Virus record (IMG/VR): IMGVR_UViG_3300030450_001276
Coordinates: 17,740 to 40,486 of that record
DNA length: 22,747 bases
Reading direction: 5' to 3' (one strand)
DNA from: a virus
In this document: in pieces, positions 1-22,747 of the stretch
How the letters are laid out: every line of letters begins with the position of its first letter
Numbering within the stretch: position 1 is the first letter of the stretch
Notes under the pieces: generated by a model
What the model was told of the DNA's origin: nothing
What the model saw: the letters and a program-made list of their open reading frames with translations, nothing else
Database searches by the model: none
Position numbers and translations under genes: made by a program

Positions 1-92
1 AAAAAGGGTATAGTATATTTTCACAAGTCTACCACAGTAGGCGAGTAGCTATATAACCTTAACAACAATAACAAAAAAGAGGATAATATATT
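1..92 (+). other. Window-edge leader before the first complete gene
   Basis: Frame 1 is open from the window edge to a TAG at 46-48, so this could be the last 15 codons of an upstream gene; nothing in it is recognisable. A short inverted repeat (CTAC, 4-nt loop, GTAG) sits around 29-40. A GAGG ribosome-binding motif near 79-82 serves the gene at 93. No consensus promoter is visible. Confidence 0.3.
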
Positions 93-353
93 ATGATTAC
101 TAAAACTGAAATAATTGAAGATTTAAACATACCAAAAGATAGACCAACAATGGAGAGGTATACTTTTAAGAAAGTAAAAATTACACCTAATGAACTAGCA
201 AAAGAAATTGTTTGGAGTGTGTTAGATAGTGCAGGCTATTGGGAAGAAAATGGTACTTGGAATCATGAAGATATGACTGAAAGAGAAAGACAACAAGTAC
301 GAGATATGGTACAGAAACAAGTAGAAAGAGTAAGTAAATTTTTATTAAAATAA
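93..353 (+). CDS. Small phage protein of unknown function (86 aa)
   Basis: I do not recognise this gene. The protein is soluble and charged. It has a C-terminal stretch rich in Glu, Arg, Gln and Lys that looks helical (about residues 60-83), a Trp-rich middle (WSVLD, YWEENGTWN) and no membrane segment. The start follows GAGG with a spacing of about 10 nt. It heads the run of small plus-strand genes and ends 17 nt before the next small reading frame. The opposite-strand reading frame over its end is a shadow. Its position upstream of the replication genes suggests an early function, possibly host takeover, but that rests on location alone. Confidence 0.7.
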   Translation: MITKTEIIEDLNIPKDRPTMERYTFKKVKITPNELAKEIVWSVLDSAGYWEENGTWNHEDMTERERQQVRDMVQKQVERVSKFLLK

Positions 354-370
354 AACGAAAGGGCAACAAA

Positions 371-445
371 ATGGACACAAGTATAGAGAATATAATAGGT
401 TTAATATTTTTCTTAATACATATTTTTGAAGGAGTACCTATATGA
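371..445 (+). CDS. 24-aa hydrophobic micropeptide
   Basis: The frame is ATG at 371 to TGA at 443-445. It has a purine-rich AAAGGGC ribosome-binding stretch 8-10 nt upstream. The product begins with about seven polar residues and then has a strongly hydrophobic core (IIGLIFFLIHIF), enough for one short membrane segment. Its stop overlaps the start of the next membrane gene in an ATGA arrangement, which implies translational coupling. It may act as a small membrane peptide or simply as a leader that loads ribosomes for the next gene. No family can be assigned to so short a sequence. Confidence 0.45.
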   Translation: MDTSIENIIGLIFFLIHIFEGVPI

Positions 446-651
446 ATAGATGGCTAATAATTTATTTCTTTATTGGAATGATATGGGCATGGGGATTAAC
501 TGCAATATTTGTAGTTGTCATGGATTTTAATTCAGAAGTAAAAAGAGAATTTACTGTTGAACAATTCAATAGTGGAATACCTAATGCAATAAACACAGTA
601 CAAACAATACCAGTTGAGGTATATAAATTAGAAAGAGAGGAAACAAAATGA
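442..651 (+). CDS. Small single-pass membrane protein (69 aa)
   Basis: Residues 4-27 form one clear hydrophobic helix (IIYFFIGMIWAWGLTAIFVVVM) after a short MNRW start, followed by a polar tail of about 40 residues. It is probably an inner-membrane protein; the single Arg before the helix and the acidic and Lys residues after it leave the orientation open. Starts and stops overlap by 4 nt (ATGA) with both neighbours, and GGAG lies just upstream at 431-434. Small membrane proteins in phage early regions often act on the host envelope or in superinfection exclusion; nothing in the sequence proves that here. Confidence 0.65.
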   Translation: MNRWLIIYFFIGMIWAWGLTAIFVVVMDFNSEVKREFTVEQFNSGIPNAINTVQTIPVEVYKLEREETK

Positions 652-815
652 GTGGTGTAAAAAATTGGTTAATGGAAATGCAAGAGTACGCAGAATATCT
701 ATTAGATGATGAGACAGATTTAGATAGAGCAAGGTTTAGATTTGTTGAGAAGTATGGAGAGAATCAATTAGATATATTTGATAATGCGTATCATTATCAA
801 GAGGAGTATGTCTAA
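648..815 (+). CDS. Acidic small protein of unknown function (55 aa)
   Basis: The frame runs from ATG at 648, overlapping the previous stop as ATGA, to TAA at 813-815, which overlaps the next ATG by one base (TAATG). A GAGAGAGGA ribosome-binding stretch precedes it. The product is acidic and predicted helical, with aromatic residues spread through it (NWLMEMQEYAEYL, RFRFVEKYG). It has no membrane segment and no motif that I recognise. The two tight overlaps are the best evidence that it is translated. Confidence 0.6.
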   Translation: MSGVKNWLMEMQEYAEYLLDDETDLDRARFRFVEKYGENQLDIFDNAYHYQEEYV

Positions 816-1015
816 TGATGACAATAGTACAAGACTTAAAGTTTGTATATGATAGTACTCAAGATTATATATGGAACTTTGACAAGTGGTTGCGTTGGAC
901 TAATAGAGAACATAGAATATATAAAGAGAAAGAATATACTAGAGAAGAGGGTTTAGTTATATTCAATGAACTATATATGAACTTAGATGTTAATAATAAA
1001 AGAGAGGTAAAGTAA
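815..1015 (+). CDS. Small protein of unknown function (66 aa)
   Basis: I do not recognise it. Two adjacent ATGs (815 and 818) could start it; the first overlaps the previous stop by one base, the arrangement used throughout this operon. The product is rich in aromatic and charged residues (YIWNFDKWLRWTNREHR in the middle) and has no membrane segment. It ends in TAATG, shared with the next gene. It is likely soluble. Confidence 0.65.
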   Translation: MMTIVQDLKFVYDSTQDYIWNFDKWLRWTNREHRIYKEKEYTREEGLVIFNELYMNLDVNNKREVK

Positions 1016-1290
1016 TGAGCATGATAGAACATGATGAGTATCTTGAAAATAAATTTGAACAGTACCAAGAAGAGATAGGTGTTGAGTATGAAAAACATTT
1101 TTCAGATAATGAAATATATATCATCAAGCAAATTAGATTGGGTCAACTTGCTATGGATATTATGCGAGAGCAACTAATAGATTTCTTTAATGAGAATCCA
1201 CTACCAGATGATAAGATACATGAGTATACTATATGTAGTGATGAAGAGATACTTGATAGACTAGATATAGATTTAGGAGGAGTAATATAA
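1015..1290 (+). CDS. Acidic small protein of unknown function (91 aa)
   Basis: The start at 1015 overlaps the previous stop by one base, with AGAGAGG just upstream. The protein is strongly acidic, especially the last 30 residues (DDKIHEY, SDEEILDRLDIDLGG), and is predicted mostly helical. Small acidic early phage proteins are often DNA mimics or bind host enzymes, but no specific family is recognisable, so that is only a possibility. It ends in TAATG, shared with the 51-aa gene that follows. Confidence 0.65.
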   Translation: MSMIEHDEYLENKFEQYQEEIGVEYEKHFSDNEIYIIKQIRLGQLAMDIMREQLIDFFNENPLPDDKIHEYTICSDEEILDRLDIDLGGVI

Positions 1291-1445
1291 TGGGTGAGTT
1301 AGAAGTAATAAAAAGATTAAGAGCTATCCTTGAGGAGTATAAAAGTGATAAAACAATTCCTCATTCTAGGATAGAACAAGTAATAAAAGATTATGATAGG
1401 TCAATGGACGAGTACCTAGATAATCTTTATAAAAATATGACTTGA
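1290..1445 (+). CDS. Small helical protein (51 aa)
   Basis: The frame starts at the ATG overlapping the preceding stop (TAATG), with a strong GGAGG six to ten bases upstream, and ends at TGA 1443-1445. The product is a charged, probably all-helical peptide (LEVIKRLRAILEEYK near the start). Its stop codon lies inside the -35 box of the next promoter, so the end of this small-gene operon and the beginning of the next transcription unit are packed together. Function unknown. Confidence 0.6.
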   Translation: MGELEVIKRLRAILEEYKSDKTIPHSRIEQVIKDYDRSMDEYLDNLYKNMT

Positions 1446-1470
1446 CTTTTATAACTGTAAATGTTATAAT
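1442..1470 (+). promoter_or_regulatory. Sigma70 promoter P1
   Basis: TTGACT at 1442-1447 and TATAAT at 1465-1470 are separated by exactly 17 bases. The expected transcript start (about 1476-1478) coincides with the first base of the leader stem. A perfect dyad TTATAAC/GTTATAA (1449-1455 and 1463-1469) overlaps the -10 box and could be an operator, although such dyads arise easily in AT-rich DNA. Confidence 0.8.
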
Positions 1471-1474
1471 ATAT

Positions 1475-1573
1475 TGAGAATGACAGTTTAAGCCTTCGTT
1501 GACCTTATCAATAGGTACATCAATGGTAAGACATTGTAGTTTTAAATTGAGTGTGGCTACTCAATCATTCTCA
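1475..1573 (+). ncRNA. Folded leader RNA of the PD-(D/E)XK nuclease transcript
   Basis: The ends of this segment pair: TGAGAATGA (1475-1483) with TCATTCTCA (1565-1573), nine base pairs. Inside are hairpins TTGAGT/ACTCAA (1547-1552 and 1559-1564, 6-nt loop), CAATG/CATTG (1521-1525 and 1532-1536, 6-nt loop) and ACCT/AGGT (1502-1505 and 1513-1516). A weak stem TTTAA/TTAAA (1487-1491 and 1542-1546) may join them. AGCC at 1491-1494 can pair with GGCT in the loop at 1555-1558, a possible pseudoknot. The RNA would start at the predicted start site of P1, and the GGAG of the next gene lies 11 nt after the closing stem. It is not a tRNA, and I cannot match it to a known riboswitch class. It could be a stability element, a regulatory leader or a separate small RNA. 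Confidence 0.5.
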
Positions 1574-1595
1574 CAACTACTAATGGAGATTAATT

Positions 1596-1979
1596 ATGCC
1601 TGCAAAAGGATTTAGTAAGTTTGACATTGACTTGAAGTATGGACAGATACGAGAAGACAAAGTCAAAGAAATGTTTGGTGATAAAACTATCGAGGTAAAG
1701 ACAGAAAGAAACTGGTGGAAAAAAACTGGTAACATTGCTATTGAGTATGAGTCAAGAGGAAAGCCTAGTGGTATAGATAAAACTGAGGCTGACTATTGGT
1801 TTCAAAGATTAGAACTTGATGAGTCTGGAGAATTTTGTACATTAGTTTTTCCTACCCCTATCTTAAAAAAGATTGTGGATAAGTACAAAGACAAGCTCAC
1901 TAAAAATGTAGGTGATAACAATACTTCTAAGTGTGTTATGTTGCCGATTAAAAAAATATTTGATAAAGAATTTTATTAA
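1596..1979 (+). CDS. Probable PD-(D/E)XK-fold nuclease (127 aa)
   Basis: The arrangement of acidic residues fits a small restriction-endonuclease-like fold: Glu20 in the first helix (REDKVKEMFG), Asp29, then the E-x-K pair at Glu33/Lys35 in the strand TIEVKTE, and a later Glu50 in NIAIEYESRGKPSGI. The stretch TGNIAIEYESRGKPSGI is typical of small phage and plasmid resolvase-like or endonuclease-like proteins of this superfamily. It probably cuts or resolves DNA during replication or host-DNA breakdown; the exact substrate cannot be read from the sequence. It is the first gene after the folded leader and promoter P1, with GGAG at 1585-1588. A second, clearer resolvase (endonuclease I) lies at 7743, so the two probably have different jobs. 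Confidence 0.65.
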   Translation: MPAKGFSKFDIDLKYGQIREDKVKEMFGDKTIEVKTERNWWKKTGNIAIEYESRGKPSGIDKTEADYWFQRLELDESGEFCTLVFPTPILKKIVDKYKDKLTKNVGDNNTSKCVMLPIKKIFDKEFY

Positions 1980-1981
1980 CA

Positions 1982-2179
1982 ATGGAAATTAAAAAATTAT
2001 TTAATAAAGATTTTCAAGAGTTTATGAGTGAATATATATCTTCTTCTTTAAAAGAAAAAGGTATCATGGTACAACGAAGAACACTTAATAAACTATTCAA
2101 TGAGGTACAAACTTATTGGGTCATGATAAAGAGGGGCGAAAGATTACAAAATTATGGCGACGATAAAAAAAAGACTTGA
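1982..2179 (+). CDS. Small basic protein of unknown function (65 aa)
   Basis: It starts two bases after the nuclease stop and has no clear ribosome-binding site, so it is probably translated by coupling. The product is Lys/Arg-rich and predicted helical (FMSEYISSSLKEKGIMVQRRTLNKLFNEVQTYW), with no membrane segment. Its co-transcription with the nuclease and its basic character would suit a nucleic-acid partner, but this is inference. Its TGA stop (2177-2179) lies within the -35 box of the next promoter, the same arrangement as at 1443. Confidence 0.55.
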   Translation: MEIKKLFNKDFQEFMSEYISSSLKEKGIMVQRRTLNKLFNEVQTYWVMIKRGERLQNYGDDKKKT

Positions 2180-2204
2180 CAAAAAAAATTTATCGTGGTA
2201 TAAT
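2176..2204 (+). promoter_or_regulatory. Sigma70 promoter P2, full consensus with extended -10
   Basis: TTGACA at 2176-2181 and TATAAT at 2199-2204 have a 17-base spacer and a TGG immediately before the -10 (2196-2198). All twelve hexamer positions match consensus. The start should fall near 2211, giving a transcript that enters the AT-rich tract and the 34-aa membrane peptide. Confidence 0.88.
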
Positions 2205-2288
2205 ATCTATATAGATTACATAGAGTATTAAAGATATTTAATTGTTATTATAATAATTATAATAATAATATTTAAAATAGAATTTTGT
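2205..2288 (+). other. AT-rich tract between tandem promoters
   Basis: This stretch is roughly 90% A+T, with a run of TAATAATTA-type repeats around 2244-2276. It lies directly downstream of promoter P2 and upstream of promoter P3 and the ssDNA-binding, primase-helicase and polymerase genes. In T7 the primary replication origin is an AT-rich segment next to tandem promoters ahead of the primase-helicase gene, so an origin role is plausible here. It may equally be plain untranslated leader. Confidence 0.3.
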
Positions 2289-2393
2289 ATGAGTAGAAAA
2301 GAGTGGTTTAAATTTGTAGAAAAATATAAGATAGACACATGGGTGTTTGTTGTTTTTCTACTTGCGGTATTTGTAATTGGATATTTTTTTTGA
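2289..2393 (+). CDS. 34-aa single-pass membrane peptide
   Basis: The frame runs from ATG at 2289 to TGA at 2391-2393. The first 17 residues are charged (MSRKEWFKFVEKYKID) and the last 17 form a hydrophobic helix (WVFVVFLLAVFVIGYFF), so the product would be anchored with its basic N-terminus in the cytoplasm. No good ribosome-binding site is visible; the preceding bases are AT-rich. It is the only reading frame between promoters P2 and P3. It could be a small membrane effector; no family is recognised. Confidence 0.45.
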   Translation: MSRKEWFKFVEKYKIDTWVFVVFLLAVFVIGYFF

Positions 2394-2411
2394 TTACAGA
2401 TAATTATATTG

Positions 2412-2440
2412 TTGACAAATAATTTGTTGTATGGTATAAT
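2412..2440 (+). promoter_or_regulatory. Sigma70 promoter P3 of the replication operon
   Basis: TTGACA at 2412-2417 and TATAAT at 2435-2440 are 17 bases apart with TGG before the -10, again full consensus with an extended -10. A perfect 13-bp dyad ACAAAT-A-ATTTGT (2415-2427) covers part of the -35 and the spacer and might bind a regulator. The leader to the ATG at 2488 would be about 40 nt and contains a strong AGAAGGAG. Confidence 0.88.
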
Positions 2441-2487
2441 TCAATTATAATAACATTAATAAATAACATTAGAAGGAGAATAAAACT

Positions 2488-2916
2488 ATGGCTACAATAC
2501 AAGGCAAGGCTTATTGGGCATCTATTACTAGACCCAATACAACTTTTGACCCCGTTTACCAAATCGATTTAGCGATTGATGACGAGACTGCTGAACAATT
2601 TTCAGCAAAGGGTATCACTGTTAAGGAAGATGAACGAGGCAAGGTAGTTAAGTTCAAACGAAGAGTTAATCGTGCTGATGGTACAGATAATCCTGCACCT
2701 AAGTTAGTTGACTCAGCTAAAAATCCTATTGATGTATTGGTAGGTAATGGTTCAGATGTAAAGGTTATGTACAAAGAGTACGACTGGAACTACGCTGGTA
2801 AATCTGGCGTTGGACTTGACCTACAAGCAGTACAAGTTATCAGCTTGATTCCTTATGGAGAAGAGTTTGATAAGGTTGATGGGTTTGTTGCAACCGATAG
2901 TGTAGATGAATTCTAG
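2488..2916 (+). CDS. Single-stranded DNA-binding protein (T7 gp2.5-like role)
   Basis: The 142-aa product has the size, position and tail of a phage ssDNA-binding protein. The body is strand-rich and would suit an OB fold: it opens with GKAYWASITRPNTTF, contains several Lys/Arg-rich strands (RGKVVKFKRRVNRADG) and has aromatic residues that could stack on bases (YKEYDWNY). It ends in an acidic tail closing with a terminal Phe (DSVDEF), as in T7 gp2.5, where the C-terminus contacts the polymerase and helicase. It is first in the replication operon under promoter P3 and sits immediately before the primase-helicase. Sequence similarity to gp2.5 is not obvious by eye, so the call rests on architecture and context. 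Confidence 0.75.
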   Translation: MATIQGKAYWASITRPNTTFDPVYQIDLAIDDETAEQFSAKGITVKEDERGKVVKFKRRVNRADGTDNPAPKLVDSAKNPIDVLVGNGSDVKVMYKEYDWNYAGKSGVGLDLQAVQVISLIPYGEEFDKVDGFVATDSVDEF

Positions 2917-2937
2917 ACTAGATAGGGGGCGACAACA

Positions 2938-4605
2938 ATGGACACTACAAATAATTTTGTAAAGTTCCACGTTTCATGTGGTGCTTGTGGAAGTAGTGAT
3001 GCAAGATGTATTAATAGAGACGGTAGCTCTTATTGTTTTTCTTGCAAGACTTACTTTAAAGCACCATCTGATTTTGACTTGGACGATTTAGATAATATAG
3101 AGGGCGACACAATGACAATACAATCAGTACAACGACAACCAACAGTCATAGAAAATGTTGGAACATTTGGTGCTATCAAAGACCGAGCAATAGCAGAAGA
3201 TACTGCTAAGAAATATGGTGTTAAGATAGTCAGTAATGGAATGGGACAGATAGATAAACATATCTACCCTTACTATGATACAAAAGGTTCTTTGATTGCT
3301 ACTAAGACTAGGTATGTAAAGAACAAACAATTTTCAATAACAGGTTCGACTTCGGAGTCTGGATTATTCGGACAACAACTCTTTAGTGGTGGTAAATATG
3401 TAACCATAACTGAGGGTGAGGTTGATGCTATGTCTGTATATCAATTACTTGGTAGTAAATATGCAGTAGTTAGTATTAAGAATGGTGTAGCTTCGGCAGT
3501 AAAAGATATCAAGAAGAGTTATGATTGGCTTGATAGCTTTGATAATATTGTTATCAACTTTGACAATGATGATGTGGGTAGAGAGGCTAGTGTAAAGGTA
3601 GCCGAGTTATTTGCACCATCAAAAGCTAAGATACTAAAACTGCCTGAGGGCTACAAAGATGCGAATGATTTACTAAAGGATAATAAGTATCAAGAGTACA
3701 TCAAATCGTGGTGGAATGCCCCTGTTTATGCCCCTGACGGCATCATTAAAGGTGAGTCTTTGCTTGATGATGTACTTGCTCCAGTTGTAAGGTCAACTGT
3801 TAACTATGGGTGGCAAGGTTTAGATGATATGACCTATGGTATTCGTAGTGGTGAGTTAGTTACATTTACTGCAGGGACAGGACTTGGTAAGACTGCTATC
3901 ATTAAAGAATTAGTATACAATTTATACAAGAATACAGATTCAATGATTGGTATGATTATGCTTGAGGAAAGTCCTAAGATTACTGCATTAGATATCATGA
4001 GTGTTGAAGCTAATCTTCCTTTGCGTAGACCAGACATTCACATTGGTGAAGAAGAGAAGAGAGATTACTTTGATAAGACTATTGGTTCTGGTAGATTTTA
4101 TTTCTATAAACACTTTGGTTCTAATTCAGTAGATAATATTGTATCACGAGTTAGGTATATGGCTAAGGCTTTAGACTGTAAGTATATTATACTTGACCAT
4201 GTTAGTATGATTGTATCTTCTCAAGAGTATGGTGATGAGAGAAAAGCACTTGATGAAATCATGACTAAGTTAAGAGTGTTGGTTGAAGAAACAGATATAT
4301 CTTTATTGATTGTCTCACATCTAAGGAGACCAGATGGTAAGGGACATGAAGAAGGAGCAGCGACTTCTCTATCACAACTTAGAGGTTCAGCCTCTATTGG
4401 TCAGCTATCTGATATGGTGATTGGACTTGAGAGAGACGCACAGAATGATGACTTACACATAAGGAATACAACTTGTGTGCGTGTACTTAAGAATAGATTT
4501 GTAGGTATGACTGGTCCTGCTACATACTTATATTATGATAAGGATACTGGTAGGCTTAGTGAAACAGAAAAGCCTATGGGTAAAGATGAATTAGATGAAC
4601 TATAA
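2938..4605 (+). CDS. Bifunctional DNA primase-helicase (T7 gp4-like)
   Basis: At 555 aa it is close to T7 gp4 (566 aa) and has all its parts in order. An N-terminal zinc finger has Cys14, Cys17, Cys33 and Cys36. The TOPRIM primase core has Glu159 in EGEVDA and Asp209/Asp211 in NFDNDDVG. The RecA-type hexameric helicase has Walker A AGTGLGKT (Lys318), a Walker B strand ending in ILDH, a switch strand LLIVSHLRRP and a Q/R-rich loop. The C-terminus is acidic (KDELDEL), suited to polymerase contact. It primes lagging-strand synthesis and unwinds the fork 5' to 3' using NTPs. The start at 2938 has GGGGG eight bases upstream. A second start at 3112 probably produces a shorter, zinc-finger-less form. 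Confidence 0.96.
   Translation: MDTTNNFVKFHVSCGACGSSDARCINRDGSSYCFSCKTYFKAPSDFDLDDLDNIEGDTMTIQSVQRQPTVIENVGTFGAIKDRAIAEDTAKKYGVKIVSNGMGQIDKHIYPYYDTKGSLIATKTRYVKNKQFSITGSTSESGLFGQQLFSGGKYVTITEGEVDAMSVYQLLGSKYAVVSIKNGVASAVKDIKKSYDWLDSFDNIVINFDNDDVGREASVKVAELFAPSKAKILKLPEGYKDANDLLKDNKYQEYIKSWWNAPVYAPDGIIKGESLLDDVLAPVVRSTVNYGWQGLDDMTYGIRSGELVTFTAGTGLGKTAIIKELVYNLYKNTDSMIGMIMLEESPKITALDIMSVEANLPLRRPDIHIGEEEKRDYFDKTIGSGRFYFYKHFGSNSVDNIVSRVRYMAKALDCKYIILDHVSMIVSSQEYGDERKALDEIMTKLRVLVEETDISLLIVSHLRRPDGKGHEEGAATSLSQLRGSASIGQLSDMVIGLERDAQNDDLHIRNTTCVRVLKNRFVGMTGPATYLYYDKDTGRLSETEKPMGKDELDEL
3100..3114 (+). promoter_or_regulatory. Internal ribosome-binding site and start for a short helicase form
   Basis: GAGGG at 3100-3104 is followed after seven bases by an in-frame ATG at 3112 (codon 59). 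The flanking pattern GGGCGACACAATG closely resembles the real starts of this gene (GGGCGACAACAATG) and of the polymerase (AGGCGACAATAATG). Translation from here would drop the zinc finger and leave a 497-aa protein. T7 gp4 does the same, with gp4B starting at codon 64. Confidence 0.65.
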
Positions 4606-4619
4606 ACGAGGCGACAATA

Positions 4620-6365
4620 ATGAAACGAAGATTGTTTTTAGATATAGAAACACCAATGATAACTGGAGGTACTTTACCAGATAAGATATTTCTTATCGTT
4701 TGTAAGGATACTGAGAGCAAACAGTTATTTACATTTACTGAGGATAAGTTTGATGAGTTTAAAACTTTAGTCAGTAGCTACGATGAATTCGTAGGTCATA
4801 ATATAATTGGTTTTGACGCACCAGTTATATATAAAGTGTTAGCTATTGACCTACATCAAGAGGGTAAGGTAATTGATACTTTAGTTTTGTCTCGATTATT
4901 TAATCCTGTTCGAGAGGGTGGACACTCTCTTAAATCGTGGGGAGAAACTTTAAGGTTTGACAAGTTAGACTTCAAAGATTTCTCTGCGTACTCTGATGAG
5001 ATGCTAACTTACTGTATCAGAGATGTGGAAGTTACGGAGAAAGTTCTTACTTATTTAATAAGAAGACACCCTGACTTTTCAAAAGACGCAATTAGATTAG
5101 AACATGATGTATCTAGAATAATTGCAGACCAAGAAAGAAATGGTTTTCTTTTTGATTTAGGTAATGCTCACCTATTATTGGGTCGGCTAAGAGAGAAGAT
5201 AAACGAAATAGAAATAAAAGTAAAGGAAAGATTTATACCTTTACCTACCTTTATCAGACAAGTTAAACCTCGCTATCGTAAAGATGGCACACTAAGTACG
5301 GTTGGACTGAAGAATAGTCTGGGAGAGGGGTGGGAAAAAGCTACTGGAGAATTTTCTCTTATCGAAATGAAAGAGTTTAATCTTGGTAGTCGACAACAGA
5401 TAGGTAGATATCTACAATACTTTGGGTGGAAACCTACAAAGTTTACTGACAAAGGTCATGTGATTGTAGATGAAAAAGTTCTGGAAGGGATTAAAGATAT
5501 ACCTGAAGCAGAACTTATTAAAGAGTTTCTACTACTGCAAAAACGAATTGCTCAAGTTGAATCTTGGGTAGAGGCAGTAGCAGATGACGGGAGAGTACAC
5601 GGAAGAGTGATAACCAATGGTGCTATCACTGGTAGAATGAGTCACCAGTCGCCCAACATGGCTCAAGTTCCTGCAGTGTATTCTCCCTACGGAACAGAAT
5701 GCAGAGGACTATGGGTAGTTCCTGAAGGCTACAAATTAGTGGGAGTAGATGCTTCAGGACTTGAATTAAGAATACTTTCCCACTACATGAACGATAAGGA
5801 ATATATAGATGCTATCATTAATGGAGATATACACACTACAAATCAAAATCTTGCTGGGCTTAGCACAAGAGACCAAGCAAAGACTTTCATCTATGCCTTC
5901 ATATATGGGGCAGGCGATGAAAAACTCGGAACTATCGTTGGAGGGAATAGAAATGATGGGAAAAAGATTAAAGAAAGATTTCTCAGAGGTACTCCTGCCC
6001 TTGCAAACTTTAGACAAAGAGTGGGAAAAGCTACTGGAAAAGGTTGGCTCAGAGCTATCGACGGAAGAAGACTCATCATCAGAAACAGACACTCCGCCGT
6101 CAACACCTTAATACAAGGTGGTGGTGCTATCGTAATGAAGAAAGCACTGGTCTTACTTGATGATTACATAAGACAAAATAAGATAGATGCTAGACCAGTT
6201 GCAAATGTTCACGATGAATTTCAGTATGAGGTTTACGAAGAACAAGCAGATGACTTTGGTAAACTAGCAGTCAACTCAATAGTAAATGCAGGTGTCGAAC
6301 TTGGTATTCGATGTCCTTTAAATGGAGAATATAAAAGTGGAAACAACTGGCAAGAAACACACTAA
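4620..6365 (+). CDS. Family A DNA polymerase with proofreading exonuclease
   Basis: This is a 581-aa replicative polymerase of the T7 gp5 type. The 3'-5' exonuclease has Exo I DIE (Asp8, Glu10), Exo II GHNIIGFD (Asp66) and Exo III YCIRD (Tyr131, Asp135), so proofreading should be intact. The polymerase domain has motif A DASGLELR (Asp377), motif B RDQAKTFIYAFIYG (Arg417, Lys421, Tyr425) and motif C VHDEF (His531, Asp532). Tyr425 matches T7 Tyr526 and E. coli Pol I Phe762, the residue that controls sugar discrimination. It is about 120 residues shorter than T7 gp5, as in other compact marine podophages; the thumb insert that binds thioredoxin in T7 looks reduced here. It starts after GAGG, 15 bases beyond the primase-helicase stop. 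Confidence 0.97.
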   Translation: MKRRLFLDIETPMITGGTLPDKIFLIVCKDTESKQLFTFTEDKFDEFKTLVSSYDEFVGHNIIGFDAPVIYKVLAIDLHQEGKVIDTLVLSRLFNPVREGGHSLKSWGETLRFDKLDFKDFSAYSDEMLTYCIRDVEVTEKVLTYLIRRHPDFSKDAIRLEHDVSRIIADQERNGFLFDLGNAHLLLGRLREKINEIEIKVKERFIPLPTFIRQVKPRYRKDGTLSTVGLKNSLGEGWEKATGEFSLIEMKEFNLGSRQQIGRYLQYFGWKPTKFTDKGHVIVDEKVLEGIKDIPEAELIKEFLLLQKRIAQVESWVEAVADDGRVHGRVITNGAITGRMSHQSPNMAQVPAVYSPYGTECRGLWVVPEGYKLVGVDASGLELRILSHYMNDKEYIDAIINGDIHTTNQNLAGLSTRDQAKTFIYAFIYGAGDEKLGTIVGGNRNDGKKIKERFLRGTPALANFRQRVGKATGKGWLRAIDGRRLIIRNRHSAVNTLIQGGGAIVMKKALVLLDDYIRQNKIDARPVANVHDEFQYEVYEEQADDFGKLAVNSIVNAGVELGIRCPLNGEYKSGNNWQETH

Positions 6366-7227
6366 GACTTTAGATACTTTAGTTGAAGATATTAATAGTG
6401 TATTAACAGACATATCATCAGGAATTAAACCTGATGTAAAAGAAGAACAGTTAGATAAGTTCTTAAACAATACTAAGTTAGCTTTACTTGATTGGCTTGA
6501 GCCTCGTAAGAGTTCAGGTAAAGGTTTAAGAATGTCTGTGATTGGTAGACCTGCTCGACAACTTTGGTATGATAATCATATCGAAAGAGAGACAGAAATA
6601 CATGACCCTTCTACCCAATTAAAATTTTTATATGGTCATATACTAGAACATTTACTTTTATTCTTGGTTGAATTATCAGGACACGAAGTAACTGCACAAC
6701 AAAAGAAAGTTCTTGTTGAAGATGTTAATGGTCATATGGATTGTAAGATTGACGGAGAAGTTGTTGATGTTAAGTCAGCTTCACCAATGTCATTTAAGAA
6801 ATTTAAGAATGGTACTTTATATGAAGATGACCCATTCGGATATGTTGCCCAACTCGCAGGGTATGAACACAACGAACCAAGTAATAATGGTGGGTTGTTT
6901 GCAGTAAATAAATCATCAGGTGAGATTGCATTGTTTAGACCTGATGAACTAATGAAACCAAATGCAGAAAAATTAATTAAAGATTTAAAGGAGAAACTAA
7001 AAGCTAATGAACCACCTGAGAAATGTTATCAACCGATTCCTCACGATAAGACTGGAAACTTCAAGCTTCCTATTGGGTGTGTGTACTGTCCTCATAAGTT
7101 TATTTGTCATGGGGATTCTAATGACGGCGACGGACTTAGAGTATTTAAATATGCAAACACAAATATATTCATGACAACGGTAGTTAACAAACCTAAAGTT
7201 GAAGAGATAACAGAAAGGTATAAGTAA
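6322..7227 (+). CDS. RecB/Cas4-type PD-(D/E)XK exonuclease with a cysteine cluster
   Basis: The 301-aa protein shows a RecB/Cas4-like nuclease core: GHILEH (His106, Glu109), GHMD (Asp140), VVDVKS (Asp149, Lys151) and the QxxxY motif (Gln177, Tyr181). Four cysteines follow at 235, 253, 256 and 262 (C-x2-C-x5-C at the end), like the iron-sulfur knuckle of Cas4 and AddB. It probably degrades host DNA or processes ends for recombination, the role of the gp6 exonuclease in T7. The start at 6322 overlaps the polymerase end by 44 nt and lacks a strong ribosome-binding site; the GTG at 6337 is a possible later start. The nuclease core begins well downstream, so either start keeps it complete. Confidence 0.88.
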   Translation: MENIKVETTGKKHTKTLDTLVEDINSVLTDISSGIKPDVKEEQLDKFLNNTKLALLDWLEPRKSSGKGLRMSVIGRPARQLWYDNHIERETEIHDPSTQLKFLYGHILEHLLLFLVELSGHEVTAQQKKVLVEDVNGHMDCKIDGEVVDVKSASPMSFKKFKNGTLYEDDPFGYVAQLAGYEHNEPSNNGGLFAVNKSSGEIALFRPDELMKPNAEKLIKDLKEKLKANEPPEKCYQPIPHDKTGNFKLPIGCVYCPHKFICHGDSNDGDGLRVFKYANTNIFMTTVVNKPKVEEITERYK

Positions 7228-7460
7228 TGTATTTTATAATCACGGCAATGTTATTCTTTAGTAGTACTGACCAAGTTATATATACTCAGTATGATAAAGC
7301 TACATTCGATTCTTCCAACACTTGTCAAGAATTTTTGTTCCAGAATAAGGTACAGTTATTAAAAGAACTTTTTGCAGAGCATAATAAGAATGATGATATG
7401 AAAGGATTTGAATTCTTTTGTGAAAATAGATATATAATATTAGAGGATGTTCACTTATGA
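7227..7460 (+). CDS. Small exported two-cysteine protein A (77 aa)
   Basis: The N-terminus is hydrophobic (YFIITAMLFF, residues 2-11), which could be a short signal or anchor, and is followed by a polar domain with only two cysteines, Cys33 and Cys65. The middle reads FDSSNTCQEFLFQN. The same pattern appears in the protein at 11305 (FSTEASCVEYLSQN, with a second Cys 38 residues on), so the two are probably paralogues. A pair of cysteines after an export-type N-terminus suggests a disulfide in the periplasm. Its first base is shared with the exonuclease stop (TAATG), and its end overlaps the next gene. The function is unknown; envelope modification or superinfection exclusion would fit. Confidence 0.65.
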   Translation: MYFIITAMLFFSSTDQVIYTQYDKATFDSSNTCQEFLFQNKVQLLKELFAEHNKNDDMKGFEFFCENRYIILEDVHL

Positions 7461-7768
7461 ATCGAAAAAAAATAAAAGTATTAAGAAGAAAAGCTAAAAA
7501 GATATTAGTAGAATGGTTGAAGTCTTTACTTCCTGAAGAAGAACAAGACAAAGTTAATGTCAATAATATCTTACAGCTAATGCCAAAGCAAACTCATTAT
7601 ATAAATGAGTTCCAATTATACTTAAGTGCTTGGTCATTTAAATGGGTAATGAAAAAATTAAAAAGAAATCCAGAGTGGACTTTTGAAGAAATAAATAATA
7701 GTGCTGGCCCAAGTAAGAGACAGCTAAGAAGACAGAAGATGATTGACGATGGTCCAATACCGCTCTAA
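7457..7768 (+). CDS. Basic protein of unknown function next to endonuclease I (103 aa)
   Basis: A highly basic start (MNRKKIKVLRRKAKKILVEWLKSLL) is followed by a Trp-containing segment (YLSAWSFKWVMKKLKRNPEWTFEEI) and a second basic patch (GPSKRQLRRQK). The charge suggests nucleic-acid binding. The ATG overlaps the previous stop as ATGA, and the end overlaps the endonuclease start by 26 nt, so the pair is tightly coupled. I know of no function for it; a partner of the endonuclease or of recombination is the natural guess from position. Confidence 0.65.
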   Translation: MNRKKIKVLRRKAKKILVEWLKSLLPEEEQDKVNVNNILQLMPKQTHYINEFQLYLSAWSFKWVMKKLKRNPEWTFEEINNSAGPSKRQLRRQKMIDDGPIPL

Positions 7769-8111
7769 ATTTGAGAAGACAGTTGTCTCTGGTCTTCGCA
7801 AGAAAAAAATAAAATATAAGTATGAAGAGTATGTTGTTAAGTTTATTCAACCTGCTGTTGATAGAACATATCTTCCTGATTTATATTTTCCAAAGACAGA
7901 CATCTTCGTAGAATTGAAAGGTGTTTTAAAATTAGAAGACAGAAAAAAACATTTGTGGATACAAGACCAAACAGATTATGATATTCGTTTTTGTTTCATG
8001 AATGCAAATAATAAAATAAGAAAAGGTTCAAAGACAAGCTATATTAATTGGTGTGAAGCTAATGATTTTTTATGGTGCGAAAAAGAAATACCTTTAGATT
8101 GGATGAAGTAA
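7743..8111 (+). CDS. T7-type endonuclease I, Holliday-junction resolvase
   Basis: The protein lines up by eye with T7 gp3: YRSKFEK at the front, then KIKYKYEEY, TYLPDLYFP, IFVELKG, DRKKHLWI, DIRFCF and KGSKTSYINWCE. The catalytic set of this PD-(D/E)XK nuclease is present: Glu11, Asp46 (in LPD), Glu57 and Lys59 (in VELKG). At 122 aa it is slightly shorter than gp3 (149 aa), mostly at the ends. It cuts four-way and branched junctions as a dimer, which resolves replication and recombination intermediates and helps break down host DNA. The start lies inside the preceding gene; the Met at codon 3 is an alternative start. Confidence 0.95.
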   Translation: MTMVQYRSKFEKTVVSGLRKKKIKYKYEEYVVKFIQPAVDRTYLPDLYFPKTDIFVELKGVLKLEDRKKHLWIQDQTDYDIRFCFMNANNKIRKGSKTSYINWCEANDFLWCEKEIPLDWMK

Positions 8112-8362
8112 TGAAGATAACTAAAGAAAATGCATACATTATATTAACACCTAATACACCAGGCAAAGGTGATGTAGGATTAGAAATGATAAACTATACT
8201 GATGACCCTAGTATAGATACATTAACTTATGGAATTAGATGGTTAGTCACAGAAAATCCAGAGTTGATTTATTATATAGGAGCAAGAGAAATGGAATACG
8301 AAGTAATAAAAAAAATAAAGAAAGGAACTAAACCAAATGACAATGAACCGAGTTTACACTGA
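8111..8362 (+). CDS. Small protein of unknown function (83 aa)
   Basis: I place the start at 8111, where ATG overlaps the endonuclease stop by one base (TAATG), the pattern used across this operon. An in-frame ATG at 8072 would add 13 codons deep inside the endonuclease gene and is less likely. The product is mixed alpha/beta in appearance (NAYIILTPNTPGKGDVGLEMINYTDD, LTYGIRWLV, ELIYYIGAREMEYEVIKKIKKG) and has no membrane segment or known motif. It overlaps the next gene by 26 nt. Confidence 0.6.
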   Translation: MKITKENAYIILTPNTPGKGDVGLEMINYTDDPSIDTLTYGIRWLVTENPELIYYIGAREMEYEVIKKIKKGTKPNDNEPSLH

Positions 8363-8642
8363 TGATAAAATTATAGAGATAGTAGATAAAGTAAGAGATA
8401 TTGTTTCTATAGATAGAGAAAACACACATGGAAATAAAAAGATTAATCATGATAACATTGCAAAGATGTGGTCAGCATATCTTGACCAAGAGATTAAAGG
8501 ACTTGATGTTGCATTAATGATGGTGTTATTAAAGACTGCACGAACAAAAGCAGGAAACCATAACCCAGATGATTATATAGATATGGCAGGATATAGTGTC
8601 ATAGCAGGAGAATTAGCGGAAGGAGAAAATAACAATGACTAA
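8337..8642 (+). CDS. DUF6378-like phage protein, possible nucleotide-pool function
   Basis: The 101-aa, all-helical protein has the pattern I associate with DUF6378: an R-x-NTHGNKKINHDNIAKMWSAYL stretch, then DVALMMVLLKTAR, then HNPDDYIDMAGYSVIAGEL. The ordered acidic and His residues and the DDYIDMAGY helix recall all-alpha NTP pyrophosphatases of the MazG type, so a nucleotide-related role is possible. It lies directly before, and overlaps, the ribonucleotide reductase gene, which supports a nucleotide link. It could start at codon 1 or codon 3 (ATGACAATG). The family call is from memory of the motif order and needs a profile search. Confidence 0.65.
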   Translation: MTMNRVYTDDKIIEIVDKVRDIVSIDRENTHGNKKINHDNIAKMWSAYLDQEIKGLDVALMMVLLKTARTKAGNHNPDDYIDMAGYSVIAGELAEGENNND

Positions 8643-10569
8643 TACCAACTATCTACCAACAACTTATCAACAATTTATTCATGCATCTAGGTATGCAAGA
8701 TTTATAGATGAAGAAAAGAGAAGAGAAAGTTGGGATGAAACTGTGAGTAGATACTTTAATTTTATGGAGGAACATTTAAAAGAAACTCATAAGTATACTT
8801 TAACAAAAGAATTAAGACAACAACTAGAAGAACAAGTATTAAGTCTAGGTGTCATGCCATCAATGAGGTCTTTAATGACTGCAGGAAATGCTCTTAAAAG
8901 AGACCATACATCAGGATATAACTGTAGTTATCTTCCTATTAATGATGTTAGAAGTTTTGATGAAATTATGTACATTCTTATGTGCGGAACTGGTGTAGGA
9001 TTTTCTGTTGAGAGAGATTATGTAGAAGAGTTACCAATCATAGCTGAAGAATTTGAGGATAGTGATACTGTTGTTGTAGTACAAGATAGCAGAACTGGTT
9101 GGGCAAAATCTTTAAGAGAATTACTTGCCATGCTTTATAGTGGTCAAGTACCAAAGATAGATGTAACAAGAATAAGACCTGCAGGTGCAAGACTTAAAAC
9201 ATTTGGTGGCCGTGCAAGTGGGCCTCAACCTCTTGTAGATTTATTTGACTTTGCGATTACAACATTTAAAAACGCCGCAGGTAGAAAACTTGACGCTCTT
9301 GAGTGTCATGATTTAGTTTGTAAGATAGGAGAAGTTGTAGTTGTAGGTGGTGTTCGTAGGTCAGCTTTAATATCACTTAGTAATATACAAGATGATAGAC
9401 TTCGTAATGCTAAGAGTGGACAATGGTGGTTAACTGACCCACAAAGAGCATTATCAAATAACTCTGCTTGTTATTCTCGTACACCAGACATGGCTTTATA
9501 TATGTCTGAATGGAAATCTCTTTATGATAGTAAGTCAGGTGAGAGAGGAATCTTTAATAGACAAGCCGCCAAAGATAAAGCATCAGAGAATGGTCGTCGT
9601 GATAGTGAACATGAATTTGGAACTAATCCTTGTTCAGAAATTATACTTAGACCTTATCAATTCTGTAATTTAACTGAGGTAGTTGTTCGTGCTTCTGATA
9701 CAGAGAAATCTTTAAAAGAGAAAATTAGATTGGCAACAATACTTGGAACATTTCAATCAACTCTTACTGATTTTAAATACATTAGAAAGATATGGAAACA
9801 AAATACGGAAGATGAAAGACTACTAGGTGTATCACTAACTGGTATTATGGATTCAACTTTAACAAACAATCCACAAAAGAATTTTCTTTCTGGATTAAAA
9901 CAAGTTGCTATTGATACTAATAAAGAGTTAGCAAAGAAACTAAAGATACCACAATCTACAGCTATTACTTGTGTAAAACCTAGCGGTACAGTAAGTCAAT
10001 TAGTTGATAGTGCTTCTGGAATTCATACAAGACACAGTCCTTATTATATTAGAACTGTTAGGTGTGATAAGAAAGACCCTCTTACACAGTTGATGATGGA
10101 TAAAGGAATACCTAACGAACCTGATATAACTAAACCAGATTCTGTTACAGTATTTTCTTTTCCTACTGCTTCTCCAAAGAATTCTATTACTAGACATTCA
10201 ATGGGAGCTATAGAACAATTAAAAATGTGGAAGACATATCAAGATGAATGGTGTGAGCACAAACCTTCTTGTACAGTAAGTGTAAAGGAAGAGGAGTGGA
10301 TGTCTGTTGGAGCTTGGGTGTATGAAAACTTTGATAAAATATCTGGCATAAGTTTTCTTCCGTATACAGACCATGTATATAAACAAGCTCCTTACCAAGA
10401 TATAACAAGAGAAGAATATCTTGAATGGAAAAAGAAAATGCCACAGACTATAGATTTTTCTTTACTAAAGGATTATGAATCTGAAGATAACACAACAGGT
10501 TCTCAAGAACTCGCATGTACTGGCGGAGTTTGTGAGTTAGTTGATGTATCTGCTCCTCAAGAGGATTAG
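8635..10569 (+). CDS. nrdJ: Adenosylcobalamin-dependent class II ribonucleotide reductase
   Basis: The 644-aa enzyme makes deoxyribonucleotides from ribonucleotides, with a radical generated from coenzyme B12. The active-site block NPCSEI contains Asn331, Cys333 (thiyl radical site) and Glu335. The redox partners are Cys97 in GYNCSYLPI and Cys344 in QFCNL. Typical loops are CGTGVGFSVERDYV, GGRASGPQPL, GGVRRSALISL, GVSLTGIMDS and CVKPSGTVSQLVDSASGIHTRHSPYY. The C-terminal ACTGGVCE carries Cys628 and Cys633, with the same spacing as the shuttle cysteines of the monomeric Lactobacillus enzyme (739 aa); the match of loops suggests that monomeric branch. No small subunit gene follows, as expected for class II. 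It overlaps the upstream gene by 8 nt. The host would have to supply cobalamin. Confidence 0.95.
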   Translation: MTNTNYLPTTYQQFIHASRYARFIDEEKRRESWDETVSRYFNFMEEHLKETHKYTLTKELRQQLEEQVLSLGVMPSMRSLMTAGNALKRDHTSGYNCSYLPINDVRSFDEIMYILMCGTGVGFSVERDYVEELPIIAEEFEDSDTVVVVQDSRTGWAKSLRELLAMLYSGQVPKIDVTRIRPAGARLKTFGGRASGPQPLVDLFDFAITTFKNAAGRKLDALECHDLVCKIGEVVVVGGVRRSALISLSNIQDDRLRNAKSGQWWLTDPQRALSNNSACYSRTPDMALYMSEWKSLYDSKSGERGIFNRQAAKDKASENGRRDSEHEFGTNPCSEIILRPYQFCNLTEVVVRASDTEKSLKEKIRLATILGTFQSTLTDFKYIRKIWKQNTEDERLLGVSLTGIMDSTLTNNPQKNFLSGLKQVAIDTNKELAKKLKIPQSTAITCVKPSGTVSQLVDSASGIHTRHSPYYIRTVRCDKKDPLTQLMMDKGIPNEPDITKPDSVTVFSFPTASPKNSITRHSMGAIEQLKMWKTYQDEWCEHKPSCTVSVKEEEWMSVGAWVYENFDKISGISFLPYTDHVYKQAPYQDITREEYLEWKKKMPQTIDFSLLKDYESEDNTTGSQELACTGGVCELVDVSAPQED

Positions 10570-10572
10570 TAT

Positions 10573-10812
10573 ATGAAAAAGAAAGTTATAAAAGAAGGAG
10601 TGATTGCTAGTTATAGTGTACTAGTGAACACTAAAGGAGAGTTGATATCCGAAGTGTCAACTCTTCCTGAAGATAAATCAGATATAATTAATGGTACATT
10701 TAAAAGAAGTGAAGAAGAAAAACATTTCTATCTTCAACTTGTAAAAGAACTTAAGATAAAGTTTGGTGAGGTAGAGAAGTGGATACAAAAATATATTACT
10801 TCTATAAACTAA
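10573..10812 (+). CDS. Small protein of unknown function downstream of nrdJ (79 aa)
   Basis: It starts three bases after the reductase stop, without a strong ribosome-binding site (GAGGATTAGTAT), so it is probably translated by coupling. The product has a strand-like first half (VIKEGVIASYSVLVNTKGELISEVS) and a helical second half rich in Glu and Lys (RSEEEKHFYLQLVKELKIKFGEVEKWIQKYI). There are no cysteines, so it is not a glutaredoxin or thioredoxin, which are the usual partners of a reductase. Function unknown. Confidence 0.6.
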   Translation: MKKKVIKEGVIASYSVLVNTKGELISEVSTLPEDKSDIINGTFKRSEEEKHFYLQLVKELKIKFGEVEKWIQKYITSIN

Positions 10813-10923
10813 ATGAAAAATTTACTTTATAAAATTTTTCTAGAAGGTTGGAATTTTAACCCACCACCTGAGAAAATAGATAAAGCAATTATTATTTTAT
10901 TATTATTGGTATTACTATTATGA
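10813..10923 (+). CDS. 36-aa tail-anchored membrane peptide
   Basis: ATG at 10813 follows the previous stop without a gap, and TGA at 10921-10923 overlaps the next ATG (ATGA). The first 24 residues are polar with a PPP turn (GWNFNPPPEKIDK), and the last 11 are almost pure Ile/Leu/Val (AIIILLLLVLLL). It would be anchored by its C-terminus. The hydrophobic stretch is short for a full membrane span, so it could be peripheral. There is no ribosome-binding site of its own. Function unknown. Confidence 0.5.
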   Translation: MKNLLYKIFLEGWNFNPPPEKIDKAIIILLLLVLLL

Positions 10924-11300
10924 AAGCATTTGTATACGGAACATTAAAAAAAGGAAAGAGACTTCATTCTATTATTGAAGATGCAACCTTTATAGGAACA
11001 CACGAAACTAAACAATCTTTTGATATAAAAGATTATGCTAATGGTGCTTTCCCTATTATTTTTTTACCTAAAGATGATGGTTATAAAATAAAAGGTGAGG
11101 TATATGATTTGGATAAACAAACTATGAGTTATGTTTGGAGTTTAGAAACAGGTGCAGGATATTCTCCTGTTGAAATAGATGTGGGTGAGCATACCGCAGT
11201 TGCTTTTATATATCCACAACTTGCTGAGCATTCATCAGTAAGTGTTACTGATAATTATATAGTTACTAATAATAATATTAAAGAGTGGACTGGAGGGTGA
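10920..11300 (+). CDS. Gamma-glutamylcyclotransferase-like (AIG2/GGCT fold) protein
   Basis: The 126-aa protein shows the hallmarks of the GGCT/AIG2-like fold: the N-terminal substrate loop FVYGTLKKG (Tyr6, Gly7, Thr8, Leu9), a central strand KIKGEVYDLD, and the conserved acid in WSLETGAGYSP (Glu76), where the catalytic Glu of this family sits. Family members release 5-oxoproline from gamma-glutamyl amines or glutathione, or undo gamma-glutamyl tags. In a phage it may act on glutathione or on a modified protein or peptide; the substrate cannot be deduced. Similar genes occur in other large and marine phages. It overlaps the 36-aa peptide by 4 nt. Confidence 0.85.
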   Translation: MKAFVYGTLKKGKRLHSIIEDATFIGTHETKQSFDIKDYANGAFPIIFLPKDDGYKIKGEVYDLDKQTMSYVWSLETGAGYSPVEIDVGEHTAVAFIYPQLAEHSSVSVTDNYIVTNNNIKEWTGG

Positions 11301-11304
11301 CGAG

Positions 11305-11544
11305 GTGTGGTATATAGCAGTCGTTGCTGTGTTCATTGACTTTGGTTTACCCTTACACAGTGCATATTTAGCAGAATACTTTTCTACTGAAGCATCTTGT
11401 GTAGAATATTTAAGTCAAAACTCTGACTTCTTATATAAGAGTGTGACAGAAGAGTTTCCTCAATATGAAAATGAAGGAAACTCTTATAATCTTGAGAGTA
11501 TAACTCTCTCTTGTAAGTATTATAGTCCTTTAATAGATGCTTAA
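11305..11544 (+). CDS. Small exported two-cysteine protein B (79 aa)
   Basis: It starts at GTG 11305 with GGAGG about eight bases upstream. The N-terminal 15 residues are hydrophobic (WYIAVVAVFIDFG), a likely signal or anchor. The rest is acidic and aromatic, with just two cysteines, Cys32 and Cys70, the first in FSTEASCVEYLSQN. This matches the 77-aa protein at 7227 (FDSSNTCQEFLFQN, Cys33 and Cys65), so the two are probably diverged copies. A periplasmic disulfide protein is a reasonable guess. Its TAA abuts, without a gap, the stop codon of the opposing late operon. Confidence 0.65.
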   Translation: MWYIAVVAVFIDFGLPLHSAYLAEYFSTEASCVEYLSQNSDFLYKSVTEEFPQYENEGNSYNLESITLSCKYYSPLIDA

Positions 11545-11976
11545 TTACTTCTTAACTAAACTTCCACCAAAATATAATCCGATAATTGCAGACACTAAGT
11601 TAGTATCTAAAGGTGTAATCACGATACCTTTATGTGCCATAGGAACCCATTGCATTACATCTTTACCTTCTAAGAATAAGAAACCTGGTTTCCATTCTGT
11701 GTAACCAACGATGACATGAGCATCAGGTGTAACTAGTGGTAAAATTTTTGGTAAAACTACAATGGCAAATACAGCAGTCAATGCTATGATTCTTCTTGTC
11801 CATTGAAATCCTACATTATCGTATTCTCTAGCTTCTTTAAAAGCTGCAGTTTGTACCTCTGCTCTTTGTATGAGCATCTTCTGTTCAGCTTGTTTAGCCT
11901 TTATACTTTGTGACCATATACTCATAATTCCACCAAGCACGGTAGAACCAAGCATTGTTATCATTTCAAATGGCAT
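11545..11976 (-). CDS. Three-helix membrane protein, probable holin
   Basis: The 143-aa protein has three hydrophobic segments at about residues 5-21, 62-82 (RRIIALTAVFAIVVLPKILPLV) and 126-141 (LVSAIIGLYFGGSLV). Between the first two is a charged, Gln/Ala-rich helix (KAKQAEQKMLIQRAEVQTAAFKEAREY). This layout resembles the three-TM holins of gene transfer agents and alphaproteobacterial phages, which open the inner membrane at lysis. It is the last gene of the late operon and starts one base after the stop of the 18-aa amphipathic peptide, so the two are translated together. No classical endolysin gene lies next to it; the only cell-wall enzyme in the window is the transglycosylase at 12650. 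The holin call is moderate: structure and position fit, family membership is unchecked. Confidence 0.6.
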   Translation of the reverse strand: MPFEMITMLGSTVLGGIMSIWSQSIKAKQAEQKMLIQRAEVQTAAFKEAREYDNVGFQWTRRIIALTAVFAIVVLPKILPLVTPDAHVIVGYTEWKPGFLFLEGKDVMQWVPMAHKGIVITPLDTNLVSAIIGLYFGGSLVKK

Positions 11977-11977
11977 A

Positions 11978-12034
11978 CTATAATCCTAGTTTAGATTTAA
12001 TCTTAGCGATTAATTTTTTTATTTTCTTTATCAT
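11978..12034 (-). CDS. 18-aa cationic amphipathic peptide, candidate lysis peptide
   Basis: The frame on the minus strand begins with ATG at 12034 and ends with TAG at 11980-11978. A strong AAGGAG precedes it with a five-base spacer, one of the best ribosome-binding sites in the window. The product, MIKKIKKLIAKIKSKLGL, has seven lysines and no acidic residue. Hydrophobic residues at 2, 5, 8, 9, 12 and 16 fall on one face of a helix, the pattern of membrane-disrupting antimicrobial peptides. It is followed after one base by the holin-like gene. Phage 'disruptins' are cationic peptides that breach the outer membrane in place of spanins; this could be a much smaller analogue. Alternatively it is only a leader that promotes translation of the next gene. 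Confidence 0.5.
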   Translation of the reverse strand: MIKKIKKLIAKIKSKLGL

Positions 12035-12088
12035 TTTTTCTCCTTTTTAGGGGGGTGCTATGGTATTAGACACCTCCGATTTGTTAAT

Positions 12089-12157
12089 CCTCGTGCATCC
12101 TAGAGCGTTTTTTTTGTCTAGAATGCACTAAAAATTCCTCCTGCCCCAAACACGAGG
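12089..12157 (-). promoter_or_regulatory. Nested inverted repeats between Hsp20 and the lysis genes
   Basis: A near-perfect 12-bp stem joins 12093-12104 and 12117-12128 (GTGCATnCTAGA type, 12-nt loop). The one mismatch is C-A on the plus strand but a G-U wobble in minus-strand RNA, which suggests an RNA made with the late operon. An outer 7-bp repeat, CCTCGTG at 12089-12095 and CACGAGG at 12151-12157, begins right at the Hsp20 stop and competes with the inner stem for 12093-12095. An AGGAGGAA (12142-12135) is followed eight bases on by GTG at 12128 opening a 14-codon frame to 12084, a possible leader peptide. No U-tract follows, so it is not an ordinary terminator. Between 12035 and 12088 only a weak hairpin and the peptide's ribosome-binding site are seen. 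Confidence 0.5.
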
Positions 12158-12592
12158 TTATTTTATTTTAATTGTCTTACTCTTCTTTTCTTCAGGAAGA
12201 TTAAGTTTCATCTTAACTAAAAGGATACCGTCTTTAAACTCTGCATCCTTTACTTCAAGATGTTCTGCAAGAGTCCATCGTCTAGTGAAAGCTCTCTTGG
12301 CTATTCCTTTATGAAGGAAACTTTCTTCCTCATCTTTAGTCTCCTTAGAAGCTGAGACAGTTAAGACATCTTCTTTAACTTCAACATCGATATCATCTTT
12401 AGTGAATCCTGCTAAAGCCATTTCCAATTCATAACCATCAGTACCAATCTTACGAATATTGTAAGGTGGGTAACTCGGTGCTTCAAAGTTTGACATTGAA
12501 GACAGTTGGTCAAAGATAGAATCAAAGCCGACTGTTAAGTTTTTAAATGGGTCTGCATTAAATACCAGACCTCTTGTTGTAGGTATATTCAT
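12158..12592 (-). CDS. hsp20: Hsp20 small heat-shock protein (IbpA-like)
   Basis: The 144-aa protein is a complete alpha-crystallin chaperone. YPPYNI opens the crystallin domain (residues about 41-134), followed by YELEMALAGFTKDDIDVEV, LTVSASKE, FLHKGIAKRAFTRRWTLAEHLEV and the conserved GILLVKMKLNLPEE. The IxI motif (Ile141-Lys-Ile143) that caps neighbouring dimers is at the C-terminus. The N-terminal FDSIFDQL resembles bacterial IbpA. It holds unfolded proteins in a refoldable state without ATP. Hsp20 genes are common in marine T4-like phages and lie there among structural genes; here too the gene sits between virion proteins and the lysis genes, which suggests help in folding the large virion proteins. 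GGAG lies eight bases before the start. Confidence 0.96.
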   Translation of the reverse strand: MNIPTTRGLVFNADPFKNLTVGFDSIFDQLSSMSNFEAPSYPPYNIRKIGTDGYELEMALAGFTKDDIDVEVKEDVLTVSASKETKDEEESFLHKGIAKRAFTRRWTLAEHLEVKDAEFKDGILLVKMKLNLPEEKKSKTIKIK

Positions 12593-12633
12593 AATTAACT
12601 CCTTTCATTAAGCAAGTTATTGTTGTTGTTGTC

Positions 12634-12664
12634 TTTAAGAAGCTATACCTTAAGCCTTCTTAAA
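12634..12664 (-). repeat. Inverted repeat spanning the transglycosylase stop codon
   Basis: TTTAAGAAG (12634-12642) and CTTCTTAAA (12656-12664) are perfect 9-bp arms with a 13-nt loop. The stop codon of the transglycosylase lies in the structure. No U-run follows on the minus strand, so this is at best an RNA-processing or weak pausing hairpin before Hsp20. The rest of 12593-12649 holds an AAC/CAA-rich leader with no promoter that I can see. Confidence 0.35.
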
Positions 12665-14383
12665 TCTTTTTTTGTCTAGCAATCCACCCTTTTTAAAGCT
12701 AAGCCCAATACTAGTACTAATCTTTCCATCTTCATTAATAGTTATTTTTGGCTTTGCATCTAGATAGTTATCTCCTACAAAACCTGTAACATCTGTTCCT
12801 ATTCCTATATTAAATCCTTCTTCAGTATTATAACCTCCTACAACATTTAGACCATCTGTCCAACCACCAACTTGTGTCCAACCACTCATTGGTGTATTAG
12901 TATAATTAGCTCCCCAACCTGTCTTATATGATGTTTCTATTCCAACATTACTATTATCTAAATTATAAGAAGCTTCTGTAGAAGTCATGTCTGTGTGATA
13001 ACCTGCTTTAATTGAAGTATCACTATCAGTAAAGTTTCCTTCTTTTACACTACTAAATGGAGTTACACTTTCGAGACCAAGTGTCCCAAAATTACCTGCA
13101 ATATCCCAACCAGTCTCAATTCCACCAACATATCCTTCGTTAGTTACAGTAGCATATGTACCAATAGGGTCATAACTAATATCGGCAGGGCTTAAATTAG
13201 AGTATGTTTTCCACCCTAAAAATTCTGGAGTATAATTTTTTTTATCTTTTTTTTCTTCCTCGACACCTATTTTAGAAGTCTTTGCAGTAGTACCTATATG
13301 AGGATTTGCTGGAGTTTTACTTACTCCAAAATCAGGTTGACTTGCATCTGCTCCTCCACCCTTTCCCTGATTAGAACTACTAGAACTACTAGAACTACTA
13401 GAACTACTAGAACTACCTTGGTCAGCTCCACCTCCGTGTGGGTTGCCACCTTGCGATGAACTACTTTTACTTTTACTTTTACCTCTTCCTCTATCTCTTG
13501 GAGGATAAGCACGAATACCAGACTTAGTCATTTCTCCTGTTCCACCTGCTTTCTTTAACATGTCCGCTTCGTTAGGAGTAATGTAAGCAAGTTGATGTCC
13601 TTTAGGAGCAGTAGCATTTAAAACATTAGCCATTTGTTTTTGTATAGCAATACTAGTTTCTGTAGGTTTTACCATAGCTCCCCCTAAATTCATCTCTGGT
13701 CTTTTAACTGGGGTTATTACTTTTTCTTTTGTTGGTTTTTTAACTGGCACTACATTAGGACCTAGAACTTTATTAACATAATTCAAAGTTTCTTCAGGTA
13801 AACTATTTCTTTTAATCCCCTCTTTATCAATCCAGTAACCTTTTTTCTTAAACCTTGTGTACCTTGAAGGGCCAAAGTTGTAGGCGGCAACAGCATCTCT
13901 TTCATTTCCATAATGTTTAACTAATCCTTTTATATATGAAGTTCCAAACTCAATATTTTTTTCTGGATTTTTTAAATCTTCTTCAGTTAAAGGAATAAAA
14001 TTTTTCTCACTTATCTTTTTTCCTTTGTTATCTATAATATATCCTGGATAAGCACTAGCAGTTCCTGGCATAATCTGCATTAATCCTATAGCTCCTTTAT
14101 CTGAGGGAGGAGTATTTGGATTAGAACTACTTTCAACTTCAATAATTCTTTGGATTAAAGGGTCATCAGACCAAACACGAAAACCATCTTCATACCCTCC
14201 ACTATTATATCCCTTCCTTCCTAAGAATTCTGCAAATGTAAATCGTGGATTACCTCTTTGATTTGAAGTAGAGTATTTTCCTACGTCTGAACTTTCAGTG
14301 TTCTTTAAACCATATGCTTTATTGCCCACTTGAAAGAACTGGGATAAAAGTTTCTTTGTTGACATTGGGTTATCGTACCACAT
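12650..14383 (-). CDS. Virion-associated lytic transglycosylase (SLT domain, 577 aa)
   Basis: Residues about 73-180 form an SLT-type transglycosylase domain: the catalytic Glu84 in EVESSSNP, then GAIGLMQIMPGTA (100-109), EFGTSYIKGLVKHYG and AAYNFGPSRY (166-175). The domain cleaves peptidoglycan glycan strands to leave anhydro-muramic ends. A low-complexity Gly/Ser linker (residues about 300-350), including 14 consecutive serines, leads to a repetitive Gly/Tyr/Thr-rich C-terminal region that looks beta-stranded (GVETSYKTGW, VGGYNTEEGFNIGIG). It sits two bases after the giant internal virion protein and before Hsp20, so it is probably packaged and used to make a hole in the cell wall during DNA entry; use at lysis cannot be excluded. 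A Met at codon 7 is an alternative start. Confidence 0.85.
   Translation of the reverse strand: MWYDNPMSTKKLLSQFFQVGNKAYGLKNTESSDVGKYSTSNQRGNPRFTFAEFLGRKGYNSGGYEDGFRVWSDDPLIQRIIEVESSSNPNTPPSDKGAIGLMQIMPGTASAYPGYIIDNKGKKISEKNFIPLTEEDLKNPEKNIEFGTSYIKGLVKHYGNERDAVAAYNFGPSRYTRFKKKGYWIDKEGIKRNSLPEETLNYVNKVLGPNVVPVKKPTKEKVITPVKRPEMNLGGAMVKPTETSIAIQKQMANVLNATAPKGHQLAYITPNEADMLKKAGGTGEMTKSGIRAYPPRDRGRGKSKSKSSSSQGGNPHGGGADQGSSSSSSSSSSSSSSNQGKGGGADASQPDFGVSKTPANPHIGTTAKTSKIGVEEEKKDKKNYTPEFLGWKTYSNLSPADISYDPIGTYATVTNEGYVGGIETGWDIAGNFGTLGLESVTPFSSVKEGNFTDSDTSIKAGYHTDMTSTEASYNLDNSNVGIETSYKTGWGANYTNTPMSGWTQVGGWTDGLNVVGGYNTEEGFNIGIGTDVTGFVGDNYLDAKPKITINEDGKISTSIGLSFKKGGLLDKKRFKKA
13373..13417 (-). repeat. 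Five tandem 9-bp repeats encoding poly-Ser
   Basis: Five units of AGAACTACT (plus strand; the last unit ends in C) lie head to tail. On the minus strand they read AGT AGT TCT and encode the 14-serine run of the transglycosylase linker (residues about 323-337). Such a pure repeat can change length by slippage without breaking the frame. Confidence 0.9.
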
Positions 14384-14384
14384 A

Positions 14385-17300
14385 TTAAACCTTCTTTATC
14401 ATTACTGCACTACCATTTATTTTATAACTACTAGGAATTTTAGATATTTCAAATCCATCTCCTAGTATTGATTTTATATAATCTAGTAGTTCATTTATTT
14501 TAAATCCTTTTTGAAAAGTTTCGTTGTCACCTTTCTTCATAACAAAACCATCATTCAATTTTCTTAATGGGTTTCCTTCTATTATAGGTCTAGTATTTAT
14601 AATTGCTACTCCATCATCAGCTAATAATTTTCCAATATTTTTTACAACCTCTGCTCTATTAGATGGATTAGGAATAACATTTAATACAGCATGACTTATA
14701 ATAGCTTTAAATTTATTTTTACCTTCTACTTCTATTAAAGTTTTTTCATTTTTATATTCAGGTACTTTTCCTTTATAAGTAATGTTATTGTGTTTATAAG
14801 AAAGAGCTTCTAAATCTTTATTTGCTTTTGCAAATGGTTCAAAACTTTTTGTCTTACCTAATTTTTCTAAAACTCTAGAGCCTAATCCTAAACCAGAACC
14901 ATAATCTAATATATCTATGTTTTCAAAATTTCTAAAGTTAATTCCTTTTTCTTCTAAGAAAGGAACATACTTCTCATAAGTTGCTACTGTATTTTTTATC
15001 TGAGTAGCTCCAGGATTAATTTTTTTCGTAGCTACTTTAGTAACTCCTTTAGTTGATGCTTTACTTATAGCTTTACCAACTAACCCTCCTAAAGCAAAAC
15101 CTATTTCTGAACCAGAACCAAAACCTAAAGGAATACCAAAACCTAAATCAAAATCAGGATTTAATGGGAAATCTCTTTCCTCTACAGGGTCATAGTTAAA
15201 CCACCATAGTTCTTCAGGAAAAGCATTCTCCATCATTCTTCTATATTCAGGAGGTATCATCCAAAGATTTGTGTTTTCCATCCACTCTAAACCTATATCT
15301 GCCAAAGGCCTACCTGATGCTACTTCTTTAGGTAAACTGAAAAGACTTGTTATAGTTTCAGCACCAGGAAAAAAGTTAAGAGGTTCTCTAGGATTATAAG
15401 TAGCATAACTATATACATTACCAGCTAACCATCCTGGATTACCTGACAACATAATACCATCAGCTAGAGCATCTTGTGGTGATGAATCTTCCCATTGAAA
15501 TCCAGTCTTAACCCATCTTCTAAGTTGATGTAAAGCTGTAAATACAGGTATAGTCATTAACATTTTTACTGCTAATCTAGCTTCACCATTTTCTATTCTT
15601 TGTAGTAGTGCATTTGTTTGAGAAGACTTTGCTTGTGCCCAAGAACTAAACTGTCCTAATAATCTTAATGTAGGATTTTTTGATTGAGTAAATAACATTC
15701 TATTTCCAACAGCAGGAATGATAGCATCTCTATCCATAGCAACTCTTCCTGAATATGACATTAATCTACTTCCTAAAGTATCTGCCTTTGCTTCTTTCCA
15801 GTTTTTAAAAGTACCAAACTTTAGAATCTCATTTAGATTAGTAATTCTACCATCAGCATCAGTCTTAGCTATACCCATCTTTATAGCTCTATCATATAAT
15901 CTTCTAGCCTTTCTACCTACAATATTCACATAAGGTAGAGCAGCCAATTCTCCTAAACTTCTTCCATTAACTTCTGTAAATCTTACAATATCTCTAGCAA
16001 GATTTAAACCATCAATAGCTCCAAAGTTAAAAGCAGTTCTTCTTCCTAATTCAGTAACATCTTGTAAACCTACAAGTTTAAAAAAATGTTCATTACCTTT
16101 AGATAAAGCTCTTAATAAAAGGTTTGGGTCACCTTCTTCAATAAAAGCACTAGAAGATAATTCTCTTAAAGCTTTCTTTGCTACATTATCATGATGTAAA
16201 TATAAAACATCTGCTGGTTGGTCTGTAATCTTACGAGGTTTAGTAGTAAAAGGAAGTCTTCTTGGCATATTAACAGTAGCTGCTGTTCCTTGCATCCAAG
16301 TTTTAAAGTAATAACTATTTTGGAATGTTTGAACAATATCACCAAGGTTTGCTAATGAGACTGTACCCATTAATCTTGTGTTAGTTAAGAAAGAAACAAG
16401 AGCTGCAGTAGTTCTTTGAATTCTACCTGCCTCAGTTCCATGTCTACCAAAGTAAGCATGAACTCCATCTATCATAGCTCTTATATCATTCTGTTCTCCT
16501 TTAGAAGTATTTATAAATCCTTGGTTTAAATACTGCTTACGCAAATTATCTTTTAAACGTATTAAACCTTCTCCATTTTTTCCAAATACTTTAGAAAATT
16601 CTACAGATTTTGTACTTTTATTTACCATATTTAAAAGAACTGCTGATACATCATTTACAAAATATTTACTTAAAGGCCCTTCTACTAAATCATAACTACC
16701 TTGTAACATTCTATCTAGTTCTACATGTTCAAGAATGTCAGTACTAGTACTTTTTGGAAGGATTTTCAGATGTTCTTGTATAGGTGTTTTAAAAGTAAGA
16801 GTAGCATGTCCTTTTTTATCTACTCCTTGTGTTATTAAATTCTCATAATCATTTTTCATAACACCATGATAATACTTTGTAGCTGCTCCTTTAAAATCTG
16901 ATAATTTTTTATTGTACTTCTTACCTTTATTTTTTATATCAGACCTAAAATTTTTCTTAGCTTTATTATATAAAACTTTTTGTATATCTTTTATAAATTG
17001 TTCTTTATTCTTTGAAATAAAAACTTTGTTATGAACACGAGGAAAATAATTTTCTATTATTTCTTTAGGTGATATACCACCTTGTATTAAATAATTCTTA
17101 TGTACTTCTAAAAATTGATTAATTCTTTTAGATAAAGCTTGAGAATCTTTTACAATAGTTGTACCATTTACTTTATCTAAATTTTTTAATTCTTTTAATG
17201 TAGTTGTTCTAAAAGTTTTTCCTCCATCGTCAGTAAGAGTTATAATACTTTTACTTTTTGTTCCTCCTCTAACAAGAGACATTGCAATTTGTTGAATCTG

Positions 17301-19034
17301 TGGACTATTATAAGCGATATCATCAATAACACCCACCATTTTATCATCTCCAAATAATAAGACTTTAAAATTATCTAGTGCTTTACCTGCATTTTGTTCT
17401 ACACTTGATGTCCCACCTTTATAACTCTGAAATAGAAGATTAGAAAATCTTCCCATGACAGACCCTCTACCTTCTAATCTTGTAGCAAGAGTCATACCTG
17501 ACCAAGTTTTTAATTTCCACATTCCGTAATGAGCGTGTTCTCTAATAGCTTTACCAAAAACATTATCAGCTACTTTTTTAGGTAAATACTTCGGACCTTG
17601 AATAAGTAGACGATAACCACCCATAAGCATAGCTCCACCTATAGCCCAGTTAAGCATGTCTTCGTTATCATCTCCAGCGAGGACACCAAACATTCCACCA
17701 ACCACTCCTCCAAAAGTAGGATAAACAGTGGATGCAAGAATACCTCTTATAACTTTATCACTTAAAGCAGCAGCTCCTCCTTTAGCATATAGTTGTTTAG
17801 TTATTTCTCCTATATACTCTCCACCTGCAGATGTTAAAGCTTTTATAGCATTATCATATTCATCAGCTACTTGACTCTGTAATGTTTTTTGTGCTTTAGA
17901 TAATTCTACTCTACGATTTATAAGTAAATCTTTCTTTTTTAAACCAGTATCTTTAAAATTTTCTATCCATTTTTTTTCTAACTTAGTTTTCTTATCAACT
18001 AAGCTATCAAGAGTTTTATAATTTTTTAAAGTAGGTTTAAAATTTTTAATTTGTTTTGAAAGTTGATTAAAAGTTTTAGTGTCTGTTTTAGCATCATCAA
18101 ATAATTTTAACATTCTTTGATATCTTTGAAACTCAAGAGTATTATCTTGTAGTGCTTGTATCGCAGCTTTTACTGAAGGTGTTGTAGCTATCTTTTGAAT
18201 CTTATCTAAAGATAAATTTGAAGTAATATTTCTTTCATCTATTTTATTTATAGCAGCTTTTATCACATCATCAGATATAGCTTTATTAGAAAACAAAGTA
18301 GGGAATGCTTTATTAAGACCCATTCTTCCTGCAGTTCCTATACCTGGGATAGCAGCGCTTAAGGCAGCTCCTAAACCTACTGATGTTCCCCACATTTTTG
18401 GGTCAATCCTACCTTCTTGGTCAAGCATTCTTATAGCCATGTCAGCACCAGCAGTTGCTCCTCCTAATCCAGCTAAAGCACTTCCTGATTGTAACATAGA
18501 TTTCCCATACTGTCCAGACTTCCAAGCTAATGAACCAGCTTTATAAGCTTTACCTCCCCAACCAATCCAAGGAATCCAAAGAATAGGGTCAGCCATAATT
18601 GTAGCCATCTGTCCGCCTATTACAGCGATATCACTATCATATTTTCCATCTTTAAATTCAGGAAACTCTTCCCAAACTTCTTGCATATGTTGATTCCAGG
18701 CATCTCTACTTCTTTCTTCATAAGTATCTCCTGTAGTTCCCCAGCCTGTAGCAGCAGTAAAGAATCTATAAGCACTACCAAGAGTCATGCTTTCTTTTGC
18801 CATACCATACTGTGCTTTTCTTGTTTCATCTGGTGCATCACCAACAAAAGAAGAAACATTAGATGGTTGTTGAGATGAATAACTAGGAATAGTAAGAGTA
18901 TTCTTTTGTCCTAACCATTCCTCATATTCTGAATCAGTATCAGGAGTAGTAGGAGTAGTAGGAATAGTAAGAGTACTCTTTTGTCCTAACCATTCCTCAT
19001 ATTCTGAAGATGTTTGTTGAATATTATCTGTCAT
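14385..19034 (-). CDS. Giant internal virion protein with C-terminal methyltransferase (1549 aa)
   Basis: This is the largest gene here. The N-terminus has two copies of SEYEEWLGQK-TLTIP. The body contains Gly/Ala-rich hydrophobic stretches (DPILWIPWIGWGGKAYKAG, FGGVVGGMFGVLAG) and long helical regions, as in the ejected core proteins of podophages (T7 gp15/gp16 role: forming a trans-envelope channel). From about residue 1339 it carries a class I SAM-dependent methyltransferase: ATQIKNTVATYEKY, motif I ILDYGSGLGLGS (Asp1377 onward), an acidic EPFAKANKD, motif IV-like ISHAVLNVIPNPSNRAEVV (about 1447) and LLADDGVAIINTR. This layout resembles methyltransferases found at the ends of large phage polyvalent proteins. 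It would enter the host with the DNA. The target is unknown; the DPPY/NPPY motif of DNA amino-methylases is absent. Confidence 0.8.
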   Translation of the reverse strand: MTDNIQQTSSEYEEWLGQKSTLTIPTTPTTPDTDSEYEEWLGQKNTLTIPSYSSQQPSNVSSFVGDAPDETRKAQYGMAKESMTLGSAYRFFTAATGWGTTGDTYEERSRDAWNQHMQEVWEEFPEFKDGKYDSDIAVIGGQMATIMADPILWIPWIGWGGKAYKAGSLAWKSGQYGKSMLQSGSALAGLGGATAGADMAIRMLDQEGRIDPKMWGTSVGLGAALSAAIPGIGTAGRMGLNKAFPTLFSNKAISDDVIKAAINKIDERNITSNLSLDKIQKIATTPSVKAAIQALQDNTLEFQRYQRMLKLFDDAKTDTKTFNQLSKQIKNFKPTLKNYKTLDSLVDKKTKLEKKWIENFKDTGLKKKDLLINRRVELSKAQKTLQSQVADEYDNAIKALTSAGGEYIGEITKQLYAKGGAAALSDKVIRGILASTVYPTFGGVVGGMFGVLAGDDNEDMLNWAIGGAMLMGGYRLLIQGPKYLPKKVADNVFGKAIREHAHYGMWKLKTWSGMTLATRLEGRGSVMGRFSNLLFQSYKGGTSSVEQNAGKALDNFKVLLFGDDKMVGVIDDIAYNSPQIQQIAMSLVRGGTKSKSIITLTDDGGKTFRTTTLKELKNLDKVNGTTIVKDSQALSKRINQFLEVHKNYLIQGGISPKEIIENYFPRVHNKVFISKNKEQFIKDIQKVLYNKAKKNFRSDIKNKGKKYNKKLSDFKGAATKYYHGVMKNDYENLITQGVDKKGHATLTFKTPIQEHLKILPKSTSTDILEHVELDRMLQGSYDLVEGPLSKYFVNDVSAVLLNMVNKSTKSVEFSKVFGKNGEGLIRLKDNLRKQYLNQGFINTSKGEQNDIRAMIDGVHAYFGRHGTEAGRIQRTTAALVSFLTNTRLMGTVSLANLGDIVQTFQNSYYFKTWMQGTAATVNMPRRLPFTTKPRKITDQPADVLYLHHDNVAKKALRELSSSAFIEEGDPNLLLRALSKGNEHFFKLVGLQDVTELGRRTAFNFGAIDGLNLARDIVRFTEVNGRSLGELAALPYVNIVGRKARRLYDRAIKMGIAKTDADGRITNLNEILKFGTFKNWKEAKADTLGSRLMSYSGRVAMDRDAIIPAVGNRMLFTQSKNPTLRLLGQFSSWAQAKSSQTNALLQRIENGEARLAVKMLMTIPVFTALHQLRRWVKTGFQWEDSSPQDALADGIMLSGNPGWLAGNVYSYATYNPREPLNFFPGAETITSLFSLPKEVASGRPLADIGLEWMENTNLWMIPPEYRRMMENAFPEELWWFNYDPVEERDFPLNPDFDLGFGIPLGFGSGSEIGFALGGLVGKAISKASTKGVTKVATKKINPGATQIKNTVATYEKYVPFLEEKGINFRNFENIDILDYGSGLGLGSRVLEKLGKTKSFEPFAKANKDLEALSYKHNNITYKGKVPEYKNEKTLIEVEGKNKFKAIISHAVLNVIPNPSNRAEVVKNIGKLLADDGVAIINTRPIIEGNPLRKLNDGFVMKKGDNETFQKGFKINELLDYIKSILGDGFEISKIPSSYKINGSAVMIKKV
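18886..19008 (-). repeat. 48-bp direct repeat, 75-bp period, in the giant virion gene
   Basis: The copies at 18886-18933 and 18961-19008 differ at a single base (18901 versus 18976), which changes Asn to Ser. They encode the duplicated SEYEEWLGQK[S/N]TLTIP near residues 9-50, separated by a TTP-repeat linker. The near-identity points to a recent duplication or gene conversion. Confidence 0.95.
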
Positions 19035-19042
19035 GATTATTT

Positions 19043-21142
19043 TTAAGCAATATCAAAGTTACTTAAATTAGTTGATAAAATTGATTTAGCAGTTTGGTCT
19101 GGAGTATTATCAGTTACTTTCTGAAGTTCAATTGAGTAAACTTTATAACCATACTCATTAGTATTTTCTACTACAACTGGTTTATATGTATCTCCTTCTA
19201 CTGTATTAAATTCTTGATTTATATCTATAGTTTTAGTTCCATCTTTAAATTTTGTAGCATTAATATCATTAACAGATACTTTTTTATTATTAAAAGTTTC
19301 TATAAATTTATTAGAAAGTAATCCTATACCTGATAACTCAGTGAGAGTATCCCAGTTTTGTCCAACTCCCATCCAAGGAGAACCTATCTTTTTAGTATTG
19401 GAATTGTAACTATACTTTTTATATGTTCCATCCTTATCTTCATCTATATACATTGGTGTATCTGCTGGAATAGTTTGTTTCTTTCCATCAATACTAACGA
19501 CTATACTACCATCTGCATTTTGTTTTACAAGCTTAGGAATTGAAGTAGAGTTAATTACTTGCTCTTCTGGAATAATTTCCTCTTCCTCTACTAATGGAGC
19601 TTGCTCTTCCTCTACTAATAGAGGTTGCTCTTCCTCTACTAATGGAGCTTCCTCTTCCTCTACTAATGGAGCTTGTTCTTCCTCTTTACTTTTACTAAAT
19701 AAATCTGTTAAAAGATTTGAAGAGGCAACTGCCATCATATTATTAAATGCATTACTAACATCACCATAATTAATAGGGTCCCAAATCTTTGCCCTATTCT
19801 CTTTCTGCCACTTTGCCGCAAGGTCTATTTCTAATTCATTTTGGAGAGCACTAAAAGCTGATACTACAGCAATACCTGCATCTATATCTTCTTGTGTAGC
19901 TAAAGATATTTTACCATCTTCTTGTACAGTAACGAGTGTATCATGTAATTTTTCTAAAGATTTATTATCAATTACATTTTGAGGAATTATTATTGGTCTT
20001 ACCTTAAAAGAATCTGCCCAGAATTTAAAGTTATCTACTTCAAATCGTACAGTTCTTCTATTAATATGTTGAATAGTCATATCTTTTACTGCATTTCCTG
20101 TCGCCAACGATTGGAAAGTCTCTAATGCGCTATCTGGGGTAAGCGTAGGAGCAAGATATATCTGTGTATAAAGTGCATCAAAAGAGTTTTTCATAAGAGG
20201 AAGTACTTGTTTATAATACTCCATTCCTAAAGGACTCATTCCTATCACTACTTTCTTACCCATAGACAGTTGTTCTTTATCATACTCAAATAAAGCATCC
20301 AATTCTTCTTGTGGCATATTTAAACTTCTTAGCATTATTTCCCTGATATTTGCATAGTCCTTTTCCGCAGACATTCCTGGCATTTGCCAAGCTAACCACT
20401 TATTCCAAGTTTCATCTAATCCAGGTACACTATCAATAAAAGCAGTAAAGTTTTCTTTTACTTCTTTAGAATTAAGATTAAAGCCTTCAATAGTACTTTC
20501 CACCTCTTCTGGTGTTTTATTCCAACTCCATTCAGTAGGAATTTCTCTATACTCTTTTAATTTATCTAGAGCATTGTTATTTCCTGTGCTTAAATCATCT
20601 TGAAGAGCTGCAAGAATCTTTGTTTCAGAAGCATTTTCTTTACCTAACCACCCACGAATTCTTTCTGTTAGAGGGCCTTGTAAATCTTCTGCTTTTACCA
20701 TAGCTTCATTATATTTTGTTTGGTCAAAAAATTCTCCCCACTTAGGAGCAACAGGTTCACTTAATCCTTTATATACATATTGTCCCTTTTCATTTTCTTC
20801 TACTTGACCTGAATAAAACTCTATAATTTTATTTCTAGAATCTTCATTACTTAACTCAGACCAACTAACACCATCATTTAAAGCTAACTGTTCAGCTATT
20901 TGAGTTTTAGTTGCATTACTACCTAAAGATTTAAGAGAGTTATTTATTTTATCATATCTATCTACTTCACTATAAAATCTATTTTCAGCTTGTCCATGTC
21001 TATTTACAGCAGTCATATAATCAAGTTTAAACTGCTCCATAATACGTTCACCTACATCATTAATTCTATCTGGTCTTGCTTTCTGGTCATCAACCAGCAT
21101 ACTAGAAAAAACATTAAGTGCATCTTTAGCTATATTACCCAT
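19043..21142 (-). CDS. Large late protein, probable internal virion or tail protein (699 aa)
   Basis: I recognise no enzyme motif. The first 180 residues are predicted helical and highly charged (RINDVGERIMEQFKLDYMTAVNRHGQ). The middle is mixed. Residues about 488-519 are four tandem copies of an acidic eight-residue unit (EEEQAPLV type) that must be a flexible spacer. The last 150 residues look strand-rich (IPKLVKQNADGSIVVSIDGKKQTIP). It is the first big gene upstream of the giant methyltransferase protein and two bases after the 203-aa gene, so it is probably part of the same virion or ejection assembly (T7 gp14/gp15-like position). Function by position only. GAGG lies just before the start. 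Confidence 0.65.
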   Translation of the reverse strand: MGNIAKDALNVFSSMLVDDQKARPDRINDVGERIMEQFKLDYMTAVNRHGQAENRFYSEVDRYDKINNSLKSLGSNATKTQIAEQLALNDGVSWSELSNEDSRNKIIEFYSGQVEENEKGQYVYKGLSEPVAPKWGEFFDQTKYNEAMVKAEDLQGPLTERIRGWLGKENASETKILAALQDDLSTGNNNALDKLKEYREIPTEWSWNKTPEEVESTIEGFNLNSKEVKENFTAFIDSVPGLDETWNKWLAWQMPGMSAEKDYANIREIMLRSLNMPQEELDALFEYDKEQLSMGKKVVIGMSPLGMEYYKQVLPLMKNSFDALYTQIYLAPTLTPDSALETFQSLATGNAVKDMTIQHINRRTVRFEVDNFKFWADSFKVRPIIIPQNVIDNKSLEKLHDTLVTVQEDGKISLATQEDIDAGIAVVSAFSALQNELEIDLAAKWQKENRAKIWDPINYGDVSNAFNNMMAVASSNLLTDLFSKSKEEEQAPLVEEEEAPLVEEEQPLLVEEEQAPLVEEEEIIPEEQVINSTSIPKLVKQNADGSIVVSIDGKKQTIPADTPMYIDEDKDGTYKKYSYNSNTKKIGSPWMGVGQNWDTLTELSGIGLLSNKFIETFNNKKVSVNDINATKFKDGTKTIDINQEFNTVEGDTYKPVVVENTNEYGYKVYSIELQKVTDNTPDQTAKSILSTNLSNFDIA
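19585..19680 (-). repeat. Four tandem 24-bp repeats encoding EEEQAPLV units
   Basis: Four head-to-tail 24-bp units (19585-19608, 19609-19632, 19633-19656, 19657-19680) differ at a few bases each. They encode an acidic, proline-containing linker in the 699-aa protein. In-frame expansion or loss of units is likely between related phages. Confidence 0.93.
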
Positions 21143-21143
21143 A

Positions 21144-21755
21144 TTATACCTCTTCCTTTTCTTCTTCTATTCCTGCTTCTTCTGCAGTAGGCAACTCTTT
21201 TACTTTTGATAATAAAGAAGGAGCTACACTAGTACGTCTTATTTGTTCTGGTTTTAATTTATTAAATTTCATAGACTCATCCATATATGTTTCAGTATCT
21301 TCTTCTGAAGGTTCATCTGAATCTTCTCCTTCATAAATAACTGGTTCTATTCCTGCTTGTTCTGCCATTGCAATTAAAAGATACATGACTGGTTCAATTA
21401 ATAATAACATTAAATCAGGATTAATCTTTCCTTTAGATACAGAAGTATAAAGAAGTACTTGAGCTATTTCTGTAATAGGTGTTTTATCTAGAAATTTTAT
21501 TAATAGTTCAATATATCTATCTCTATCTTCTCCAAGTTGTACAAATAAATCTTCCATGAAAGGTTGAACTTCTGTATACTCAGGAGGAGTTTCCCAAGGA
21601 TACTTTTGTTCTGGACTAGTAGTTAATGATTCTCCTGGAGTAGGAGCATCAAACGGATTAATTGAAGTACCATCTTTTAGAGGTATCATTCCTGCAGCTT
21701 CAGGTTGAGCCTGTTGGTTTAGTTGTGCAGGTATGTTTACGTTTTCTTCTTCCAT
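21144..21755 (-). CDS. Acidic late protein, probable virion assembly component (203 aa)
   Basis: The N-terminal third is disordered and rich in Pro and Gln (NIPAQLNQQAQPEAAG, NPFDAPTPGESLTTSPEQKYPWETPPEY). A helical core follows (MEDLFVQLGEDRDRYIELLIKFL, PDLMLLLIEPVMYLLIAMAEQAG), then a very acidic tail (GEDSDEPSEEDTETYMDES, EEAGIEEEKEEV). The hydrophobic helix around residues 110-130 is short and followed by polar residues, so packing into a helical bundle is more likely than a membrane span. It lies directly upstream of the 699-aa gene. I recognise no family; a scaffold-like or adaptor-like virion role is a positional guess. AAAGGA precedes the start by ten bases. Confidence 0.65.
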   Translation of the reverse strand: MEEENVNIPAQLNQQAQPEAAGMIPLKDGTSINPFDAPTPGESLTTSPEQKYPWETPPEYTEVQPFMEDLFVQLGEDRDRYIELLIKFLDKTPITEIAQVLLYTSVSKGKINPDLMLLLIEPVMYLLIAMAEQAGIEPVIYEGEDSDEPSEEDTETYMDESMKFNKLKPEQIRRTSVAPSLLSKVKELPTAEEAGIEEEKEEV

Positions 21756-21901
21756 GATTTTTTATCCTTTAGTAAATTATCCAGAGGATGCTCTGGTAAA
21801 TTAAATTTTTGTTTTCTTTCTTTTTCTTTTTTTTGCTTGAGTTCTTCAAAATCGAATTCAAGCTGTTTCTCTAATTTATCTTCTTCTTTTGAATTTGCCA
21901 T
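21737..21901 (-). CDS. 54-aa charged coiled-coil protein, first gene of a late transcript
   Basis: ATG at 21901 opens a 54-codon frame ending in TAA at 21739-21737, which overlaps the 203-aa gene by 19 nt. The product is dominated by Glu, Lys and Gln (NSKEEDKLEKQLEFDFEELK, then QKKEKERKQKF) and is probably a helix or coiled coil with a basic tail ending KKKT. The -10 box of the promoter ends eight bases before the ATG, so the transcript would begin at or within two or three bases of the start codon; there is no room for a ribosome-binding site. This implies leaderless translation, or a downstream start. Function unknown. Confidence 0.6.
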   Translation of the reverse strand: MANSKEEDKLEKQLEFDFEELKQKKEKERKQKFNLPEHPLDNLLKDKKSWKKKT

Positions 21902-21909
21902 ACATATAT

Positions 21910-21938
21910 ATTATACCATATTATATAAGAATTGTCAA
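21910..21938 (-). promoter_or_regulatory. Sigma70 promoter P4 of the late virion operon
   Basis: On the minus strand, TTGACA (21938-21933) and TATAAT (21915-21910) have a 17-base spacer with TGG before the -10: full consensus with an extended -10, like promoters P2 and P3. It fires into the 54-aa gene and the virion genes beyond. The predicted start is about 21904-21902, next to the ATG at 21901. Confidence 0.88.
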
Positions 21939-21954
21939 TAGTTAATATTAACTA
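21939..21954. promoter_or_regulatory. 16-bp perfect palindrome abutting promoter P4
   Basis: TAGTTAATATTAACTA is a perfect 16-bp palindrome whose edge touches the -35 box of P4 and which lies four bases past the end of the upstream minus-strand gene. Its position suits an operator or activator site. With no loop it is a poor terminator hairpin. AT-rich DNA produces short palindromes often, but 16 perfect bases at this position is notable. Confidence 0.5.
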
Positions 21955-21958
21955 GTGA

Positions 21959-22324
21959 TTAGTTTAGCAGAGGATTACTTGACTGTACTTTTAATTCCTG
22001 TATAAGTGCCTCAACATAAGAAATACCTGCAGAATTAATTTTTATTTCAGCTTCTAACTTTTGTATTTTTTCTTTTAAAATACCTATCTCTGTATTCAAA
22101 GTTTCTTTTAAAAGACTTACTTCAGTATTTAAAGATTTATTAACTTCTTTTATTTCTTTATGGACTTCAGATAAATCTACAGTTTGATTTACGACAAATT
22201 TTTTATTTTCAATAACATCTAATCTTTGATTAAACGTACCCCAAGTATAAAAACCACCACCAATGGCAGATACTAATGCGATTAGCATTCCAATAGTTTG
22301 TAATTTAGATATCATTCCTTGCAT
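21959..22324 (-). CDS. Membrane-anchored coiled-coil protein (121 aa), spanin-like topology
   Basis: One N-terminal membrane helix (about residues 10-27, IGMLIALVSAIGGGFYTW) is followed by a long heptad-rich coiled coil (about residues 45-105, with LSEVHKEIKEVNKSLNTEV and IGILKEKIQKLEAEI). A short N-terminus, one helix and a periplasmic coiled coil is the topology of i-spanins, which link inner to outer membrane at lysis, and also of small virion or envelope anchors. No embedded lipoprotein o-spanin frame was found, so the spanin idea is weak. The start has GGAG eight bases upstream and overlaps the preceding gene by 20 nt; the gene ends just before promoter P4. Confidence 0.55.
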   Translation of the reverse strand: MQGMISKLQTIGMLIALVSAIGGGFYTWGTFNQRLDVIENKKFVVNQTVDLSEVHKEIKEVNKSLNTEVSLLKETLNTEIGILKEKIQKLEAEIKINSAGISYVEALIQELKVQSSNPLLN

Positions 22325-22747
22325 TTAATAACTCCTTAAATTTTAAATATGCTTTTAATGTTTTATCTTTAGCTTTTATAAGTTCAACTTCATACTGTGC
22401 AACTGGGTCTGTACTTGATAAAGCTGGTTGTGTATTATAAATATCTTTATTATAGCTAGCTAAATTTATATGCCCATTAAAAAAATTCATATCACCACTA
22501 GGTAATTGTCTTGTATCAAATAAACCAGCATTCATATTAAAATAACTAGACATATCTGGTTGACTATCTGTCATTTCTTTAGCAACTATTTCATTTACTG
22601 CATTTAAAGTTAATTCTATTCTTTGCATTTCATTTGAAATTTTACCTTGAATAACTTTTTCTAATGCTGCAATTTTAATATCTAAATCAACTTCCACGCT
22701 TTTTCCAGTGGCTGGGCCTGAAGTTCCTGATTCTTCTGATGCAGCTC
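22305..22747 (-). CDS. Late protein truncated by the window edge (C-terminal part)
   Basis: The frame is open to the right edge of the window. A GTG at 22697 could start a 130-aa product, but the 16 codons upstream of it are open and coding-like (SEESGTSGPATGKS), and the ribosome-binding site there is weak. I therefore read it as the C-terminal part of a longer protein. The visible part begins with a helix (DIKIAALEKVIQGKISNEMQRIELTL), has a loop region rich in Asn, Ser and Phe, and ends in a charged helix (VELIKAKDKTLKAYLKFKELL). No family is recognised. Its neighbours suggest a virion component. Confidence 0.6.
   Translation of the reverse strand, partial: AASEESGTSGPATGKSVEVDLDIKIAALEKVIQGKISNEMQRIELTLNAVNEIVAKEMTDSQPDMSSYFNMNAGLFDTRQLPSGDMNFFNGHINLASYNKDIYNTQPALSSTDPVAQYEVELIKAKDKTLKAYLKFKELLNARNDI

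Follow-up and report, generated by a model that had tools for sequence, protein, structure and literature searches.

A conserved small gene of marine phage lysis cassettes: an 18-codon amphipathic peptide frame beside a holin-like gene

Does a frame of only 18 codons, ending one base before the gene of a membrane protein, encode a working product and, if so, might this product take part in the lysis of the host? The question is raised by a stretch of 22,747 nucleotides (hereafter, the window), which is part of an IMG/VR virus record of 40,486 bases that may itself be partial. SAR11 phages are among the most abundant viruses of the sea, and the genes with which they open their hosts are largely unannotated; a literature search on pelagiphage lysis cassettes found no paper beyond a general mention. 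The features of the locus are collected in Table 1.

Table 1. Features of the window around the 18-codon frame
Feature	Position	Strand	Basis
143-aa holin-like membrane protein, phrog_38283 family	11545..11976	-	profile match, hydropathy, neighbourhood
Amphipathic peptide gene of 18 codons and a stop, encoding MIKKIKKLIAKIKSKLGL	11978..12034	-	ORF translation, recurrence, codon test
AGGA in codons 16-17 of the peptide, a weak internal Shine-Dalgarno for the 143-aa gene	11984..11987	-	
Structured 5' UTR, from Hsp20 to the peptide	12035..12157	-	conservation, folding
Shine-Dalgarno AAGGAG of the peptide gene	12040..12045	-	5 bases 5' of ATG
Hsp20/alpha-crystallin gene, 5' of the peptide	12158..12592	-	
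577-aa SLT transglycosylase-domain protein, candidate endolysin or virion lysin	12650..14383	-	

The peptide translated from 12034-11978, on the minus strand, which the first-pass annotation did not specify, contains seven lysines and neither aspartate nor glutamate. The frame cannot be longer, since an in-frame TAA sits five codons 5' of its ATG, and its stop is followed by a single T and then by the ATG of the 143-aa frame; its AAGGAG is the same in 12 out of 12 aligned relatives. These data confirm what the first-pass annotation had read from the sequence, i.e. a seven-lysine, acid-free frame with a good ribosome-binding site one base before a membrane protein gene. In the window, eight frames with a length of 15-30 codons start at an ATG led by a Shine-Dalgarno (SD) sequence, and the peptide has the highest hydrophobic moment among them (0.557). 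In order-2 Markov sequences, 0.037 frames as good as this one are expected per window, and 0.0033 if a net charge of at least +4 is added.

The recurrence of the peptide in relatives is much stronger evidence than this estimate of chance. A pattern for relatives built on the peptide only and run over all IMG/VR contigs retrieved 28 loci, in 20 of which the peptide ends no more than one base from a gene of the 143-aa type. Ten distinct peptides, 18-23 aa long, precede such a gene; they occur in at least three genome backgrounds and their surroundings vary, in that they may lie after Hsp20, after a gene coding for 409-423 aa or 5' of a GroES-like gene. Relatives of the peptide also precede a different gene in L172 and in the cultured pelagiphage HTVC033P. 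The hydrophobic moments of the peptides preceding the 143-aa-type gene range from 0.52 to 0.75, and positions 2, 5, 9, 12 and 16 are hydrophobic in all 11 tabulated variants. The possibility of a chance frame in an AT-rich genome is ruled out by the Markov expectation, the recurrence in IMG/VR and these fixed hydrophobic positions. A tblastn search of phage records with a 23-aa relative gave no match.

The codons of the peptide were also compared between close pairs, linked in a tree-like path. The pooled counts, which are small and come from pairs that are not perfectly independent, amount to 21.5 synonymous versus 24.5 nonsynonymous changes, a synonymous excess with P from 7e-5 to 4e-3 for kappa of 1-5; the significance belongs to the pooled test only, single-pair neutral simulations being individually weak (P 0.02-0.44). 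Thus, both the short frame before homologous holin-like genes and the synonymous-site bias for which the first-pass annotation had proposed to look were found. On sequence grounds, the 18-aa frame is a real small gene, conserved and so far overlooked, in the lysis cassette of a marine phage. That such genes escape notice, as had been suspected, is exemplified by HTVC033P, whose 26-aa bare peptide MIQKIKEKIKNLWAKFVDWLFSGYDK (positions 20554-20631 of its record, minus strand) lacks annotation.

The partner gene had been regarded as holin-like. Hydropathy places the hydrophobic segments of the 143-aa protein at about residues 4-22, 59-83 and 118-137, and positive charge is found both behind the first of them and at the C terminus. 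The protein is small, its segments may span the membrane and its C-terminal end is positively charged, as in a holin. AlphaFold models obtained with two alignments are mostly helical, with low confidence (pLDDT of about 60), and the AF2 helices at 55-82 and 122-136 are of low confidence as well. The sole profile match is phrog_38283, a family of unknown function conserved in pelagiphages and roseophages; none of the Pfam and NCBIfam holin models matches the 143-aa family, and searching the sequences of Pfam, NCBIfam and PDB with this family gave no convincing match.

Among 64 genes scanned in the roseophage-type branch, the one directly 5' of the 143-aa homologue mostly codes for a peptidoglycan hydrolase; its product is usually long and has hydrolase or peptidoglycan-binding domains, those found being LysM, PG_binding_1, Phage_lysozyme, Pesticin, GH19, GH108, Hydrolase_2, Amidase_2, CHAP and NLPC; hydrolase or peptidoglycan-binding domains were present in eight of ten sampled upstream genes of these loci. 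A 1-nt overlap is seen in 30 out of 78 roseophage-type loci, and in 13 of them the two genes abut. Moreover, the CRP-5 homologue is preceded by a putative lytic transglycosylase, and in T7-like pelagiphages the homologue lies near an Rz-like protein with a transmembrane (TM) segment and a coiled coil, DNA maturase B, and a lysozyme or peptidase. The adjacency to an endolysin gene expected of a holin is thus seen through the roseophage-type homologues, the SLT-domain gene of the window being two genes from the peptide. Judged by its hydropathy and by the genes around it, the 143-aa protein is in all likelihood a holin, and the earlier suggestion gains from both the three hydrophobic segments and the hydrolase neighbours. 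Its homologues bear the annotation "hypothetical" or "peptidase M15", the latter in Skadi-4, HTVC203P and HTVC024P (L081, L088 and L089); the M15 label is to be rejected, the domain being absent by Pfam in 22 out of 22 members.

The statement that no endolysin is visible nearby does not hold, since the SLT-domain gene is the second gene upstream of the peptide, on the same strand and about 0.6 kb away. A 121-aa protein with a TM segment and a coiled coil (22324-21959) weakly matches an Rz-like spanin family (E 0.0045). The order of the window, with Hsp20 before the cassette, resembles that of the pelagiphage isolates HTVC103P, HTVC104P and HTVC115P. The gene before Hsp20 varies in size and in its middle part among close relatives: the window version carries the SLT domain and that of L054 (378 aa) an "NNPGNI" stretch, and L042 (258 aa) shows neither in the part read, so that lytic domains may possibly be swapped in this gene.

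Concerning the way in which the two frames are expressed, the stop of the peptide lies within one base of the holin-like start in every version (spacing from -1 to +1). In L053-type relatives, the AGGA embedded in codons 16-17 reads AGGAG, and no clear SD stands ahead of the holin-like ATG in the L028/L033 group. Because of this spacing, together with the internal AGGA or the lack of a clear SD, the two genes are likely to be translationally coupled, as had been proposed, and the coupling may set the ratio of the two products. Upstream, the 123-base UTR is nearly invariant in 12 loci (alignment mean 94%), with Hsp20 proteins down to 85% identical, and an exact 38-base pattern from it is present in 17 IMG/VR contigs. 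Its RNA folds 4.6 standard deviations better than shuffled sequences (z -4.6) and includes a 12-bp hairpin (arms 12117-12128 and 12093-12104), in which the changes keep the pairing; the structure contains one compensatory pair, i.e. thin covariation. An Rfam search of the UTR returned no family.

Behind this very UTR and SD, four relatives (L042, L362, L363 and L364) carry, in place of the bare peptide, a miniprotein of 35-36 aa with an amphipathic N-terminal part and a C-terminal hydrophobic anchor (e.g. MEKLIQIKDWFIDLEKKWKIAIAVGVVIIIALIVGV). A tree built from the 143-aa gene places L042 as sister to the window sequence (support 97), and L152/L168, which have the anchored form, as sister to L194, which has the bare helix (support 100); the bare-peptide label changes six times on this tree, five of the changes being forced by well-supported branches. 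In L364, and in L363 by its first bases, the UTR and the anchored protein precede another holin-like family, phrog_2524. If the bare and the anchored helices do the same job, then this job should be performed at the inner membrane. However, the N-terminal moments of the two forms overlap only in part, and they may be unrelated replacements with different jobs.

What, then, might the peptide do? The reading we favour, with about even confidence, is that of an inner-membrane partner or timer of the holin, rather than an outer-membrane disruptin or a mere coupling leader. The 18-aa frame would be translated as a gene of a SAR11-phage lysis cassette, giving a bare amphipathic helix in the cytoplasm; this helix would bind to the inner membrane from its cytoplasmic side and work with the co-translated three-segment protein, the putative holin, either promoting hole formation or setting the moment at which the holin fires. 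Against this reading, many relatives whose 143-aa proteins are 78-97% identical have no such peptide, which implies that the peptide is dispensable for the 143-aa protein. If the frame were instead a leader that loads ribosomes and sets the rate of holin synthesis by termination-reinitiation, with an inert product, then the invariably tight spacing, the L028/L033 group and the highly conserved structured UTR lying 5' of the peptide would all be expected. Coupling, however, does not explain the preserved helix, whose pattern persists despite sequence divergence and with a synonymous excess. The peptide does not drift while its position and ribosome-binding site persist: relatives retaining that site carry another amphipathic miniprotein, with no stops, whereas a decayed frame behind a kept site was what the first-pass annotation had taken as the mark of a leader. 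Furthermore, relatives of the peptide stand before a different gene in L172 and HTVC033P, and the relatives that lack the peptide possess their own SD. We thus consider the leader quite improbable. Even more doubtful appears an antiholin acting by protein contact, in which the helix would pair as a coiled coil with the charged helix of the 143-aa protein (about 26-50) and not with lipid; the hydrophobic positions do follow a 3-4 heptad spacing, and coiled-coil proteins fill the same slot in Skadi/HTVC203P-type phages, but the replacement by a TM-anchored form suggests that the membrane matters.

The idea from which this analysis started, a disruptin-like peptide in a minimal lysis unit, is somewhat more probable, although we judge it unlikely. 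In this reading, the peptide would remain cytoplasmic up to the opening of the inner membrane by the holin and would then break the outer one, replacing spanins. The window peptide is indeed a phage-encoded cationic amphipathic peptide (charge +7, moment 0.56) without acidic residues, like short antimicrobial helices, and it belongs to a lysis cassette in a phage of a Gram-negative host. The archetypal disruptin, that of phage phiKT, has 56 aa, considerably more than the 18 found here. Citing Holt et al. (2022) for this disruptin, PMC12819732 presents it as a short helix of amphipathic character whose action resembles that of LL-37. The likeness, which lies in the small size, the amphipathic and cationic helix and the place in a lysis cassette, weakens once the relatives are considered: nine of the ten distinct peptides carry 2-5 acidic residues and are near-balanced (net +1 to +4), so that the pure cationicity of the window peptide, the extreme of the set, is private to its lineage. 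Moreover, the sister lineage fills the slot with the anchored form, which could not reach the outer membrane, and Rz-like proteins with TM and coiled coil exist in some pelagiphage cassettes. The lysis idea is therefore broadly right: the pairing of a lysis-cassette gene with a holin-like gene is supported, and the cationic disruptin as a trait of the class is not. Phenol-soluble modulins and other short amphipathic lytic peptides offer a parallel in length, mixed charge and hydrophobic face, but the peptide studied here is phage-encoded, lies inside a lysis cassette and has no known export. The favoured holin partner, in turn, recalls the antiholins (lambda S107, T4 RI/RIII), phage proteins that time the holin, a role only proposed here and for a separate and much shorter gene. 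It also recalls the two-component holins, such as HolP30/HolP33 of phage Deep-Purple, both needed for lysis in B. thuringiensis (PMC9327680), in that a second small membrane-active protein is predicted beside the holin; however, the known partners have TM domains and the one proposed here is a bare helix.

The HTVC033P cassette has the order XhlA-like, amidase, phrog_2524, coiled coil and peptide. The phrog_2524 gene directly follows the amidase in this phage and the lysozyme in HTVC200P, and lies near the endolysin in Pseudomonas phage PA11. Tentatively, and with less than even confidence, we extend the holin-partner reading to SAR11 and related marine phages, which would share a modular cassette where a bare helix of 18-26 aa without TM segment acts with the holin on the cytoplasmic side of the inner membrane, is swappable with an anchored helix, serves two holin families and, in one lineage, stands behind a structured RNA leader. 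The analysis yields a candidate holin family and a peptide gene family below the usual size for gene calling. Should the bare helix prove to be a partner of the holin, few known lysis proteins would be as small, and the TM anchor would be optional; HTVC033P on HTCC1062 is an isolate suited to testing a relative of the peptide.

Some minor observations concern the neighbouring genes. Two small signal-peptide-like, Cys-containing proteins of the window, of 79 aa (11305-11544, plus strand) and 77 aa (7227-7460, plus strand), have a layout like those beside the holin-like gene in L016, L054 and HTVC033P. A 1549-aa internal-virion-like protein (14385-19034, minus strand) resembles a methyltransferase over a stretch at its C terminus (Pfam Methyltransf_23, E 5e-5, under the curated cut-off). 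Lastly, XhlA-like proteins with a coiled coil and a TM segment, which carry no lysis-protein annotation, adjoin SLT or amidase genes in the pelagiphage cassettes L121 (1692-2380) and L361 (2371-3014).

Follow-up and report, generated by a model that had tools for sequence, protein, structure and literature searches.

Genes at the Locus

We analyzed a 22,747-nt stretch of viral DNA (herein the window), corresponding to bases 17740-40486 of a 40.5-kb IMG/VR virus record. It encodes a predicted giant virion protein of 1549 aa (14385..19034; minus strand, as for all features given below in this two-dot form) in a frame that is uninterrupted throughout. The protein comprises N-terminal peptide repeats, an α-helical body and a C-terminal methyltransferase. 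The body (aa 60-1310; 15105..18857) is assigned as an HTVC103P-type internal/structural virion protein from a phrog_342 match, its homologs and an all-α AlphaFold2 (AF2) model; the class I SAM-methyltransferase domain (aa 1339-1549; 14385..15020) is assigned from Pfam, NCBIfam, AF2, a PDB fold search and a family alignment.

Two genes precede the giant ORF and are placed by order and size alone: a 203-aa gene (21144..21755) in the gp14-like position and a 699-aa gene (19043..21142) in the gp15-like position. The order and sizes (203-699-1549 aa) resemble T7 gp14-gp15-gp16; neither smaller protein matches a Pfam or PHROG family, and the 699-aa protein has no tblastn match in phage records. The gene after the giant ORF encodes a 577-aa lytic transglycosylase (12650..14383; Pfam SLT, 2.1e-20), and the virion operon ends with an Hsp20-family small heat-shock protein gene (12158..12592; phrog_432, 2.6e-43). 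The record also contains TerL, portal and major head genes, all on the strand of the giant ORF; we infer operon continuity across the unjoined contig ends from HTVC103P.

Several features of the neighboring genes stand on their own. The Hsp20 gene also comes after the giant gene in HTVC103P, HTVC104P and HTVC115P; in this phage it closes the ejection-protein cluster, and a chaperone for large internal proteins is a natural guess. The transglycosylase protein has a long low-complexity stretch rich in serine, and its C terminus (GGLLDKKR) is similar to that of the HTVC115P giant protein, a likeness that suggests exchange of end pieces between the two genes. A 126-aa ORF at 10920-11300 looks by eye like a gamma-glutamylcyclotransferase; an NCBIfam search with it gave no match. 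A “toxin-activating lysine-acyltransferase” is annotated in HTVC103P (L002, 24547-24996) and HTVC115P (L004, 3394-3843), lying in the early region of one of these phages and in the structural region of the other.

The C-Terminal Domain Is Predicted to Be an Intact Methyltransferase

A reading made from the sequence alone had placed a SAM-methyltransferase on the end of the giant protein. Its coordinates are exact (residue 1339 starts at base 15020), and every motif that it quoted (ILDYGSGLGLGS, EPFAKANKD, ISHAVLNVIPNPSNRAEVV and LLADDGVAIINTR) is present in the ORF. Pfam Methyltransf_23 matches residues 1368-1481 (E = 5.4e-5, with a score slightly below the gathering score), and NCBIfam TIGR04096 matches at 1e-4 when the domain is searched alone. 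A sequence search of the PDB with the single domain found nothing, and a search with the domain profile gave weak matches to varied methyltransferases and nothing stronger.

The last 229 residues were modeled with AlphaFold2 using a 49-member alignment as input (pLDDT 92.5, pTM 0.87). Comparison of this model with the PDB using Foldseek returned 485 matches at E ≤ 0.001, headed by METTL6 (1.5e-8), glycine N-methyltransferase (GNMT) and Trm9. The evidence for a methyltransferase domain lies far outside what chance would give. The top structural matches are enzymes that methylate tRNA, proteins or small molecules, and DNA methyltransferases are not among them. As the matches are too diverse, we rejected naming a substrate class from them.

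The conserved positions of the family can be followed along the domain. An N-terminal signature, T....T..TY.K (aa 1344-1355; 14970..15005), is 90-98% conserved in the 49 members. It is followed by SAM-binding motif I, ILDYGSGLGLGS (aa 1375-1386; 14877..14912), in which D1377, G1379, G1381 and G1383 are invariant, and by EPF (14832..14840), whose acidic E1399 after strand 2 is the expected SAM-ribose binder and is 98% conserved; both the glycine loop and the acidic residue are thus kept. The motif IV region reads VLNV (aa 1450-1453; 14676..14687), with N1452 invariant. Beyond it lie a TR motif (aa 1481-1482; 14589..14594) with invariant R1482 and a second family signature, FQKGFxxxEL (aa 1507-1516; 14487..14516), in which Q, K, E and L are invariant and which is a candidate substrate-side motif. 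In total 13 columns are invariant across the 49 members, including D1377, G1379, G1381, G1383, N1452, R1460, R1482, Q1508, K1509 and E1515, and the 1549-aa protein keeps 13/13. Relatives compared in 210 pairs have a median dN/dS of 0.26, indicating purifying selection among them.

The sequence-only reading had allowed that a Rossmann methyltransferase fold might be lacking, or that relatives might have lost the SAM-binding residues. We found a confident class I fold, with its PDB matches, and no loss in any of the family-invariant columns; on both counts its claim of a real and intact domain holds. From sequence and model together, the domain is very probably an intact enzyme. The Pfam score just under the gathering threshold would also suit a catalytically inert domain that plugs the core as a structural or SAM-binding element. 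Such a plug is highly improbable, however, given that 49 diverse members, standalone copies included, share the SAM-binding residues and further putative active-site residues without change, and that the relatives are under purifying selection.

The (D/N/S)PP(Y/F/W) catalytic motif is absent from 49/49 members, with the VLNV region in its place, so that the lack of a DPPY/NPPY-type motif first noticed in this one protein is true of all members aligned. The missing motif and the fold neighbors speak against an ordinary DNA methyltransferase acting on adenine or on cytosine N4, and identity with a DarB-type adenine methyltransferase was rejected on the missing catalytic motif.

A Phage-Restricted Family

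Homologs of the domain at 31-47% identity occur in many phages. By tblastn, 12 of 50,697 phage records match: the cultured pelagiphages HTVC103P and HTVC104P; Roseobacter phages CRP-3 and CRP-738 and one Rhodobacteraceae phage; six Mycobacterium phage records (Myrna, Bigswole, Phabba and ScoobyDoobyDoo); and Microcystis phage MJing1. A further 311 contigs with relatives were found in IMG/VR. The 84,980 prokaryotic species genomes gave at least four matches, a lower bound because the scan used one peptide pattern, and all four are on MAG contigs. Plasmids gave one weak match in 72,556 records, on which count a plasmid-borne origin was rejected. As judged from these searches, the family is phage-restricted, occurring almost only in phages. 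A family lacking the DNA-methyltransferase motif is conserved in phages infecting SAR11, Roseobacter, Microcystis and Mycobacterium; the invariant residues outside the SAM site (N1452, R1460, R1482, Q1508, K1509 and E1515) suggest one common target.

By profile similarity, the named cellular family closest to the domain is TIGR04096, the DNA-phosphorothioation-associated putative methyltransferase, which matches 42/49 members. The phage members nonetheless align to its N-terminal methyltransferase part only, and their scores (21.2 bits for the domain in the window; 38.5 bits, 5.7e-10, for the best phage member tested) are far under the curated cut-off of 150 bits over ∼478 aa; membership was rejected. 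No description of the function of TIGR04096 was found in the literature searched.

The Carrier Resembles Internal Virion Proteins of Pelagiphages

The body is homologous to HTVC103P gp52, HTVC104P gp54 and HTVC115P gp40, and phrog_342 (“internal virion protein with endolysin domain”) matches its residues 137-328 (E = 6.7e-9). Searches with 34 body homologs gave 24 matches to virion-structural or internal-virion PHROGs (e.g., phrog_6958, phrog_684 and phrog_342), a sum over families with double counts left in. The internal-virion-protein character that had been ascribed to the body is backed by these matches. A search of IMG/VR with the body alone returned 94 relatives.

The AF2 model of the body is all-α (pLDDT 65); for this low-confidence model no PDB entry, T7 gp16 included, matched with E < 0.1, and sequence searches of the PDB with the body gave nothing significant. 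A T7 gp16 fold for the body found no support in these results, and because the PDB searches were empty the gp16 analogy is drawn from the PHROG matches and the gene order. On homology, we assign the carrier as an internal/structural virion protein of HTVC103P-type (SAR11) pelagiphages. The predicted role of the methyltransferase as virion-associated cargo is well supported by genomics, and packaging of the domain in the virion is highly likely.

The C Terminus of the Carrier Is an Exchangeable Slot

We surveyed 80 IMG/VR relatives found by the body alone. The region after the body varies among them; the methyltransferase is present in 20, in two of these as a separate neighboring ORF. In a tally of 79 relatives (the 80-locus scan and the three HTVC phages, with a few left out), the methyltransferase occurs in 21, eight of which also have a recognized wall hydrolase in the body ORF; 34 have a wall hydrolase alone, 3 an HTVC115P-type tail and 21 no domain modeled. 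Occupants other than the methyltransferase are Glucosaminidase, Phage_lysozyme, Pesticin, Phage_lysozyme2 and SLT. The 1549-aa protein itself has one recognized enzyme domain.

On a tree of the 80 bodies, the methyltransferase must have been gained or lost at least 14 times, and well-supported branches force every one of these changes. HTVC115P has the body without the methyltransferase; the domain order is methyltransferase then lysozyme in HTVC103P and lysozyme then methyltransferase in the contig L119. Two contigs (L111 and L112) have nearly identical bodies and methyltransferases that are 94% identical; their DNA alignment ends just upstream of the methyltransferase. SLT is fused to the body in two relatives (L100 and L101) and is the separate gene immediately downstream of the giant ORF in the window. 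These comparisons point to a C terminus that is an exchangeable cargo slot for the methyltransferase, wall hydrolases or both.

In the tail (6318-8897) of one body relative without the present methyltransferase family (L167), a further and divergent methyltransferase-like segment can be made out by eye (VLEFGAGPK...VINASNVLNV); a Pfam search of this tail returned no methyltransferase.

Other Carriers and Standalone Copies

The same methyltransferase is found on other proteins. On one contig (L063) a T7-like gene run encodes a tail tube, a gp14-like internal virion protein (phrog_805), a 780-aa protein at the gp15 position, a 1553-aa protein and a tail fiber. The 1553-aa protein has a SAP domain and the methyltransferase; it matches phrog_6651 (“internal virion protein”) at 2.5e-48, and a marine-phage protein annotated as “internal virion protein D” matches its N-terminal region. 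By these matches it is an internal virion protein unrelated to the HTVC103P-type body. Elsewhere, LPD23 adjoins the methyltransferase in a 3554-aa protein (L089), and a Rhodobacteraceae phage protein has ART-PolyVal and DUF7178 alongside it; across relatives, the domain is paired with lysozyme, glucosaminidase, ART-PolyVal, LPD23 or DUF7178. The LPD23 and ART-PolyVal neighbors uphold one half of the link to polyvalent proteins that the sequence-only reading had drawn; the other half falls, as the methyltransferase described in those proteins is a DarB-like adenine enzyme of a different family. We consider virion association, rather than a single backbone, to be the common factor of the predicted carriers.

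DUF7178 (PF23802) recurs next to the methyltransferase in large phage proteins (L009, L007, L077 and L005). It has a conserved VTVDTH motif and is without a solved relative; a by-eye likeness to helix-hairpin-helix glycosylases was unsupported in a PDB profile search.

On freshwater-type contigs the methyltransferase is a gene of its own between TerL and portal, and standalone homologs are also placed among late structural genes. Such copies beside portal genes could act during assembly, which counts against a role at entry. More generally, the enzyme might work in the producing cell, during assembly or packaging, where it would methylate, e.g., a virion protein or the packaged DNA and be carried along only through its fusion; the position of the gene in the late operon and the certain presence of SAM in the producing cell agree with this, as do the standalone homologs. 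The recurrent fusion to internal virion proteins and a slot shared with entry enzymes (wall hydrolases) nevertheless suggest a role at entry, and we consider action confined to the producing cell unlikely.

Peptide Repeats at the N Terminus

The giant proteins open with a short peptide in two or three copies, and each phage has a peptide sequence of its own: SEYEEWLGQKxTLTIP in the 1549-aa protein, LSLSNLEGV in HTVC103P and DVFSQFxxTE in HTVC104P. In the window, copy 1 is SEYEEWLGQKSTLTIP (aa 10-25; 18960..19007) and copy 2 is SEYEEWLGQKNTLTIP (aa 35-50; 18885..18932). The repeat beats 100 shuffles in 29/41 relatives. Several relatives have an extra copy in the C-terminal tail, including HTVC103P and HTVC104P (L002 and L003), L031, L038, L051 and L127, and this copy adjoins the methyltransferase in five of the six. 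The N-terminal repeat looks like a docking or packaging tag.

A Proposed Role at Genome Entry

We propose that the methyltransferase would be packaged together with the body, as cargo of the biggest internal virion protein of the phage, and would be ejected when infection begins, forming part of an envelope-spanning channel in the manner of T7 gp16 and N4 vRNAP. In the cytoplasm it would meet the SAM of the new host and, within the first minutes, methylate a single conserved type of target where the DNA enters. We put the probability of this combined reading (a predicted intact enzyme that is packaged, ejected and active early in the new host) at roughly 0.6. Ejection is likely by analogy with T7 gp16, whose N terminus carries a periplasmic transglycosylase and whose C-terminal part binds DNA and gets as far as the cytoplasm (PMC8954989), and with N4, in which the third ejection protein is an RNA polymerase (vRNAP) that takes the gp16 role and refolds in the cytoplasm (PMC12633501). 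Activity in the cytoplasm of the new host is, on the same analogy, somewhat favored.

Two points weigh on this reading. The low-confidence model of the body has no fold match to T7 gp16, and the body matches gp16-type families over a short stretch alone. Peptidoglycan hydrolases must act in the periplasm, from which SAM is absent; since the slot mostly holds such hydrolases, its cargo may stop there, without SAM. The methyltransferase would then either move on into the cytoplasm, be released, or act earlier, during assembly.

Under the entry reading, a metabolite is a less likely target than a nucleic acid or a protein at the entry site. The SAP domain fused to the methyltransferase in L063 and the kinship with TIGR04096 lean weakly toward a nucleic acid, which we hold as a tentative choice. 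A narrower form of this idea is an injected DNA methyltransferase that, like DarB, marks the incoming phage genome against restriction. The same SAP domain, the tie of the cellular kin to DNA phosphorothioation clusters and the binding of entering DNA by the C-terminal part of T7 gp16 (PMC8954989) would fit; but with (D/N/S)PP(Y/F/W) in 0/49 members, best structural matches that are not DNA methyltransferases, and neither the target-recognition domain nor the helicase of DarB (PMC5512222), such a protector is decidedly unlikely. A wider form, which we regard as doubtful, is that the phage-specific family is a general entry-stage effector, injected by diverse phages, ocean SAR11 podophages among them, on unrelated internal virion proteins and giving a new kind of methylation to the entering nucleic acid, or to a component of host defense or translation, before phage gene expression.

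Comparison with Known Systems

RNA polymerase, transglycosylase, DarB and ADP-ribosyltransferases are among the enzymes that phages inject. Injected enzymes and polyvalent proteins are already known (PMC5512222). What appears to be new is a methyltransferase family without the DNA-methyltransferase motif, on interchangeable virion slots, which was not found described in the papers searched. That literature, in which few subscription journals are covered, held no paper joining “internal virion protein” and “methyltransferase domain” and no description of the family itself; virion proteomics of Myrna gp97 or of HMO-2011-type phages was likewise not found there.

Among cellular enzymes TIGR04096 is the closest named kin, and it differs from the phage family in extent and score as set out above. 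Among virion proteins, the carrier is like T7 gp16 and other podophage ejection proteins (internal virion protein D) in having an associated transglycosylase and a body that matches phrog_342 over a short stretch, and it is by order and size the largest member of a putative three-gene internal-virion set. Unlike T7 gp16, the 1549-aa protein carries a methyltransferase, and its low-confidence body model gave no fold match; whereas T7 gp16 has its hydrolase at the N terminus, the wall hydrolase of the HTVC103P type is a separate gene or a C-terminal domain.

Polyvalent proteins bear enzymatic domains on large virion-associated proteins (Iyer et al. 2017, PMC5512222), and the present carriers may follow the same logic, some family members adjoining LPD23 or ART-PolyVal. 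In polyvalent proteins and in DarB from phage P1, the methyltransferase is of the EcoKI/TaqI-like kind: it acts on DNA adenine, has NPP(Y/F) and comes with a helicase (PMC5512222). Unlike DarB, the present family is UbiG/type-11-like and lacks NPP(Y/F), and no SWI2/SNF2 helicase was found in the window or the homologs scanned. The N4 vRNAP (PMC12633501) is close in concept, as an enzyme delivered with the ejectosome for the first minutes of infection. Enzyme and backbone are unrelated to those of N4, however, and the proposed cargo here is a small, exchangeable C-terminal domain.
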